64,000 nucleotides of DNA from Granulicella sp. S156. Lineage in GTDB: Bacteria > Acidobacteriota > Terriglobia > Terriglobales > Acidobacteriaceae. Below, one piece after another: positions 1 to 64,000 of the stretch (positions are counted from its first letter, which is position 1; each line of letters opens with the position of its first letter). The notes under the pieces are model-generated. The model saw nothing but the letters and a program-made list of their open reading frames with translations. It did not search any database and was not told the origin of the DNA. The position numbers and the translations under genes are program-made. Location: assembly GCF_009766105.1 (NCBI RefSeq), contig NZ_LMUH01000009.1, positions 399,428 through 463,427 of the forward strand, in the 5' to 3' direction.

Positions 1-647
1 TTTTTTGGGGCTTTTCCGGGGTTCAAGAGCAGGGCAAGCGCTCTAAAGGGAACCTGCCTCGCAAAACATGCTTGCGTATCCCTGGCGCTAGGCGTAGTAT
101 CGCTATGTTTGGCACGCGGATGGGGCTTTATCCAGAGGGTTGCCGGTTTTCATGCCGGAGGATAAAGCGGAACGCCGGAGGTTGACACCTCGGGTTATGC
201 GGGTAGGCCTTCTGGCAATATCAACCGGAATGAGCTGTGCGCTTGCCGGATTGAGCCGGATACAAAGTCGGTTAAGGACAGGTAAGGACAATAGGGTAAG
301 GGACTTTGAGTCCAGGCAGGATTTTGCCGGACTCCTCTCGATGCCGCATGGCCCTGATGAGACAGGGCAGAGAAGCAGCGATGCAATGCACAAAACCGTT
401 CGCCAGGGCTGGCGAATGGGCCGAGTGAGAACAGTGTCCGGGGTATTCCGACGCTAGGGACCACAGATCGGCAACGATGTTCAGGCCTTTATTCGAGTCA
501 ACGCTTGAGACCGTCTCCTAAGAACCACCCACGGGCTGTCCGCCGTCCGCTCCCTCACCGGGATGCCGGGTACGCGGAGTTGTACGCGGGTTGCTCCTCC
601 GGAGAGAACGTTCCAAGCACCCAATTGCAAGGGGAACCAACAGCACC
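1..647. other. Intergenic, hairpin-rich, no recognised gene
   Basis: No convincing protein gene is seen in this stretch. The longest plus-strand frame (140-457) is Arg-rich, has no clear ribosome site and resembles nothing I know. The DNA is dense in perfect or near-perfect hairpins: GCTTTATCC/GGATAAAGC (125-168), GGACT-TTG-AGTCC (301-313), GAGTCC/GGACTC (308-334), GCCCT/AGGGC (351-368) and TTCGCCA-GGGC-TGGCGAA (399-416). I looked for RNase P, tmRNA, SRP RNA and rRNA signature strings on both strands and found none. It may hold a structured RNA or a long leader of the gene at 648. Confidence 0.4.
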
Positions 648-1799
648 ATGTCAGAGCAGAATGTAATGGACGCTCCATCGCACAGTGCGACGGACGATTT
701 CGACGGTGGCGATTTCGCCAACGACTTCGACAGCAACGACAACAGCGAGAGCGGCAACGGGGGTCCTATATCTCCGGGCATGGGCTTGAGTAAGAGCAGC
801 CGACGCCGACGCCGCAAGCGGAAGAATAAGGTCGCCGGTGTTGATGGCGTCCCTGTCGCCGACGGCGAAGGGGCGCCGGTGCCGGTTGTTCCCATTGTGA
901 TGGAAGGCGAGAGTCTCGCACTGGCGGCAACAGCCGCCCCGCTGCAGCAACCTCAGCCGCGCAAACAAGGCCAGAACGGCCAGGGCAATCCGAATGGCCA
1001 GCAGCAGCAGGGACCGGGCGGCAAGCGCTGGAAGAAGAAGTTCCGCGACCGCGAGCGCCGTCCAGGCCGCAACGAGAATCCCGGCAACGACTTCCGTGCC
1101 GATGCCAGCTCGCCTAGCAGCAGCGGGCAGAGCAACGGCTATCGTCCGGACAACTTCGGCAACGGTGGCGGCTTCAAGCGCAAAGGCAAGGGCGGTGGAG
1201 GACAGCAGCAACGCAAGGAGCGCGGCTTTGTCGGCCCCATGGACCACAGCTATCGCGAGGTAAACGGCAACTTCGTCGATGCCGCGGCCTCGACCATCCA
1301 GCTGCACGGTGGTCGTCGTGGGGGGCATCGCCATCAAGGCGATTCGCAGCCCATCGACCACTCGATGCCGAGGGCGATTCCGATCCCCGAGGACGCGCAG
1401 ACGCACATCTACTTCTTTATTGAAGAGCTCTTCTTTATCGCAAAGATTCAGGAGACGGCGCGCAAGCAGGGTGTCAAGGTGGCGTTCCTCAAGAACGACA
1501 AAGAGGCGATTGCTGAACTGACCAAAGGCGGCGATGAGAACAAACCCGCGCTGATCGTCTTCGACCTGAACAACGCAAACGCCAAACCGCTGACGCTGAT
1601 TCCGAAGCTCAAGACCAAGCTGAAGCGCTCGGTCTCGATCGTAGGGTTCCTCTCGCATCTGCAGGGAGACCTCAAGGCCAAGGCTGTTGAGGCAGGCTGC
1701 GACACAGTAATGCCGCGCGCGGCGTTCTCACAAAACCTGCCGAACCTGCTTCGGAGATACAGCGTCGAAGAGGGCGAAGAGGTTAATTACAACTACTAG
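648..1799 (+). CDS. Disordered basic protein with C-terminal pseudo-receiver-like domain
   Basis: This 383-residue protein has two parts. Residues 1 to about 250 are low complexity: an acidic start, a basic cluster SSRRRRRKRKNK, then Gln/Gly/Asn/Arg-rich stretches like those of RNA-binding disordered regions. From about 255 to the end, alternating hydrophobic strands and helices (IYFFIEELFF, KVAFLKND, PALIVFDLNNAN, VSIVGFLSH, CDTVMPRAAF) look like a CheY-type fold. FDLNNAN sits where the phospho-acceptor strand would be, but the invariant Lys position reads Arg, so it is probably not a normal phosphorylated receiver. The ATG at 648 is preferred over an upstream in-frame start because AGGGGA lies about 12 bases before it. 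Function unknown; the fold assignment is inference. Confidence 0.7.
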   Translation: MSEQNVMDAPSHSATDDFDGGDFANDFDSNDNSESGNGGPISPGMGLSKSSRRRRRKRKNKVAGVDGVPVADGEGAPVPVVPIVMEGESLALAATAAPLQQPQPRKQGQNGQGNPNGQQQQGPGGKRWKKKFRDRERRPGRNENPGNDFRADASSPSSSGQSNGYRPDNFGNGGGFKRKGKGGGGQQQRKERGFVGPMDHSYREVNGNFVDAAASTIQLHGGRRGGHRHQGDSQPIDHSMPRAIPIPEDAQTHIYFFIEELFFIAKIQETARKQGVKVAFLKNDKEAIAELTKGGDENKPALIVFDLNNANAKPLTLIPKLKTKLKRSVSIVGFLSHLQGDLKAKAVEAGCDTVMPRAAFSQNLPNLLRRYSVEEGEEVNYNY

Positions 1800-1826
1800 G
1801 AAACAGGAAACAGGAAACAGGAAACA
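1799..1826. repeat. GGAAACA heptamer array, four perfect copies
   Basis: Four tandem copies of GGAAACA start at the G of the TAG stop codon of the preceding gene, followed by degenerate copies to about 1855. The same unit recurs at 3353 and 32959. Confidence 0.9.
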
Positions 1827-1902
1827 GAGAAGAGAGAACAGAGAACAGGAAACAGCGCTTCATTCTTGGCAGAGATGCCGAGGATGAAGCGCTGTTGTTT
1901 TG

Positions 1903-1965
1903 CTTTTCTGGTTGTCATTGGCCCTGAGCGCAGTCGAATGGGAGGGAACCTGCTTCCTTCTCACT
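1903..1965. repeat. Single arm of GTCATT-type dispersed repeat
   Basis: The string TTTTCTGGTTGTCATT, followed by GAGCGCAGTCGAATGGGAG and AACCTGCTT, matches with differences one arm of the inverted repeat at 56413-56616. It lies upstream of the small gene at 2024. Confidence 0.55.
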
Positions 1966-2023
1966 GTGGCAAAAACGCCGCTCTCCGGAACGGCATCCAA
2001 GCAGGGGAAGGAGAATTATTCCG

Positions 2024-2221
2024 ATGCCAACGACTCAACACTCTGCCGCTGCCGAGCGCCACATGCAGGCCGCGCATGCGCACGAGGCCGCTGCGGCTTC
2101 GCACAACCAGAACGATCATCTCGCCGCGCATGAGCAGTCCAGGCTTGCGCAAGAACGCTCGCGCGAGGCGCATCAGCATTCCGAGCAGATCGCGAAAGAG
2201 AAGGCTGCAGAGACGAAGTAA
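2024..2221 (+). CDS. Small His/Ala-rich hydrophilic protein
   Basis: A 65-residue protein rich in Ala, His, Gln and Glu, with heptad-like spacing that suggests one long helix. There is no signal peptide, membrane segment or cysteine. A strong ribosome site (AAGGAGAA) lies about 8 bases before the ATG and a strong hairpin begins at its stop codon, so it looks like a complete monocistronic gene rather than a chance frame. The His content (HMQAAHAHEAAAASH) could allow metal binding, but that is only inference. I do not recognise the family. Confidence 0.7.
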   Translation: MPTTQHSAAAERHMQAAHAHEAAAASHNQNDHLAAHEQSRLAQERSREAHQHSEQIAKEKAAETK

Positions 2222-2278
2222 AGGGGTGAAAGCCCGACCTATCGATTGCGTAACCGATAGGTCGAGCCTTCACCCCTT
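2221..2278 (+). terminator. Long hairpin, terminator-like repeat
   Basis: Arms of 24 bases (2221-2244 and 2255-2278), two mismatches, loop of 10, beginning at the last base of the stop codon of the small gene. Its core GGGGTGAAAGCCCG is shared with the hairpin at 61855. It lies between convergent genes. Confidence 0.7.
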
Positions 2279-2304
2279 TGTCTTGTTGAGCCGGACGCCG
2301 ATGG

Positions 2305-3306
2305 TTACTGGCCGGTGTAGGGATTAGGCGTTCCAGGAGTGCCTACGGGTGGGGCCGGCGGATTCTCGGGACGTGGTGGGAGGACGGCGCGGGCGGCGTC
2401 GATGCCTGGTGAGGGTGCGTGACCGCCGCGTAGACCTGCCAGAATCTGTGTTTGGAAATCGCTTGCTGCACCGGGGCTGTTGGGGAGAAAGAGTGTGTTG
2501 GTGCCGCCACGGGTACCGATATCGCGGAGAGTATCAAAGTATTGCGTAAGCAGGACGAGAGCCATGACGTCTTCGGAGGTGGCTCCTGGAACGCCCTTCT
2601 GGAAGTGTTCGATGGACGCTGAGAGTCCGTCGATGATGGCCTGACGTTCTGCGGCGATACCCTGGCCCTGGAGCGCCTTCGATTGGGCTTCGGCCTCGGC
2701 CTGTTTCACCTTGAGGATCTTTTCGGCTTCGCCACGAGCCTGCGCGGCGACTTGCGCGCGCTGGGCGGCGTTGATGTCGTTCATCGCGGCCTTCACCTTG
2801 ATGTCGGGGATGATGTCGGTGACCAGCGCGGTAAGGATGTTGAAGCCGAAGCCGGACATAATGGCGTCGAGTTCGATCTTGACGGCGACCGAGATACCGG
2901 ACTGCTGCTCGAAGGTCTCATCGAGGGTGAGTTTGGGAACGTGGCCGAGGATCGAGTTGAAGACGAAGCTCTCGATCTGCTTCTGCGGCATGCTGAGCCT
3001 GTAGAACGCGTCATAGATCTTGTCGTCGAGCACCACATACTGCACGCTGACGGGGATCTGCACGAAGACGTTGTCGCGCGTCTTGGTCTCGACGGAAAAC
3101 TGTGCCTGTTTGACCTGCAGATCGACGAAGTAGACGCGCTCGGCGAACGGGAAGAGAAAGTGCAGCCCCGGTCGGGTGATGCGGTTGAACTTGCCGAAGC
3201 GCTCGACGACGCCGGCCGTCGCGGTGCGGACGGTGTAGAGGGTCTTGAGAATGGTGACCAGCAGGAAGAGCAGGATGATGGCGACGAAAACATAGAGCAC
3301 AGGCAT
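2305..3306 (-). CDS. SPFH/Band 7 membrane protein (HIR/stomatin-like)
   Basis: A 333-residue protein with one N-terminal membrane anchor (residues 3-22, VLYVFVAIILLFLLVTIL) and then an SPFH/PHB domain (about 25-190: VVERFGKFNRITRPGLHFLFPF, VDLQVKQAQFSVETKTRDNV). An Ala/Gln/Glu-rich coiled coil follows (about 190-250), ending in a Pro-rich tail. The order and motifs match the hypersensitive-induced-reaction/stomatin group, which forms membrane-bound oligomers that organise lipid domains. The open frame extends upstream to 3438, but that part is a translated heptamer repeat, and the ATG at 3306 follows AAAGGG. It probably stands alone or follows the VWA gene on the same strand. Confidence 0.88.
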   Translation of the reverse strand: MPVLYVFVAIILLFLLVTILKTLYTVRTATAGVVERFGKFNRITRPGLHFLFPFAERVYFVDLQVKQAQFSVETKTRDNVFVQIPVSVQYVVLDDKIYDAFYRLSMPQKQIESFVFNSILGHVPKLTLDETFEQQSGISVAVKIELDAIMSGFGFNILTALVTDIIPDIKVKAAMNDINAAQRAQVAAQARGEAEKILKVKQAEAEAQSKALQGQGIAAERQAIIDGLSASIEHFQKGVPGATSEDVMALVLLTQYFDTLRDIGTRGGTNTLFLPNSPGAASDFQTQILAGLRGGHAPSPGIDAARAVLPPRPENPPAPPVGTPGTPNPYTGQ

Positions 3307-3352
3307 TGAAAACCCTTTCAGGTACGAGCCCAAGCATATACCCGGTAAGGCA

Positions 3353-3373
3353 GGAAACAGGAAACAGGAAACA
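3353..3373. repeat. GGAAACA heptamer array, three perfect copies
   Basis: Three tandem GGAAACA copies with a degenerate continuation (GGGATTAGGGAACAGGAG). It lies between the VWA gene and the SPFH gene and creates a spurious N-terminal extension of the latter. Confidence 0.9.
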
Positions 3374-3478
3374 GGGATTAGGGAACAGGAGACGGGGTGG
3401 GGCACGGGGTGAACCAAGGTAGTTAACCCCGCCCTCAAGGGTTACTAGAGGTGTTACTGGGAAGTAACAGGGGGAGCC

Positions 3479-4438
3479 TTATTCGGGACTGTAGTAGCCG
3501 GTGCGTGCCTGGACGGAGATCAGCTGGTCGCGGGCCTTCAGCTCGATCTTGTGAAACTGGTGGGGTGGGGAGTCCGGGGGCGTGTAGCCGATGCGGTATT
3601 GGGTGCGCATGTCGGCTTCGATCTCGGCATAGATGCGCTCGATGGGTGTGCCCGTGGTCACGATGAAGAGGCGGCCTCCGGTGGCATTTGAGATCTGCCG
3701 CATGATGTCGACTCCGGAGGTGTGTCCATGGATGGACCCGCCGAAGGCTTCGGGAGTGTAGAGCACGCTATAGACCGCAACATCGGCTAGCTGCGCCTCG
3801 TGAATGGCGGACGCAAGATTGTTGGTGCTGCCGTCGTCGTCACCATCGGTGAGGATGACGATGGCGCGGCGGCCGGGTTCTTTGCTGACGACCTTTTGGG
3901 CTGTGATACAGATGGCGTCGAAGAGCAGCGTCCCGACTTTCGGGTTCTGAGGGATGGGGGCGGTGAGGAGTTTCAGGCTGCTTTGCAGCTTCGCGACGTC
4001 GGAGGTCATCGGCTGCAGGAGGACCGCGAGGGTGTCGAAGCGTTCGACGAAGGCCCTGTCGTTGGGTTTGGTGAGCATCGCCTGGAGGAAGGTGGCGCTG
4101 GCGCGGCGCTCCTCTTCGGCGTAGTCACGCTGACTGCCGCTGGTGTCGACCATGAGGCCGATGGTGATAGGGAGGTTGCTGTCGCGGTCAAAGTAGCGGA
4201 TCGTTTGCGGCTTGCCATCCTCGGTGAGGAGGAAGTCGTCCTTGCTGAGGCCGCCGACCAGACGGCCCCAGGTGTCGTAGGCAAGCGCTGTGATGGCTAC
4301 GACCCTAACCTTAACCGCGAGGGTGTTTTCACCGTTGATTTTAGTGATCGGAGGCGGAGAGTTGGGCTGTTGCGAGGACGCAGCGGAGACCGGCAACACC
4401 ATCAGGGCGAACGATGCGATGTGACGGCGGTAACTCAC
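3479..4438 (-). CDS. Secreted VWA-domain protein 1 (TIGR03436-like)
   Basis: A 319-residue protein with an N-terminal signal peptide (cleavage probably after about residue 22). A short beta-rich segment contains KDDFLLTEDGKPQTI, the hallmark that precedes the VWA domain in the acidobacterial VWFA-related family. The VWA domain carries a complete MIDAS, DTSGS (about residue 97) with LTDGDDDG downstream, so metal-dependent ligand binding is plausible. Two further homologues are in this window (33448 and 37806). The family is abundant in Acidobacteria but its ligand and role are not known. It is expected to be exported across the inner membrane. Confidence 0.88.
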   Translation of the reverse strand: MSYRRHIASFALMVLPVSAASSQQPNSPPPITKINGENTLAVKVRVVAITALAYDTWGRLVGGLSKDDFLLTEDGKPQTIRYFDRDSNLPITIGLMVDTSGSQRDYAEEERRASATFLQAMLTKPNDRAFVERFDTLAVLLQPMTSDVAKLQSSLKLLTAPIPQNPKVGTLLFDAICITAQKVVSKEPGRRAIVILTDGDDDGSTNNLASAIHEAQLADVAVYSVLYTPEAFGGSIHGHTSGVDIMRQISNATGGRLFIVTTGTPIERIYAEIEADMRTQYRIGYTPPDSPPHQFHKIELKARDQLISVQARTGYYSPE

Positions 4439-4513
4439 AGCTGCGCTTAGTGTGTCACAAATGCTGTAGGGAGTTGTGTTCTAGTACTGCAGATGTACTT
4501 ATGAGCCCGCGCT

Positions 4514-4735
4514 AAAGCCTGTCATTTCGACCGACCAACGGGAGTGGAGAAACCCCTGTATTGCGCGATGTCCACAAGGACACGGCTTGCCTGCAGCAAG
4601 AACATGCTTTGTGGTAGCGGCAGGCATCCTTGGTAAAGGAGCAGAGCGTGTTCCTTTAGCTTCTTCGGTGGTACAAGCATCTGCGAAATACAGGGGTTTC
4701 TCCGCTCCCGTTGGTCGGTCGAAATGACAGGCTTT
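4514..4735. repeat. Inverted repeat element with 49-bp arms
   Basis: Arms 4514-4562 and 4687-4735 are inverted copies with one mismatch and carry the string GTCATTTCGACCGACCAACG. They enclose a 124-bp spacer with no gene. The element fills most of the 327-bp space between the VWA gene and mnmG. Related strings occur at 17647, 54660 and 56413. Confidence 0.9.
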
Positions 4736-4765
4736 GGGGGCAGGTTTGTAAGTACAGCTGTAGTT

Positions 4766-6838
4766 CTAGGCGATTTGGCCGCGAAGCTGGATCTCGAGAA
4801 GGCACTGGATGAGGGTGACGGCGGCCGGTGTGACTCCGGCCATACGGCTGGCCTGTCCCAGGGTGCTGGGCCGGACGCGGCTGAGTTTTTCGACCATCTC
4901 GCGGGAGAGGCCGCTGCAGGCGCGGTAATCGAACCAGTCAGGGATGGGACGTGCCTCGTCCTTGCGTAGGCGCTCCATGGAACGCTGCTGTTGCGCGAGG
5001 TAGCCCGCGAACTTGATGCCGGTCTCGACGGTCTTCATCTCGTTGCGAACCCACGCGGGGAGCGTCTCTGGGTAGCTGGCTGCAGCGAGGGCCGAGAGCC
5101 ACGGTGCGAACTCGGGAGCGGTCATGCGCGCAAGCAGCGAGGGGAGAAGCTGCTCGATGGTGATCGCGGGGCGCTTGAGGAGCTGGCTAAAGAGATCGCC
5201 CCTGGTAAACGACTGTGCAGGTGTGGGTTCTGCAGAGCTATTAGCGGCGAGCGTTTGAGCTTCAAGGATCTGTAGATCGGTGTCGGTCAGGCGTGCGGTT
5301 TCGAGCAGGCGCGTAAAGGCGATGGCGCGGACTTGCTTGGCTTCGAAGGCGGCCCAGGCGGTGTCGTCGATGAGGCCGAGGCTGCGGCCGTGCGGGGTGA
5401 GGCGGGTGTCGGCATTGTCGATGCGCAGGTGCAGGCGGAACTCGGCGCGTGAGGTGAACATGCGGTAGGGCTCGTCGGTGCCCTTGGAGATGAGGTCGTC
5501 GATGAGAATGCCGGTGTAGGCTTCGGTGCGGTCGAGAGTAAAGGCCTCTTCCGTTCTCCGAGCAAATAACCCAGCGTTGATGCCGGCCATCAGGCCCTGG
5601 CAGGCGGCCTCTTCGTAGCCGGACGTTCCGTTGATCTGTCCGGCGAGGTAGAGGCCATCGAACTTCTTGACGCGCAGCGTACGGTCGAGCTCGGTGGGAT
5701 CGATGGCATCGTACTCGATGGCGTAACCGGGGCGCAGCATCTCGGCGTTCTCGAGGCCGGGGATGCTGTGCACCATGGCGGACTGGACTTCCATCGGGAG
5801 CGAGGTGCTCATGCCGTTGATGTAGACCTCGTGTGTGTTGAGGCCTTCGGGTTCCAGGAAGAACTGGTGTGAGGTCTTGTCAGGGAAGCGGACGATCTTG
5901 TCTTCGATCGACGGGCAATAGCGTGGGCCGATGCCTTCGATCTGGCCGGTGAACATCGGCGAACGATGAACGTTGTCGCGGATGAGCTGCAGTGTCTCGG
6001 GTGTGGTCGTTGCGATGTGGCAGGAGATCTGGCGCAGCGGCGGAGTCCACGTGGGTTCGCCGTCCGTGGGTGCGGAGCGGAAGCTGAAGGGCGTGGGATC
6101 TGTGTCGCCGGGCTGCTCCTCGAACTTGTCCCAATCGATGGTGCGGCCGTCGAGGCGTGGTGGTGTGCCGGTCTTCAGGCGGGTCTCACGCAGGCCAAGC
6201 TTCTTGAGCGACTCACCGAGGAGCACGCTGGCGGGCTCGCCAGAGCGGCCGGCGGTGTACTGCTGCTCGCCGCAGTGGATGAGGCCGTTGAGGAAGGTGC
6301 CGGTGGTGACGATGACGGCGCGGGCGGAGATGGTACGACCATCGCGCAGGCGCACACCGGTGACCGCTGGGCGCGGGGCCACACGCGCTTCGCGCAAAGA
6401 CGCTGTATCCGCGGATTCCTCGATCACCAGGTCCACCACCTCAGCCTGCTTGATAAAGAGGTTGGGGATGCTTTCGAGCTTCTCGCGCATTTTTACGCGG
6501 TAGAGGGCTTTGTCGCACTGGGCGCGGGGACTCCAGACGGCGGGGCCGCGGGAGGTGTTGAGCAGGCGGAACTGGATGCCGCAGGAATCAGCGACTTCGC
6601 CCATGATGCCGCCGAGGGCGTCGACCTCGCGTACCAGGTGTCCCTTGGCGACGCCGCCGATGGCCGGGTTGCAGGACATCTGCGCGATCAGGTCGAGGTT
6701 CAGGGTGAAGAGCGCTGTACGCAGGCCCATGCGTGCAGCAGCAGCAGCAGCCTCGCAGCCGGCATGTCCGGCGCCGACCACAAGCACATCAAACTTTTCG
6801 GAAAAGCCTGATACCCCGAATTGAGAGGTAGAACTCAC
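4766..6838 (-). CDS. mnmG: tRNA uridine-5-carboxymethylaminomethyl modification enzyme MnmG
   Basis: MnmG (GidA) is the FAD-dependent partner of MnmE. Together they install the carboxymethylaminomethyl group on U34 of certain tRNAs in the cytoplasm. The 690-residue product shows the N-terminal dinucleotide-binding motif [12 protein letters not shown] (about residues 20-31), then [26 protein letters not shown], the tRNA-binding-type segment [16 protein letters not shown], and the conserved [16 protein letters not shown] near the end of the FAD domain. The frame is open to an ATG at 6961, but that would overlap the upstream gene and add unconserved sequence; the GTG at 6838 follows AGAGGG. Length is close to the family norm of 620-690. 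Confidence 0.95.
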
Positions 6839-6915
6839 AATACCCTCTATTTTAGTGGACGGGGCTATTACAGGTGCCGTTTTGTTGAACAGCAGCCTAA
6901 AAGCCTTGTTTCGAC

Positions 6916-8913
6916 TCACTTTGGGCGGACCCAGGTATCGGGGATTGCGAGCGATGTGCACTCTTCGCAGTGCAGGGTATCGGGTCCGGTGCGCCTGAAG
7001 GTGAAGCGACGAAGAGCTTTATTCTGGCATGCTTCCTGATTGGCCTTCATTGGAGCATCGACGAGTGCAAATCCATCGGTAGCAGGGCAGCGCATAAAGG
7101 TATTGGGCAGGAGAGGAGTTTGGGTTTTGGCAAACTCCCCGAAGAAGATGAATCCTTGCGTGTCGGACAGTTGTAGGCCGGGCCATACGGCCTCTCGTAG
7201 ATCTCCATTGCGAAAGCCGTCGAGGACCTGCTTTTCTGTGGAGTAGTTCTCGGGTAGGTAACGTTCTGTGATGGCAGCTTTCACTATCTTCGCTATAGGG
7301 TTGTCATCGCTGGGAGCGTCGAGCACTGAGCCACTGGCTGGTTGAGCGGTCCAACTGCCATCGGGGTTGCGATGCAGCTGCAGCTTAACCGTCTTTTCGC
7401 CGAGAGAAAGCAGCACATCGTTATCCATGCCGGAGGAATCGACATACTTGTCATAGAGAAAGGGAACGAGAGGAGTTCCTGTCTCCGTCAAAATTCCAAC
7501 CTTGCCGTTTTTGACGGCGAAGATCAATTCGAAGCCACTGAGCAACGAGAGATGGTCATAGATGGGAGGTAGCAGCACCTTGCCGGTCCAGCCATCGATC
7601 AGTTCGTCATGGCCATCTTTGGTAGCAACGAGGCGCGGATCATCGCGGTCAATAGCAGTGATCGCGTCGAACTCCGCAGGCATCCAGACTGCGCCAGCAG
7701 GTGAGAGCAGCCCGGACTTATCGTTTTTGGAGACGAGAAAGTAGGCAGGAACCTCCGGCCGGGTTTCGTCGCCAGGTGTCGATGCTGGTGGACGAAGGTT
7801 GGTGAGGTCCAGGTTGTCCCATACGAGGGGAACAAGAACCTTGCCGTCGCCATCTATGACCCCAAATTGATTCGCACCCTTTGTGTCGGTGATATGCGGG
7901 ACGAATAAGGTGTTGGGTCCGGCAGTGATTTTGCCGATTCCTGCATATTGCAACGGCACCTTGATCTGGAGCTGCGAGTCGAGGAGGCCCCCTTTGTGGT
8001 CTTTGTAGGCAGCGAGACGAGTGCCAAGAGGGTCCAGGGTATCGAAGCGATGTTGTGGGATCACTTCGTGGAGTTGAGTGTCCAGGGCGTAGCTAGTGTC
8101 CGAAGTATTGACGATGAGCAACTTGCCTTCGGGCCACCAGGAGACACGCTGGTCCGTGGTGACAGGGAGGACGGGCTTGCCCTGGCTATCGAAAGCTCCC
8201 TGGGCATCGTCTTGTTCTTGTTCGGCAAGGATGAAAGGGCCGTGGTTACGAAGATTCCAACTCCCGAGTGGGATGACGAGGCGCCCGCTGGTTGGATCCA
8301 TAGCGCCGTGCTGATCGCCTTGTCGCACTGTCCAGAGAAGGGAACTGTCGGCTTTGTCGGAGAAGCGGGGATCGTCGATGTCGTCGTAAGTGGTGCCCTT
8401 GATCGGCTGGCCGTGGTTGTCTAATAGCGATTCCTTGCCGTGCTGCTTGATGACAAAGCGTTGGACCTTGGGGATATAGCGGATGCCTTCGTATTCGAGA
8501 GGAATCAGAATGCGGCCTGTGGCATCGCAGATCCCTTCAAGTATCGGAGAGGATTCACTGCTTTTGTCGTTCTGAGATAGCCGGAAGAGTGGTGGGCCAT
8601 CGCCTTCAAAAGGGCTGATGTCGTAATACGTGGCGGGCAAGATCATGTGGCCAGTCGTATCCATGAGGCCTGTGCGTTCGTGGATGCTGACGATGGCGAT
8701 GCTGCCATGGGGGTGAATGCCGTTTAGTCCATCGATGACAACACTGCCGTCACCGTCCGCAGTACAGCGGACGGTGGGGCCAGTGCGGGTGCAGGTAAGA
8801 TGCGCCTCCGGCCAGTGCAATTGACGAGGCGATTCTACTTTCTCCGTTTGTGCGTGAACTGCGGAGAAGACAGCGAAGAGAGCGAGCGCGGAATAAAGAG
8901 GTAAGCGGGACAC
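6916..8913 (-). CDS. Secreted WG-repeat protein
   Basis: A 665-residue protein with a signal peptide (residues 1-21, ending AVHA) followed by about ten degenerate repeats of roughly 35-60 residues. They have the pattern G-x-hydrophobic-D-x-x-G-x-hydrophobic-hydrophobic-P-x-x-Y/F-D, for example [33 protein letters not shown] and [16 protein letters not shown]. This is the WG (KWG) repeat pattern, thought to form beta-rich or propeller-like structures. The C-terminal region contains two Cys pairs ([17 protein letters not shown]). The start is GTG at 8913. It lies 77 bases upstream of mnmG on the same strand and could be cotranscribed with it. Function unknown. Confidence 0.75.
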
Positions 8914-9041
8914 AAAATATCATCTCTAAAAAATCAAAGTCTCGCAAAGTTCTTCCTGCTGTATGCAAGGCGACAAAAGTACGTGTTGTTTCTCAAACAG
9001 AAAATGCGCCCGAGGAAGGGCGGCTTCGATAGCATGAAGTT

Positions 9042-9674
9042 ATGGTCGAACTGAATGTAGTAGAAGCGCGTGTGCTCGGGTCTCTAATGGAAAAAGAGAT
9101 TACGACACCGGAATACTATCCGTTATCCCTGAATGCCCTGGTGAATGCATGCAATCAGAAGAGCAGCCGTGATCCGGTGATGGAGCTCGGCGAGGCGGAT
9201 GTGCGCACGGCTTTGTTCGATCTTGAGGGCTTGGGATTGGCCAGGACCATTGCGGATACGCGCGTCTCGAAGTTCGAGCACCGCACGCGCGATGTGCTGA
9301 ATCTGCGCCGTGATGAAGTGGCTGTGATCTGTCTGCTGCTGTTGCGGGGACCGCAGACCTCTGCGGAACTCCGTGCGCGGACAGAACGGCTGTATTCGTT
9401 TGACGACAACAATGCGGTACTTTCGACGCTGGAACGGCTGGCTGGGCGCGAAGAACCATTTACCGCTGTTTTGCCGCGGCAGTCCGGTGCACGTGAGGTG
9501 CGGTGGGTGCATCTGCTGTCTGGAGCCGTCAGTGAGGCTATGAGCGCTCCGCCCCGCGAGGAGGCTCCAGCTACAGGTCTTGCGCAGCGTGTCGAAGAGC
9601 TGGAGAAGCTGGTACGCTCGCTGGAGGAGCGGCTGGCAGCACTGGAGGGCTCCGGTGCTACAGTGCAGGAATAA
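9042..9674 (+). CDS. YceH-like protein (UPF0502/DUF480)
   Basis: A 210-residue protein matching the YceH family: LNVVEARVLGSLMEKEITTPEYYPLSLNALVNACNQKSSRDPV at the start is the family hallmark, and RGPQTSAELRARTERLY follows near residue 107. Structures of this family show tandem winged-helix domains. The end (about 180-205) is a short coiled coil (RVEELEKLVRSLEERLAALE). The molecular role of the family is not established; a DNA-binding or regulatory role is inferred from the fold. It stands between a divergent WG-repeat gene and a downstream protease gene. Confidence 0.9.
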   Translation: MVELNVVEARVLGSLMEKEITTPEYYPLSLNALVNACNQKSSRDPVMELGEADVRTALFDLEGLGLARTIADTRVSKFEHRTRDVLNLRRDEVAVICLLLLRGPQTSAELRARTERLYSFDDNNAVLSTLERLAGREEPFTAVLPRQSGAREVRWVHLLSGAVSEAMSAPPREEAPATGLAQRVEELEKLVRSLEERLAALEGSGATVQE

Positions 9675-9803
9675 TCGTTTTCCTGCATAACCTGTTGTGT
9701 TGCGAATCGTCTATTCGCTAATCAGCTTATTCTGAAGAGCGCGCACTCCACTGGTTTGCTGCGCTTGTGCTTTTGGGTTCTGTTCTTTCCGAGGAGAATG
9801 ATC

Positions 9804-12635
9804 GTGACGTCAATGAGCTTAAGGAAGTGCCTGGCAGCGGCGATGGCCGTATGCTTTGCAGTGAGCGGATCTGCGATAGCGCAGACGGACGGCAAGCTGA
9901 AGCTGCCGGAGATCAAATACGAAACCTATACTCTACCCAACGGGCTGAAGGTCATCACGCATGAGGATCATCGGCTGCCGCTGGTCGCGGTCGACCTGTG
10001 GTATCACGTAGGGCCGCTGAATGAGCGCGCTGGACGCACGGGGTTCGCGCACCTGTTCGAGCACATGATGTTCGAAGGCTCCGAGCATGTGGGCGAGAAG
10101 GCGCACATCAAGTTTGTGCAGGGCGCGGGCGCGACGGACGTCAATGGGACGACTGACTTCGACCGTACCAACTACTTTGAGACACTGCCAGCCAATCAGC
10201 TAGAACTCGGATTGTGGCTGGAGAGCGACCGCATGGGCTTCCTGATGGAGGGTCTGGATCGCAAGCTGCTGCAGAACCAGCGCGACGTGGTGCGCAACGA
10301 GCGCCGGCAGGGAGAAGGACGGCCCTATAGCGTTGCCGATGAAGCGTCTTTCCACTTGCTGTTTCCTCAGGGGCACCCCTACTACGGCAGCGTGATGGGT
10401 AGCCATGCTGACATCGAAGCTGCACGCATCGCCGATATCCGTGACTTCCACCAGCAGTTCTATACACCCAATAACGCGTCGATCGCGATTGCCGGCGACT
10501 TCGATCCGAAACAGCTCAAGGAGCTGCTGACGAAGTACTTTGGGCCGATCCCCCAGGGGCCGAAGGTTGAACCTCTGAATGTGGTGACGCCCCCGATTAC
10601 TTCGCAGAAGCGCCAGACCATTACCGATACGGTGAAGCTGCCACGGTTGCAGATTGGGTGGCTCACACCTGCGGCCTATACGCCGGGCTCTTATGACATC
10701 GCCGCAGCGATGTTTGCGCTCGGAAGCGCGAAGGTCAGCCGCCTGGATAACGCGCTGGTCTACAAGGCGCAGGTCGCGCAGAGCGTCGAGTGCGACGTGG
10801 ATTCGCTGAAGCTGACCGGGATGGCCGGCTGCAGTGTAACGGCCAAGCCTGGCGTGAAGCTCGAAGACCTGGAGGCCACGGTCTGGAGCGAGATTGCAAA
10901 GCTACAGAAAGAAGGGCCGACTGCTGAGGAGATCGAGGCCTACAAGACCACGAATCTCTCAGGGAAGATCGAGGGCTTGCAGCGCTTGGGCGGCTTCGGT
11001 GGCGTGGCGGACACGTTGGACAGCTACAACCAGTACACCGGCGACCCGGGCTATCTGCCCAAGGATATCGCGGCGATTGAGGCTGTGACTCCCGCCAGTG
11101 CAAAGGCTGCAGCGGCGAAGTACTTCACCAAGGACTCCTCTGTCGTGGTGTACTGCGTTCCCGGCGAAAAGGTGTTGCACGATGTTCCGCGAAGCCCCGA
11201 CAACACCGATGCAGAGGTGAAGATCACCAACCCATACACGCCGGAGTTTGAGAAGTCGCAGGATTGGCGCAAGACGCCGCCTGCGGCTGGCCCTCCGGTA
11301 GCGGTGCATCTGCCGGTTCCACAGACCTTCACCCTGGCCAATGGCTTGAAGGTGTTCGTGGTGGAAGACAGGTCATTGCCGATTCTGGCGGCGTCACTGG
11401 TAGCGCGTGCCGGCAGTGAAAACAACCCTCAAGATAAAGCCGGGCTTGCATCACTGACGGCACAGACCATGGGCGAGGCGACTACCTCGCGCGATCTGAA
11501 ACAACTGGCCGACGCGCAGGAGCGCATTGGAACGCGTGTGTTTGTGAGCACCTCCATGGATGGCGCGACGGCCGGCATGACGGTGCTGACCAACCATGAG
11601 CATGCCGGGATGGACCTGTTCGCGGATGTGATTCAGCATCCCGCCTTCAAGGCCGAGGATCTGGATCGGCTGCGCAAACAGCGGCTGGTGGGTATCGCGC
11701 AGGAGGGCGATTCGGTTTCGGCCATGGTCTTCCGCGTCGGGCCTAAGTTGCTCTATGGCGACCAGCCTTATGGAAACTCGGAGACGGGTACGACCGAGAG
11801 TGTCACTGCGCTGACGCGCGACGACGTGTCGAGCTTCTACGCCAGCCACTATGGCCCTGCGGACTCGGCGCTGGTACTGGTCGGCGATGTGGACCAGGTT
11901 GAGGCGAAGAAGCTGGCAGAGCAGTACTTCGGCGGCTGGACGGGCAACGCCTCAGCGGCGATTACTCTGCCTCCTGCCCCAGAGTTGCAGCCGACGCATG
12001 TGGTCATCATCGACAAGCCCGGAGCCCCGCAGACAGCATTGTTTGCATTCGGTACAGGTGTTCCTGCGAACTCGCCTGACCTACCGGCGGTCCAGGTGAT
12101 GAACTACACACTGGGCGGCAGCTTTGCCAGCCGCATCAACATGAACCTGCGCGAGGTGCACGGCTATACCTATGGTGCAAGCTCACGCTACGCGTCTTAT
12201 CGCGGCATCGGACCGTTTCAGGCGGGGGGCCTGGTTCGTACCGACGTGACTGGTGCGGCTGCCAAGGAGTTGATGGGTGAGATCAAACGCTTCCCCTCCA
12301 CACCACCAACCGACGCCGAGTTGAACGAGGCAAAGGTCGCTCGCATCCAGTCGCTGCCGGGTCAGTTTGAGACGAGTTACTCGATTGCCGGTTCGATCGG
12401 CTCGATCTTCCTCTACGAACGCCCGCTCGACTACTACGCCGCGCTTCCCGCGAAGTATCGCGCGGTAACTTCGGCTGACGTCGCGCGTGTTGCGAAAGAG
12501 GACGTGCATCCTGATGAACTCATCATCGTGGCGGCGGGCGATCGTGCCAAGATTGAGCCGCAGTTGAAGGATGCGGGTCTCGGGCCGGTCGAGGTGCGGG
12601 ATATCCATGGAACGCTAGTGACGGACGCGAAGTAA
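9804..12635 (+). CDS. Secreted tandem M16 zinc metalloprotease
   Basis: A 943-residue exported protein with two M16 (insulinase/pitrilysin) halves. The first half has the inverted zinc motif HLFEH (about residues 83-87) with the downstream ERRQGEGRPY segment expected to carry the third ligand. The second half (from about residue 490, LANGLKVFVVEDRSLPILAAS) has lost the HxxEH motif (it reads LTAQTMGEAT), so only the N-terminal half should be catalytic, as in other active/inactive M16 pairs. A signal peptide covers the first 27 residues. Start choice: GAGGAG at 9791 is 7 bases before GTG 9804 but only 1 base before ATG 9798, so GTG is preferred. Confidence 0.9.
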   Translation: MTSMSLRKCLAAAMAVCFAVSGSAIAQTDGKLKLPEIKYETYTLPNGLKVITHEDHRLPLVAVDLWYHVGPLNERAGRTGFAHLFEHMMFEGSEHVGEKAHIKFVQGAGATDVNGTTDFDRTNYFETLPANQLELGLWLESDRMGFLMEGLDRKLLQNQRDVVRNERRQGEGRPYSVADEASFHLLFPQGHPYYGSVMGSHADIEAARIADIRDFHQQFYTPNNASIAIAGDFDPKQLKELLTKYFGPIPQGPKVEPLNVVTPPITSQKRQTITDTVKLPRLQIGWLTPAAYTPGSYDIAAAMFALGSAKVSRLDNALVYKAQVAQSVECDVDSLKLTGMAGCSVTAKPGVKLEDLEATVWSEIAKLQKEGPTAEEIEAYKTTNLSGKIEGLQRLGGFGGVADTLDSYNQYTGDPGYLPKDIAAIEAVTPASAKAAAAKYFTKDSSVVVYCVPGEKVLHDVPRSPDNTDAEVKITNPYTPEFEKSQDWRKTPPAAGPPVAVHLPVPQTFTLANGLKVFVVEDRSLPILAASLVARAGSENNPQDKAGLASLTAQTMGEATTSRDLKQLADAQERIGTRVFVSTSMDGATAGMTVLTNHEHAGMDLFADVIQHPAFKAEDLDRLRKQRLVGIAQEGDSVSAMVFRVGPKLLYGDQPYGNSETGTTESVTALTRDDVSSFYASHYGPADSALVLVGDVDQVEAKKLAEQYFGGWTGNASAAITLPPAPELQPTHVVIIDKPGAPQTALFAFGTGVPANSPDLPAVQVMNYTLGGSFASRINMNLREVHGYTYGASSRYASYRGIGPFQAGGLVRTDVTGAAAKELMGEIKRFPSTPPTDAELNEAKVARIQSLPGQFETSYSIAGSIGSIFLYERPLDYYAALPAKYRAVTSADVARVAKEDVHPDELIIVAAGDRAKIEPQLKDAGLGPVEVRDIHGTLVTDAK

Positions 12636-12656
12636 ACGGACGTTGCGGCAAAACAA

Positions 12657-12688
12657 AGAGAGGCGCGGCCCATGGGCCGCGCCTCTCT
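12657..12688. terminator. Perfect 32-bp palindrome, bidirectional terminator
   Basis: A perfect palindrome centred on CCCATGGG with stems of GC-rich sequence, between the convergent protease and fabD genes. Both stop codons lie within 35 bases. Confidence 0.8.
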
Positions 12689-12717
12689 GCATGAATTCGG
12701 GAACAGCACAGCGCTGC

Positions 12718-13800
12718 TCAGGCAAAAGCGGCGAGCGTCTTCTCCAGGCTCGCGGGATCTTCGATGTTTGTTGTCGCGAGAGCGCGGTCGATCTGACGAT
12801 TGAGGCCGCTGAGCACCTTGCCGGGGCCGACTTCGATGTAGTGCGTTGCGCCGCTCTGCTGTAGCAGCTTGATGCACTCCACCCAGCGAACAGCGCCGGT
12901 TACCTGCCGTATGAGCGCGTCGCGGACTTCGGAGCCACGGGTCATCAGGCGGGCGTCGACATTTGCTGCGACGGGGAAGGCTGGATCGGCGAAGGCGATG
13001 GATTCCAGGCGGCTGGTGAGTTCATCCTGCGCGGGCTGCATGAGCGCGGAGTGGAAGGGGCCGCTGACCGGAAGCATGACGGTGCGCTTGGCTCCTGCCT
13101 CTTTGCAGAGGGCTGCGGCACGCTCGACGGCGGCAGCGGTGCCGGAGATGACGATCTGGTCGGGCGAGTTGATGTTGGCGGGTGCTACGACGGCGCCGAC
13201 GCGTGATGCGGCCTCGACGGGAGTGCTGGCCGGGTTATTAGGGTCGGCGAGAGCCTCCACTGCGGCGGAGGCCTGAGAGCTGGGGTTGCCGGGGTCCTGA
13301 GGAGGCGCCTGGGTCAACTCGTCGGCGACACGTGCGCAGATGTCGTTGATCTGCTCTACAGGTAGGCCAAGGATCGCTGCCATGGCTCCTTGGCCTGCGG
13401 GCACGGCTGACTGCATGAACTGGCCACGCAGGCGTACGGTACGCACCGCGTCGGCGAAGCTGAAGGTGCCTGCGGCAACATGCGCGGAGTACTCCCCGAG
13501 CGAGTGCCCTGCGGCCAAGGCGATGGACAAGCCGCGCGACTTCAACTCCGGCTCCAGCACGCGCAGGGCTGCTGTCGATACCGTGAGGATCGCCGGCTGC
13601 GTATGCTCGGTGCGTTTGAGCTCTTCCTCAGGGCCTTCAAAGATGACCTTTGACAGGGCAAAACCGAGAGCGTCGTCGGCCTCTTCAAAGACCGCGCGGG
13701 CGGCGGGAAACGTGTCGTATAGCGCGCGACCCATGCCGACGGTTTGGGAACCCTGGCCAGGGAAGAGAAGGGCGATCTGTGGCAAAATGCTCATCTGCAT
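12718..13800 (-). CDS. fabD: Malonyl-CoA:ACP transacylase
   Basis: FabD moves malonyl groups from CoA to acyl carrier protein for fatty-acid synthesis. The 360-residue product has LFPGQGSQ at the start, the nucleophile elbow GHSLGEY with Ser100, the malonyl-binding Arg in VRLRGQFMQ (about 125), and the catalytic His in GPFHSALMQP (His250). Compared with the usual 310 residues, it carries an extra Pro/Ala/Ser-rich segment at about 163-203 (PQDPGNPSSQASAAVEALAD), a surface insertion that leaves the active-site motifs intact. Two in-frame ATGs (13800, 13794) are possible. Its start overlaps the end of the DUF1772 gene by 10 bases. Confidence 0.95.
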   Translation of the reverse strand: MQMSILPQIALLFPGQGSQTVGMGRALYDTFPAARAVFEEADDALGFALSKVIFEGPEEELKRTEHTQPAILTVSTAALRVLEPELKSRGLSIALAAGHSLGEYSAHVAAGTFSFADAVRTVRLRGQFMQSAVPAGQGAMAAILGLPVEQINDICARVADELTQAPPQDPGNPSSQASAAVEALADPNNPASTPVEAASRVGAVVAPANINSPDQIVISGTAAAVERAAALCKEAGAKRTVMLPVSGPFHSALMQPAQDELTSRLESIAFADPAFPVAANVDARLMTRGSEVRDALIRQVTGAVRWVECIKLLQQSGATHYIEVGPGKVLSGLNRQIDRALATTNIEDPASLEKTLAAFA

Positions 13801-14264
13801 AGTGTAGCGAGTTGGTGCGCGGTGAGCATAGCGTACACAGCGCAGGCGAAGGCGAAGGTGAGCACGCCAACGCGCCAGCGGTGGAGGATGTCCCAGCGGC
13901 GGTGTTCCTTCTGCCAGCTCGAGGGCGAAGCCTCGGGCGGCAGCGCGGCGATCCGATTATTGATCGGAACAAGCGTGGTGACGGTAAAGACGATGACTGC
14001 CGCCCACAGACTGGAAGCGATGATCAGGAAGGGGAATACTGTCTCGTGGCGATAGAGAGCTGTTTCCGCGAGAAGAAGCAGTAGGCAGAGCGCGTACCAG
14101 AATGGCATCGCCTTGCCTAGAAGCCGCGCAAAGAGACTGAGAGCCTGGGTTCGCGGACGGGGATCCAGTTGCTGCATGACGGGGTTGATGAAGAGGGAGA
14201 CGGTAAGCTCGTTGCCGATCAGCAGGCCAAGGCAGAGGATAGTGAACAGGTTGAAGAAGATCAT
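13791..14264 (-). CDS. DUF1772 membrane protein
   Basis: A 157-residue protein with four predicted membrane helices (about 3-20, 50-66, 74-98, 135-152) and the segment PINNRIAALPPEASPSSW after helix 3. This fits the DUF1772 (anthrone oxygenase-like) family. Its gene overlaps fabD by 10 bases and is divergent from an HxlR-type regulator with a perfect palindrome between them, the usual arrangement for a stress-inducible gene and its regulator. The substrate is unknown. Confidence 0.75.
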   Translation of the reverse strand: MIFFNLFTILCLGLLIGNELTVSLFINPVMQQLDPRPRTQALSLFARLLGKAMPFWYALCLLLLLAETALYRHETVFPFLIIASSLWAAVIVFTVTTLVPINNRIAALPPEASPSSWQKEHRRWDILHRWRVGVLTFAFACAVYAMLTAHQLATLCR

Positions 14265-14334
14265 GACGGCAGACTCCTGGTTTGCGTACAGGCTTCTGAT
14301 TCGCTGCAGGGCATTGCCGTTTCAGAGAGGTGTG

Positions 14335-14350
14335 CTGACAAATTTGTCAG
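14335..14350. promoter_or_regulatory. Perfect 16-bp palindrome, candidate HxlR operator
   Basis: CTGACAAATTTGTCAG lies 16 bases before the HxlR start and about 70 bases before the divergent DUF1772 start. Placement and symmetry suit a dimeric winged-helix regulator. Confidence 0.6.
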
Positions 14351-14366
14351 GCACGGAGGTGGGCAG

Positions 14367-14705
14367 ATGGCAGTTTCGAAGAAGGAGAGATCACCGTGCC
14401 CCATCGACGCGATGCTATCGGTGATCGACGGGCGATGGAAGGGAACGATCCTGTGGCATCTTGTGTCGACGCCGTTGCGCCCGAGTGAACTGCGTCGCCA
14501 GATTCCGGAGATTACCGAGAGAATGTTGATCCGTCATCTGCAGGAGCTGGTGAGCGACGGGATTTTGTTGCGGCAGGAGGAAGAGGGTAGGCCGCGGTCT
14601 GTACGGTATTGCGTGTCGGAGTACGGGATGACTCTGGTACCGGTGTTGGAGAGCATCTGCGGGTGGGGCAGGAATCACCTGGCGCGGGTTGCCTCTATTC
14701 AATGA
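14367..14705 (+). CDS. HxlR-family transcriptional regulator
   Basis: A 112-residue winged-helix protein of the HxlR type: CPIDAMLSVIDGRWKGTILWHL at the start includes the single conserved Cys (about residue 11) often used for redox or electrophile sensing. LRPSELRRQIPEITERMLIRHLQELVSDGIL forms the recognition region and GRPRSVRYCVSEYG the wing. The ATG at 14367 has GGAGGT 7 bases upstream; the longer open frame to 14169 runs through the operator and the divergent gene, so it is rejected. It probably controls itself and the divergent DUF1772 gene. Its 3' end overlaps the convergent gene by 11 bases. Confidence 0.9.
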   Translation: MAVSKKERSPCPIDAMLSVIDGRWKGTILWHLVSTPLRPSELRRQIPEITERMLIRHLQELVSDGILLRQEEEGRPRSVRYCVSEYGMTLVPVLESICGWGRNHLARVASIQ

Positions 14706-16185
14706 CACCGGAGACGAAGATTTGCTCGGCTGTGGCGGAGGTCAGGCGGTAGAGCGCGAACTGGCGTGTCGATTGCGCACGCAGCTCGAAGAGCAGGCTG
14801 GCCCGGTGCCCGGCGTCCGGGTCGACGGCATCGACCAGCCGCATCCAGGGCGTGCGATCGAGGTGTGTGGCATCAGTGATCGAACTGAGGGAGACCTGTA
14901 GGTCTCCCGAGGGAAGGTGTTGCGCGACCAGCGTGAGATAGACAGGGCCGCCTGTTGTGACGGCTACCTCTGCCGTGTACACGAACGTTGGCAGGCCGTC
15001 GTAGCTCAAGGTATAGGGCGTGAGCTGCTCGTTGGAGAGTACAACCGGCGGCGGAGTTTGGGGTATGGGCGCGGCCTTCGCGGCGGTGCTCCGATGGGTA
15101 CTCTTCCTGGCTGTTGTTTTAGGCGTTTGGTTCGCAGCAGGTGTTGTAGCGGTTGGCGGAAGGGTGAGGTGATTGATCGTGATGTAGTTGGCGACACGGG
15201 GTTGGGCAAGTGTCTGGAACTGGATCAGTGTCGCGGCGCGCTCCGTGGGAGTGGCCCACTCCCGCGCGAAGAGATGAGGTTCACGGTTCGCGGCGTCGGA
15301 GACGGCAGCGACCTGATGCAGATTGGGCGGCAGACTCTTGAGCTCTGCTGTAGGAGTGAGGCCCGCCGGCTTGCCTCGGCGCATGGTTGGACGGCTGGGG
15401 TCATCGTTCAACGATGTGCTCATACCGGTAACTGCTGATCCGCTGTCTTGCTTGCGACGCTGGGCGTCCTGCTTGGGATCGCGATGGCGCAGGGTGGGGC
15501 GATCTGGATCGTCGGCTGGCACGTCGCCGGTCGAGGTCGTTGTGGAAGTGCTCCCGGAAGTGCTTCCAGAATCGCTGTTGTCCCGGCGCGTCATGTGAGG
15601 TCTGTCGGGATCGTCGTCCGTTGGCTTTGTCGAGTCCGAAGTCGCGGGAGTGGTTTTGTCGGGTGAGGTAGTAGAGGTCGTAGTGCTCGGTGCGGACCTT
15701 CCGGCGAAGTGTGGTCTGTCGGGGTCGGAGCTCGCAACGATAGCCGCGGGGTGCGCGGAGGCGTGCAGGGCGGGAGCCTTCGGTTCGGCGGGTGTTGGCT
15801 TGAAGTTGCCATAGCCGAACCAGGCGGTTACAGGGTTGTCATCCGTGGCCGAGCGGTGTGTGACGACGTTGCGTGCATACTCGAGGTCCACTGTGCCTTC
15901 CGAGCGTCCTGCCTCTTCAATGGAGTACACGTTGCCGGTCTGCAGCGCGAAGGGGATGGGCTGCGTGAGGTATACCCCGGCATCTTCGAGGTGGCCGTTG
16001 ATGAAGAGCGACACGGGAACAAGTCGTGCGGCGGTAGGCTTTGCGAGATCGCCTGTCCACTCATAGATGGCGACGGCTCGTGTCACGTGCTCGGGGGCCG
16101 CGACGCGATGTGTCTGTGCGCACACAGGCGCAGCGAGGAGTGCCGCCAGCAGAACCGGACCGCCAAAGGAAGAGCACTTGAGCAT
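14695..16185 (-). CDS. Secreted Pro/Thr/Ser-rich protein with DDPDRP repeats
   Basis: A 496-residue protein with a signal peptide (MLKCSSFGGPVLLAALLAAP, then VCAQ), an N-terminal beta-rich region (about 25-130) and a long disordered linker. The linker carries four copies of a DDPDRPxxxR motif (DPDRPHFAGR, DDPDRPHMTRR, DDPDRPTLRHR, DDPSRPTMRR) at about 158-290. A C-terminal domain (about 310-496) contains YTLSYDGLPTFVYTAEV and LRAQSTRQFALYRLT. The function is unrecognised; the repeats could bind a partner or the cell wall. The ATG at 16185 fits the signal peptide, so the further upstream frame is not needed. Confidence 0.7.
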   Translation of the reverse strand: MLKCSSFGGPVLLAALLAAPVCAQTHRVAAPEHVTRAVAIYEWTGDLAKPTAARLVPVSLFINGHLEDAGVYLTQPIPFALQTGNVYSIEEAGRSEGTVDLEYARNVVTHRSATDDNPVTAWFGYGNFKPTPAEPKAPALHASAHPAAIVASSDPDRPHFAGRSAPSTTTSTTSPDKTTPATSDSTKPTDDDPDRPHMTRRDNSDSGSTSGSTSTTTSTGDVPADDPDRPTLRHRDPKQDAQRRKQDSGSAVTGMSTSLNDDPSRPTMRRGKPAGLTPTAELKSLPPNLHQVAAVSDAANREPHLFAREWATPTERAATLIQFQTLAQPRVANYITINHLTLPPTATTPAANQTPKTTARKSTHRSTAAKAAPIPQTPPPVVLSNEQLTPYTLSYDGLPTFVYTAEVAVTTGGPVYLTLVAQHLPSGDLQVSLSSITDATHLDRTPWMRLVDAVDPDAGHRASLLFELRAQSTRQFALYRLTSATAEQIFVSGVIE

Positions 16186-16291
16186 GCTTTTATTAGACGC
16201 CAAGAGACGGAACAGCGTTTCGAGGGGCATAGCCCAAGTGACATCAAACTGCGATGAGATGATCGATTTGCCGAGTATCACTGCCACCCAC

Positions 16292-16327
16292 AATTCTAGA
16301 GATCATGCGAGCCACATCTCTAGAATT
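16292..16327. repeat. Inverted repeat in divergent promoter region
   Basis: AATTCTAGAGAT and ATCTCTAGAATT form 12-base arms with a 12-base loop in the 274-bp space between the divergent secreted protein and the GDPD gene. An operator or a small hairpin is possible. Confidence 0.55.
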
Positions 16328-16459
16328 CTCTGATTACCCCGTACCCACTAAGGGCGCATTTATGTCATTCGCACCCGATACAAGGAGAACCCCTTTCCGC
16401 TGCCACCGCCTCTACGGACGGTTTATCATCCTGTAACTGAAAGAGTTGAAGCTGTCCGA

Positions 16460-17392
16460 ATGTACAAAAAGCTTGCAGCCTCTTTGCTTCTCGGAGTTAT
16501 GCCTTTGGCCGCCCAGACGATCCTGGTTCATGCGCATCGCGGAGGACGTGCGGCGCGACCGGAGAACTCCATCCCGTCGTTTGAGTTCGGGATCCAGCAC
16601 GGAGCCGATGTTCTCGAGCTTGATCTGGCTGTGACCAAGGACAATGTCCTGGTCGTGTCGCATTCGCCGTACCTGACGCAGATGCACTCAGACGATCCGC
16701 GCATGGCTGCGGCTCTGGCGAATGAGCGGCAGTGCGTAGGACCGGCACTCCCTCCGGGAACGTTGATCCATTCGCTCACGCTGGCGGAGTTGAAGCAGTA
16801 CGACTGCGGGTCGAAGACCCTGCCGGCCTTTCCGCACCAGGTAGCGGTTCCGCACACTACGATCCCGACCTTTGAAGAAGTACTGAACCTGGCTCCGCAG
16901 GGCACATTTGAGTACAACGTCGAGACCAAGATCTTCCCGAATCACCCGGAGATCACGCCAACACCGGAGGTGTTCGTGCAGATGATCGACGAGGCAGTGC
17001 GGCGGCACCATCTGGAGTCGCGCGTGATTCTGCAGAGCTTCGACTTCAGGACGTTGTTGGCGATGAGGAAGCTGGACCCGAAGATCCGTCTGTCGGCACT
17101 CTTCGGGCAGGCGAAGTATGACAGCTTCATGGGCCTCACTGACCCGGATAAAAGCTTCGCTCATATCGCGAAGATCACCGGGGCGGACATTCTGAGCCCG
17201 GACCAGAGCCTGGTAACGCCGGAAGAGGTTGCGACGGCTCACGCGGCAGGGGTGCAGGTCGCTCCCTATACGGTGAACACAGAAGAAGGCTGGAAGAAGA
17301 TGGCTGATGCGCATGTCGATGCCATCATCACGGATGATCCGGTCGGGCTTCTGCAATGGCTGCGTGCACAGACCCCGCCTTTGCATCCGTAA
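16460..17392 (+). CDS. Secreted glycerophosphodiester phosphodiesterase
   Basis: A 310-residue GDPD-type enzyme with a signal peptide (residues 1-19, MPLAAQ), expected to hydrolyse glycerophosphodiesters to glycerol-3-phosphate and an alcohol outside the cytoplasm. The family motifs HRGGRAARPENSI (about 26-38), the metal site ELDLAVTKDN (about 53) and the closing DAIITDDPVGL are clear. The second active-site His motif, usually HD, reads HSP here (VVSHSPYL), so the neighbouring acidic residue is missing. A remnant of another gene follows in the same frame directly after its stop codon. Confidence 0.9.
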   Translation: MYKKLAASLLLGVMPLAAQTILVHAHRGGRAARPENSIPSFEFGIQHGADVLELDLAVTKDNVLVVSHSPYLTQMHSDDPRMAAALANERQCVGPALPPGTLIHSLTLAELKQYDCGSKTLPAFPHQVAVPHTTIPTFEEVLNLAPQGTFEYNVETKIFPNHPEITPTPEVFVQMIDEAVRRHHLESRVILQSFDFRTLLAMRKLDPKIRLSALFGQAKYDSFMGLTDPDKSFAHIAKITGADILSPDQSLVTPEEVATAHAAGVQVAPYTVNTEEGWKKMADAHVDAIITDDPVGLLQWLRAQTPPLHP

Positions 17393-17626
17393 GGGAGCAT
17401 TGCCCACTGGCCGGATATTCAGATTCCAAGGCCTGAGGTCACGCTCGCGTTCGATACCGATCGCAGGCAGACTGCCGAGACACGCACGCGGCTCCTCGAT
17501 AAGGTGGCAACCGACAATCTCCTGATAGGCGGCATGCACTTGAACTTTCCTGGGTTCATCCGCATTCATCGTGACGGCAATACGTATGCCATTCATGAGG
17601 AACGCTGGTTGCCAGATCTCAGATAA
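17393..17626 (+). pseudogene. C-terminal fragment of an MBL-fold metallohydrolase
   Basis: Starting right after the GDPD stop codon and in the same frame, 77 codons without a start read AHWPDIQIPRPEVTLAFD, then QTAETRTRLLDKVATDNLLI, GGMHLNFPGFIRIHRDG and IHEERWLPDLR, ending at TAA. This matches the C-terminal third of secreted metallo-beta-lactamase-fold hydrolases (VTVxFDxD, TRxRxLDxxAxD, GMHLPFPGFG). The zinc-binding HxHxDH region is absent, so it is a decayed or truncated gene. It lacks an ATG at its 5' end and so escapes ordinary ORF calling. Confidence 0.8.
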
Positions 17627-17646
17627 TGGATGTTTTCGGTGCTATC

Positions 17647-17698
17647 CCAAATCTGCCATCTCGACCAAAAGCGCCCTTGGTCGAGATGACAGATTTGG
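17647..17698. repeat. Hairpin of GTCATT-type repeat family
   Basis: Arms of 22 bases with one mismatch (17647-17668, 17677-17698), containing TTGGTCGAGATGACAGATTT, between the convergent fragment and the efflux outer-membrane gene. Probably also terminates transcription. Confidence 0.75.
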
Positions 17699-17742
17699 TG
17701 TGATCTATTTCTGCATTACATTAGCGGTGCAATCGCTTTAGA

Positions 17743-19266
17743 TCACTTCTGAATCGTCGTTTCGCCCTTGCTCAGTCTCTTCGAGACCTGTTCCGGTGTG
17801 GGTAGCTGGGTGCGATCCCATCCTCCGCCGAGAGCCTCGATCAACTGCACGGAAGCCGTCATCACGTTGGTATGAAGGGTGACGAGCGTCTGCTGATCCG
17901 TAAGCAAGGTGGTTTGCGCCGTAACTACATCGACGTAAGGGTCGATGCCTGTGGTGTAGCGCCCCATCTCCAAATCGAGATATTCCTTCGCGGACTGCTC
18001 GGCCTGTTGCTGTTGTTGAATCTGCGTGGACTGGATGCGTGTCGAGGAGAGGTAGTCTTCTACCTGCTGGAATGCAGTCAGGACGGCCTGCCGATAGCTA
18101 GCAACATCGGCGTTGTAGGTAAAGATGTATTGGTTCACGGTGGCACGGCGAAGGCCTGCGTCGTAGATAGTCTCGGACACAGATGGCCCGACCGACCAGA
18201 AACGGCTCGCTATGTCGAATAGGTGTTTCCAGCTCGAGCTCTCCAGGCCGCCTGATGCGCTCAGCGTAAGGGTGGGATAGAAGGCGGCATAGGCCACCCC
18301 AATCTGCGCGTTTGCTGAGGCCATATTTCGTTCAGCCGCGGCGATGTCGGGTCTGCGCTCCAGCAACTGCGACGGAACTCCGATTGGAATGGGCGGCGGA
18401 ACTGCATCCAGTACTCTTATTGGGATAGAGAAGCCTGAGGCGTTCGTCCCGATCAGAACGGCGATGGCATGCTCATACTGGGCGCGCGCTACGCCGAGGT
18501 TTGTAGCGGCTGCCTGGGCATTCTGCAGTGTGTTCTGTGCTTCGACCACCGAGATCCGATCGCCAACGCCGGTGTCGTACTGAGCCTGCGTATAGTCCAA
18601 GGCCTTCTTGTCGGCTTCAATGGTTTGGTTGTAGAGGTCCTGCAGCGCGTCCTGACCGCGAATTTCGAAGAAGGTGATGGCCAGATCAGCCTGCTCGGTG
18701 AGGCGCTCATTCTCCAGATCGGCGGCGCTGAGCTGTGCGGCATACTGCTGCTCGTGGATCGTATTGCGAACCTTACCCCAGAGATCCGGCTCCCACGAAA
18801 CATCTAGGGGGAGAGTCGTCAGGTTGGTCGTCAGGTTTTGGCCGGTCGTTGCGCTTGTAGTGCCTGAATTGTTTACGGTGTTCGCCGAGGTTCCCGCACG
18901 CGTATATCCAGGAGATGTGCCCACTGTGGGGTAGAGCTGGGAGCGGGCCTGTGCGATCAGGGTGCGCGCTTCCATGAAGTTCTCGAAGAATTGCTTGATG
19001 TTCTGGTTGTTGATGTTCAGCTGGTCTTCGAGTGCGTTCAATTCGGGATCGTTGTAGATCTCCCACCATTTGCCATGCAGCATGGCATCCTGTGGTTGCG
19101 CGACCTTCCAGGCATCGGAGTTGGGCGCCGGTGCTTCTTTATAGGCGACCGGCGGAGCCTGTGCCATGGCAGGCGGCACCTGATATTTGGGGCCGACCCT
19201 GCAGCCTGTCAGCAGCAGAGCCGCAACAGCAGAAGTAAGTGCAGCAGATTGACGGAAGGTAGTCAT
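17743..19266 (-). CDS. RND efflux outer-membrane lipoprotein (NodT/OprM type)
   Basis: A 507-residue TolC-superfamily lipoprotein: the lipobox LLTGC near residue 21 is followed by RVGPKYQVPP, the standard start of NodT/CusC-type factors. Two repeated coiled-coil/beta units follow, with IGVPSQLLERRPDIAAAERNMASANAQIGVA in the middle. It should form the outer-membrane exit duct for the permeases encoded just upstream (36-base gap). ATG 19266 is chosen; the TTG at 19290 would add eight unconserved residues. The last gene of the four-gene operon. Confidence 0.93.
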   Translation of the reverse strand: MTTFRQSAALTSAVAALLLTGCRVGPKYQVPPAMAQAPPVAYKEAPAPNSDAWKVAQPQDAMLHGKWWEIYNDPELNALEDQLNINNQNIKQFFENFMEARTLIAQARSQLYPTVGTSPGYTRAGTSANTVNNSGTTSATTGQNLTTNLTTLPLDVSWEPDLWGKVRNTIHEQQYAAQLSAADLENERLTEQADLAITFFEIRGQDALQDLYNQTIEADKKALDYTQAQYDTGVGDRISVVEAQNTLQNAQAAATNLGVARAQYEHAIAVLIGTNASGFSIPIRVLDAVPPPIPIGVPSQLLERRPDIAAAERNMASANAQIGVAYAAFYPTLTLSASGGLESSSWKHLFDIASRFWSVGPSVSETIYDAGLRRATVNQYIFTYNADVASYRQAVLTAFQQVEDYLSSTRIQSTQIQQQQQAEQSAKEYLDLEMGRYTTGIDPYVDVVTAQTTLLTDQQTLVTLHTNVMTASVQLIEALGGGWDRTQLPTPEQVSKRLSKGETTIQK

Positions 19267-19302
19267 AGTTTTATGTCCATGCTTCTTCAAAATTAGTCCA
19301 GA

Positions 19303-22300
19303 TTAATCTGGGGTGGAGGGCACAAGGCCATCCGTGGCACGAAAGTCGTCGTGGTGCTTGCCGGCTATGCGGAGGCGCAGCTTGTCGAACATGAGATAGA
19401 CGACCGGAGTTGTAAAGAGCGTAAGCATCTGGCTGACGATCAGGCCGCCAACAATGGTAATGCCCAGCGGCCGGCGAAGCTCGGATCCCGTGCCTGTTCC
19501 AAAGGCCAGGGGGAGAGCGCCGAAGAGTGCCGCCATCGTGGTCATCAGAATGGGACGAAAGCGCAGCATGCAGGCCTCGAAGATGGCGTCTTCCGTATTC
19601 ATGCCGCCCTCGCGTTCTGCCTGGAGGGCGAAGTCGATCATCATGATGGCGTTCTTTTTTACGATGCCGATCAGAAGAACGATGCCGATGATCGAGATGA
19701 CGTTCAGGTCCTCCTTGAAGACCATCAACGCCAGCATGGCGCCCACGCTGGCTGACGGCAGGGTGGACAGGATCGTGATGGGGTGCACCAGGCTTTCGTA
19801 CAGTACCCCGAGCACGATGTAGACCGCCAGAATGGCCGTCAAAATCAGATAGGGCTCGGTGCCGAGCGACTGCTGATACGCCTGCAGCGTTCCGGCGAAT
19901 TGACCCTGAATCGACGTGGGGGTGCCGAGCTTCTGCTTCATCTGCTCGATTTCAAGCGTGGCATCACTGAGCGAAACGCCCGGCGCAAGATTGAAGGACA
20001 CCGTAACGGAAGGAAAGAGCCCGGTGTGGTTGAGTGCCAGTGGGGTTGTATTGGCGCTGCTCTTCGTCATGGCAGCGAGTGGCGTATTCCCGCTGGCAGT
20101 CGTGCTGCTGCTCGAGGCGCCGTGGAAGTACACACTCTTCAAGCCCTCTGGGCTTGCCCAGTATTGGGGAGCGACTTCGAGCACAACGTAGTACTGGTTC
20201 AACTGCGTATAGATAAGCGAGACTTCAGATTGGCCGAAGGCTGCGTACAGCGCGGAATCGAGCGAACTGGCCGTCTGTCCAAGTTTTGCCGCAGTGACGC
20301 GGTCGTAGGTGAGAAGTTGGTCGAGGCCGCCGTTCTGTTGATCGGAGCTTACGTCCTGGAATCCGCGCAGATGCGTCATCGATTCCAACAGCTTCGGCCC
20401 CCAGGTCTGGAGGTCGTTCACATTGTCGGCCTGGATGGTGTACTGATAGAGCGCGTTGCTGGAGCGTCCCCCGATGCGCAGGTCCTGCGATGCCTGCAGG
20501 AAGGTCGAGGCTCCGGTCAGCTTATTCAGTGGGTTGCGAAGTTCATTGATGATCTGCGGAGCGCCATCCTTACGCTGCTTGGGCGCATGACTGCCCAATG
20601 GCTTGAGGATGACAAAGATATTTCCTGTGTTCGTCGCGCCGCCGCCGCCTGTGAAGCCGATCACGTTTTGTACTGATGGATTTTTCTTGATTACGTCCTC
20701 AGCCTGCAGCAGAGAGGAGTTCATCACTGGATAGGACGCGTCCTGGGGGCCGCGAATAGCTCCAGACAGCGAGCCAGTGTCCTGTTGCGGGAAGAATCCC
20801 TTCGGGATTTTGATGATGATGACCACATTGAGAGCGATGGTCAAAAGCAGAACCGTAAGCATGAGCCCTGGGTTTTCCAGCACCCAGTGGAGACTCCTTC
20901 GATACAGATTCAAAACCCAGTCGAAGGCGCTCTCTGTCGCCATGTATATCCGGCCATGCTTCTTGCCGTGGTCGTGCTTCAGCAGATAAGCACACATCAT
21001 GGGCGTGGTGGTCAGGGAGATGGCCATCGACACCACGATGGCGGTAGAGAGAGTAACAGCAAACTCGCGGAAGAGGCGGCCTACGATTCCGCCCATCAGG
21101 AGCAGCGGGATAAAGACCGCGATCAGCGAGATGCTGATGGACACCACGGTAAAGCCGATCTCTTGTGCCCCCTTCAATGCAGCTTCAAAGGGGTCCATTC
21201 CATTTTCGGTATGGCGCGTGATGTTTTCCATCACGACGATGGCGTCGTCCACCACGAAGCCGGTCGAGATGGTCAGGGCCATCAAAGACAGGTTGTCGAG
21301 GCTGTAGCCGAAGATGTACATGATCGCAAAGGTACCGATCAATGAAACCGGAACGGCGACAGCGGGAATGAGTGTGGCCCGGCCGTTGCGCAGGAAGACA
21401 AACACGACAAGGACGACCAGGCATACGGAAAGAATGAGCGTACTTTCGACATCGTCAACCGATGCGCGGATCGTCGTCGTACGGTCCAGAACCTTTGTTA
21501 CCTTGATGCCCTGCGGGATGGACGCTTCGAGCGAAGGCATCTGCGCATCGATACGATCGACCGTGTCGATGATGTTGGCTCCCGGCTGGCGGAAGACGAC
21601 AAGCACGATGGAGCGTTTGCCGTTCAGATAGCCGCCGGCCCGTACGTTCTGCACGGAGTCGACCACATCGGCCACATCCGACAGCCGTATCGCCGCGCCC
21701 TTGCTGTAACCGACGATGAGCGGCTTATAGTCTTCGGCATGCGAGATCTGACCATTCACCACGATGTCGGCGCTGACATCGCCATTCGTGATTTGTCCGC
21801 GTGCCAGGTTGGTGTTCTGCAGGCTCAGGACAGACTGCAGATTCGACATCGCCAACCCATAGCTGGCAAGCTTGGTTGGATTTACCTCCACACGCACGGA
21901 CGGCAGTGCACCGCCACCGGCACTCACCTGGCCCACGCCTTGAATCTGTGAAAGCTTCTGCACCATCACGGTGGAAGCTTCGTCGTAGAGCTTGTCCGGG
22001 CCATAGACGTCGGAGGTAAGGCCGAGGAGCATGATCGGCGAATCGGCCGGATTCACCTTGCGATAGGTGGGGTCGCTGGGCAGGTTGGCGGGGAGATAGG
22101 TTCGAGCGGCGTTAATGGCCGCTTCTACGTCGCGCGCCGCGCCATCGATGTCACGACTCAGATCGAACTGAATGGTGACCGAAGTTGAGCTTAGGCTGCT
22201 GGAAGAGGTCATCTCCGTAACGCCGGCGATGTGGCCGAACTGCCGCTCAAGAGGCGTTGCGACGGACGACGCCATGATGTCCGCACTGGCGCCGGGAAGG

Positions 22301-22449
22301 CTAGCGCTGACGGAGATAGTAGGAAAATCCACCTGTGGCAGCGGCGAAACGGGAAGCACCGTAAACGCGATGGCCCCAGCGATGGCAATGGCAACCGTAA
22401 GCAGCGTTGTCGCTACCGGACGGTGGATGAATGGGGCGGAGAGACTCAT
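19303..22449 (-). CDS. mdtC: RND efflux permease, MdtC-like
   Basis: A 1048-residue inner-membrane proton-driven transporter of the HAE-RND class. It starts with [21 protein letters not shown] and shows twelve membrane helices in the usual 1+5 and 1+5 pattern, with [27 protein letters not shown] in helix 4, where the paired Asp residues carry protons. Large periplasmic loops lie between helices 1-2 and 7-8. It works as a partner of the upstream permease, as in MdtB2C heterotrimers. The start codon overlaps the stop of the upstream permease gene (ATGA), showing translational coupling. Substrates cannot be read from sequence. Confidence 0.93.
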
Positions 22450-25400
22450 GACTGCCCTGCCGGTTGCGGGGCTTCACCATTGTGCGGCGGGACTGGAGAG
22501 TGCTTCGGCTTGCGCGAGAAACGGCTCGCCAGATTGTCGAAGAAGATATAGATGACCGGAGTCGTGTACAGCGTAAGTACCTGGCTGAGCAGCAAGCCGC
22601 CGACCATGGCAATACCCAGCGGCCGACGCAACTCGGAACCGATGCCATGCCCGAACGCCAGTGGCAGACCGCCCAGCAGCGCAGCCATGGTGGTCATCAT
22701 GATCGGGCGGAAGCGCAGCAGGCAGGCCTCATAGATGGCTTCAGTCGAGCTTTTGCCGTGCTGTCGCTCAGCCTCCAGGGCGAAGTCCACCATCATAATG
22801 CCGTTTTTCTTAACGATACCGATGAGTAGAACGATGCCTATGATGGCCACGACGCTCAGATCCTGATGGAAGAGGATGAGCGAAAGAAAGGCTCCGACGC
22901 CAGCAGACGGCAGCGTCGACAAGATCGTAATGGGGTGAATGAAGCTCTCATACAGAACGCCCAGAACGATATAGACCGTGACCAGGGCGGCGAGAATCAG
23001 CAGGGGCTCGTTGGACAGCGAGTTTCTGAACGAGGCCGCGGTGCCCTGGAAGTCGGCCTGCAGGCTGGCCGGCATATGCATGTCCTTCTGCACCTTGGTG
23101 ATCGCCGTAATGGCGCCGCCGAGCGCAGCATTCGGGGCCAGGTTGAAGGAGACCGTAATCGATGGAAACTGTCCTTGATGCGTGATGGAGAGAGGTTCCG
23201 TCGTGGTGTTGAAGTGCGAGAACGCACTCAGAGGAACAGGGCTGCCGTAACTGGAGCTTGTAGTGCCGGCCGAGGTTGCCCCTCCGCTGGAGGCTGCCGT
23301 GCTCGACGTGAGCGCGTTGACCGGTGCGGAGATCGTGCTGGCTGAAGGCGTGTAGAGCGCGGAGCCGGTCAGTGCGTTCGAGCCGGCTGAAGTAGAACCA
23401 TTTCCCGAAGAGGTAGAAGCACCGGCGCCGGTCGCGCCGGACGAGGCATTGGACTGGATGAAAATGTGATCCAGCTTATTGGGATCAAGTTGGAACTGCG
23501 GCTGGGCCTCGAGAATCACGTGATACTGATTCAGCTGCGTGTACATCGTGTTGATCTGCCGCTGTCCGAAGGCGTCGTACAGGGTGTTGTCGACTGTTGT
23601 CGGAGCGATGCCCAGCCGGGAAGCCGTTACGCGGTCAAGCGCCAGGGATACGGCGAGCCCGCCCAGCTGCTGATCGGTGGCAACGTCCTCCAGTTCGGGC
23701 AACTTCTTTAGTTGCGTCACGAAACGGTTTGTCCAGTCGTTCAGCTCGTTCTGGTCGGGATCTTCAAGCGTGTACTGATATTGCGTGCGGCTGACCCGGT
23801 CATCAATAGTGATGTTCTGCACCGGCTGCATGAAGAGCTGAATACCCTGCACCTGGTCGTTGAGCTTTTGTTGCAGCCTGCGAATGACGTCGGAGGCGTT
23901 TATGTCGCGTTCGCCTGACCCTGAACCGAGAGGCTTGAGATTGATCGAAAGTCTGCCGCTATTGGTCGTGGTATTGGTGCCGTCCGCGCCAATAAAGGAA
24001 GACAGGCTCTCTACGGCGGGGTCCTTGAGAATGACATCCGCCAACTCCTTCTGTTTCTCCGCCATGGCTTTTGTGCCGATGGTCGGCGGCGCCTGCGAAA
24101 TCCCTTGGATCACGCCGGTATCCTGCACCGGGAAGAATCCCTTGGGGATGATGATGTACAGAAAGACCGTGAGCATCAGCGTCGCAAGAGCAACGAAGAG
24201 TGTGATCGTCTGGAACCGCAGAACGAACTTCAGAGTGCGTCCATAGAACGCGATCATACTTTCGAAGACGTGTTCCGACATCTTGTAGAAACGTTTCTGT
24301 TCGGCTTCGGGATCGTGCTTCAGGATGCGTGAAGCCATCATCGGCGTTAGCGTCAGCGAAACTACCGCCGAGATCACGATGGTGACAGCGAGGGTGACGG
24401 CGAACTCGCGGAAGAGGCGGCCGACGACGTCGCCCATGAAGAGCAGTGGAATCAGCACTGCGATCAGCGATACCGTCAACGAAAGAATGGTGAAACCGAT
24501 CTGCTCCGCGCCTTTCAATGCCGCCTGTAGCGGAGGGTCTCCTTCCTCCAGGTAGCGCGAGATGTTTTCCACCATGACGATCGCGTCGTCGACGACGAAG
24601 CCCGTCGAGATGGTCAATGCCATCAGCGAGAGGTTGTCGAGGCTGTATCCCAGAGCGTACATAGCCCCGAAGGTGCCGACCAGCGAGAGCGGTACGGCCA
24701 CACTGGGAATAATGGTGGCGTAGAGATTGCGCAGGAAGAGAAAGATGACGAGGACGACCAGCCCGACCGTCAGCATGAGTTCAAACTCGACATCGTCGAC
24801 GGACGCCTGAATGGAGGTCGTCAGGTCGGTGAGCGTTGTGACCTCAATACCCTTGGGCAGGTTCGCTTCCAGCTGTGGCAACAGGCTCTTGATGCTCTTG
24901 ACGACACTGATGGTATTGCCGCCCGGCTGCCGTTGCACGTTCAGGATGATGGCCGGCGTCTGGTTCATCCAGGCTGCCTGCGTGGTGTTCTCCACACCAT
25001 CAATGATGTTGGCAACATCGGGCAACATGACCGGCGCGCCATTGCGATACGCGACTACGACCTTTTTGTAGTCATCGCTGGTGACGAGCTGGTCGTTCGC
25101 GTCGATCTGATAGTCCTGCCGAGGGCCATCGAAGTTACCCTTCGCGGCGTTGACGCTGGCGTTGCTGACCGCAGTGCGAAGATCTTCGAGGTTAATTCCA
25201 TAGGAAGACAGCGCGGTGGGGTTCACCTGGATGCGCACAGCCGGCTTCTGGCCGCCGCTGATACTTACCAGGCCTACGCCATTGAGCTGCGAGATCTTAG
25301 GTGCGAGGCGGGTGTCGACGAGGTCTTCCACCTGCGAGAGCGGAATTGTGCTCGATGTGACCGCCAGCGTCAGCACAGGAGCGTCGGCGGGATTCGTCTT

Positions 25401-25790
25401 GCTGTAGATCGGCGGGGCAGGCAAATTCGCAGGCAGAAAGCTCTGCGCGGCATTGATCGCCGATTGCACCTCTTCTTCCGCGATATCGATATTCAGGCTC
25501 AGGTTGAACTGCAGCACAATAACCGAGTTCCCGCCGGAGCTCGTGGAGGTCATCTGGCTCAGACCCTGCATCTCGCCAAACTGCCGTTCAAGTGGCGCGG
25601 TGACGGTGGTGGCCATGACATCCGGGCTGGAGCCCGGATAGAACGTGAGCACCTGAATGGTCGGATAATCGACCTCCGGCAACGCGGAAACGGGGAGCTG
25701 CGTATAAGCAACAATGCCAATCAGCAGAATTGCCGCCATAAGCAGCGCCGTCGCAACAGGACGGAGGATAAATGGACGCGAAGGACTCAA
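22446..25790 (-). CDS. mdtB: RND efflux permease, MdtB-like, with Ser/Gly-rich insertion
   Basis: A 1114-residue HAE-RND permease ([36 protein letters not shown] in helix 4) and partner of the downstream MdtC-like protein. It is about 60-70 residues longer than usual because of a low-complexity Ser/Thr/Gly/Ala-rich insertion in the second periplasmic loop, about residues 780-850 ([20 protein letters not shown] and following). The DNA there (about 23230-23450) is unusually repetitive for this gene. The start overlaps the adaptor gene by 4 bases. The insertion probably forms a flexible periplasmic loop. Confidence 0.93.
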
Positions 25791-27037
25791 GGAGCAGTAC
25801 TCCCACTGGTGGTGCTGACGGGAACCGGTTTGTTGGAGATGGAGACCTTCGCTCCATCCTGGAGCTTGTCGAAGCTGCTATCGGCGAGAACATCTCCCGG
25901 ATCAATACCAGTGACTTGCGTCGTGTCTCCGTCGGTCACGCCTGCCTGGATGTTTTTCAGGTGGGCGACATTGTTCTGGATCACGTACACAAACGCTATC
26001 TGGCCGTTATGCTGAATCGCCGAAGTGGGAATCAGTGTGGCGTCGTGCAGGGTATTCACCAGCAGGCGGGTATTTACGAACTCGTTGGGGTAGAGCGAAG
26101 AGTCCTTGTTGACGAAGGTGGCGCGGCCCTTTACGGTTCCGGTCGTCGTATCGATCTGGTTGTCCAGGCTCGATAGTGTGCCGGTTGCAATCTGTTTCAG
26201 CGCTGCCCGGTCATAGGCATCCACGGCCAGCTTAGAGCCCTTGTGCATCGGGGCCACAACCTGTCCAAGACTATCTTCGGCAATGGTGAAGATGACGGTG
26301 ATCGGTTGAATCTGCGTGATCACTGCGAGGGTTGTGCCTCCGGTGGACTGAACCACGTTACCCGGATCCACGAGACGCAGGCCGACACGGCCTGTAATGG
26401 GAGAGGTGATGTGGCAGTAATCGAGCTGAACCCGGTCGAACGCCACGGTGCCCTGGTCGTTCTTTACGGTGCCTTGATCCTGCAGAACAATCTTTTCCTG
26501 GTCGTCCAGCGTCTGCTTGGGAATGGCGTTCTTGGCCCAGGCAGCTTGGTAGCGCTCCAGGTCCATCTGTGCCTGTGCCAGTACGGCCTCGTCCTTCTCC
26601 AGAGTGCCCCGCGCTTCCAGGAGAGTCGCCTCGTACGGCTTCGGATCGATGTCGATCAGTGGATCGCCCTTACGCAGCAACTGGCCTTCTTTGTAGTGCA
26701 CTGACAGGATGATCCCGTTCACCTGGCTGGTGATGGAGGAGGTGTAGACCGGCGTGACGGTGCCAATGGAATCGAGATAGACCCCGATGTCACCCTTGCG
26801 CGCTGTAACGGTATTGATCGTCGCGGTTCCGCCGGCAGCGCCATGACGCCCGGTCGCGGGCTTCGCCGTGTCGTCGTGGTGATGCAATACCAGGTAGAAT
26901 CCCACCGCGAAGATAAGCAGTAAAAGGACCCATACGATAATCCGTACCGTTCCACTGTGTTTGGGTTTCCCCGCAGTAGAGGCAGGCAGTTGATGATCGG
27001 GGCCGATCAGTGGGCGCTCATTCGAATCAGATTGCAA
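25787..27037 (-). CDS. mdtA: RND periplasmic adaptor, MdtA-like
   Basis: A 416-residue membrane-fusion protein linking the permeases to the outer-membrane factor. It has an N-terminal cytoplasmic tail, one membrane anchor (about 31-49, [19 protein letters not shown]), a lipoyl half ([18 protein letters not shown]), an alpha-hairpin with [14 protein letters not shown], and a beta-barrel/membrane-proximal part ([20 protein letters not shown]). The start is TTG 27037 with AGGAGA 5 bases upstream. It is the first gene of the operon adaptor-permease-permease-outer factor; no local regulator gene adjoins it. Confidence 0.93.
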
Positions 27038-27567
27038 CGGTGTCTCCTGACCAAGGACGAAGGATCATAATCGTACTACGCAGCTTTGGCTCTCTTATGA
27101 AAGACGAACCAGCTCCTTCAGCAGTTGCAACCCTGAAGTACGCCAGCCTCAAGGCTAGAGCAGTTTTACAGTGGGTGTAGAGCGGAGCGGAAGATTTTTG
27201 CGTGGTTTTCTCCAAGAAAACCACACTGCAATCCTTTTCCGAGGCCACGGTAACTGTGAAACTGCTCTAGATCGCCAGACACAGATGTACTTACTAAGAT
27301 GCAACTTATTTTTTATAACCGATATAAATATTAGGGTTGAGTTGAGCTGCAAGGCCGAGGGACGTCATTCGGTAGATAGCCAGCCACGGAAGCGGGGCAT
27401 CTTGTCAGGATGCGGGTGGAAGATCATCCTTACCGCTCCATGCCCGAACCTTTGGGTGTGACCTGCTTCAGGGGCTAGCCTGCAACATGTTAACCATACT
27501 GGCAGGTATAGTGACGCAAAGGGGTCGGTGAAGGTTTCCAACGTCAATTTGCGGGAGAGCGATAATC
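27038..27567. other. 530-bp divergent intergenic region
   Basis: It separates the divergent efflux operon and the HAD-UbiA gene and contains repeat element A (27155-27270). No protein or RNA gene is recognised in the rest. AT-rich DNA around 27290-27340 (TTATTTTTTATAACCGATAT) may hold the promoter of the HAD-UbiA gene. Confidence 0.5.
27155..27270. repeat. Structured repeat element, copy A
   Basis: Terminal inverted repeats of 18 bases (CTAGAGCAGTTTTACAGT and its complement with one wobble) enclose a perfect 10-bp central hairpin, GTGGTTTTCT-CCA-AGAAAACCAC. The element is 116 bp. Read on the minus strand it aligns in layout with copies at 29112 and 42192. Confidence 0.85.
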
Positions 27568-29112
27568 GTGCTGCAGACGGAGTCAGCGAGTGGCCGTGAG
27601 GAGCTTAGACGGGACGGCATAGGGCCGCACCTTGTTCTGCCCGCTGGTTTGCCGGTGTGTGTGGATCTGGATGGCACCCTCATCAAATCTGACTCGCTGG
27701 TCGATTCGGTGCTGGTCATGGCGCGGCAATCTCCTCTTGAGCTGTTGGGCATTCCCGGTTGGATCGCGCAGGGCAAGGCAGCCTTTAAACGGCATGTGGC
27801 CTCCGCGATTGAACTGGATGTGGAGCATCTGCCCTACAACCGCCCTTTGCTGGAATGGCTTCGTCAGCAGGCGGCCGAAGGCCAGGAGATCTATCTGGCG
27901 ACGGCGGCTGATCGCGCTCTGGCTGACCGCGTCGCAGCATATCTTGGGATCTTCCGTGGGGTTTTGGCTTCCGACGGCGCAACAAACCTGGCCGGAGGCA
28001 ACAAGCTTGCAGCGTTCCGCGAGCGCTTCGGCGACAACTTTTGTTACATCGGTAACGCCAGGCCCGACGCCGAGGTGCTGGCCGTCTGCCAATCGCCCAT
28101 GGTCGCTAATCCGGATCGTGCGCTGCGGACAGCGATGCAACATGCGGGAACGTCTCCAGTTGCAGTCTTCAACGACAGCTCTCCCAAGCTCAAGAGCTGG
28201 CTGAAGGCTGTGCGGCTGCACCAATGGGCCAAGAACACTTTGATCTTCGTTCCTCTGCTGCTCGCCCATGCCTGGAACTCAGATACGTTTACGGACACTT
28301 TTGCAGGAGCCGTTGCCGCTTTTCTCAGCTTCGGCCTCTGCGCCTCTGCGACTTACATCATCAATGATTTGTTGGATATAGAAGCAGACCGCAGACACCC
28401 TCGCAAACGAAACCGTCCTTTTGCGGCAGGTGATCTGTCGGCAATCTCGGGCGTAGTGGTGGTCGTGCTGCTGATGATCGCAGCCGTAGTCCTGGCGGTT
28501 GCGCTTCCCCGGATCGTCGCGGCCGCGCCGGGTCCCTATGAGCTGGCACGGCCCTATAAGTTCCTGTCCTGGCTCGCAATCTACACGGCGACGACCTTGA
28601 CCTACTCCTTATATCTGAAGCGCAAACTGCTCTGGGACGTTTTTGTCTTGAGCGGGCTGTACACCATTCGCATTCTTGCCGGCAGCGGGGCCACAGGCAT
28701 CGTGGTCTCGGCCTGGCTGGCGGGTTTCAGTGTCTTCTTCTTCCTTTCCCTGGCCTTCGTCAAGCGATTTAGCGAGTTGGAAGGCCTGCAGGCCAGCGGG
28801 AAAGTAGTCACCAATGGGCGAGGTTACTTCGTCAGTGACCTGGAGCAGCTGCGTGCCTTGGGAACCGGTGCGGCCTATGCGGCGGTCGTCGTAATGACGC
28901 TGTATATCAATAATCCTGAGAGTAAGCTGCTCTACCACCATCCTGTCCGCCTGTGGTTGGTGGTTCCGGTGCTTTTGCTATGGCTGAGCCAGATATGGAT
29001 GCTGGCTAGTCGTGGCGAAATGCACGACGACCCCGTGGTCTTTGCCATTACGGACAAGCGCAGCCTGCTGCTGGGCGCGCTGATGGCGGTGGTCATCTGG
29101 TGGGCGCTGTAA
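27568..29112 (+). CDS. HAD phosphatase-UbiA prenyltransferase fusion
   Basis: A 514-residue two-domain protein. Residues 28-205 form a HAD-type hydrolase (CVDLDGTLIKSD with the catalytic Asp pair at 33 and 35; ATAADR as motif II; a less canonical GNARPD as motif IV). Residues 215-514 are a UbiA-family membrane prenyltransferase with the first prenyl-diphosphate motif NDLLDIEAD (266-274) and HPRKRNRPFAAGDLS just after it, over about eight helices. Related proteins include decaprenyl-phosphate phosphoribosyl transferases, whose product needs a dephosphorylation step, so the fusion may join consecutive reactions; this is inference. The start is GTG with GGGAGAG upstream. Confidence 0.88.
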   Translation: MLQTESASGREELRRDGIGPHLVLPAGLPVCVDLDGTLIKSDSLVDSVLVMARQSPLELLGIPGWIAQGKAAFKRHVASAIELDVEHLPYNRPLLEWLRQQAAEGQEIYLATAADRALADRVAAYLGIFRGVLASDGATNLAGGNKLAAFRERFGDNFCYIGNARPDAEVLAVCQSPMVANPDRALRTAMQHAGTSPVAVFNDSSPKLKSWLKAVRLHQWAKNTLIFVPLLLAHAWNSDTFTDTFAGAVAAFLSFGLCASATYIINDLLDIEADRRHPRKRNRPFAAGDLSAISGVVVVVLLMIAAVVLAVALPRIVAAAPGPYELARPYKFLSWLAIYTATTLTYSLYLKRKLLWDVFVLSGLYTIRILAGSGATGIVVSAWLAGFSVFFFLSLAFVKRFSELEGLQASGKVVTNGRGYFVSDLEQLRALGTGAAYAAVVVMTLYINNPESKLLYHHPVRLWLVVPVLLLWLSQIWMLASRGEMHDDPVVFAITDKRSLLLGALMAVVIWWAL

Positions 29113-29221
29113 GCATTTCCCCTATTACTGTGAATCGGATGAGTTCTGCGAGTGCCGTTTTTCTTGGGAAAAAACCGCGCACAAGTCTTTCCTTTCGGCC
29201 TGCACCCATAGGGGAAATGCT
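29112..29221. repeat. Structured repeat element, copy B
   Basis: Perfect 14-base terminal inverted repeats (AGCATTTCCCCTAT), starting at the last base of the stop codon of the HAD-UbiA gene, with a central imperfect hairpin around GTTTTTCTTGGGAAAAAAC. It sits between that gene and pheS. Confidence 0.85.
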
Positions 29222-29263
29222 GTAGGGGCGGTTTAGAATAAAAAGGCGACCTAGGGAAAACCG

Positions 29264-30367
29264 TTGAATATTCCGCAACTTATAGATTTCACAGAGGCGT
29301 CACTCGATGCCGCCTTCGCTTCCGTTCGCAATGAAGCAGAAGCCGCCGTTGCCGCGCCCGGCTTTGAGGCCGAGCAGTTCCGGCTGGAGTGGCTGGGGCG
29401 TAAGCAGGGTCACCTGAAGGCGATCTCCGATGCATGGCTCAAAGCCGCGCCGCCAGAGGCGAAGAAGCTGATCGGCCAGCGCTTCAATGCGCTGAAGGAA
29501 CAGGTTGAAGGCTTTCTGATCGCAGCCAGCGCGGGTGCGGTGGTCAAGCCTGCTTCAGCGGGGCTGGATGTAACGCTCCCTGGCAGCTCCCAGCGCGTCG
29601 GCGTCGAGCATCCGTTGGTCAAGACGATGGCCGAGATCGTCGGCGTGTTCCAGCGTATGGGCTATTCCGTTGGCCTGGGACCTGAGGTCGAGAGCGATTT
29701 TTACAACTTCGAGGCATTGAACTTTCCGCCCAACCACCCCGCCCGCGATACGCAGGACACGCTGGTCGTCGCCGAGCAGGAGGGCAAACCGCTGCGCGAG
29801 CGTCTGCTGATGCGTACGCATACGTCACCGGTGCAGATCCGCTCCATGCTGGAGCAGGCCCCGCCACTGCGGCTCGTGATTCCCGGCAAGGTGCATCGCA
29901 ATGATGCTGCCGACGCCACGCACTCGCCGGTCTTCCACCAGGTCGAGGGGCTGTGCGTGGACACAAACATTACCTTCTCGGACCTCAAGGGCACGCTCGA
30001 CCATGCCATGAAGGCGTTCTTCGGTTCGGCGGTCAAGACGCGTTTCTTCCCGTCGTTCTTTCCCTTCACCGAACCGAGTGCGGATGTGCAGATCTCCTGC
30101 ATCTTCTGCGGCGGCAAGGGCTGCCGCAAGTGCAAGTACTCGGGCTGGATCGAGCTGCTGGGCTGCGGTATGGTCGACCCCGCGGTCTTCGAGGCCGTGA
30201 ACCAGCGCCGCATCGAACTGGGTCACGACCCGGTCTATGACACCCGCCGCATCAGTGGTTTCGCTTTCGGCATGGGCGTGGATCGTATTGCGATGATGAA
30301 ATACGGAATTAGCGACATCGGATTGCTTTATTCCGGTGATATGAGATTTTTGGAGCAGTTCGCTTGA
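29264..30367 (+). CDS. pheS: Phenylalanyl-tRNA synthetase alpha subunit
   Basis: The catalytic subunit of the (alpha-beta)2 enzyme that charges tRNA-Phe. It has 367 residues: an N-terminal coiled-coil arm (about 1-90, tRNA contact), then the class II core with FQRMGYSVGLGPEVESDFYNFEALNFP, motif 2 (LRLVIPGKVHRNDAADATHSPVFHQVEG) and motif 3 (GFAFGMGVDRIAMMKYGI). A Cys cluster CIFCGGKGCRKCKYSGW lies near 280-296. The start is TTG with a GGGAAAA ribosome site. Its stop overlaps the pheT start (TTGA), so the two are translationally coupled. Confidence 0.97.
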   Translation: MNIPQLIDFTEASLDAAFASVRNEAEAAVAAPGFEAEQFRLEWLGRKQGHLKAISDAWLKAAPPEAKKLIGQRFNALKEQVEGFLIAASAGAVVKPASAGLDVTLPGSSQRVGVEHPLVKTMAEIVGVFQRMGYSVGLGPEVESDFYNFEALNFPPNHPARDTQDTLVVAEQEGKPLRERLLMRTHTSPVQIRSMLEQAPPLRLVIPGKVHRNDAADATHSPVFHQVEGLCVDTNITFSDLKGTLDHAMKAFFGSAVKTRFFPSFFPFTEPSADVQISCIFCGGKGCRKCKYSGWIELLGCGMVDPAVFEAVNQRRIELGHDPVYDTRRISGFAFGMGVDRIAMMKYGISDIGLLYSGDMRFLEQFA

Positions 30368-32484
30368 ATATTCTGACGAAATGGTTGAGATCCTATCTCC
30401 CTGAACTGTCGGTCGACGATCGCCAGCTTGCCGAAGATCTAACCTTGCGTGGTATCGCGGTTGAAGGTGAGTTTGACGCTTCATGTGGCGGTTCGCGCTT
30501 TGAGATGGACATCACGACCAACCGTGTCGACGCCATGAACCACTACGGTGTTGCACGCGAGACAGCGGCGATCTATGACGTGCCGCTTGCTTCGTTGGCG
30601 GAAGGTATTGCCGCACCGGTTGCTGAGACGGCAAAGGGCGAAGGTTTCCCGGTGCGCATCGAAGCGCGCGATCTATGCGGGCGGTTTACAGCGCGAGTGA
30701 TTCGCGGCGTTACGGTTGGACCTGCAAAGGGCCTTGTGGCCGGGTACTTTGCCGCGCTGGGACAAAAGCCGATCTCCGCCCCGGTAGATGTAACGAACTT
30801 TGGATGGCTCGCAATGGGTCAGCCCACGCATGTGTTCGACCTCGACACCCTTGAGGGCGGCATCGTTGTGCGCCGTGCGAAGGCGGGCGAGAAGCTGCGG
30901 CTGCTCGATGGCACCGAGCGCACGCTGGTGGCGGATGATTTGGTCGTCGCCGACGAGAAGAAGGCTCTGGGGTTGGCCGGAGTGATGGGCGGATGGGACT
31001 CGCGTGTGACCGAGACCACGAAGAACATCCTTGTCGAGGCCGCATGGTTCGACCCGTCGGCGATTCGCGCGAGTTCGCGCCGTCATGGACTGCACACGGA
31101 TGCCAGTCACCGCTTCGAGCGCGGAGCAGACTTCAATGCCGCACCGCTAGGAAATAATCTCGTTACCCGTCTGGTCGTCGAGCAGGCGGGCGGCGAAGTG
31201 GTGGGACCGCTGGTCGATGTCATCGTTCCTGAAATCCAGGCAAAGACCGCCGATCGTACGCCGATCGTGTTGCGCGTCCGTGAGGTGCAGCGGCACCTGG
31301 GCACGACGCTTGAAGACGCTGCGTGGCAGGGCGGCGAGCGGACATCCGGATTGAGTGAGGCTATTGTCGAGCAGTATCTCGGGGCTCTGGGTTGTGGGCT
31401 CACGGCGACCGGTGCGGTTGCAGGCGAGTATGGCGTCAAGCTGCCGAGCTGGCGGCTCGATCTGGAACGCGAGATCGACCTCATCGAAGAGGTGGCGCGC
31501 GTCTACGGCTACAACAAGTTTGCCGACACGCTCCCCGCATTTGCGGGTGCGGTCGTCGAACAACCGCATGCTGAGCAGGAGAGGGCGATTCGTGAGACCC
31601 TGTGCTCGCTGGGCTTCAGCGAGGCGATCTCCAGCACCTTTACTTCTGCTGAAGAAGCCGCGATGTTTGGTGGCGCGGCAGCAGGTGCTGTGGCGATGGG
31701 CAATCCGCTGAGTGAAGAGGCCGGCATGCTGCGGCCATCGCTGGTGCCGGGTATGGCGACGATGCTCGCGCATAATCTGCATCGCGATGTAAACGAGGTG
31801 CGGTTGTTTGAGCTGGGCACGGTCTTCACCGGATCGACAGCCGAGGTGAAGGAACATACGGGACTCGCGCTGGGCGCAACCGGAGCGGCTATCGCAACCT
31901 CGCTGTATGGGGCGCAGGACGCATTGTTCTACGAGACGAAGGGCGCTATTGAGCGGCTGCTCGCAAAGTTCGAAGGGACGGCGCGGTTCGATGCCGGGCC
32001 TCTTCCAGCGTGGATCGAGCCGGGCCGCGGTGCGCGCGCTTTGCTCGATGGCGAGGTGGTTGCGGTATTCGGGGAATTGAGTGCGTCCGAGTCGCAGCGC
32101 CGCAAGCTGCGCCAGACCTGCGTCCTTGCTGAAGTTGGAGCGAACCTCTTGCTGCGTCGCGCACTGCGGCAGCCGGTCTCCCGGGACATCTCGCGCTATC
32201 AGGCCGTCGAGCGCGATTTTTCGTTCGTCTTCCCGGACGCCGTGCGGTGGCAGCAGATCGATGAGGCATTGCGCGGGCTGGGTATCGCAGAAACGCAGCG
32301 CATTACGCCCGTCGAGATCTTCCGCGATGCGAAGGGCAAGGCAGTCGCTGCCGGGCATTACTCAGCGCTGGTGCGCGTAGTGTTTCAGTCGAACGAACGC
32401 ACTTTGACCGAAGAGGACCTCGGTAGCTGGTCGGATAAGACTGTTACTGCGCTGGTTGGTCTGGGTGGGGTACATCGGGCATAG
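30364..32484 (+). CDS. pheT: Phenylalanyl-tRNA synthetase beta subunit, short form
   Basis: The 706-residue beta subunit, which supports tRNA binding and carries the editing site. After MNILTKWLRSYLPELSVDDRQLAEDLTLRGIAVEG the sequence jumps directly to FEMDITTNRVDAMNHYGVARE. The roughly 105-residue EMAP/OB-type tRNA-binding domain that interrupts this region in E. coli PheT (795 residues) is missing. The B3/B4 editing region (VDVTNFGWLAMGQPTHVFDLD), B5 and the C-terminal FDX-ACB anticodon-binding domain (SRYQAVERDFSFVFPDAV to the end) are present. Starts with TTG overlapping the pheS stop. Confidence 0.95.
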   Translation: MNILTKWLRSYLPELSVDDRQLAEDLTLRGIAVEGEFDASCGGSRFEMDITTNRVDAMNHYGVARETAAIYDVPLASLAEGIAAPVAETAKGEGFPVRIEARDLCGRFTARVIRGVTVGPAKGLVAGYFAALGQKPISAPVDVTNFGWLAMGQPTHVFDLDTLEGGIVVRRAKAGEKLRLLDGTERTLVADDLVVADEKKALGLAGVMGGWDSRVTETTKNILVEAAWFDPSAIRASSRRHGLHTDASHRFERGADFNAAPLGNNLVTRLVVEQAGGEVVGPLVDVIVPEIQAKTADRTPIVLRVREVQRHLGTTLEDAAWQGGERTSGLSEAIVEQYLGALGCGLTATGAVAGEYGVKLPSWRLDLEREIDLIEEVARVYGYNKFADTLPAFAGAVVEQPHAEQERAIRETLCSLGFSEAISSTFTSAEEAAMFGGAAAGAVAMGNPLSEEAGMLRPSLVPGMATMLAHNLHRDVNEVRLFELGTVFTGSTAEVKEHTGLALGATGAAIATSLYGAQDALFYETKGAIERLLAKFEGTARFDAGPLPAWIEPGRGARALLDGEVVAVFGELSASESQRRKLRQTCVLAEVGANLLLRRALRQPVSRDISRYQAVERDFSFVFPDAVRWQQIDEALRGLGIAETQRITPVEIFRDAKGKAVAAGHYSALVRVVFQSNERTLTEEDLGSWSDKTVTALVGLGGVHRA

Positions 32485-32564
32485 TGCAGTGAGATGAGAA
32501 GTGACAAGTGGTAAGTGACAAGTGATCTCCCTTCCACTTGTCACTTACCACTTCTCACTGCACT
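32483..32564. repeat. Inverted repeat of AAGTG units behind pheT
   Basis: A 30-base right arm (32535-32564) is complementary to a left arm that carries a 12-base insertion; both are built of GTGACAAGTG/GGTAAGTG units. It begins inside the pheT stop codon. It may terminate pheST transcription. Confidence 0.8.
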
Positions 32565-32692
32565 TCCCCAGAGACCTTGCCGGGCGTAGGGAGAATTCAG
32601 AAAGGTTCCATTTCGAATTCCGCACCTCAAATCCACTACGCGAATCGCTATACTTCAGCCTGATTTACTGTGCGCGGAGGCAACGGCAAAAG

Positions 32693-32959
32693 ATGAGTTC
32701 ATCGACCATCAGTGTGGACGAGTTCCAGGCGCTGGAACAGAAGGTACTGCAGACCGTCGAGCTCATCAAAAAAGAGCGCGAGGCACGCGCTGTGGCCGAG
32801 TCTGAACGCGATGCGGCGCGTACCGAAGCCGCCTCGCTCCGCGAGAAACTGTCGGCAGCCAGCGGGGCACAGGCTGAAGTGGAGAGCCTGAACCGTGAGC
32901 GCGAAGCCGTGAAGTCGCGCGTGGAGAAGATGCTCGCGCAGATGGATGAGCTTCTTTAG
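32693..32959 (+). CDS. Small coiled-coil protein (ZapB-like position)
   Basis: An 88-residue protein, almost entirely a heptad coiled coil (FQALEQKVLQTVELIKKERE to the end, KSRVEKMLAQMDELL). Size, structure and its place directly before zapA point to a ZapB-like cell-division factor, which binds ZapA in other bacteria; sequence alone cannot prove that. A GGAGG site lies about 11 bases before the ATG. The open frame extends upstream to 32522 through the repeat, which is not considered coding. Confidence 0.75.
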   Translation: MSSSTISVDEFQALEQKVLQTVELIKKEREARAVAESERDAARTEAASLREKLSAASGAQAEVESLNREREAVKSRVEKMLAQMDELL

Positions 32960-32986
32960 GAAACAGGAAACAGGAAACAGGAAACA
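32959..32986. repeat. GGAAACA heptamer array, four perfect copies
   Basis: Four tandem GGAAACA copies beginning at the G of the TAG stop codon, exactly as at 1799. They fill the space between the coiled-coil gene and zapA. Confidence 0.9.
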
Positions 32987-33009
32987 GGGTTAAGGGGCTA
33001 GGAGAAGCG

Positions 33010-33384
33010 TTGGCGGAGATGCAACAGAGAAGTGCGGCGGAGGTTTCACGGTCCGAGCTCGCGGCGCAGGCTGCGGGTGCGGTCGTCGTCGAGATTTACG
33101 ATCAGGTCTATCAACTGCGGGGCACAGACCCTGCTTACATCGAAAAGCTCGCGGGCATTGTCGACGGCAAGATGCGCGCCGTCTCCGCCCATGGTGCGAC
33201 GGTCGATTCGTTGCGCGTGGCCGTGCTGGCCGCGCTGAATATCGCCGACGAACTGGTAGCGTTGCGCGCGCGCTATGACACACTGAATGGCAGCCTGAAT
33301 CAAGCACAGACATCAGCGAGAACCCGTGCAGGCTCCCTGATGGGCATGCTGGACGAAGTGCTTGCCGAACGCAAAGCTGGCTAG
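33010..33384 (+). CDS. zapA: Cell division protein ZapA
   Basis: A 124-residue ZapA-type protein that bundles FtsZ filaments at the division site. After a short variable start, VVVEIYDQVYQLRGTDPAYIEKLAGIVDGKMRAVS is the beta-strand plus helix signature, followed by TVDSLRVAVLAALNIADEL and a C-terminal coiled coil (ALRARYDTLNGSL). A TTG start at 33010 is preferred since AGGAGA lies 5 bases before it; an ATG at 33019 is possible. It likely forms an operon with the small coiled-coil gene before it. Confidence 0.9.
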   Translation: MAEMQQRSAAEVSRSELAAQAAGAVVVEIYDQVYQLRGTDPAYIEKLAGIVDGKMRAVSAHGATVDSLRVAVLAALNIADELVALRARYDTLNGSLNQAQTSARTRAGSLMGMLDEVLAERKAG

Positions 33385-33439
33385 GTTTCAATCAGCGCCG
33401 ACGGAGAAAATCTCTTCTCTCCAGATCACTTCTTCCGCG

Positions 33440-33463
33440 AACCCACCCTAAGGGGTGGGTTTT
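33440..33463 (+). terminator. Rho-independent terminator behind zapA
   Basis: AACCCACCC-TAAG-GGGTGGGTT followed by TTTGC. It overlaps the last codons of the convergent VWA gene. Confidence 0.75.
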
Positions 33464-35223
33464 GCTGTGAAGGCGGCAACGCCCAATTGCACGTTATCTA
33501 CCGGAACCTCCACGGCGCCGGCTCGGTCTCCGATGGTGTCATGGACACCTAGACGAAAGAAGAAATTGCCTTTCTCGGGAACTGCGATCGTCTGTCGCAG
33601 GCCGATGCCGAACTGCATCAACTGCCGATAGGCTGCGTTGTCGAGTTCCAGGGGACTCGTGGTGATGATCGAGTTCACGGTCTCACCCTCGTTGTTATAG
33701 ACCACCGCCACAAATTCGAGCCGTCCGTGGTGCATTCCATTGGGTGTACGGGTGAAGCTGATCTTGTGGGGATCTACCGCGTACAGGACGTGATAGTTGC
33801 GGAAAGGCTTTCTCTGGAAGTCCGCGCGAAGATAGTTGTTGGGTGGCAGGGGCTCGTTCTTCTGGAGTTTCTGAACTTCGGAGTCCGCCGCAATATTGGT
33901 ATTGAAGATCAGTTCGGTCGGAGGGATGGCGCCGAGGGCCATCGAGACTTCGAACCCCTGCTTCATGCCCGGATGTGACAAGGCGCTCTGCGGGTCGTAG
34001 GCCCCTGTAAGTTTGTTGGATGTCGTTGGTGTCACCCTGTGGGCCGCGCCCGCACGTGCAAAGTAGCCGTGCCGGTACAGCAATTGCCCACCGCCGTCGG
34101 CGAGCGTCACCTTGATCTTCCGAAATTGTCCGTTCCAGTTTTTGTTCGTTGGGGTGTAGGCGATGGTGTAGTAGTTGGAGCCACCGTCGACAATCTGGCC
34201 GATAACGTTCTTGAGGCCATTGGTGTTGTAGTAGGCTTTGCCGCCGGTGGCGTCTGCCGCGTCGTCCATATCCGCGTGCAGGAAGAAGTGCGTAGGGGCC
34301 ATCGCACCCAGCGGCGGCGGGCCTCTGCGTGCCGCGCTGAAGGCTGGGTTGGTTTCGAGGCCCCGGGTGTCGACGGGATAGACCGCGACTCTGCTCAGGG
34401 CGAGCACGTCGGTGGCCTGGGTCAGGATACTGTTGAAATCGCTGAAGAGGTCGAAGTCCGGGAAGGGATCGCCTATTCCATCGCCATAGGCGGCAAAGGG
34501 GATCGAGCCGGTAAACCAGATCAGGTTCTTGCGCCCCGGAAAACCCTCCAGATAGCGTCCCATCATCTGCAAGCCGTTGATGAGAATCTCTTGCCGCGAC
34601 CGTTGGTAAACATAGTTGCGTCCCATCAGCGGTGGGATCGTCGGCATATCCCGCTTGCTCTCCACGGCTGCAAGCAGCACCTTAGGGTCGGCAGAAAAAC
34701 CCTGGATGAGGTGCATCTCGGTGTCCAGTTGAAAGACTGCGATCGAGGTCCCAGGCTGCACGGTCTTCATGTAGTCGATCACTTGCTGGCGGAGATACAT
34801 CTGCGCACTGAGGGGGCTGTCCAGGGCGTCCAGCAGGATTACCGTATTGGAGCCCCTGTTGGGCACCGGCGTGAAGTTGGTAAAGGTATTGGGCGGTAGC
34901 TTGGGCAGGGCTTGCTGTCTGGCGGCGCTGGCATCGACCGTCGCGTCGTGCTCTTCAAAGCTGTCGAGCGTCTGCGGAGCGCCATCCTCCTGCACGACGA
35001 GGTCGCTCCGTTTGAGTCCCTTGATCGGATTGCCTTTGGCGTCCGTTACAACCACATCGAGCACGACGGCACGCGCGGTCGCGGTGAGGGTGGCGACGTT
35101 TGGGTCGCGCCGCTGCAGCGGAGGAGCTGGAGTGTCATCGGAAGTTTGAGGGGTTTGTGCCTGCGCCGCGATACCCAGGAGAACGGCGCTACAAACGGCA
35201 GCGGTCCAAAGAGCCTTGTTCAT
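33448..35223 (-). CDS. Secreted VWA-domain protein 2 (TIGR03436-like)
   Basis: A 591-residue exported protein with a signal peptide (residues 1-22, AAQAQ). The family segment VVLDVVVTDAKGNPIKGLKRSDLVVQEDGAPQTL is followed by a VWA-like domain (about 125-370). The MIDAS region reads ILLDALDSPLS rather than DxSxS, so classical metal binding is doubtful. SNYYTIAYTPTNKNWNGQFRKIKVTL closes the VWA part, followed by an extra C-terminal beta-rich domain (about 400-591) absent from the two shorter homologues at 3479 and 37806. Ligand and function unknown. Confidence 0.87.
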   Translation of the reverse strand: MNKALWTAAVCSAVLLGIAAQAQTPQTSDDTPAPPLQRRDPNVATLTATARAVVLDVVVTDAKGNPIKGLKRSDLVVQEDGAPQTLDSFEEHDATVDASAARQQALPKLPPNTFTNFTPVPNRGSNTVILLDALDSPLSAQMYLRQQVIDYMKTVQPGTSIAVFQLDTEMHLIQGFSADPKVLLAAVESKRDMPTIPPLMGRNYVYQRSRQEILINGLQMMGRYLEGFPGRKNLIWFTGSIPFAAYGDGIGDPFPDFDLFSDFNSILTQATDVLALSRVAVYPVDTRGLETNPAFSAARRGPPPLGAMAPTHFFLHADMDDAADATGGKAYYNTNGLKNVIGQIVDGGSNYYTIAYTPTNKNWNGQFRKIKVTLADGGGQLLYRHGYFARAGAAHRVTPTTSNKLTGAYDPQSALSHPGMKQGFEVSMALGAIPPTELIFNTNIAADSEVQKLQKNEPLPPNNYLRADFQRKPFRNYHVLYAVDPHKISFTRTPNGMHHGRLEFVAVVYNNEGETVNSIITTSPLELDNAAYRQLMQFGIGLRQTIAVPEKGNFFFRLGVHDTIGDRAGAVEVPVDNVQLGVAAFTAKPTP

Positions 35224-35352
35224 TCCAAACTCCAGTCACTGGGTATACGGAAGGCGAACGGGGAAGGACTCCCGTCAGCTATTCATTGTTAACTCCAAAG
35301 GCCGCCTCTAGTTCCTAAAGGATTGAAAATAGGCCTCTCAGGAGTCCGGAGG

Positions 35353-35381
35353 TTGCACATTGGGGCGATGACCGTTAGCAT
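35353..35381 (+). promoter_or_regulatory. Sigma-70-type promoter of the 6S RNA
   Basis: TTGCAC and TAGCAT are separated by 17 bases, placing the transcription start at about 35388-35391, exactly where the RNA's closing stem begins. Confidence 0.7.
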
Positions 35382-35388
35382 CCATTTC

Positions 35389-35583
35389 AGAGACCGGCCT
35401 ACAAAGCAGGTACACGAACAACGCAGGTTGAACCAATAATCATTGAACAGGGGTCCAGCTCGTATACATGGCTCGGTGTGCTAGGTCCGCCAGTCCGGAA
35501 AGCCTAAAGAGCCACGGCAGGGTCCCACCGTCTTAGACGGGTTCACCTGCGCTTCGCTGTACGGCCCAGTGGGTCGGTCTTTG
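35389..35583 (+). ncRNA. ssrS: 6S RNA (SsrS)
   Basis: About 190 bases that fold like 6S RNA, the mimic of an open promoter that sequesters housekeeping RNA polymerase. The closing stem pairs AGACCGGCCTAC (35391-35402) with GTGGGTCGGTCT (35569-35580) using only G-U wobbles. A second stem pairs CGCAGGT (35422) and AACC with GGTT and ACCTGCG (35540-35551). The expected large central bubble follows, with a small 3'-side hairpin CCGTC-TTA-GACGG (35528-35540). An apical arm contains GTCCGCCAGTCCGGAAAGCC, close to the conserved 6S apical sequence. A well-spaced promoter precedes it. Identification is by structure and remembered motif, not by covariance search. Confidence 0.8.
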
Positions 35584-35650
35584 CTTCTCTCCGCGCCCTT
35601 CCCGGGCTGATCTGTTGAGCGTTGATCTCGGGCGCGTATCCTCAAGAGTG

Positions 35651-36469
35651 ATGATGTCTTTGCTGCATGCGACGGCGATGTTCGTGCCGGGATTTCTGCG
35701 TCTCGGACGCCTGCACCTGCCCGTGTACGGCCTCTTTGCCGCAGCAGGGCTGGTTGCGGCGTTGGGATTGAGCCAGCGCACCGCCCGTTTTGTAGGAATT
35801 CCTGCGGAAAAGCTGTGGGATGCCGGCTTGTTTGCGATGATTGCGGCGTTTTTGGCCTCCCGTGCGCTGCTGGTGGTCATGGATCCGCAGGCGTTCCTGA
35901 GGTATCCGCTGCTGGTGCTGTCCCTGCCGTCGCTGACCTACGGGGGCATGGCGCTTACCGGACTGCTGGTAGCGGTGTATCTGCGCCGGAAACAGCTGCC
36001 GCTGCTTGATGTGCTGGATGCCTGGGCCCCTTGCGCGGCATTGCTGGGGGCGGTGTTGAGCCTGGGGCACTACTTCGAGGGCACAGACGCCGGGATGCCT
36101 ACCCATTTGCCGTGGGGTATCGTGACGCCGGGAGACACGGTGCTGGGCCGGGTGCATCCGGTGCAGATCTATGCAATGGCCGCCTATCTGGTGCTGTGCG
36201 TGGTTCTGTTGCGGAGGCTTGCAGGCCGCCTTCGTGCAGGTGAAGTTGCCGGGTACGGTTTGCTGGCTGGAGGGGCGATTTCGTTCGCCCTCGATATGTT
36301 GCGGCAGCCCATCGACAGCGTCGGCGATGGCTGGCTCGATCCTCCGCAGTGGATCGCGCTGGGGTCGATACTCGCGGGTGCGATGCTCTTCACGAGAACG
36401 CAGTCAATACAGAAAAAGAAGATTGTCCTGACCACCGATTCGGGCACACAAATGAAGGAGTTGGTCTAA
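35651..36469 (+). CDS. Lgt-like membrane protein with altered active-site motif
   Basis: About 272 residues with seven hydrophobic helices and the prolipoprotein diacylglyceryl transferase layout: LPVYGLFAAAGLVAALGL near the start, SLTYGGMALTGLLVAVYLRRK in the middle and HPVQIYAMAAYL late. The family signature, normally GGRIGNFINGE with catalytic Arg and Asn, reads LSLGHYFEGTDAG: the Arg is Ser and the Asn is His. It could be a paralogue with another lipid-linked substrate or an inactive form. The exact start is uncertain (TTG 35615, GTG 35648, ATG 35651 or 35654). Its TAA is followed immediately by the ATG of the next gene. Confidence 0.75.
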   Translation: MMSLLHATAMFVPGFLRLGRLHLPVYGLFAAAGLVAALGLSQRTARFVGIPAEKLWDAGLFAMIAAFLASRALLVVMDPQAFLRYPLLVLSLPSLTYGGMALTGLLVAVYLRRKQLPLLDVLDAWAPCAALLGAVLSLGHYFEGTDAGMPTHLPWGIVTPGDTVLGRVHPVQIYAMAAYLVLCVVLLRRLAGRLRAGEVAGYGLLAGGAISFALDMLRQPIDSVGDGWLDPPQWIALGSILAGAMLFTRTQSIQKKKIVLTTDSGTQMKELV

Positions 36470-37801
36470 ATGCCATCGCAAAACATGCTGCCCAAGGGGC
36501 AGAGACGGCGCACGGTAAAGCATGAGTATCGGGCACAGCGCACGCTGGCCCAGGAGCGCGAGGCCGCGCTTCGTGCCTCCGGCGAGGTCGACGAGGATGC
36601 CCCGGTCCAGTCCTACGACACGGCGGAGTTCAGTTCGCCGAGCTTGCCAACCTCGCCCTTCGCCTTCACTCCCGGGCTGGTTACGACCGGGCCGAGTGGC
36701 GGCAAGCATCCCCAGGAGGAGCAATCCCCCCGGCGTTACCCCGCACCCTATGTGTTTCCGGACGACGCGCCCGAGATTCAGGTACTCGACGACCTGGAGG
36801 CGCAGGACGGCGTGCGCAGCTTTACGGCGGATTCCGCTGCCTCCGGCATGCGGCTCGATGCCTACCTGGCCAAGGCCCTGCCGGACATCAGCCGCGCGCG
36901 TGTGGTGCTGCTTATTGAAAAGGGCCAGGTGACGGTCGATGACAAGCCGGGCAAGGGCAAGCAGAAGCTGAAGGGTGGCGAGTTGGTCGAGATTGAAGGC
37001 GAGCCCCGCCCCGAGCCGCTGCATGCCGAACCGGAAGATATCCCGCTGGACATCGTGTATGAAGACGACGATCTGGCGGTGGTCAATAAAGCGGCCGGCA
37101 TGATGGTTCATGCGGGCGCAGGCGACTCTGAGCGCAACCGCGGCACGCTGGTCAATGCGCTGTTGTTCCACATGGGTAAATCGCTGTCGCAGGTCAGTGG
37201 AGATCTGCGGCCGGGCATTGTGCATCGGTTGGACAAGCAGACTAGCGGGCTGATCGTCGTCGCGAAGAACGACTCGACGCATCGCAAGCTGAGTGAGATG
37301 TTCAGCGAGCGGCGGATGCGCAAGGTGTACGTGGCGTTGGTGCATGGCTGGATCAAGCCCGCTTCCGGGCCGCAGGACTCGGGCACGATTCAGTTGCCGA
37401 TCAGCCGCGACCTCGTCCGCCGCATCCGCATGACGACGCGGCGGCCTGGTGGGCGCAGCGCGGTTTCGCACTGGAGCGTGCTGGAGAAGATCGATGGCCC
37501 GTATGGAAAATTTACCGTGGTCGAAGTGCGTATTGAGACCGGCCGTACCCACCAGATCCGTGTCCACATGCAGGCGATCGGGCATCCAGTGGTGGGCGAT
37601 TTCCTCTACGGAGCGCCGCACCGCATCAACCCCATTGGGGGCCCGCAGGCGGTAGAAGAAGGATTCGAACTGGATCGCAATTTCCTGCACGCCGCCGAGT
37701 TGGAGTTCGCACACCCTCGAACGGGCGAAAAATTAGCGCTGCACGCAGAACTTCCTGAGGAGCTAGTGCAGGTTCTGGAGCGTGTAAGGGGCGCAAGTTG
37801 A
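36470..37801 (+). CDS. RluD-family pseudouridine synthase with N-terminal extension
   Basis: A 443-residue RNA-modifying enzyme. An S4 domain (about 122-175, MRLDAYLAKALPDISRARVVLLIEKGQVTVDDK) precedes the RluA/RluD catalytic domain with HRLDKQTSGLIVVAKND, whose Asp255 is the catalytic residue, and GRTHQIRVHMQAIGHPVVGD. By homology it converts uridines in 23S rRNA to pseudouridine. Unusually, about 115 extra residues precede S4, basic at first (KGQRRRTVKHEYRAQRTLAQERE) and then Pro/Ser-rich, probably disordered. The gene starts directly at the stop codon of the Lgt-like gene. Confidence 0.92.
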   Translation: MPSQNMLPKGQRRRTVKHEYRAQRTLAQEREAALRASGEVDEDAPVQSYDTAEFSSPSLPTSPFAFTPGLVTTGPSGGKHPQEEQSPRRYPAPYVFPDDAPEIQVLDDLEAQDGVRSFTADSAASGMRLDAYLAKALPDISRARVVLLIEKGQVTVDDKPGKGKQKLKGGELVEIEGEPRPEPLHAEPEDIPLDIVYEDDDLAVVNKAAGMMVHAGAGDSERNRGTLVNALLFHMGKSLSQVSGDLRPGIVHRLDKQTSGLIVVAKNDSTHRKLSEMFSERRMRKVYVALVHGWIKPASGPQDSGTIQLPISRDLVRRIRMTTRRPGGRSAVSHWSVLEKIDGPYGKFTVVEVRIETGRTHQIRVHMQAIGHPVVGDFLYGAPHRINPIGGPQAVEEGFELDRNFLHAAELEFAHPRTGEKLALHAELPEELVQVLERVRGAS

Positions 37802-37805
37802 TACG

Positions 37806-38894
37806 ATGGTTGGCATGATCATAAGCAGCAGAGCACGCTGGGTCCTCCTGGCCCTGGCGTGCGTTACAGGCCCGCAGGCCGCAATCTCGCAGACGGCAAC
37901 CCCGCAACCCGCGGTCACACCCGCCACACCTCCCGCAGCCACCCAGCAGCCGACGGCGACCCCTGCAGCTCCGCCAGCGACGACGCAGCAGCCGGCGTCT
38001 CCTGCGCAGCAGACCGCCCCTACTACGCTGCAGCAACGTGATGATGCGCCGCGCGAGCAGACAGGCACGATCAAAATCAACGTCAACGAAGTCGATCTGA
38101 TCTTTACCGTAACGGGTAAGGACGGCCATTTCGTTGCTGGCCTGCAACAGCAGAACTTCGGTCTGCTCGACGACGGCAGACCTCCGGTGCGCGTACGCCG
38201 CTTCGTTCAGCAGACGAACCTTCCGCTGCGCGTGGGCATCATGCTCGATACCAGCAGCTCCATCCGGCAGCGCTTCGAGTTCGAACAGCAGGCGGCCACC
38301 GACTTTTTACTGCAGGTGCTGCATCCGGCCGATCGTGCGTTTGTGGAGGGTTTTGACGTCCAGCTCAACCTCGCGCAGGACTTTACCAACCGTGTCGATA
38401 TGCTGGACACCGGTATCCGCCGGTTGCGACCCGGCGGTGGCACAGCGCTCTTCGACTCGCTTTATAGGACGTGCAAGGACCAGATGCTGACGCTGCAGCA
38501 GGACACCGCTGTGCGCAAGGCGATCGTGCTGGTCTCGGACGGCGACGACGACTATAGCCGTGTTCTCGAGACTGAAGCCATCAAGATGTGTCAGCGCGCG
38601 GAGACGATCATTTACACCATCAGCACGAACGTCGGCCCCAGCAGGGACAAGGGTGACGACGTGCTGCAGCAGATCGCGGACGCCACGGGCGGTCAGACCT
38701 TCTACCCCAAGCGTATTGACGATGTGGCTGTTGGCTTCCACAATATCGAAGAAGAGCTGCGCAGCCAGTATCTGCTGGTCTATGAGCCGGCGGACTTCAA
38801 GCATGACGGCTCGTTCCGCACGATTTACCTGCATTCGATCGATACGCGTTACTCGGTCCGGGCAAAGAAAGGCTACTTCGCGCCGCACGAGTAA
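37806..38894 (+). CDS. Secreted VWA-domain protein 3 (TIGR03436-like)
   Basis: A 362-residue exported protein: signal peptide (about 1-29), a Pro/Ala/Thr/Gln-rich linker with repeated TPQPAVTPATPPAATQQP-like units (30-75), and the segment IKINVNEVDLIFTVTGKDGHFVAGLQQQNFGLLDDGRPP. Then comes a VWA domain with a full MIDAS (MLDTSSSIRQ) and LVSDGDDDY, and the closing SQYLLVYEPADFKHDGSFRTI. Similar in length and motifs to the protein at 3479. It follows the pseudouridine synthase by 4 bases and may share its transcript. Confidence 0.88.
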   Translation: MVGMIISSRARWVLLALACVTGPQAAISQTATPQPAVTPATPPAATQQPTATPAAPPATTQQPASPAQQTAPTTLQQRDDAPREQTGTIKINVNEVDLIFTVTGKDGHFVAGLQQQNFGLLDDGRPPVRVRRFVQQTNLPLRVGIMLDTSSSIRQRFEFEQQAATDFLLQVLHPADRAFVEGFDVQLNLAQDFTNRVDMLDTGIRRLRPGGGTALFDSLYRTCKDQMLTLQQDTAVRKAIVLVSDGDDDYSRVLETEAIKMCQRAETIIYTISTNVGPSRDKGDDVLQQIADATGGQTFYPKRIDDVAVGFHNIEEELRSQYLLVYEPADFKHDGSFRTIYLHSIDTRYSVRAKKGYFAPHE

Positions 38895-38939
38895 ACTTTT
38901 TACCTCGAATACGGGTCTATCAGAATAGCGAGGTCCGTG

Positions 38940-39515
38940 ATGAAGCTGAGTCTATCCCCTGTCCTTCTGACCGTTGCGCTCTGTGCAGCGGTCGGCTTTA
39001 CCCTTAACGCCCAGCAGCCGCAGGGGGTTATGGAGGCGCTGCGGGGCATTTCCTCGCAGCCGGCGAACCATACGGCGTTTACCTTCGACCACAACATGCT
39101 GCAGGCGGCCGAAGGCTACATGGACGACAGCGCTTCTGGAAAGCGTGCGTTCGCTGCGCTGAACAGCATTACCGTGGAGAACTATCACTACCACGAGCCG
39201 GTGTTTTACCTGCCTGAGAGTATGTCTGCGCTGGTAGCTGCGTACAACGCCGCAGGCTGGAAACACCTGGTCAACCAGAATGCTTCACCGCATGACTCAG
39301 CCTCACCGCATGCGCCGATCACCGATCTGTGGCTGCACTTCCACAGCGGCGAGATCGAAGATGTGACAGTGCTGGTGCGGGGTCAGCGCGAGATGAACCT
39401 GATCGAGGTCTCAGGTGTGTTGAGCCCTCTGGACCTTGTGCATCTGAGTGGGCACTTCGGCATTCCGAAGATCGACCCCGGTGCGGTGATGGTGCCCGCG
39501 CCTCCGGGTAAGTAG
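38940..39515 (+). CDS. Small secreted protein of unknown function
   Basis: A 191-residue protein with a signal peptide (MKLSLSPVLLTVALCAAVGF, then TLNAQ). The mature part has no cysteine and contains HTAFTFDHNMLQAAEGYMD, YHYHEPVFYLPESMSALVAAY and VTVLVRGQREMNLIEVSGVLSPLDLVHLSGHFGIPK. The last segment resembles short domains that end several acidobacterial periplasmic proteins. ATG 38940 has GAGGT 5 bases before it. It follows VWA protein 3 on the same strand after 45 bases. I do not recognise the family. Confidence 0.7.
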   Translation: MKLSLSPVLLTVALCAAVGFTLNAQQPQGVMEALRGISSQPANHTAFTFDHNMLQAAEGYMDDSASGKRAFAALNSITVENYHYHEPVFYLPESMSALVAAYNAAGWKHLVNQNASPHDSASPHAPITDLWLHFHSGEIEDVTVLVRGQREMNLIEVSGVLSPLDLVHLSGHFGIPKIDPGAVMVPAPPGK

Positions 39516-39530
39516 CTGCTGGGTAAGTAA

Positions 39531-40580
39531 CTACCAGCCGTAACGCTCAACCTCGCCGAGCAGTGCGAGCTTACGCTCGGGCTTGAGGAAGCTGGCTTCG
39601 ATAGAGTTGGCTGCGATCTCACGAAGCTGGTCCAGCGAAAGCTCGAACTCCGTGTGTGCAAGCAGATATTCGTCGAGCAGGGTTGCCCCAAAGAACGGCG
39701 GGTCGTCGGAGTTGAGCGTGACCATCAGGCCTTCTTCGAAGTAGCGCCGCGCCGGGTGCTCCAGGAGTGCCGGACAACAGCCGGTGCGGAGGTTGCTCGT
39801 GATGTTGAGCTCGAGCGGGATCTGCCGCTGGGCCAGCACTTCGATGAGATCCAGGTCCTGCTGCGCGGTGAGCGCGTGGCCGATGCGTTCGGCTCCGATA
39901 TTCAGCGCCGCCCAGATGCTCTGTGGCCCGGTCGACTCGCCCGCATGACAGGTCAGGTGCAGGCCTGCGGCTTTGGCCTCCGCATAGAGCTCTCGGAAGT
40001 CCTGCGCAGGGCCGCGAGCTTCGTCGCCGCCGATGCCTATGCCGACGACGCTGGGATACTGGTGCTGCAACTCCGCTGCCTTGCGGAAGACTCGCGCGCA
40101 CTCCTCGATCCCGAAGTGGCGTACTGCGTCGATGATCCACAGCAGCGAGATACCGAAGTCTTTTTCGCCACGCAGGCGGCCGCGCTCGATGGCGGCCATG
40201 ACCTCGTCCACGTCGAGCCGCGCAAAGTGATAGAGAATGCCGATGGAGATGTAGGCCTCGGCGTGGCGCACGCCCTGTGCGGCAAGATCGCGCAGCATGG
40301 CGTAGGTGATGGTCTCGTAGTCGGCAGCCGAGTGCAGCCTTTGGGTGACGGCCTTGAAGCTCATCAGGAAGCTGGGGAAGTCGCTGTAGCTGTAGACCTG
40401 CTTGGCGGCTTCGAGCGTCAGTGGGATGGCGTCGTTGGCTTGCGAAAGCTCGACGAGAGTTTCAGGGGTGATCGAGCCCTCGAGGTGCAGATGTAACTCG
40501 GCCTTGGGCAGGCCACGAAGCCAGGTGAGCGGATCGGGTTGGGTGGGCGAATCTTGCGCTGGGCCGGTACGACGTGCCAT
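39531..40580 (-). CDS. add: Adenosine deaminase family protein
   Basis: A 349-residue amidohydrolase-fold enzyme, expected to deaminate adenosine (or a close analogue such as aminodeoxyfutalosine) to the inosine form. The metal-binding HLHLEG is at about 29-34. GGDEARGPAQDFRELYAEA follows the substrate region, HAGESTGPQSIWAAL carries the next metal His and the catalytic Glu, RIGHALTAQQDLDLIEVLAQRQIPLELNITSN gives the next His, and NSDDPPFF provides the Asp ligands. All key residues are present. A 10-bp-arm palindrome lies in the 5' leader just before the start codon. Confidence 0.92.
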   Translation of the reverse strand: MARRTGPAQDSPTQPDPLTWLRGLPKAELHLHLEGSITPETLVELSQANDAIPLTLEAAKQVYSYSDFPSFLMSFKAVTQRLHSAADYETITYAMLRDLAAQGVRHAEAYISIGILYHFARLDVDEVMAAIERGRLRGEKDFGISLLWIIDAVRHFGIEECARVFRKAAELQHQYPSVVGIGIGGDEARGPAQDFRELYAEAKAAGLHLTCHAGESTGPQSIWAALNIGAERIGHALTAQQDLDLIEVLAQRQIPLELNITSNLRTGCCPALLEHPARRYFEEGLMVTLNSDDPPFFGATLLDEYLLAHTEFELSLDQLREIAANSIEASFLKPERKLALLGEVERYGW

Positions 40581-40588
40581 TCAAGTAG

Positions 40589-40614
40589 TGTAGTCAACTC
40601 CCCTGTTGACTACA
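40589..40614. promoter_or_regulatory. Perfect inverted repeat before adenosine deaminase
   Basis: TGTAGTCAAC-N6-GTTGACTACA, ending 9 bases from the start codon. It could be a repressor site or an RNA hairpin that hinders translation. Confidence 0.6.
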
Positions 40615-40678
40615 TAAAGGCTTGTTCCTGGACGGCGCGATCCTGACGATTCGATGCCAGGGATCGCGCGGCCATGAG

Positions 40679-41362
40679 CTAGCTCCATTTGCTGTCGCGG
40701 CGACCGCCGCCATTGCCGAAGATCTGTAGCAGGAAGATGAAGATATTGAGGGCGTCGAGATAGATGCTGAGAGCGAGCATTACCGGCGAAGTGCCGGCGG
40801 GGCTGTCGCGGAGCCGCATGAAGTCGACCAGTAGAAGGACACTGAAGATCGCCAGGCCCATCCAGGCGTAGACGCCGGGGCTGATGAAGTGAAAGAACAT
40901 CGAGAGGAAGCCAATAATGACCAGCCCAATCAATGCGGCAAAGGCGTAAGAGGCCAGCTTGCGGTAGTCGAAGCGCGCGATCTGCGCGATCATGGCCATT
41001 ACCGCCATGCCCATGGCTGTCGTCACGGCGGCCTCAAAGACGATGGTCTGGCCACCGGCCATATGCAGATAGACCTTGAGCAGCGGGCCGATCTCCACGC
41101 CCATCAGCACGGTGAAAGCGTAGAAGAGCACCAGGCCGAGGCCTGTGGAGCGGCGTGTGGCGGCCCGGATTCCGAAGATCAGCGCGAAGTTGAGCAGCAC
41201 TACAAACAGAAAGCTGATTCCCGGCAGATCCGGTGCGATGTAGGCGCCGAAGGCGGTAAAGAGGAATCCGGCAGTGGTAACCCAAAGCACCTTGCTGAGC
41301 AGGCTCGCGGTGGAGCGGCTGTCGAGGATGCGAATGCCCTGTGATGCGTCGATGGTTCTCAT
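40679..41362 (-). CDS. Bax inhibitor-1/YccA family membrane protein
   Basis: A 227-residue protein with seven predicted membrane helices, starting about residue 25 (VLWVTTAGFLFTAFGAYI), and the family segments YAFTVLMGVEIGPLL and SIYLDALNIFIFLLQIFG, which ends the last helix. BI-1/YccA proteins act as pH-dependent cation (calcium) leak channels or partners of membrane proteases such as FtsH. No operon partner is evident; the adenosine deaminase gene follows after about 100 bases on the same strand. Confidence 0.93.
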   Translation of the reverse strand: MRTIDASQGIRILDSRSTASLLSKVLWVTTAGFLFTAFGAYIAPDLPGISFLFVVLLNFALIFGIRAATRRSTGLGLVLFYAFTVLMGVEIGPLLKVYLHMAGGQTIVFEAAVTTAMGMAVMAMIAQIARFDYRKLASYAFAALIGLVIIGFLSMFFHFISPGVYAWMGLAIFSVLLLVDFMRLRDSPAGTSPVMLALSIYLDALNIFIFLLQIFGNGGGRRDSKWS

Positions 41363-41427
41363 GATGACAATCTTAAACCTCTGCAGGATTAGACGCTATG
41401 GGAGCTCCGGGGTCGCAAGGGGCGCGG

Positions 41428-42150
41428 TTAGGCGATGCGTTCGCCAGTGTCCGACTGCACGCTGACGGAGGAACCCTCAGATAGCAGAACACTTGCCGGT
41501 TCCTGCCGGTTGAGCACTGCGAAGGCCTCGCTGTAGAGGGCAGCGAAGTCGACGTCGATGGCGTGGCGGAGGATGGGGTAGGTCTCCCAGCGGGGATGCT
41601 GGACCTCGTAGGCGGAGGTGCTGTCGTCGCGACGTTTGGTATAGCCCCAGTAGTGCTCGGTAATGAACTCTTCTTCGCTGCCGGCGGCAATGGGCTGCGG
41701 GTTGGGTGAGGCTTCGACTCCCAGGCTGTGCCACCTACCACTGTGCTTCCACGAGTACTGCACGTCGAGCGATTGAGGGGTACTGGCGATGCTGGAGTGC
41801 GTCGGCAGGGTTGCGTAGCGCTCCTGGTAGAAGGTGTTGGCGACGAAGGTAATCGCGGCACGGGGAACGAACTCGCGGATAAAGACGACCCCGCGCCGGG
41901 GTGGGCCGTCGGATGGGGTGCGTTTGACATAAAAGCGCAGGTTCACTTCTTCAAACCGGGTGTGGAAGGGAATCGGCAGGCCTTTGAGGCGGACGCGGTC
42001 GAAAAGGAAGCCGACGAGCGAGACGTAGCAGCGGCCGTGGAAGAGATCGAGCTCAAGGCCTCGTGGGAGCCATGGCGTTATCGTTAACGGCTCGACCTCG
42101 TACTGCGCCATGATGAGCTTGCGCCACTCGGCGGTGAGGAAGGTGGACAT
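41428..42150 (-). CDS. YqjF-type DUF2071 protein
   Basis: A 240-residue cytoplasmic protein of the DUF2071 family: FLTAEWRKLIMAQYEVEPLTITPWLPRGLELDLFHGRCYVSLVGF near the start is characteristic (L-x-P-x-LP-x-G-x-x-x-D). FEEVNLRFYVKRTPSDGPPRRGVVFIREF follows, then a beta-rich C-terminal half. The family is related to acetoacetate-decarboxylase-like folds, but the reaction is unknown. It is separated from the upstream EfpL-like gene by repeat element C. Confidence 0.85.
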   Translation of the reverse strand: MSTFLTAEWRKLIMAQYEVEPLTITPWLPRGLELDLFHGRCYVSLVGFLFDRVRLKGLPIPFHTRFEEVNLRFYVKRTPSDGPPRRGVVFIREFVPRAAITFVANTFYQERYATLPTHSSIASTPQSLDVQYSWKHSGRWHSLGVEASPNPQPIAAGSEEEFITEHYWGYTKRRDDSTSAYEVQHPRWETYPILRHAIDVDFAALYSEAFAVLNRQEPASVLLSEGSSVSVQSDTGERIA

Positions 42151-42191
42151 GGGTTGTTGGTGAAGGTCTGCAGCGAAAGGGGGCGAGTTTT

Positions 42192-42303
42192 GAGCAGAAT
42201 CCCTATTGCTATCCCTTGGAAAGAGCTTAGGAGTGGCACTTTTCTTGGGGAAAAGTGCCGTTCAAATAATCGCCCCCCGCGCACAGCTATAGGGATTCTG
42301 CTC
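42192..42303. repeat. Structured repeat element, copy C
   Basis: 19-base terminal inverted repeats with one mismatch (GAGCAGAATCCCTATTGCT) and a perfect central hairpin GGCACTTTTC-N5-GAAAAGTGCC. The right end touches the stop codon of the minus-strand EfpL-like gene. Confidence 0.85.
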
Positions 42304-42875
42304 TAAGCTCGCCCTGCAAATTCGCGGTTTTCGGTGGATACCTTGACCTTTTCGCCTTCCTTGATGAAGAGAGGAACCTTGATCTCGAGGCCGGTCTGGA
42401 GGCGGGCGATCTTGGTGGCGCCGCTGGAGGTGTCGCCGCGGACGGCCGGCTCGGTGTAGGTGATGTCGAGCTCGACGAAGATGGGAAGCTGCAGGCCGAT
42501 GGGGCTGCCGTTGTACTTGTGGAGCTGGAGGAGGAGGCCGTCGAGGAGGAAGTCGGCGGCGTTGCCGACGGTGTCGTCGGAGAGAGTGTGGGTCTCGAAG
42601 CTCTCCTGATCGAGGAAGTGGAAGCCGTCGCCATCGTGGTAGAGGAAGGATGCCGGGACGAGTTCCAGGTCGGGCTCTTTGAACTTGTCCTGGGCCTTAA
42701 AGGTCTTATCAAAGACGGCGCTGGTGAGGAGGTTGCGCATCTTGAGGCGCACTAGCGTCTGGCCGCCACGAGCGGTGGGGGTGGAGATGTCGGAGTCGAG
42801 ACAGACGTAGGGTTCGTTCTCGAACTCGAAGAGATGCTTGCGTTTGACGTGGATTGCTTCGATCAGTGCGGCCAT
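42303..42875 (-). CDS. Elongation factor P paralogue (EfpL/YeiP type)
   Basis: A 190-residue three-domain EF-P-like factor that enters the ribosomal E site and relieves stalling at proline-rich stretches. The domain I tip reads STPTARGGQ with Arg36 at the apex. This resembles the SPTARG tip of EfpL/YeiP rather than the PGKG Lys loop or the SGRN Arg loop of EF-Ps that need lysylation or rhamnosylation. The C-terminal ends LSTENREFAGRA-like (VSTENREFAGRA), also as in EfpL. Whether this is the only EF-P in the genome cannot be seen here. A possible -10 (TATACT) lies about 21 bases before the start codon. Confidence 0.85.
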   Translation of the reverse strand: MAALIEAIHVKRKHLFEFENEPYVCLDSDISTPTARGGQTLVRLKMRNLLTSAVFDKTFKAQDKFKEPDLELVPASFLYHDGDGFHFLDQESFETHTLSDDTVGNAADFLLDGLLLQLHKYNGSPIGLQLPIFVELDITYTEPAVRGDTSSGATKIARLQTGLEIKVPLFIKEGEKVKVSTENREFAGRA

Positions 42876-43006
42876 GAATCCTCTTTCCCGTTAAGTATAA
42901 GGCGCATCGTTTTGTGTGGTTTTGGCGTAGGGGCGCAGAAAGGCTGGACTCCGATAAATCATGGGGTACGAGCTTCCCGAGCCAGCTGCGCAGGATATGT
43001 TTCTTC

Positions 43007-43921
43007 CTACGGCTGTACGTACTGTCTGGGAGAACAACCCATCACTCGGCGGAACGCTTTACCGAAGGCGCTCTCAGATCCATAGCCCAACGACTTCGCG
43101 ATACTACACAGCCCCTCAGCAGAGTTTTCGAGCTGATCTGCAGCCAGCAACATGCGCCAGCGGGTAAGGTACTCGAGAGGCCCAGTACCGACGACGTCAC
43201 GAAAACGCCGTGCGAAGCCGGCGCGTGACATGCCGACGCTCTCCGCCAGCGAAAGCACTGTCCAAGGATGTCCGGGCTTCTCGTGCATGTTGGCGATCAC
43301 CACACTGAGGTGCTTGTCGGCCAATGCAGCAAGCCATCCGTGATTAGCTTCAGTTGGATCTGCCAGATGCAAACGTAGTGCTTGGATCAACATCATGGAC
43401 GCGAGATGCTGTGTCACCAGTGAACCGCCCGGTTGCGCTTGAGAGAGCTCTTCGGTCATCCGCTCGATTGACCATCGCATGACGGCTTTCCCCGTCTCGC
43501 TGCGGATATGTACTACCAGCGGCAATGCACTCAAGAGTAGCTGCGTGTGACCACCCTTGAGCGCGAAATGGCCACCTGCAATATAGCCCGGCGCATCCGT
43601 CGCGCCCAGTGCTTCGCCTCCGTTGCGTCTCCGGGCTGCGACCTCGGAGCGATCCATCGGCTTTAGCGAAAGTTCTGCTGCGAATCGAAAGGGGCGTCCA
43701 TGAGGAAGCACCACGCAGTCTCCGGTGTTCAGCCTGACAGGCTCAGAAACACCCTCGACGATCAGCCAGCAGGCGCCTGCAAGCATTGCATAGCACTTGA
43801 TTCCGAGGTGTGTCGGGTATTGGATCGCTACGTCGGCCGGAATTGCGTAACCGCCGGCGATATAGGGCTGCGGTTTCAGGAGGGCGAGAACCTCGGAGAG
43901 CGGGTCCATACGGCGGTCCAT
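43007..43921 (-). CDS. AraC-family regulator with cupin-type sensor domain
   Basis: A 304-residue regulator: an N-terminal AraC-type cupin domain (LSEVLALLKPQPYIAGGY, TGDCVVLPHGRPFRFA) and a C-terminal pair of helix-turn-helix motifs (WTVLSLAESVGMSRAGFARRFRDVVGTGPLEYLTRWRM; SIAKSLGYGSESAFGKAFRRVMGCSPRQYV). The frame is open to 44041, but a TATACT promoter-like box lies within that extension, so the Met at 43921 is preferred. It is divergent from an SDR gene, its likely target. Confidence 0.88.
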   Translation of the reverse strand: MDRRMDPLSEVLALLKPQPYIAGGYAIPADVAIQYPTHLGIKCYAMLAGACWLIVEGVSEPVRLNTGDCVVLPHGRPFRFAAELSLKPMDRSEVAARRRNGGEALGATDAPGYIAGGHFALKGGHTQLLLSALPLVVHIRSETGKAVMRWSIERMTEELSQAQPGGSLVTQHLASMMLIQALRLHLADPTEANHGWLAALADKHLSVVIANMHEKPGHPWTVLSLAESVGMSRAGFARRFRDVVGTGPLEYLTRWRMLLAADQLENSAEGLCSIAKSLGYGSESAFGKAFRRVMGCSPRQYVQP

Positions 43922-44108
43922 CGCCAAGGCAGGAGAATCCGGTGCAGGTTGTAGTTTTTCCGAGTTCAACTCACGCGGCGATGAGACGATTGAACCAATC
44001 ATTTGGACTAAAAGTATAAATCGTCTAATTCTCGCGGCCATCTACTGGTCTAGGCATCGAGAATGCTGCACTCTCGCGAGGCAGTTTCTACGTCCAGGAG
44101 GCGTCATC

Positions 44109-45023
44109 ATGCGAGTGTTTGTGACAGGTGCAGCCGGCTTCATGGGTTCCTTTCTTGTTCCACAACTGATCCAAGCTGGTCATCATGTTGTTGGGCTGTG
44201 CCGCTCAGATGCAGGCGCTGAAGCGCTCGTTCGCGCTGGCGCAGAGGTGGTCCGGGGTGATGTCAACGACTTGTACCATCTGCGCACTGCCGCGCAGTCG
44301 AGCGACGGTATCATCCATACGGCTTTCCATCACGACTTCGCCAACATAAAGCAGAGTAGTGAGAACGACCGCAAAGTAATTGAGACGCTTGGGGCGGTTG
44401 TGAAGGGGTCGGACCGTCCACTCGTCGTGACTTCGGGCACGGGCCTGGTTCGCTCGAAGAGCGGTGGCATCGCACTCGAGACCGATCCCCATCTCACATC
44501 GGACGAGTTTCCGCGCGGAGCTACTGAGGAGGCATCGGATGCTCTTATCGACAGCGGAGCGCATGTCGTTGTCGTTCGCCTTCCGCAGGTACACGACGAT
44601 CAAAAGCAAGGAAGAATCTCGCTGCACGTAGACTTGGCGCTAAAGAAAGGTTGGGTCGCGTACGTCGCCGACGGAGCAAATCGGGTGCCTGCTGTTCATG
44701 TTTCCGATGCCGCGCAACTCTTCCGTCTTGCGCTTGAACGGGGTGAGGCAGGGGCGCATTACCATGCCGTCGCCGAGGAAGGCATCGCGATGCGCGAGGT
44801 AGCTGAGGCCATCGGTGACGGCTTGCGGCTCCCGGTAAAATCGATCCCGCCGGACGCGGCACTCGAATACTTCGGAGCGATAGCGCAACTCGCGACTATC
44901 GATCTCGCTGCATCGGGGGCATTCACGCGTCAAAAGCTTGCCTGGATCCCCAGCGGCCCGGGCTTGCTCACTGATTTACGCAACATGCGGCATCGCGAGA
45001 ACTCAAGATCAGATCGGACCTAG
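44109..45023 (+). CDS. NAD(P)-dependent epimerase/extended SDR
   Basis: A 304-residue extended short-chain dehydrogenase with the Rossmann motif VTGAAGFMGSFL (about 5-16) and GDVNDLYHLRTAA (adenine-ribose side). The usual YxxxK is not obvious; the region reads SGTGLVRSKSGG, so it may belong to an atypical NAD(P)-binding group. An AGGAGG site precedes the ATG by about 9 bases. It is divergent from the AraC gene. The substrate is unknown. Confidence 0.85.
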   Translation: MRVFVTGAAGFMGSFLVPQLIQAGHHVVGLCRSDAGAEALVRAGAEVVRGDVNDLYHLRTAAQSSDGIIHTAFHHDFANIKQSSENDRKVIETLGAVVKGSDRPLVVTSGTGLVRSKSGGIALETDPHLTSDEFPRGATEEASDALIDSGAHVVVVRLPQVHDDQKQGRISLHVDLALKKGWVAYVADGANRVPAVHVSDAAQLFRLALERGEAGAHYHAVAEEGIAMREVAEAIGDGLRLPVKSIPPDAALEYFGAIAQLATIDLAASGAFTRQKLAWIPSGPGLLTDLRNMRHRENSRSDRT

Positions 45024-45156
45024 AGAGGACTACCTTTAAATTGACCTCAGCTTAGTAACGCGAAGTCGTCTTCTCGTCAGTAGCCAGCGTGGAGAGGGAA
45101 CAGACTGCTCCCAAGGGTGTGCGGGAAGGTAGCTGGAGCCGCAGCAAGCAACAGCA

Positions 45157-45759
45157 TCAGCAACCCAGATGCCGAAGGGCCATCTCCGCGGTTCGCTTGA
45201 GTTCCGCCTTTGTCGAACCATTCGCTGACTGGATGGATAGACCTGCGAGGATCGAGGAGAGATACCGGGTATAGTCGTCCACGTTGACATCCTTAGACAA
45301 CTCTCCGCTCTTTCGCGCTTGTAGAAAGCGTTCCTTCATGGCGACTTCGTTCTGTCGCCGTATTTCCGTCATGAGATCTCTCGCCGGGGCAGCCTCTACA
45401 CTGCCGCCCATCGCGCCCGCCAGCGTCATACAAGTCGGCGGATGGCCGGGCGTGGTGAGGAACGCAACCGTATTGTCGAAGAGCGCACGAACAACCTTTT
45501 CGAGAGTCGGTTCCTCCAGCGCCACCGTTGCGTATTGTGCCCGGGTTCCCATATAGCGCTTTACCGCGAGTTGGAACAAGGCGTGCTTGTCTCCGAAGGC
45601 CGCATAGATGCTTGAGGGATTCAGGCCCATCGCCTGCGTAAGGGAGGTCATGCAAGTACCTTCAAAGCCCCTCTCCCAGAAGAGCAACATCGCAGCCTCA
45701 AGCGCTGCGTCTTTATCGAAGCTGATCGGTCGTCCCGTCTTTCCGTTTCCGGTTTTCAT
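45157..45759 (-). CDS. TetR-family repressor
   Basis: A 200-residue regulator with the TetR DNA-binding region FDKDAALEAAMLLFWERGFEGTCMTSLTQAMGLNPSSIYAAFGDKHALFQLAVKRYM at residues 13-67, followed by an all-helical ligand domain with CMTLAGAMGG. ATG 45759 is chosen; the frame extends far upstream over the divergent NmrA gene, which is clearly not coding on this strand. It shares a 120-bp promoter region with the NmrA gene and probably represses it. Confidence 0.9.
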   Translation of the reverse strand: MKTGNGKTGRPISFDKDAALEAAMLLFWERGFEGTCMTSLTQAMGLNPSSIYAAFGDKHALFQLAVKRYMGTRAQYATVALEEPTLEKVVRALFDNTVAFLTTPGHPPTCMTLAGAMGGSVEAAPARDLMTEIRRQNEVAMKERFLQARKSGELSKDVNVDDYTRYLSSILAGLSIQSANGSTKAELKRTAEMALRHLGC

Positions 45760-45828
45760 AACCTTGCTCGCCACTCTTGATATTAGAGTGCAAAATCGTG
45801 AATCCGGTGCACGGTTCACTACATCTGT

Positions 45829-45838
45829 AACGTACGTT
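45829..45838. promoter_or_regulatory. Palindrome AACGTACGTT, candidate TetR operator
   Basis: A perfect 10-bp palindrome, extended by TCCGTATGT on one side, in the middle of the TetR-NmrA divergent region. Confidence 0.45.
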
Positions 45839-45879
45839 CCGTATGTGTGCGGACTACAGAAAGTCAAAGGAGATAAAAA

Positions 45880-46752
45880 TTGGGCGAGTCGAAGAACAGC
45901 GAACGAATCATTTTGGTGACAGGCGCCACCGGTAGGCAGGGAGGCGCCGTGTACCGGCAGCTGCAGAAGAAAGGATTCAAGTTGCGCGCGCTGGTGCGGG
46001 ATCCCAATAGCAACCAAGCACGTCAACTGATGGGGTCCGAGGAGGAAGTGTTTCAGGGAAGCCTCGATGATCCCGACAGCTTGATGCGTGCGATGGAGGG
46101 TGTGTACGGCGTATTCTCCGTGCAACCCCACTCGGCCAATGAGATCCAGCAGGGAGTGGCGGTCATCGAGGCGGCGAAGCGGCAGGGCGTCAGCCATTTC
46201 GTTTACAGTTCAGTAGGTTCGGCCGACGAAGAGACAGGTATCCCTCACTTCGAAAGCAAAGTCAAAGTGGAAGAGCATCTGCGATCGAGCGGCTTACTGT
46301 ATACGATTGTGCGGCCCGTCTTCTTCATGGAGAACTGGCACAGAGGGTTCGGCGCGTCGATCCGGAACGGGCAACTCCAGCAGCCGTTAAGCCCGACGGC
46401 AACCTTGCAGATGATAGCGGTGGATGACATTGGCGCGTTTGCAGTCCTTGCGTTTGAGCATCCCGGCAAATGGAAGAACAGGACATTTTCGCTGGCGGGT
46501 GATGAATTATCGATGCAACAGATTGCCGACGTATTCAGCCGCGTGACTGCGCGAGAGGTGAAGTACGTTCAGGTTTCCTGGGATCAGTTCGAGAAGAACA
46601 TGGGACGGGAGCTGACGGTGATGTACCACTGGTTCGAAGAAAAGGGCTTTCACTTCAATATTGAAGAGGTGCGGCGCGAATATCCAGTGACCCACACTTT
46701 CGATCGATGGCTGGAGGCGTACTGGAACACGACTGACGTTGCGGCGCGTTAG
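45880..46752 (+). CDS. NmrA/HSCARG-type NAD(P)-binding protein
   Basis: A 290-residue atypical SDR: ILVTGATGRQGGAVYRQL (about 9-26) is the NmrA variant of the glycine motif, followed by LRALVRDPN, GVYGVFSVQ, GVSHFVYSSVGSADEETGIPHFESK and YTIVRPVFFMENW. Such proteins sense the NADP(H) state or act as reductases; which applies here is unknown. The start is TTG with AAAGGAG 8 bases upstream. It is divergent from the TetR gene. Confidence 0.9.
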   Translation: MGESKNSERIILVTGATGRQGGAVYRQLQKKGFKLRALVRDPNSNQARQLMGSEEEVFQGSLDDPDSLMRAMEGVYGVFSVQPHSANEIQQGVAVIEAAKRQGVSHFVYSSVGSADEETGIPHFESKVKVEEHLRSSGLLYTIVRPVFFMENWHRGFGASIRNGQLQQPLSPTATLQMIAVDDIGAFAVLAFEHPGKWKNRTFSLAGDELSMQQIADVFSRVTAREVKYVQVSWDQFEKNMGRELTVMYHWFEEKGFHFNIEEVRREYPVTHTFDRWLEAYWNTTDVAAR

Positions 46753-46847
46753 GCCCTCTGCCTTTCGGTCATGGTGTTGCTGGTGATACAGAACAGTGTG
46801 AACAGCGGACAGTTAAAGGAGAAATCGATGGGCGCACTTGAAGGCAG

Positions 46848-47024
46848 GTAGCCCGGTCTGCCAGTATCGGCAGGCTGCGCCCGTTCGAAGCCAAGCTTGT
46901 CCATGGCGAGTTGCTCAACCAACGCATCCACCGCCCGGCACATAGGATCGGCAGGAATAAGGTCATCCAGCATCACAGGAAATAGGGTGCCCTGACTACG
47001 GCCTTCGCCTCGGATATAAGCCAT
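46848..47024 (-). pseudogene. N-terminal fragment of an IS1182-like transposase
   Basis: The first 59 codons (MAYIRGEGRSQGTLFPVMLD, DDLIPADPMCRAVDALVEQL, GFERAQPADTGRPGY) match the conserved start of IS1182-family transposases. The rest of the frame to 46749 (LPSSAPIDFSFNCPLFTLFC and onward) is unrelated and the catalytic DDE domain is missing. It is a remnant of an insertion sequence. A perfect 32-bp palindrome begins 5 bases before its start codon. Confidence 0.85.
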
Positions 47025-47028
47025 AAAC

Positions 47029-47060
47029 GACGATGTCCTCGCACGTGCGAGGACATCGTC
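47029..47060. repeat. Perfect 32-bp palindrome next to the IS remnant
   Basis: GACGATGTCCTCGCAC followed by its exact complement, with no loop. It lies just upstream of the transposase remnant and may mark the old end of the element. Confidence 0.85.
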
Positions 47061-47176
47061 TCACCATGAGCTGTTTAAATCACACGAACCACGAAGACCG
47101 TAACCTTTCGAGTACGCATATCAAATGACGAGAAGCGCGTTTCGGGGGACTGATCAAAACTCTCTAGTCTCAAGCT

Positions 47177-47767
47177 TTATCTCCGAACAGACTGCCTTGC
47201 TTTATGCCCGGTTAGAAATTGTTGATACGTATCCTCGATGAACTGTTCATCGATAGCCCCTGAACCGAGTAGCAGCCGGTAGTAGAGCGATCCGTAGAGC
47301 TGATCGATTGCGGTGTCGATATTGAAGTCAGCTCGTAAAGAACCTTCCGAGATCGCGGCCTGTATGTTTTGGCGAACACCTTCCCGTCGTGGATTGAGCC
47401 AGCGGTCACGGAAAGCTGTCGCAAGCTCAGGGTCGGACTGGGCTTCAGACACCAGGGAACGGATTAGATTGCCTCGGGAGCTGCGAAAGAAGGCAGCTTG
47501 CAGATAGAGCTGCCGCCGAAGGCTTTCGAGTGCGCTGTCCGCCTCGGGGAAGGCTGTTTCAGCTCCGATCAACTCAAGCAGCGCATCCATCACAACAGTT
47601 GCCTTGTTGGGCCAGTGCCGGTAAAGCGTCATCTTTCCGACACCGGCCTCGGCTGCAATCTCATTCACGCTCACGGCACGGAAGCCGCGCTTCGCTACCA
47701 GGCGGAGAGCGGCCTTAAGGATGGCAGCATGGGCTGCCTGGCTCCGCGGTCGCCCTGTTGTCCCCAT
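47177..47767 (-). CDS. TetR/AcrR-family repressor
   Basis: A 196-residue regulator: the N-terminal TTGRPRSQAAHAAILKAALRLVAKRGFRAVSVNEIAAEAGVGKMTLYRHWPNKATVVMDAL is a textbook TetR DNA-binding domain, followed by a C-terminal domain of the AcrR-C type (LVSEAQSDPELATAFRDRWL). ATG 47767 with GAGGGA upstream is preferred over ATG 47791. Two palindromes with AACGATAC half-sites lie between it and the divergent SDR gene, suggesting autoregulation and control of that gene. Confidence 0.92.
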   Translation of the reverse strand: MGTTGRPRSQAAHAAILKAALRLVAKRGFRAVSVNEIAAEAGVGKMTLYRHWPNKATVVMDALLELIGAETAFPEADSALESLRRQLYLQAAFFRSSRGNLIRSLVSEAQSDPELATAFRDRWLNPRREGVRQNIQAAISEGSLRADFNIDTAIDQLYGSLYYRLLLGSGAIDEQFIEDTYQQFLTGHKARQSVRR

Positions 47768-47802
47768 ATCTCCCTCACGCTCCGTATACAAAATGCATCT
47801 TT

Positions 47803-47823
47803 AACGATACCGTCAGTATCATA
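47803..47823. promoter_or_regulatory. Candidate TetR operator 1 (imperfect)
   Basis: AACGATAC-N5-GTATC followed by ATA, an imperfect copy of operator 2; the centres are 30 bases apart. Confidence 0.6.
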
Positions 47824-47832
47824 TTCTATAGA

Positions 47833-47853
47833 AACGATACCCTCGGTATCGTT
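47833..47853. promoter_or_regulatory. Candidate TetR operator 2 (perfect palindrome)
   Basis: AACGATACC-N3-GGTATCGTT, a perfect 21-bp dyad ending 13 bases before the SDR start, so binding would block ribosome-site transcription start. Confidence 0.7.
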
Positions 47854-47866
47854 ATGGGAGGAAGAA

Positions 47867-48709
47867 GTGAATAAGGTCGTCATCATTACCGGCACAAGCA
47901 GCGGACTGGGCAGGGCATTTGCTCAAGCCCTGCTTGAGGCTGGCTTCAAAGTCGTAGGCACTGTGCGGAAGCCGGACGCAGCGCTGGAATTCGAGCAACT
48001 GAAACCTGGAGCCGCATTCGCACGAGTTCTCGATGTGACCGAAGCTCCCGAGCGGTTGGCCTCGGTGGTCGAAGAGATTGAGCAAAATGTCGGCCCGGTT
48101 TATGCGCTCATCAATAACGCGGGGTACGGCCACGAGGGCACGCTGGAAGAAAGCTCCATGGAGGAGTTGCGCCAGCAGTTCGAGGTGAACGTCTTTGGTG
48201 CCGTCGCCATGATGAAAGCGGTCTTGCCCAATATGCGTGCGCGACGCGAAGGCCGCATCCTCAACGTGACCTCGATGGGAGGCCTGATGACGATGCCGGG
48301 GCTCTCGTACTACCACGGAAGCAAGTTTGCCCTCGAAGGGATTTCGTCGTCGCTGGCCAAGGAGGTACGACCGCTCGGCATCTACGTCACGGCTGTGGAG
48401 CCTGGCATGTTTCGGACAGACTGGGCGGGCCGTTCCATGGTGCGCTCAGAACGCACCCTCTCTGATTACGACGCTGTATTCAACCCTATTCGGGAAGCAC
48501 GTAAAGCGAGAAGTGGACAGCAGCCAGGAGATCCGGCCAGGGCCGGTAAAGCGATCGCAGATTTTCTAACGGTTACGGAGCCGCCTCTGCATCTTCTGCT
48601 CGGCCCCGATGCCTTCGAGTATGTGCAGAAGGAATTTGAGGCACTTCGGTCGGAGTTTACTGCGTGGGAAGCTGTGACCCGGTCAACGAACTTCGGGCAA
48701 AACGACTGA
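47867..48709 (+). CDS. Short-chain dehydrogenase/reductase
   Basis: A 280-residue classical SDR: the cofactor motif TGTSSGLGRAF (about 8-18), NNAG (about 81), catalytic Ser in NVTSMGGL, the YYHGSK pair (Tyr and Lys) and VEPGMFRTDW. It should use NADP(H) or NAD(H) to reduce or oxidise a small carbonyl/alcohol. The GTG at 47867 has GGAGG 5 bases upstream; the open frame to 47498 passes through the operators and the divergent TetR gene and is rejected. Confidence 0.92.
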   Translation: MNKVVIITGTSSGLGRAFAQALLEAGFKVVGTVRKPDAALEFEQLKPGAAFARVLDVTEAPERLASVVEEIEQNVGPVYALINNAGYGHEGTLEESSMEELRQQFEVNVFGAVAMMKAVLPNMRARREGRILNVTSMGGLMTMPGLSYYHGSKFALEGISSSLAKEVRPLGIYVTAVEPGMFRTDWAGRSMVRSERTLSDYDAVFNPIREARKARSGQQPGDPARAGKAIADFLTVTEPPLHLLLGPDAFEYVQKEFEALRSEFTAWEAVTRSTNFGQND

Positions 48710-48735
48710 GGAGCCTTTACAACTCAGAAGGGGAG

Positions 48736-48768
48736 CCGATCCGCACAACGGTCACTCGTGCGGATCGG
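48736..48768 (+). terminator. Hairpin between convergent genes
   Basis: CCGATCCGCAC and GTGCGGATCGG with an 11-base loop, about 27 bases after the SDR stop; no long T run follows. Confidence 0.6.
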
Positions 48769-48874
48769 TACTTGTAAGTCGTCTTGTGGGAAATAATCAA
48801 CTGGCTCGATGAGTACATTGGCGATTTTGCGTAAATCGAGGAAGCTTTCGCAATTGCACGTTCGAGTGCTTCGG

Positions 48875-49900
48875 TCAAACTGCAACTCGATCTGGACGCC
48901 GCCGCAAGCTCGCCTGAGTCACTGCGGGCGGTGTGTAAAGTGCGCCCATCGGTCCCGCGTCGGTTCCCGGCGCAACGACTTCGTCAATGCGGTCCAGGAT
49001 CTCGTCGGTAAGAGCGACTTCAGCGCCTGCAAGCAGATCGTCTAGCTGCTGCATGGTGCGGGGGCCCAGGATGGCCGAGGTCACGCCGGGGTGGGCCATC
49101 ACAAAAGCAATCGCCATGTGCGTCAGCGACATCCCAGCCTGTTCCGCAATGGGGATGAGGCGTTCAACTGCGTCCAGATTGCTCTCGTCGGACATCTGTT
49201 TGAGAAAAACCTTGACGCGCAGGCTTTCGGGTAGCGACTGGCCTTTGCGATAGCGACCGGTGAGCATACCCTTGGCCAGCGGGCTCCAGACAAGTGCCCC
49301 CATCCCGTACTTCTGGCACACGGGCAGAACCTCCTGTTCGATATTGCGGTTGAGAATCGAATAAGGCGGCTGCTCGACGCGGAAGCGGGCAAGACCTCGG
49401 CGCTCCGCTACCCACTGAGCCTCTACGATCTCGGAAGCAGGGAAGGTCGATGACCCGATGGCGCGCACCTTGCCTTCGCGGATCAGGTCGGTAAGCACTG
49501 AGAGCGTCTCCTCAATGTCGGTGTCGGGCGAAGGCCGGTGGATCTGGTAAAGGTCTATGTGGTCGGTCTGCAGACGGCGCAGCGACGCCTCCACTGCCTG
49601 CGTAATCCAACGGCGCGAATTTCCCTGCTGGTTCGGGTCCTCGCCCATGGAGCCGTTCACCTTGGTGGCGAGCACTACATTTTGGCGACGTCCCTTCAGC
49701 GCTTTCCCGACGATCTCCTCGGACTCGCCGCTGCTATACCGATCAGCGGTGTCGACGAAGTTGATGCCCGAATCTAAGGCCTTGTGGATGATACGAATAC
49801 ATTCGTCGTGATCGGAGTTGGCGATGCCGCCGAACATCATAGCGCCCAAACAATATGGGCTGACTTTGATGCCGGTGCCGCCTAATGTGCGGTGATTCAT
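48875..49900 (-). CDS. Aldo/keto reductase
   Basis: A 341-residue NADPH-dependent oxidoreductase of the AKR superfamily: FVDTADRYSSGESEEIVGKAL carries the catalytic Asp and Tyr, VLATKVNG the Lys, DLYQIHRPSPDTDIEETL the His. WSPLAKGMLTGRYRKG and the C-terminal AILGPRTMQQLDD form the cofactor pocket. AGGA lies about 9 bases before the ATG. It lies 71 bases downstream of an SDR gene on the same strand and may be cotranscribed with it under the LysR regulator. Confidence 0.93.
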   Translation of the reverse strand: MNHRTLGGTGIKVSPYCLGAMMFGGIANSDHDECIRIIHKALDSGINFVDTADRYSSGESEEIVGKALKGRRQNVVLATKVNGSMGEDPNQQGNSRRWITQAVEASLRRLQTDHIDLYQIHRPSPDTDIEETLSVLTDLIREGKVRAIGSSTFPASEIVEAQWVAERRGLARFRVEQPPYSILNRNIEQEVLPVCQKYGMGALVWSPLAKGMLTGRYRKGQSLPESLRVKVFLKQMSDESNLDAVERLIPIAEQAGMSLTHMAIAFVMAHPGVTSAILGPRTMQQLDDLLAGAEVALTDEILDRIDEVVAPGTDAGPMGALYTPPAVTQASLRRRPDRVAV

Positions 49901-49971
49901 GGCGTGTGTCCTTTCGTCCGTCTATGTGCAGCCAAAGCGCCTATCCACGGTTCAATTGTCGACGTATCCCG

Positions 49972-50730
49972 TTACCACGGGATGGTTTCATTTTCCCAGC
50001 GCGTGAAGGTACCCGTCGGGCCGTCGGGTCCGAGCAGAGCGAGACGCACCGGCTCGAGCGCACCCTCTTCGACCGATCCCGTGCCCTCATAGGCGTTCAG
50101 GTTGGTTTTGATGAACCCAGGCGAGCAGGCATTCACCTTGATGCCCGTTGACTCCAGCTCGATTGCCATGGTCAGCGTCATAGCATTCATGGCTGTCTTG
50201 GACGCGGAGTAACCAGGCCCGAAGATATGGCGATAGGGGAAGGACGGGTCCGCCACCCTCGCCAACGAACCTGCACCGCTTGAGACGTTGACGATTCGCC
50301 CCGCCGGGGCCTCGCGGAGCAGAGGCAGCATCGCTTGATACACGGCCAATGTGCCGAATACATTGGTCTCCCATATGGTGCGCACTTCGTCGATCGACAC
50401 GGTGCTCGGGCGGTTCAGTTTGGAGTACTCTTCGACCGACTGTCCGGGCTGTTTACTCGTGTTTGAGATCGCGGCATTGTTCACGAGCACATCGAGGCGA
50501 CCAAACTCAATACGAATGCGCACCGCCGCCGCGCTGATCGACTCCCGATCCGTTACGTCGAGCTGAACGGCGTGGGCGTCCGGACCGATCGCCTTAGCAG
50601 CGGCGCCTCCGCGCTCGAAGTTGCGCGAGCCAACCAGCACTGTGAAGCCGTGCTTGACGAGATCTTTTGCGATGTGGAAACCAATCCCCTGGTTAGCACC
50701 AGTGACGAGAGCGACGGGTTTGTCCTGCAT
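49972..50730 (-). CDS. Short-chain dehydrogenase/reductase (carbonyl reductase-like)
   Basis: A 252-residue SDR: VTGANQGIGFHIAKDL (about 9-24), VLVGSRNFERG, LVNNAAISN, INVSSGAG-like segment (IVNVSSGAGSL) and YSASKTAMNAMTL. The glycine motif GANQGIG and overall order resemble NADPH-dependent carbonyl reductases. ATG 50730 is chosen because GGAGAA lies 8 bases before it. It is divergent from a LysR gene, its likely regulator. Confidence 0.92.
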   Translation of the reverse strand: MQDKPVALVTGANQGIGFHIAKDLVKHGFTVLVGSRNFERGGAAAKAIGPDAHAVQLDVTDRESISAAAVRIRIEFGRLDVLVNNAAISNTSKQPGQSVEEYSKLNRPSTVSIDEVRTIWETNVFGTLAVYQAMLPLLREAPAGRIVNVSSGAGSLARVADPSFPYRHIFGPGYSASKTAMNAMTLTMAIELESTGIKVNACSPGFIKTNLNAYEGTGSVEEGALEPVRLALLGPDGPTGTFTRWENETIPW

Positions 50731-50814
50731 GGGCAGTTCTCCTTTTGCGATTGGAGTATTCTGGGGATGTAGTCGCACCATGCATTGTTGGAATGGAAGG
50801 TATGCACCTTAGGC

Positions 50815-51726
50815 ATGAGTAAAGTCCAGTTCCGAAACGTCGACCTCAACCTACTCGTCCCTCTCAAGGCTTTACTTCATGAGCGCAATGTCACCCGGGC
50901 CGCGGAACGCATCCATCTCAGTCAATCCGCCATGAGCCGCGCGCTGGATCGCCTACGATCGGAACTGGGAGACGAGTTGCTGGTGCGAACGGGACGCAAC
51001 TATGAGTTAACGCCACGCGGTAGCGAATTGCTCGACGAACTGGCGCAAGTCATGCCTCGATTGGCAAGGATCTGGGCGGGAGAGACCTTCTCTCCTGCGC
51101 AAAGCGAAGGACATATCCGCTTGGCGATGAACGACTATGCAAGCAGTGTCGTGTTGGCGCCGCTTGCGGAGATCTGTGGACGTCTCGCGCCTGGGATTAC
51201 GCTCGAGGCGGTTCCGTGGCACGAGCGGATCCACGAAGAGACCGGGTTGGTTACAACGCACCTGATCTTGAGTCCATTGTCCGCGCCGTCGACGTTTCGG
51301 TCGGAGCCATTGTTCGACGATGTGTTTTTCTGCGTTCTAGGGCGCAAGCTGAAACATTCCCGGGCTTTTCTGACGACGAAAGATTATCTGACCTTCCGGC
51401 ATGTCTCAGTAGAGATGCAACCGAACCTGCAGAGCCTTATTGACCGGCCACTTGGAGAAGCTGGTTTCCAGCGCCGTCTGGCAGTTCATGTCCCCTTTCT
51501 CCTTGCGGCACTTCGTATGCTGGAAACCACAGACCTGGCATTAACGATGCCTGCTCGCCTCGCAGAGCCTGTGGCAGCGCTTCATGATTTGAGAAGTCTG
51601 AAAGCACCGAAAGAGATCCCGCCGATCCGGTACTTCATGGTCTGGCACCCACGCTTTGAAAGCGATCCGTTGCATATGTGGCTCCGAGAGACAGTGCGTC
51701 AGATTTTTCATCCCGCTCTTCGCTAG
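50815..51726 (+). CDS. LysR-family regulator
   Basis: A 303-residue LTTR of the NodD/NahR-like subgroup: VDLNLLVPLKALLHERNVTRAAERIHLSQSAMSRALDRLRSELGDELLVRTGRNYELTPRG is the winged-helix region (about 9-68), and an effector-binding domain follows (IRLAMNDYASSVVLAPLAEI). The ATG at 50815 leaves an 84-bp region shared with the divergent SDR gene. Around 50779-50808 the strings GCACCATGCAT and ATGCACC form a loose dyad that may be its binding site. Confidence 0.9.
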   Translation: MSKVQFRNVDLNLLVPLKALLHERNVTRAAERIHLSQSAMSRALDRLRSELGDELLVRTGRNYELTPRGSELLDELAQVMPRLARIWAGETFSPAQSEGHIRLAMNDYASSVVLAPLAEICGRLAPGITLEAVPWHERIHEETGLVTTHLILSPLSAPSTFRSEPLFDDVFFCVLGRKLKHSRAFLTTKDYLTFRHVSVEMQPNLQSLIDRPLGEAGFQRRLAVHVPFLLAALRMLETTDLALTMPARLAEPVAALHDLRSLKAPKEIPPIRYFMVWHPRFESDPLHMWLRETVRQIFHPALR

Positions 51727-52009
51727 CAGCTGAGGGTTCGTATGTGGCTACTGTCCAAGAATGTGGCGGGGCGCTGGGTTCTCAACTGTCGCTAACAGCC
51801 AATGCACTCGCTGAGCCACACCGCGGCTTTGCTGGATTACTTCCGCCAAGCGTTTTTCTCAAGACGAATCCGGTCCCGCGGCGTCTATCACCACGTACAG
51901 TTGCCGAAAACACGGCTTACTGTTTCCCGGGCCAATCTTAATCCAGCCACACTTGCACGTTCGGGCCTATAACCTTCAGTCTTATATTTGCGTCACCTCT
52001 GAGGTTCCC

Positions 52010-53623
52010 ATGCGAGCAGCCTTCGCCCTTTTCGCGCTTCTCTCCGTCTCGTCGCTGGCCCAGACCGCCGCCGTCCCCAAATCCTTCGTCATCGCCGACG
52101 TCCACACGAGCTCGTTCACGTCGAATCCGTTCATGCATGGCAACTCCATCCAGGGTGACCGCTATTTTCTCTACCAGGCCACCATGGTCGATCTCATCGC
52201 CACCGCTTATGGGGTCGATGCCGTCAACGTGAATGGAGGTCCCTCCTGGCTGGAGCGCGACCGCTACGATATCCGCGCCACAGTGCCTCCCAAGACTACG
52301 CAGGACGATGTCAAGCTCATGCTTCGTTCTCTGCTCGCCGACCGTTTTCATCTCGTCGTCAAAAGCGGCACTGCTCCTATGCCGACTTACATCCTCTCTG
52401 CTATCCCTGGAAAGCCGAAGATGACCGAGTCGGAAGGGAACGGCGAAGGTTCCTGCGCTCCTGTCCCTCCGCCGCAAAACGCTCCTCCCGGCGCTCCGTC
52501 CTATAACGCCGTCAACTGCAAGGGCCTGACCATGGCGGCTCTCGCCGACACCCTCCATAACTTCGCAGGCGACTATCTCGATCAACCTGTTATTGATGAG
52601 ACCAACCTCGCCGGGAGCTGGGACTTTACCCTCAAGTGGACGAGGCACGGACAGCTTGATAAGCAGGGTGCCGACGGCATCTCCATCTTCGCCGCTGTAG
52701 AAAAGCAACTCGGCCTCAAGCTCGAACTCAAAACGGCGCCCCGCCCTGTCTTCCAGGTTGCGAGCGTTGACGAAACTCCTACTCCCAACGCCGCCAATAT
52801 AGCCGAAGCCCTTCCCGAGCCGCCTGCGTCACCCTTCGAAGTCGCCGTGATCAAACCCAGCGCGCCCGATGAGAGGGGCTATGGTCGCATCACCGGCAAC
52901 CAGATCGAGACCCGCGCGATCCCCCTCATGTTTCTCATGACCTTCGGCTGGGACCTCAATCCGAACAACAAAGAGAGCATTGCCAACGCTCCCAAATGGC
53001 TCGACAGCGCTAAGTTCGACTTCCTCGCCAAAGCCGGAGACAACGTTCGCGTCGACAAATTCTCCTCCGGCAACCTGATCAACTATGAAGACCTCCGCAG
53101 CATGCTTCGGGCCTTGATCGCCGAACGTTTTCAGATGAAATGGCATATGGAGGATCGCCCGGTCACCGCCTACACTCTGGTAGCAGTTAAGCCCAGACTC
53201 AAGCCGACCCTCGACCCGACCGAGCGTACCAGATGTAAGGAAGGACCAGGTCCTGATGGCAAAGACCCTCGGACGGATAGTCCTGTCCTCAACCGACTCA
53301 TCACCTGCCAGAATATGACGATCGCTCAGATTGGCGATGAGCTCCAACACGTAGCTAACGGGTACATCTACAATCCCGTCGTCGACGGTACTGGCATCAA
53401 GGGCTCTTACGACTTCACTCTCAGCTTCAGCTCCGCCGATAAGATCCTTCCCAATACCGGCGGCGGTACCGGCAACTCCGACTCCAACAGCGCCGATCCC
53501 AATGGCGCTCTCTCGGTCTTCGACGCGATTAGCAGACAGCTGGGCCTGAAATTAGAAAAGACCAAGCGCCCCTACCCCGTCCTAGTGATTGACCACATGG
53601 AGGAGACTCCTACCGCGAACTAG
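52010..53623 (+). CDS. Secreted protein with two TIGR03435 domains
   Basis: A 537-residue exported protein: signal peptide (MRAAFALFALLSVSSLAQT), then two tandem copies of the acidobacterial TIGR03435 domain. Copy 1 (about 20-265) has SFVIADVHTSS, DLIATAYGVD, PSWLERDRYDIRA, LLADRFHLVVK, VIDETNLAGSWDFTLKW and VEKQLGLKLEL. Copy 2 (about 285-535) has FEVAVIKPSAP, FLMTFGWDL, ALIAERFQMKWH, VVDGTGIKGSYDFTLSFS and ISRQLGLKLEKTKRPYPVLVIDH. Most family members have one domain. The family is very common in Acidobacteria and of unknown function. GAGG lies 6 bases before the ATG. Confidence 0.9.
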   Translation: MRAAFALFALLSVSSLAQTAAVPKSFVIADVHTSSFTSNPFMHGNSIQGDRYFLYQATMVDLIATAYGVDAVNVNGGPSWLERDRYDIRATVPPKTTQDDVKLMLRSLLADRFHLVVKSGTAPMPTYILSAIPGKPKMTESEGNGEGSCAPVPPPQNAPPGAPSYNAVNCKGLTMAALADTLHNFAGDYLDQPVIDETNLAGSWDFTLKWTRHGQLDKQGADGISIFAAVEKQLGLKLELKTAPRPVFQVASVDETPTPNAANIAEALPEPPASPFEVAVIKPSAPDERGYGRITGNQIETRAIPLMFLMTFGWDLNPNNKESIANAPKWLDSAKFDFLAKAGDNVRVDKFSSGNLINYEDLRSMLRALIAERFQMKWHMEDRPVTAYTLVAVKPRLKPTLDPTERTRCKEGPGPDGKDPRTDSPVLNRLITCQNMTIAQIGDELQHVANGYIYNPVVDGTGIKGSYDFTLSFSSADKILPNTGGGTGNSDSNSADPNGALSVFDAISRQLGLKLEKTKRPYPVLVIDHMEETPTAN

Positions 53624-53698
53624 AACAGTCCCCCTGGCTTGCGTGGCTCCAACATATGGCTTTCGCGCAGGCCAGCGCCGGAGTTAACTTTGATGCGT

Positions 53699-54490
53699 TT
53701 AGTTTTCCGTAGGCTGTTCCACGTGATCGATCACCAGCGTCTCTACCGGACCCTTCGCTGGCTGGAGCTTCAGTCCAAGCTGCTCCTGGATCGCCGTAAA
53801 GAGATTCGGTAGAGCATCAGCCGCACCGTTATCGGCGGCACTGTTCGCAACGTTATCTGCTGTCCATTGCAAACGAAAATCGTATCGACCTGTGAGGCCC
53901 GTCTTGTCGATTACGGTGCGATCCAGTGGAAAGGATAGGTTTCCCGCCAGGTCCGATAGCGTCACTCCCGAGGCAGTCATATCCGTATTGTGCACATTCA
54001 TGTTGCCGGGGCCTGTCGCATCCGGCGCAACTGCACTCACCTTAAGCTTCGGGCCGTTTTTTGCGACGACCAGTTCGTACACAGGAAGCGTCTTGGGCTC
54101 GGTATGTACCTTTAGATGAAAGCGATCTACAAGGATGGCGGCGAGCATTGCCTGCTGCTGTTCGCGCGAAAGACTGCTCAAGGCCTTCATGTCCGGATCT
54201 GTCACCTTGGCGTAGACGTCGAACCGCAACGAATCGGCCCATCCGGGCAGACCAAACATCTGGCCTTCGCGAATTCCATACGCATTCACGAGCAGATGTT
54301 TGAGCGGCACATTCGTCGCTCGAAACCAGGCGTCGTCCCTGTCCACGTGCGTGCCTCGTGAAAGGCTATGGTTCAGCTTGATCACAACGGCGTCATAGAC
54401 CGGCAATGAAGGAGCGGGTTGCTGGGCGACACCGTTCCGGCAGTAACCCAGAGACGCTGCGAACACGAGCGAAAGCAGAAACTTCGACAT
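53699..54490 (-). CDS. Secreted TIGR03435 protein, single domain
   Basis: A 263-residue exported protein with a signal peptide (about 1-22) and one TIGR03435 domain: YDAVVIKLNHS, PLKHLLVNAYGIREGQMFGLPGWADSLRFDVYAKV, AAILVDRFHLKVHTE, TVIDKTGLTGRYDFRLQW and IQEQLGLKLQPAKGPVETLVIDH. It is convergent with the two-domain homologue 75 bases away, suggesting an old inverted duplication of this family. Function unknown. Confidence 0.9.
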   Translation of the reverse strand: MSKFLLSLVFAASLGYCRNGVAQQPAPSLPVYDAVVIKLNHSLSRGTHVDRDDAWFRATNVPLKHLLVNAYGIREGQMFGLPGWADSLRFDVYAKVTDPDMKALSSLSREQQQAMLAAILVDRFHLKVHTEPKTLPVYELVVAKNGPKLKVSAVAPDATGPGNMNVHNTDMTASGVTLSDLAGNLSFPLDRTVIDKTGLTGRYDFRLQWTADNVANSAADNGAADALPNLFTAIQEQLGLKLQPAKGPVETLVIDHVEQPTEN

Positions 54491-54749
54491 GCCAACCTTA
54501 CGCGGCAGAGAATCAGAAAGTTCCCGCTAGTGTGGTGAGTCATTCGTTCGATAGTGCCGATGCGAGCAAATTGCAGGTCTCTCCGCTACGCATGACATAA
54601 AACCGTCATGCTTGCACCCCAGCGAACAAAGAACGCGTTCGCCGGGGACCCCGCACTTCGGTCGAGATGACAGATTTGGGGTGGTACGAACGAAAAACAT
54701 CCATAGAGATTGAGATGTGGCCCAGAGGGATATCTGTCATGAAACTGTT
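54491..54749. other. Intergenic region with remnants of GTCATT-type repeat
   Basis: It contains CGGTCGAGATGACAGATTTGG (54660-54680; one base longer than shown in other copies) and TCTCTCCGCTACGCATGACA (54578-54597), fragments of the repeat family seen at 4514 and 17647. No gene is recognised. Confidence 0.55.
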
Positions 54750-56315
54750 CTAGCCCTTGTAGAACTCGCTGCGCTTGCGGCTATAGAAGAAGTAGACGAC
54801 CAGGCCGATGACCAGCCAGAGGAAGAAGCGTACCCAGGTGATGGCGGGCAGGCCGGCCATCAGGAGGACGCAGAAGAAGGTGCTCAGGATGGGGATGACC
54901 GGGCCGAAGGGGACGCGGAAGCCGCGGTGACGGGTGGGGTCTTTGGCGCGCAGGACGATGACGCCGATGGAGACCAGAACGAAGGCGAAGAGTGTGCCGA
55001 TGTTCGACATCTCGGCGAAGGTGCCGACGTCGAAGAGACCTGAGGGGATCGCGACCAGGATGCCGGCGACCCAGGTGGCGAAGGCCGGGGTGCGGAACTT
55101 GGGGTGGACGCGGCTGAAGACGTCGGGAAGGAGCTTGTCGCGGCTCATGGCGAACCACACGCGGGCCTGGCCGAGCTGGAAGACGAGGATTGAGGAGATC
55201 ATGCCGACGATGGCGCCCAGCAGCACGAAGAGCCTTACCCAGTGCAGGCGGTGGCCGCCGGGGGTGAGCGAGACGCGTTTGAGGGCGTCGACTACCGGTG
55301 CCCCGTCGCCGGCGATAGAGAGCCACGGAACCATGCCGGTGAGGACGACGGCGACTCCGATGTAAAGGATGGTGCAGACGACCAGCGTGGCGATGATGCC
55401 GATGGGCACGTCGCGGCGGGGGTTCTTGCACTCTTCGCTGGCGGTGGAGACGGAGTCGAAGCCAATGTAGGTGAAGAAGATGATCGATCCGCCCGCGAGC
55501 ACGCCCGAGAAGCCGTTGGGGGAGAACGGGTGGTAGTTGTCGGGGTGGATAAACGACAGGCCGAAGAAGATGAAGATTAGGATGGCCGCGAGCTTGATCA
55601 GCACCATGATGTTGTTGGTGCGGGCGGACTCCCGGATGCCACGGACGAGGACCACCGTGAGCAGAAGAACGATGATGAAGGCGGGAATGTCGAAGCCGAA
55701 GTGCCAGCCGGGGGGGAAGATGTCGACCTTGCCGGAGAGGTCCTGCAGGCCCAGGGGCAGGTAGGCCGGGGAGAGCCATTTGGGGTTGAGGTGGATGCCG
55801 AGCCAGTCGAGCAGATCGACGATGTGCGCGGCGAAGCCGACACTGACGCTCATGTTGGAGAAGGCGTACTCAAGGATGAGATCCCAGCCGATGATCCAGG
55901 CGATGAGTTCGCCGAGGGTGGCGTAGGTGTAGGTGTAGGCCGAGCCGGCGATGGGAATCATCGATGCCAATTCGGCATAACAGAGGCCCGTAAGGCCGCA
56001 GACGATGGCCACCAGTACAAGTGACAATGCGAGTGCCGGGCCTGCTCCGGGGCGGCCGGCGACGGCTCCATGGTGCAGGATGAGATCGATGATGGGCGAG
56101 CCCTTCCAGTCTGCAAGCTTGGAAGGGTTGCCGCCGATGGCCGTGCCGATGACGGTGAAGATACCCGATCCGATGACCGCGCCGATACCCAGCGCGGTGA
56201 GCGAGACGGGACCAAGCGTTTTCTTGAGCGCACTCTCGGGACGCTCAGATTCGTGGATCAGCTTGTCGATGGACTTTGTGGCAAAGATTTGGCGGGCCAG
56301 GTGCACATTCCTCAT
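54750..56315 (-). CDS. APC-family amino acid permease
   Basis: A 521-residue inner-membrane transporter with about 12-13 helices. LGIGAVIGSGIFTVIGTAIG (about 41-60) is the unwound helix 1 motif of the amino acid-polyamine-organocation superfamily; GLCYAELASMIPIAGSAYTYTYATLGELIAWIIGWDLILEYA and FFTYIGFDSVSTASEECKNPRRDVPIGI place it near the cationic amino acid (CAT/YfnA-like) group. ATG 56315 fits the usual start of the family; no clear ribosome site is seen. The substrate is inferred only at class level. Confidence 0.92.
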   Translation of the reverse strand: MRNVHLARQIFATKSIDKLIHESERPESALKKTLGPVSLTALGIGAVIGSGIFTVIGTAIGGNPSKLADWKGSPIIDLILHHGAVAGRPGAGPALALSLVLVAIVCGLTGLCYAELASMIPIAGSAYTYTYATLGELIAWIIGWDLILEYAFSNMSVSVGFAAHIVDLLDWLGIHLNPKWLSPAYLPLGLQDLSGKVDIFPPGWHFGFDIPAFIIVLLLTVVLVRGIRESARTNNIMVLIKLAAILIFIFFGLSFIHPDNYHPFSPNGFSGVLAGGSIIFFTYIGFDSVSTASEECKNPRRDVPIGIIATLVVCTILYIGVAVVLTGMVPWLSIAGDGAPVVDALKRVSLTPGGHRLHWVRLFVLLGAIVGMISSILVFQLGQARVWFAMSRDKLLPDVFSRVHPKFRTPAFATWVAGILVAIPSGLFDVGTFAEMSNIGTLFAFVLVSIGVIVLRAKDPTRHRGFRVPFGPVIPILSTFFCVLLMAGLPAITWVRFFLWLVIGLVVYFFYSRKRSEFYKG

Positions 56316-56412
56316 CGGCGGGGGATTGTAAACGTAGAGTGATTTTATGCGGAGCGGAGCTATGGTGGTCAATATTGGCGAAGAAGGGACTAAGAAACAT
56401 GGCCTTTGGGGT

Positions 56413-56616
56413 CTTTGTTTTTCTGGTTTGTCATTCCGAGCGCAGCGAGAGAACCTGCTTTCTCCCGCTTTTCGCCTATGCCACTACAAACTCCTATGTG
56501 TAAGCACCAGCTATGCGTTCTTCTCTTTCCTGCACGCTATCTGGGAGGTGCAAGCAAAGAACGGGAGACAAGCAGGTTCGCTCGCTGCGCTCGGAATGAC
56601 AACCAGAAAAGCAAAA
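56413..56616. repeat. Inverted repeat element with about 54-bp arms
   Basis: Arms 56413-56466 and 56562-56616 (TTTCTGGTTTGTCATTCCGA on the left, its complement on the right) enclose about 95 bp. The same plan as the 4514 element with a different arm sequence; it fills the space between the permease gene and the small basic gene. Confidence 0.85.
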
Positions 56617-56629
56617 GAGAGAAGCCACA

Positions 56630-56670
56630 AACAAAACGACGGGCGGAGCCTAAGCTCTGCCCGCCGTCGT
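56630..56670 (-). terminator. Rho-independent terminator of the small basic gene
   Basis: On the minus strand a hairpin (GCTCTGCCC/GGGCGGAGC with an outer AACGAC pair) is followed by TTTTGTTTG, 16 bases after the stop codon. Confidence 0.75.
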
Positions 56671-56685
56671 TGAATCTGGTGCTGT

Positions 56686-56841
56686 TTAGCGCTTGGAGGC
56701 GCCGCGTGCTGCCTTCTTGACCTTGGCCTTGTTCTCGCCGCGGGCTCCGGTGCGTGGGGCCTTGGGGGCGGCTTTCTTGCGGGCGGCGCGCTTGACCTTC
56801 TTGCGCTCAATCTTGTCGGTGATGGATGAGGTGTTTGCCAT
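56686..56841 (-). CDS. Tiny Lys/Arg/Ala-rich basic protein
   Basis: A 51-residue protein: a short neutral start (MANTSSITDKIERKKVKRAA) followed by RKKAAPKAPRTGARGENKAK and VKKAARGASKR. The composition (about one third Lys/Arg, with Ala, Gly, Pro) resembles histone H1-like tails, so nucleic-acid binding is plausible but unproven. The gene has its own terminator and an AGAGAGAAG stretch before the start, and lies just downstream of the helicase gene on the same strand (81 bases). The longer frame to 56904 adds unconvincing residues. Confidence 0.7.
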   Translation of the reverse strand: MANTSSITDKIERKKVKRAARKKAAPKAPRTGARGENKAKVKKAARGASKR

Positions 56842-56922
56842 GATGAATGTCTTCTCTCTGAACTTTCTGGAATTTCTGGATACTTTGCCGGCGTGAGCGC
56901 TCAAAATAGGGATTTCGCTCTT

Positions 56923-59742
56923 TTACAGTCGCTCGAGCTGGGCGAACTTCTCGACCAGCTTCTTCATGCCGTGACCACTAAATTGTACTGTAAGCTTGGC
57001 ATCTTCCCCATCTCCTTCGCGCGCAAAGACTACGCCCTCGCCATATTTGGGGTGGCGGACACGAGCGCCTTTGCCCATGCCAGTGCGGCCGGTGGGGGCG
57101 TCGGACTCCGCCTTGGAGCGCGTTCCAAACTTCAAACCGCTAGGTTTAAAGCCCGCTCCGCCCTTGCCGAAGAAGGCTGCGGTGTTGTCGAGCGGGCCGC
57201 TGCCGGTGCCTCGCTTGATGCCGCCAAAGCGCTGCTCGGCATAAGACTTTGCTCCTGAACTGCCGCGTCCACCCGATTGGTCTTCGTCCTCGTAGCTGTA
57301 GTGCTGTTCGCCACCGAAGTCGTCGCCAGCCCCAAAGCGCTTGCCCCGTTGGGGATAGGCGGTCGAATAAGCTCCGCCGTAGGAGGCTGGGGAGAGGTCT
57401 TCGACGAGCTTCGACGGGACTTCTTCGAGGAAGCGTGAGGGCATCGACGACTCCGGTGAGTCGTTGCCATAGCGGCGGCGATAGCGTGCCCGTGTCATGA
57501 CCAGCGTATCCATCGCGCGGGTCATGCCGACGTAGCAGAGACGGCGCTCCTCTTCCATCTGGGTGGGGTCGACCAGTGTGCGCGAGTGCGGGAAGAGGCC
57601 CTCCTCCATGCCCGTGAGGAAGACTAGGGGGAACTCCAGCCCCTTGGCAGCATGCAGGGTCATCAGGGTTACGCGTGCTTCGGCGGAGTACTGGTCGGCG
57701 TCGGAGACCAGTGCGGCGTGGTCCAGGAACTCGCCAAGCGTCTCTCCGCGAGAGGTTGCGTCCTGCGCGGCATTGGCGAGTTCCTTCAGGTTCTCGATGC
57801 GAGAGAAGCTCTCGGGTGTGGCCTCGTCTTCGAGGGCGCGGATGTAGCCAGAACGCTCGTTGAGGAACTTGATGAGTTCGGGTAGTGTGGCCGGGTCGCC
57901 GGCCTTGCGGAACGGAGCGGGCGCGTCCTGGGCCTGCGGGGTCTCGGCGTTCTGCTGGCGGAGGCGTTCCTTGATCACGTCGCTCGCAGAGAGTTTGAGT
58001 GGAACCGGAGCGAAGGGGTTGAAGCTGCTGGCGTTCTCGGGGGCAACGGTGCTGATCTCTTCGCTGGGACCGAAGTCAAAGTCGAAGTTGAAGCTCGTGT
58101 CGAAGCTGGTGTTCGCGTCGTTGGCCACGATGGTGGGTTGTGCTTCTTCTTCTGTGGCAAAGCCGAAGTCGAAGTTGGTGTCGTTATCCGCAGAAGAGGT
58201 GGAGGCTGGATCGAAGGATGTGTCTTCGGATGCCAGTTGCGAGTCTGGAGTTTCGAGTTGCGAGTCTGCGGTGAGCGCGGCGAGGAAGTCCGGGCCGAGC
58301 ATCGCTCTGGCGTCTTCGATGAGACGGCGAAAGCTGTTGAGAGCGGTGAGAGCACGCGCGGGTAATAGCTTGTCTTCTGAGGCGCGGGCGATGGCGTCCC
58401 AGGAACTCATGCCGGTGGTTAACGCCATGCGTTCGAGCGTGTCCATCGTGGTCTTGCCGATGCCGCGCGGCGGTGAGTTCACTACGCGGCCAAGTGCGAT
58501 GGAGTCGTGCGGGTTCTGTACCAGCTTCAGATAGCTGAGAATGTCCTTTACTTCGGCACGGTCGTAGAAGCTGAAGCCTCCGACCATGTGGTACTGGATC
58601 TGATAGCGGCGCAGGGCCTCTTCCACCAGTCGCGACTGCGAGTTGGTTCTGTAGAGAACGGCGCAACGCGGCAGCTCTTCGCTTTCGCCGGCTTCTTTTA
58701 AATACTTGTTGATGCGATCGGCGATGAACAGCGCTTCGTTTTCGCCATCGGGTGCTTCGTAGTAGCCGATGAGCGAGCCGCCTTCGCGCGAGGTCCAGAG
58801 GTTCTTGCCCTTGCGCTGTGTGTTCTGCGCGACGACGGCGCTGGCACCTTCGAGGATGACCTGCGTTGATCTGTAGTTCTGCTCCAGGCGAATGGTCTGG
58901 ACGTTGGGGAAGTCTTTTTCGAATTCGAGGATGTTGCGGATGTCCGCGCCGCGCCACGAGTAGATCGACTGGTCTTCATCGCCGACGACGCACACGTTGC
59001 CGTGGCGGCCGAGCAGCTTCATCAGTTCATACTGCGGGCGGTTGGTGTCCTGGTACTCGTCGATCAGTAGGTACTTGTACTTGCGGTTGTAGCGTTCACG
59101 CACTTCGCTCGAGGACTTGAGCAGACGCACGGTTTCGAGCAGCAGATCGTCGAAGTCGAGCGCGTTGGCCTTGGCGAGTTCTTTTTTGTAGATCTCGAAG
59201 ATGTGCGCAATCTTCTCCTCCAACGGGTTGGTGGAGGCCAGGAAGTACTCCTGGGGGTCGATCATGTGGTTTTTCGCCCATGAAATTCGACCCAGGGCGA
59301 CGCGCGGCTTCAAGGATTTGTCGTCGATGCCGAGCCGTTTGAGCGCTTGCTTCACGACAGCTTGCTGATCGTTCTCATCGTAGATGGCGAAGGAACGCGT
59401 GAGGCCAACGTTGCCAACGCGCAGGGCTTCGATGTCGCGGCGCAGAACGCGCACGCAGAAGCTGTGGAAGGTTGCGAGTGTGGGACTGGCGAGAGTCGAG
59501 TGGCCGAGAATCTTTTCGACGCGCTCGGCCATCTCCTTCGCGGCCTTGTTGGTGAAGGTGACTGCGAGGATGCTGTCCGGCGAGACGCCGCGCTCCTTGA
59601 TTAGATAGGCAATGCGGTGAGTGATGACTCTGGTCTTACCTGAACCTGCGCCTGCGAGCAGCAGGACGGGCCCATCGACCGAGGTAATCCCTTCGCGCTG
59701 CTGCGGGTTCATATTGGCGAGAAGGTCGGACACAACCTCCAT
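56923..59742 (-). CDS. UvrD/PcrA-type superfamily 1 DNA helicase with acidic insertion
   Basis: A 939-residue ATP-dependent 3'-5' helicase for repair and replication-fork clearance. Motifs: NPQQREGITSVDGPVLLLAGAGSGKTRVITHR (Q motif and Walker A, about 11-42), TFTNKAAKEM, LLIDEYQDTN, VGDEDQSIYSWRGAD, LEQNYRST, VTLMTLHAAKGLEFPLVFLTGMEEGLFPH and EERRLCYVGMTRA. The C-terminal GARVRHPKYGEGVV is the PcrA RNA-polymerase-binding tail. It is about 200 residues longer than usual: an insertion of roughly 100 residues at about 489-590 is acidic and rich in FD/TSFD/FDFG strings, and a Gly/Ser-rich linker precedes the tail. ATG 59742 is the start; the upstream frame runs through direct repeats. Confidence 0.95.
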   Translation of the reverse strand: MEVVSDLLANMNPQQREGITSVDGPVLLLAGAGSGKTRVITHRIAYLIKERGVSPDSILAVTFTNKAAKEMAERVEKILGHSTLASPTLATFHSFCVRVLRRDIEALRVGNVGLTRSFAIYDENDQQAVVKQALKRLGIDDKSLKPRVALGRISWAKNHMIDPQEYFLASTNPLEEKIAHIFEIYKKELAKANALDFDDLLLETVRLLKSSSEVRERYNRKYKYLLIDEYQDTNRPQYELMKLLGRHGNVCVVGDEDQSIYSWRGADIRNILEFEKDFPNVQTIRLEQNYRSTQVILEGASAVVAQNTQRKGKNLWTSREGGSLIGYYEAPDGENEALFIADRINKYLKEAGESEELPRCAVLYRTNSQSRLVEEALRRYQIQYHMVGGFSFYDRAEVKDILSYLKLVQNPHDSIALGRVVNSPPRGIGKTTMDTLERMALTTGMSSWDAIARASEDKLLPARALTALNSFRRLIEDARAMLGPDFLAALTADSQLETPDSQLASEDTSFDPASTSSADNDTNFDFGFATEEEAQPTIVANDANTSFDTSFNFDFDFGPSEEISTVAPENASSFNPFAPVPLKLSASDVIKERLRQQNAETPQAQDAPAPFRKAGDPATLPELIKFLNERSGYIRALEDEATPESFSRIENLKELANAAQDATSRGETLGEFLDHAALVSDADQYSAEARVTLMTLHAAKGLEFPLVFLTGMEEGLFPHSRTLVDPTQMEEERRLCYVGMTRAMDTLVMTRARYRRRYGNDSPESSMPSRFLEEVPSKLVEDLSPASYGGAYSTAYPQRGKRFGAGDDFGGEQHYSYEDEDQSGGRGSSGAKSYAEQRFGGIKRGTGSGPLDNTAAFFGKGGAGFKPSGLKFGTRSKAESDAPTGRTGMGKGARVRHPKYGEGVVFAREGDGEDAKLTVQFSGHGMKKLVEKFAQLERL

Positions 59743-59797
59743 TTTATCTGTGTTGGAGATTGAAGTTTTGCAGGGGGTGTCTCTGCGTGTGAATTGG

Positions 59798-59889
59798 TGT
59801 GCGTTTATGGACGCATGTGCGTTTGTGGACACAATGAGTGTGCGTTTATGGACGCGGCTAGTAAGTGTGTATGGACGTAGCGTGTGTGG
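59798..59889. repeat. Imperfect direct repeats upstream of the helicase gene
   Basis: About four units of 20-23 bases related to GTGTGCGTTTATGGACGC, at 59798, 59817, 59838 and 59861, with a partial fifth near 59882. They lie 56-147 bases before the helicase start codon and could be protein-binding iterons or a mini-satellite. Confidence 0.75.
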
Positions 59890-60076
59890 AAACGAAAGCA
59901 ACATTTGTTGCGCGGAAACTCTTTAGTTACGGGCAAATGTTGCAGTGGCATAAATCTTAAATTTATCTGCAACAACTCGGAACCAATGCGTGAACCGCTG
60001 CGTACTGACCTTTGCGACCGGTTCCCTGATGAAGAGAGCGCGGTCTAAATCAAAAGCGTTTTATCAAGGAGTAGTT

Positions 60077-60415
60077 ATGAATCGTCGTTCTGTTGTTGGA
60101 GTCATGGTAATGGCGGCCTCGCTGGTATCGGCACAGGCCATGTATGCAGCACCCGCTGCAATCCACGCACCTGTGAATGCGATCTTCGCGAAGGTCAAGT
60201 TTGTGAAGTTCACGCTGCGTAACGACTCGGCTGCGCCCCTGAAGTTGAAGGCTGGCGACACTGAGGTAACTCTGCAGCCCGGTAAGACAGTGGATGTGAA
60301 GCTCACAGAAGGACAGCAGATCGTCGCCGTCGAGACTTCGCCGAACTATGCTGCTGGAGCTGTGATCACAACGGTTTCGGACCAGTTGAACGGCACCACA
60401 CTCGCCCTTCGCTAG
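60077..60415 (+). CDS. Small secreted protein of unknown function
   Basis: A 112-residue protein with a signal peptide (MNRRSVVGVMVMAASLVSAQ, cleavage probably after MYA) and a mature beta-rich domain of about 85 residues (VKFTLRNDSAAPLKLKAGDTEVTLQPGKTVDVKLTEGQQIVAVE). The pattern of a short strand-rich secreted domain is common in Acidobacteria but I cannot name it. AAGGAG lies 6 bases before the ATG. Two hairpins follow the gene. Confidence 0.75.
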   Translation: MNRRSVVGVMVMAASLVSAQAMYAAPAAIHAPVNAIFAKVKFVKFTLRNDSAAPLKLKAGDTEVTLQPGKTVDVKLTEGQQIVAVETSPNYAAGAVITTVSDQLNGTTLALR

Positions 60416-60441
60416 AGCCGGGCCTGAACTGTAGTCGTTGT

Positions 60442-60473
60442 AAGAGCGGTGCGCTGTTTGAAGCGCCGCTCTT
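60442..60473 (+). terminator. Hairpin behind the small secreted gene
   Basis: AAGAGCG and GCGC pair with GCGC and CGCTCTT around a short loop, 27 bases after the stop. Confidence 0.6.
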
Positions 60474-60480
60474 CGAGGGC

Positions 60481-60517
60481 CCGGGGCATGTTTGAGCAAG
60501 TTTGCTCATCGCCCCGG
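60481..60517. terminator. Second hairpin between convergent genes
   Basis: CCGGGGC/GCCCCGG outer stem with TGAGCAA/TTGCTCA inside; it lies between the small secreted gene and RNase T2 and may serve both. Confidence 0.6.
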
Positions 60518-60562
60518 ACAAGTTCAACAGTTGTCGCTTTTCGTCTGCAGTAAAAAAATGCG

Positions 60563-61222
60563 CTATTCCTGAGCTGTAGCTCCAGGCGGCGTGATCTTCA
60601 CAGAGTTGGCATGGCAGGTACGAAGTCCCTGGCACACGAGCGGTTTCAGATCTTTGCTGAGGCAGGCTTCGATGGCTGTCAGGTGATTGCGACCACAACT
60701 CAACAGAATGCTGCCCTGTGGAAACGTTGGGTTGGCCTCATAGAACAATCCAAGAATCTTGTCGGGCGTCAGACTGATCTCATGGTCTACGTGTGTAAAC
60801 TCCGCCGGAATCTTCAGGGAGTGATAGGCCTCGCGCTCCATTGCGAAGAAGCGTTGCGGCCCAGCGGCTGAGCAGGTGCCGTGCTTGGCCCACTCGTGAT
60901 CGAGCAGAGAGAGGTCAGGTGTGAGGTCAAGGTTCTCCGACGGCTTGGCGGGACCGTGCTCTTCACTGCAGAAGACGGGATAGCTGCCATCGTTGTTCTG
61001 CGCCCATAGACCATGCAGGATGAAGCCAGGCTTGGCCGCACACTGCGGGGAGACGCCCTGTATTGCGCAGAACTCCGGCGACCAGGAGAGGTTCATCAGA
61101 TAGAAGTCGAACTTGCCGGGCTCGCCCTTGTTCTGCGCGGTGGCGCTGGTTGTGGACAACAGGATGCTTAGAGCGAACGCCGTGGCGATGGATAGAAAGC
61201 GGCAGGATAACCAGGTACGCAT
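60563..61222 (-). CDS. Secreted ribonuclease T2
   Basis: A 219-residue exported RNase T2-family enzyme, which cuts RNA after any base through 2',3'-cyclic intermediates. The signal peptide covers about 1-29. KFDFYLMNLSWSPEFC opens the mature protein; the two catalytic segments are complete: FILHGLWAQ (first His) and HEWAKHGTC (Glu, Lys, His). Several Cys residues fit the conserved disulphides. It probably helps scavenge extracellular RNA; no operon partner is seen. Confidence 0.93.
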   Translation of the reverse strand: MRTWLSCRFLSIATAFALSILLSTTSATAQNKGEPGKFDFYLMNLSWSPEFCAIQGVSPQCAAKPGFILHGLWAQNNDGSYPVFCSEEHGPAKPSENLDLTPDLSLLDHEWAKHGTCSAAGPQRFFAMEREAYHSLKIPAEFTHVDHEISLTPDKILGLFYEANPTFPQGSILLSCGRNHLTAIEACLSKDLKPLVCQGLRTCHANSVKITPPGATAQE

Positions 61223-61293
61223 GAACTGACTCCAGTCTCGTAGTTGGGTGAGAAGGCCATGATACTCGACCGCAAAAACGGTATTCTGTGTCG

Positions 61294-61848
61294 ATGACAG
61301 AGTCTGTTTCGAAGAAGAGTATTGCGGTATTCTGTGCGGCGGCTGAAGGCACGCGGCCGGAGTATCGCGCGAGTGCGGAAGAGCTGGGCCGGGCGCTCGC
61401 CGCGCATGACCTGGGGCTGATCTACGGCGGAGCGAAGATCGGACTGATGGGCGCGGTTGCCGATGCTGCGCTGGCTGGAGGAGGCCATGTGGTTGGCGTG
61501 ATTCCGCATGTGCTGGTCGATCACGAGATTGCGCACCAGGGAATTACAGAACTGCATGTCGTGGACACGATGCATACGCGCAAGGCGCTGATGGGCGAGA
61601 AGGCGGATGCCTTTCTTATACTGCCTGGCGGCTTTGGGACGTTCGAGGAGCTGTTCGAGGTGCTCGCATGGCAGTCGCTCAAGCTGCATTCGAAGCCGGT
61701 TGTGCTGCTGAATGTGGTGGGCTTCTATGACACGCTGCTGGAGTTTCTCGATGTGTGCGAACGCGAAGGGATGCTGAGGGGGAATCGGGAGAGGTTACTG
61801 GTGGCGGGGACGGTGGATGAGGCGTTGAGGCTGACGGGGCTGGTTTAG
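61294..61848 (+). CDS. LOG-family/TIGR00730 Rossmann-fold protein
   Basis: A 184-residue member of the Lonely Guy family: IAVFCAAAEGTRPEY (start of the Rossmann fold), LIYGGAKIGLMGAVADAAL, VDTMHTRKALMGEKADAFLILPGGFGTFEELFEVLAWQ. The PGGFGTFEE motif is the family active-site signature of phosphoribohydrolases that release free bases (cytokinin-type) from nucleotide monophosphates. The physiological substrate in this bacterium is unknown. ATG 61294 or GTG 61288 could be used. Confidence 0.92.
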   Translation: MTESVSKKSIAVFCAAAEGTRPEYRASAEELGRALAAHDLGLIYGGAKIGLMGAVADAALAGGGHVVGVIPHVLVDHEIAHQGITELHVVDTMHTRKALMGEKADAFLILPGGFGTFEELFEVLAWQSLKLHSKPVVLLNVVGFYDTLLEFLDVCEREGMLRGNRERLLVAGTVDEALRLTGLV

Positions 61849-61854
61849 AGACCG

Positions 61855-61938
61855 CACAACGAATCAAGGGCTGAAAGCTCGGTATATCTCGCTAGTGCAG
61901 ACGAGATATACCGGGCTTTCAGCCCTTGATTCGTTGTG
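61855..61938. repeat. Hairpin with 37-bp arms (GGGCTGAAAGC family)
   Basis: Arms 61855-61891 and 61902-61938, one mismatch, loop of 10. The core AAGGGCTGAAAGC resembles the hairpin at 2221. It begins 7 bases after the LOG stop codon. Confidence 0.9.
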
Positions 61939-61947
61939 GAGTCTCGT

Positions 61948-61969
61948 ACCTGGGGCTTGCGCCCCAGGT
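61948..61969. repeat. GC-rich hairpin behind the LOG gene
   Basis: ACCTGGGGC-TTGC-GCCCCAGGT, followed by CACCCCTTTGGGGC. It extends the repeat cluster to about 62000, between convergent genes. Confidence 0.75.
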
Positions 61970-62032
61970 TGGGATATATCACCCCTTTGGGGCTTGATTC
62001 TGTGTCAGGTCGCTATCCAATGGGTTGCGCTT

Positions 62033-62632
62033 TTATGCTGTGCTCTGCTGGCGTTTGCGGAAGGCGGCTACCTTGTGGCGGTTGCCGCAGGTAGCCATGC
62101 TGCACCATCTGCGCCGATGAGATTTTGTCTGGTCGTAGAACCAGAGGACGCAGTCCTCGCTTTCGCAGGGGCGGACCAGATCGAAGTTGGCTGTGACGAG
62201 GAAATCCGCGGCGGCTTCGGCCAGAGGCGCTAGAACTTCTTCGGGTGTGCGGCGTTTCCAGCGACGTGTCAGGTGTGTGCTGCCGCTCTTGTCGGTGGCG
62301 AGCTCGAGATAGCTTCGGGATTCGGAGAGAAACTCGTTGAGCGTGGAGACATCCAGACGCTTTTCCGCTTTGCGCCTCTCGACCAGCGTGCGGATCATCT
62401 CGCGCAACTTGCGCGCGGCGTTGAGCAGGGTAGATGGCCGCAGGTTGGAGGACTCTTTTGCAACGGGCCAGCCAGCCTGGGCCAGCCATTGCAGTACGTC
62501 GCTGTCGCTCTGCAGCGAGTCCACCAGTTCTCCATCGACAAGCGGAACCGTATTGAGAATCTGCAGTGTGGGCGGCTCGGTAAAGGTGTTGGGCTGATCG
62601 TGCAAAGCGGATTCCTGTCCAGAGATACTCAC
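62033..62632 (-). CDS. CGNR zinc-finger regulator (ABATE domain)
   Basis: A 199-residue protein: an N-terminal ABATE-type domain (about 15-130, ILNTVPLVDGELVDSLQSDSDVLQWLAQAG, LNAARKLREMIRTL) and a C-terminal CGNR zinc finger. In that finger, CESEDCVLWFYDQTKSHRRRWCSMATCGNRHKV supplies four Cys (C-x4-C and C-x4-C) and the name-giving CGNR. Such proteins act as stress-linked transcription factors. The GTG start at 62632 has AGGAGGGA 4 bases upstream; the frame to 62713 crosses the palindromic promoter and is rejected. Divergent from the alpha/beta hydrolase gene. Confidence 0.9.
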   Translation of the reverse strand: MSISGQESALHDQPNTFTEPPTLQILNTVPLVDGELVDSLQSDSDVLQWLAQAGWPVAKESSNLRPSTLLNAARKLREMIRTLVERRKAEKRLDVSTLNEFLSESRSYLELATDKSGSTHLTRRWKRRTPEEVLAPLAEAAADFLVTANFDLVRPCESEDCVLWFYDQTKSHRRRWCSMATCGNRHKVAAFRKRQQSTA

Positions 62633-62663
62633 GACTTCCCTCCTCGCAATCTCTCCTCTTAAT

Positions 62664-62696
62664 TGTAACCCATAATAATTATGTTGACAGGTTACA
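62664..62696. promoter_or_regulatory. Nested palindrome in divergent promoter
   Basis: TGTAACC (62664-62670) and GGTTACA (62690-62696) flank CATAAT-A-ATTATG (62671-62683). TTGACA at 62684 could be the -35 box of the hydrolase gene. A likely regulator site. Confidence 0.6.
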
Positions 62697-62762
62697 TTTA
62701 TCGGAGTAACCATTAAAGGCGAAGATAGACAGTGTCAAGCATCGACTACAGGAGGAAGTGAG

Positions 62763-63725
62763 ATGACGCGAAGAGATTTTGTGATGCAGGGTGGTAGCGT
62801 GATGGCAGCAGCAGGTACAGCTTCTGCTGCGACGGAGAAACCGATGGCAAAGAAGACTCTGGTGCCTGTGACGTCGATTCACCGGGTTGAGGCGGATGGC
62901 GTTACGGTGTTCTATCGTGAGGCCGGTGCGCCGGATGCGCCGGTGGTGGTGCTGCTGCATGGCTTTCCAACCTCGTCGTTTCAGTACCGCGAGCTGATTC
63001 CGCGGCTGGCGGACAAGTATCGGGTGATTGCGCCTGATCTGCCGGGGTTCGGATTTACAGAGGTTCCCGAGAGCCGGCAGTACAAGTACACCTTTGATGC
63101 GCTGGCGAAGACGATTCTGGCGTTCACCGATGCGTTGCATTTGAAGCACTATGCGCTGTATGTCTTCGACTACGGCGCACCCACTGGATTCCGTCTAGCG
63201 ATGGCGCATCCGGAGCGAGTGACGGCGATTGTGTCGCAGAACGGCAATGCGTATGAGGAGGGCCTGGGCGATGCGTGGGCTCCTATACGGCGTTACTGGA
63301 GTGAGCCTACGGCGGCGAATCGCGAGGTGGTTCACGAGGCGTTGAGCCCGGAGGGACTCCGTTCGCAGTACACAGAGGGTGTGCCGCACCCCGAGAGGAT
63401 TGCTCCGGAAGGCTATACGCTGGATGCGGCGATGATTGCGCGGCCGGGCAACATGGATATCCAACTCGACCTGTTTCTCGACTATGCCAACAATGTGAAG
63501 TTGTATCCAAAGTTTCAGGAGTACTTCAGAACGTCGAAGCCGCCGCTGCTTGCGATCTGGGGTAAGCATGATCCGTTCTTTATCCCACCGGGAGCGGAGG
63601 CCTTCCGGCGCGACAACCCAAATGCCAGCGTCCAGTTTTTGGATACGGGACACTTTGCGCTGGAGACGCATGTGGAGGAGATTGCAGAGGCCATCCGTCC
63701 GCTTTTCGCCCGCACCGCAGTCTGA
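62763..63725 (+). CDS. Tat-exported alpha/beta hydrolase (haloalkane dehalogenase/epoxide hydrolase-like)
   Basis: A 320-residue enzyme with a twin-arginine leader (MTRRDFVMQGGSVMAAAGTA). LLHGFPTSSFQYRELIPRLADKYRVIAPDLPGFGFTEVP contains the oxyanion HGFP. The nucleophile elbow reads VFDYGAPTGF, so the nucleophile is Asp, as in haloalkane dehalogenases and epoxide hydrolases rather than Ser esterases. WGKHDPFF gives the acid and DTGHFALETH the catalytic His. The substrate is unknown. GGAGG lies about 7 bases before the ATG. Divergent from the CGNR regulator, its likely controller. Confidence 0.92.
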   Translation: MTRRDFVMQGGSVMAAAGTASAATEKPMAKKTLVPVTSIHRVEADGVTVFYREAGAPDAPVVVLLHGFPTSSFQYRELIPRLADKYRVIAPDLPGFGFTEVPESRQYKYTFDALAKTILAFTDALHLKHYALYVFDYGAPTGFRLAMAHPERVTAIVSQNGNAYEEGLGDAWAPIRRYWSEPTAANREVVHEALSPEGLRSQYTEGVPHPERIAPEGYTLDAAMIARPGNMDIQLDLFLDYANNVKLYPKFQEYFRTSKPPLLAIWGKHDPFFIPPGAEAFRRDNPNASVQFLDTGHFALETHVEEIAEAIRPLFARTAV

Positions 63726-63773
63726 GCGGGTATCGAATAGTGCCAGAAGACCGGCGCTTACAATGAAGTGAGA

Positions 63774-64000
63774 ATGATTTTCGAACATATCCCTCACCTG
63801 CACTACATCTGGCTGGTGGTAGCGTCCACGATTGCGGGTGTAATGAACGCGATGGCAGGTGGGGGATCGTTCGTTTCTTTTCCGGCGATGCTAGGCGTGG
63901 GGGTTCCGCCGGTGCAGGCCAATGCGACGAACACCGTCGCGCTGTGGCCAGGGCAGCTTACCTCCGTAGCGGCACTGTGGGGTGATGTTCGCCGCGACCT
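63774..64000 (+). CDS. TauE/SafE-family permease (partial, runs off the window)
   Basis: The first 75 residues of a membrane protein: YIWLVVASTIAGVMNAMAGG then GSFVSFPAMLGVGVPPVQAN, ATNTVALWPGQLTSV. The GAMAGGGSF-type motif and the NATNT segment are the hallmark of the first repeat of TauE/SafE (DUF81) transporters, which export sulphite or organosulphonates. The 3' end lies beyond 64000. ATG 63774 follows GAAGTGAGA; the earlier ATG at 63762 hits a stop at once. Confidence 0.88.
   Translation, partial: MIFEHIPHLHYIWLVVASTIAGVMNAMAGGGSFVSFPAMLGVGVPPVQANATNTVALWPGQLTSVAALWGDVRRD

Follow-up and report, generated by a model that had tools for sequence, protein, structure and literature searches.

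The window analysed here, a stretch of 64,000 nucleotides from Granulicella sp. S156, carries three palindromic elements, A, B and C, that measure 114–116 bp from TA to TA and are each built of a 15-bp inverted repeat, then an asymmetric inner stretch and then a central hairpin. The terminal inverted repeats and central hairpins that a preliminary description had reported for these copies were all present. Element A (27156–27269, minus strand) runs from TA to TA, with a divergent HlyD-type gene on one side and a UbiA-domain gene on the other; it was matched by model R1 at 102 bits in the covariance-model search of the genome (C26:426583–426696), and its central hairpin, with the stem GTGGTTTTC, lies at 27202–27224 (minus strand). 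Element B (29110–29224, plus strand) is likewise bounded by TA at either end. It opens with the TAA stop codon (29110–29112) of the UbiA-domain gene at 27568–29112, and comparison with an empty site marks 29110–29111 and 29223–29224 as the left and right copies of its duplicated target TA. In element C (42190–42305, plus strand) the left TA reads TT, the central hairpin GGCACTTTTCTTGGGGAAAAGTGCC occupies 42235–42259 (plus strand), and the right end forms the TAG stop codon (42303–42305, minus strand) of the elongation factor P gene at 42303–42875. Two of the copies are thus situated at stop codons, as had been noticed earlier.

A fourth family member, weak and degenerate, reaches the window only with its edge (1–45, minus strand). 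It starts outside the window (C26:399363–399472) and was scored in the covariance-model search at 38.3 bits with an E value of 4e-4 (row L255). RNA folding z-scores relative to dinucleotide shuffles were −7.6 for A, −3.6 for B and −6.3 for C. The sole Rfam match at gathering threshold in the window was 6S RNA (RF00013), at 35393–35579 (plus strand) with 57.9 bits.

Family size and shared anatomy

BLAST with each of the three copies returned dozens of relatives in the same genome. A covariance model built from 47 family copies gave 129 rows at E ≤ 1 over both strands, corresponding to at least 75 distinct places in the genome, of which 73 had genome-wide E values of 0.001 or lower. The number of places is a minimum because scoring covered 150 of the 1,446 first-look candidates. 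A total of no more than three copies in the genome would, by the preliminary description, have refuted it; with 75 places or more this does not apply, and the pattern is far beyond chance.

Matches at E ≤ 0.001 were obtained in 18 of 31 genomes, own genome included, and none in the other 13. Counted over both strands, they numbered at least 120 in G010, 85 in G008, 61 in G002, 54 in G004, 34 in G005, 33 in G003 and 31 in G019. G010 holds at least 49 distinct near-identical places, and the 20 copies sampled there were nearly identical, meaning that the element moved recently in that genome. A pattern describing one subtype, searched among 84,980 species, matched at least 119 stretches; all 119 were titled Acidobacteria, with Bryocella elongata, Terriglobus albidus and Granulicella among them. 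No match was obtained on plasmids when B or the G010 element served as query. The family is read here as a mobile DNA element of about 115 letters found in soil Acidobacteria, whose two ends remain mirror images while their sequence changes and which often coincides precisely with a gene's stop codon. A description of it was not found in the accessible part of the open-licence PubMed Central literature.

The shared anatomy was derived from 143 elements of 18 genomes. The outer TAGAGC is conserved. The 15-bp arm, preceded by TA, consists of GAGC and 11 further bases that are variable yet paired: positions 7–17 differ between subfamilies, yet pair with the opposite arm. Pairing falls steeply past position 17, so that the inverted repeat amounts to TA plus 15 bp, and positions 18–20 are conserved, unpaired and asymmetric (TACTG on the left, GGTG on the right). 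The centre is TTTTC-TTGG-GAAAA within a variable paired stem. Loop orientation agreed with that of the outer motifs in 113 of the 143 elements, disagreed in 3 and was ambiguous in 27.

Two further arrangements were observed. At L375:2327–2555 two family elements adjoin with overlapping ends, as would result from insertion of one element into the TA of the other, and at L077:1502–1536 a 35-bp palindrome consists of two family ends alone and is perhaps the product of an internal deletion.

Covariation of the arms

Of the 143 elements, 22 had fewer than 11 of 15 pairs in their arms and were dropped; in the 121 retained, Watson–Crick pairs filled 1670 of 1815 arm cells. Covariation was evaluated on 47 sequences. 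For alignment A2, 51 elements were selected by the pairing of their ends; 47 of these entered it and four were left out, L050 was turned by hand, and 11 loci gave no or only a weak element in that choice. The covariation proposed in the preliminary description is strong, with a score of 0.520 compared to 0.181 for shuffled sequences and 0.095–0.151 for slid structures. Cells changed on both sides numbered 207 against 57.6 in shuffles, and 95.8% of cells were paired against 76.8%, although the percent pairing of the arms in A2 is partly built in since elements were selected for arm pairing. That selection does not bear on the slid controls, the G·U/A·C count or the central helix. In two of the five covariation measures there was no clear excess over shuffles, namely double-change pairs (17 vs 14.7) and further pair types (36 vs 36.5).

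The element could be a structured RNA or a transcription terminator at gene 3′ ends, in which case the covariation would arise from RNA pairing. The strength of the covariation, the stability of the predicted folds, the many copies at stop codons and the convergent genes that flank 38 of 134 copies all speak for this. RNA pairing selected on one strand should, however, lead to an excess of G·U over A·C. Of 154 elements, the 132 with 11 or more of the 15 arm pairs were counted. Their arms held 46 G·U and 41 A·C; for the central stem the counts were 38 and 33, which become 21 and 27 upon removal of one spurious pair. Orientation relative to the gene with the abutting stop codon was the same in 24 cases and opposite in 37, which is not a significant bias (p = 0.12). 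With G·U and A·C about equally frequent and orientation unbiased, DNA symmetry is favoured over selected RNA structure. Near-identical bursts in one genome while congeners have none, and the absence of any Rfam match to the element at gathering threshold, argue in the same direction. A selected structured RNA, one of three readings offered in the preliminary description, is therefore very unlikely, and maintenance of the DNA palindrome is the better reading of the covariation. Compensatory covariation is commonly accepted as proof of RNA structure, and the present case cautions that it can also come from mobile DNA palindromes; the count of G·U against A·C provides a simple test separating the two.

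Changes in the arms were followed among copies with similar cores, where single-arm differences plateau at about 0.10 for each pair site and compensated doubles go on climbing to 0.30. In 11 clusters comprising 86 copies, some of which may mix subfamilies, 23 compensated doubles were counted, against 9.0 on average (sd 2.6) and 17 at most under permutation. Seven of these doubles were private to one copy, beside 52 single-arm changes that were private as well. This drift fits two readings, either that symmetric copies alone move or that an arm is rewritten from its partner. Template switching during replication would bring about the latter by copying arm from arm, with no function needed. It is an established process of arm homogenisation in the available text of PMC8604942, and the compensated doubles that single copies show where cores have diverged little are in line with it. 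According to the same text template switching also inverts spacers, yet loop orientation is concordant in 113 elements and discordant in 3, and this rarity of loop inversion counts against frequent plain template switching. Furthermore, the three unpaired positions past the arms remain asymmetric, single-arm mismatches persist in older copies and the dispersal of the element is left unexplained. As an explanation of the matching arms, template switching is possible but doubtful.

Insertion sites and stop codons

Site B is empty in G002, judged to be Granulicella mallensis MP5ACTX8, where a single TA (...GGGCACTATAGTGCCGG...) is found in place of the TA-element-TA of the window; this is the one clean empty site. 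Element A is absent from both G002 and G033, where its target has diverged. The left flank of C and its right flank with elongation factor P map to separate places in these two genomes, and C therefore sits at a synteny break, at which an element-mediated rearrangement is possible. For a copy in G010 (L120), three of eight left-flank orthologues reach the target, all three with TAA, and G008 has TGA in that region. An empty site for L120 was not found, its two flanks being on different contigs in relatives on account of misassembly or rearrangement. In G033, site B holds an unrelated, repeat-like insert of about 419 bp (L322, G033:C6:63300–64100).

TA was present at both ends in 82 of the 143 elements, and a pyrimidine preceded it in 137 of 164 pooled flanks, so that the target reads YTAR. 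The target TA of 134 elements was part of a stop codon in 52, within an ORF in 34 and intergenic in 48, while among 5,165 other TAs at the same loci these numbers were 100, 4,068 and 997, respectively. Relative to intergenic TAs, those of stop codons were enriched with an odds ratio of 10.8. At YTAR sites of elements with both TAs intact the ratio of stop to intergenic was 35:14 compared to 20:103, an odds ratio of 12.9; gene calls in these tests were simple ORF picks and the effect size is therefore approximate. The preference for stop codons suggests that the element lands where harm is least.

We infer, with a probability of roughly 0.83, that the family is a non-autonomous, MITE-like element of Acidobacteriaceae with TA|GAGC ends, a YTAR target, TA duplication, symmetric ends and a transposase acting in trans. 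The trans-supplied enzyme would recognise ends starting TA|GAGC and insert the element at a YTAR site under duplication of the TA. Insertion strongly prefers the TA of TAA and TAG stops, the element's own TAG keeping the frame closed. Of these features, the existence of the family, the duplicated TA at site B, the YTAR target, the stop-codon enrichment and the drift of the arms in pairs were observed directly. Movement would require mirror-image ends, such that master copies would have to alter both arms jointly, and each burst would then spread its own arm version. The symmetry is presumably needed during movement itself. The small MITE of the preliminary description is in this manner the reading that has held, on account of the dispersed copies, the TA duplication at B, the YTAR target and the recent burst in one relative, while its two companions, REP/RAYT and selected RNA, have not.

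A more specific version, which we regard as rather doubtful, combines these steps with recopying. The helper would read the outer TA|GAGC, the inner motifs and the pairing of the arms but not their letters; one arm would be recopied from the other on a hairpin template around each round of movement, and the 11-bp arms could drift freely as matched pairs. Insertion would be directed to stops, perhaps via translation or transcription ends. The matched drift of the ends in any case allows one to ask if a transposase reads symmetry instead of sequence.

Candidate helpers and known relatives

The family has several of the features by which bacterial MITEs are recognised, namely a short length without coding capacity (about 115 bp, the usual range being 70–300 bp), dispersed copies (at least 75 places), terminal inverted repeats and target duplication (one clean site, B). 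With regard to ends in common with an autonomous IS, TA|GAGC alone is in common with an IS5/IS427-type element of G010.

In searches for helpers by family (Y1/RAYT, IS630, IS5) no family tracked element number, and 1.89 Mb of loci yielded no autonomous relative sharing the inner ends. In order to find such twins, inverted TAGAGC-like pairs were collected from 481 loci, resulting in 20 candidates outside the 100–134 bp range. Fifteen of these, among them L363 and the longer L413 pair, turned out to be pairs of separate or truncated elements instead of a single larger one; at L446 and L418 the left end is without an intact partner and seems to be truncated. The remaining five comprised the short palindrome of L077, three Y1-flanking repeats (L210 twice, L219) and an IS5 element.

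The latter, an IS5-family element of G010 at L191:319–1219, has two overlapping ORFs (PF13340 and PF01609; NF033580), perfect 16-bp ends GAGCGTGTTTCATAAA and TA on both flanks. IS427-group elements mostly have 2-bp repeats and some have two overlapping ORFs, as far as the available text of PMC3281130 describes them, and the L191 element fits the group as tabulated there. It resembles the family in its TA|GAGC ends and in its 2-bp duplication of TA. Its inner ends GTGTTTCATAAA, however, match no family arm seen, and the IS5 type is missing from some element carriers. PF13340 of this type was found in five of eight genomes and was absent from G000, G002 and G019, and NF033580 matched 14 of 23 genomes, 9 of them over cut-off, with none in G015–G019, G024 and G030. 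IS5_3 matches were missing in G015–G019 and G030, all of which carry the element. Two further IS5_3 elements, located in G011 and G033, are flanked by YTA/TAR and differ in their ends. We put an IS5/IS427-type transposase as the putative helper at about even odds.

Movement by an IS630/Tc1-mariner transposase would equally account for the duplicated TA, and matches to the IS630-type DDE_3 occur in G004, G008 and G010. Such a helper, IS630-Spn1, has been proposed for RUP of Streptococcus pneumoniae, a 107-bp element with 108 copies in the text available from PMC2229807. RUP resembles the family, within the scope of that text, in size, copy number, intergenic location, terminal inverted repeats and a TA-containing target. 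It differs in that the family targets YTAR with strong enrichment at stop codons, has inner ends that vary by subfamily yet pair and has a conserved central hairpin, and in that several carriers are without IS630. DDE_3 was absent from G000, G001 and G002, and none of nine DDE_3 loci had TA-flanked TAGAGC ends. A helper of this kind is unlikely.

Bru-RS and RIME are alphaproteobacterial palindromes. ERIC/IRU of enterobacteria, 127 bp in the portions available of PMC2229807 and PMC10969869, is similar to the family in length, in being an imperfect palindrome and in its many intergenic copies; its host phylum is another, and the comparison is by description and not by alignment. The family works like RUP or ERIC and is not claimed as a member of either. 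It is a new, lineage-specific, MITE-like family defined by its conserved architecture, matched end drift and stop-codon preference. What is unusual is that its ends drift in matched pairs and that stop codons are its preferred targets, and it accounts for several hitherto unexplained gene-end repeats in Acidobacteriaceae genomes.

The link to RAYT transposases raised in the preliminary description corresponds to a REP-like element mobilised by a Y1 enzyme, RAYT or TIRYT, that acts on single-stranded hairpins. Structure is indeed kept as sequence varies, as Y1 substrates allow, and Y1_Tnp was detected in 24 of 31 genomes. It was not found, however, in the carriers G019 (98% complete), G010 and G030 (both incomplete), and no element adjoined any of 30 Y1 loci (L209–L238). 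The TA is duplicated at B, which is not known as a Y1 trait. REP/RAYT elements are 20–40 bp long with a GTAG (or CGTC) tag in the available text of PMC3733652, whereas the family elements measure 115 bp, their inverted repeats are flanked by TA, and neither tag is present in their consensus. TIRYTs with repeated inverted repeats are known in Acidobacteria from the same text, and these TIRtrons are, like the family, repeat families with long inverted repeats. The GGGGWSAS motif given there for TIRYTs, which use a Y1 enzyme, is missing from the family consensus, and the family model had no match at Y1 loci. Movement by a Y1 enzyme is thus most improbable. The Y1 transposase genes of G002 and G000 (L210:1378–2144 and L219:1453–1964) are flanked by inverted repeats of their own, CAGAGCGCTGTAAGCGC, and these loci are probably TIRYT-type units.
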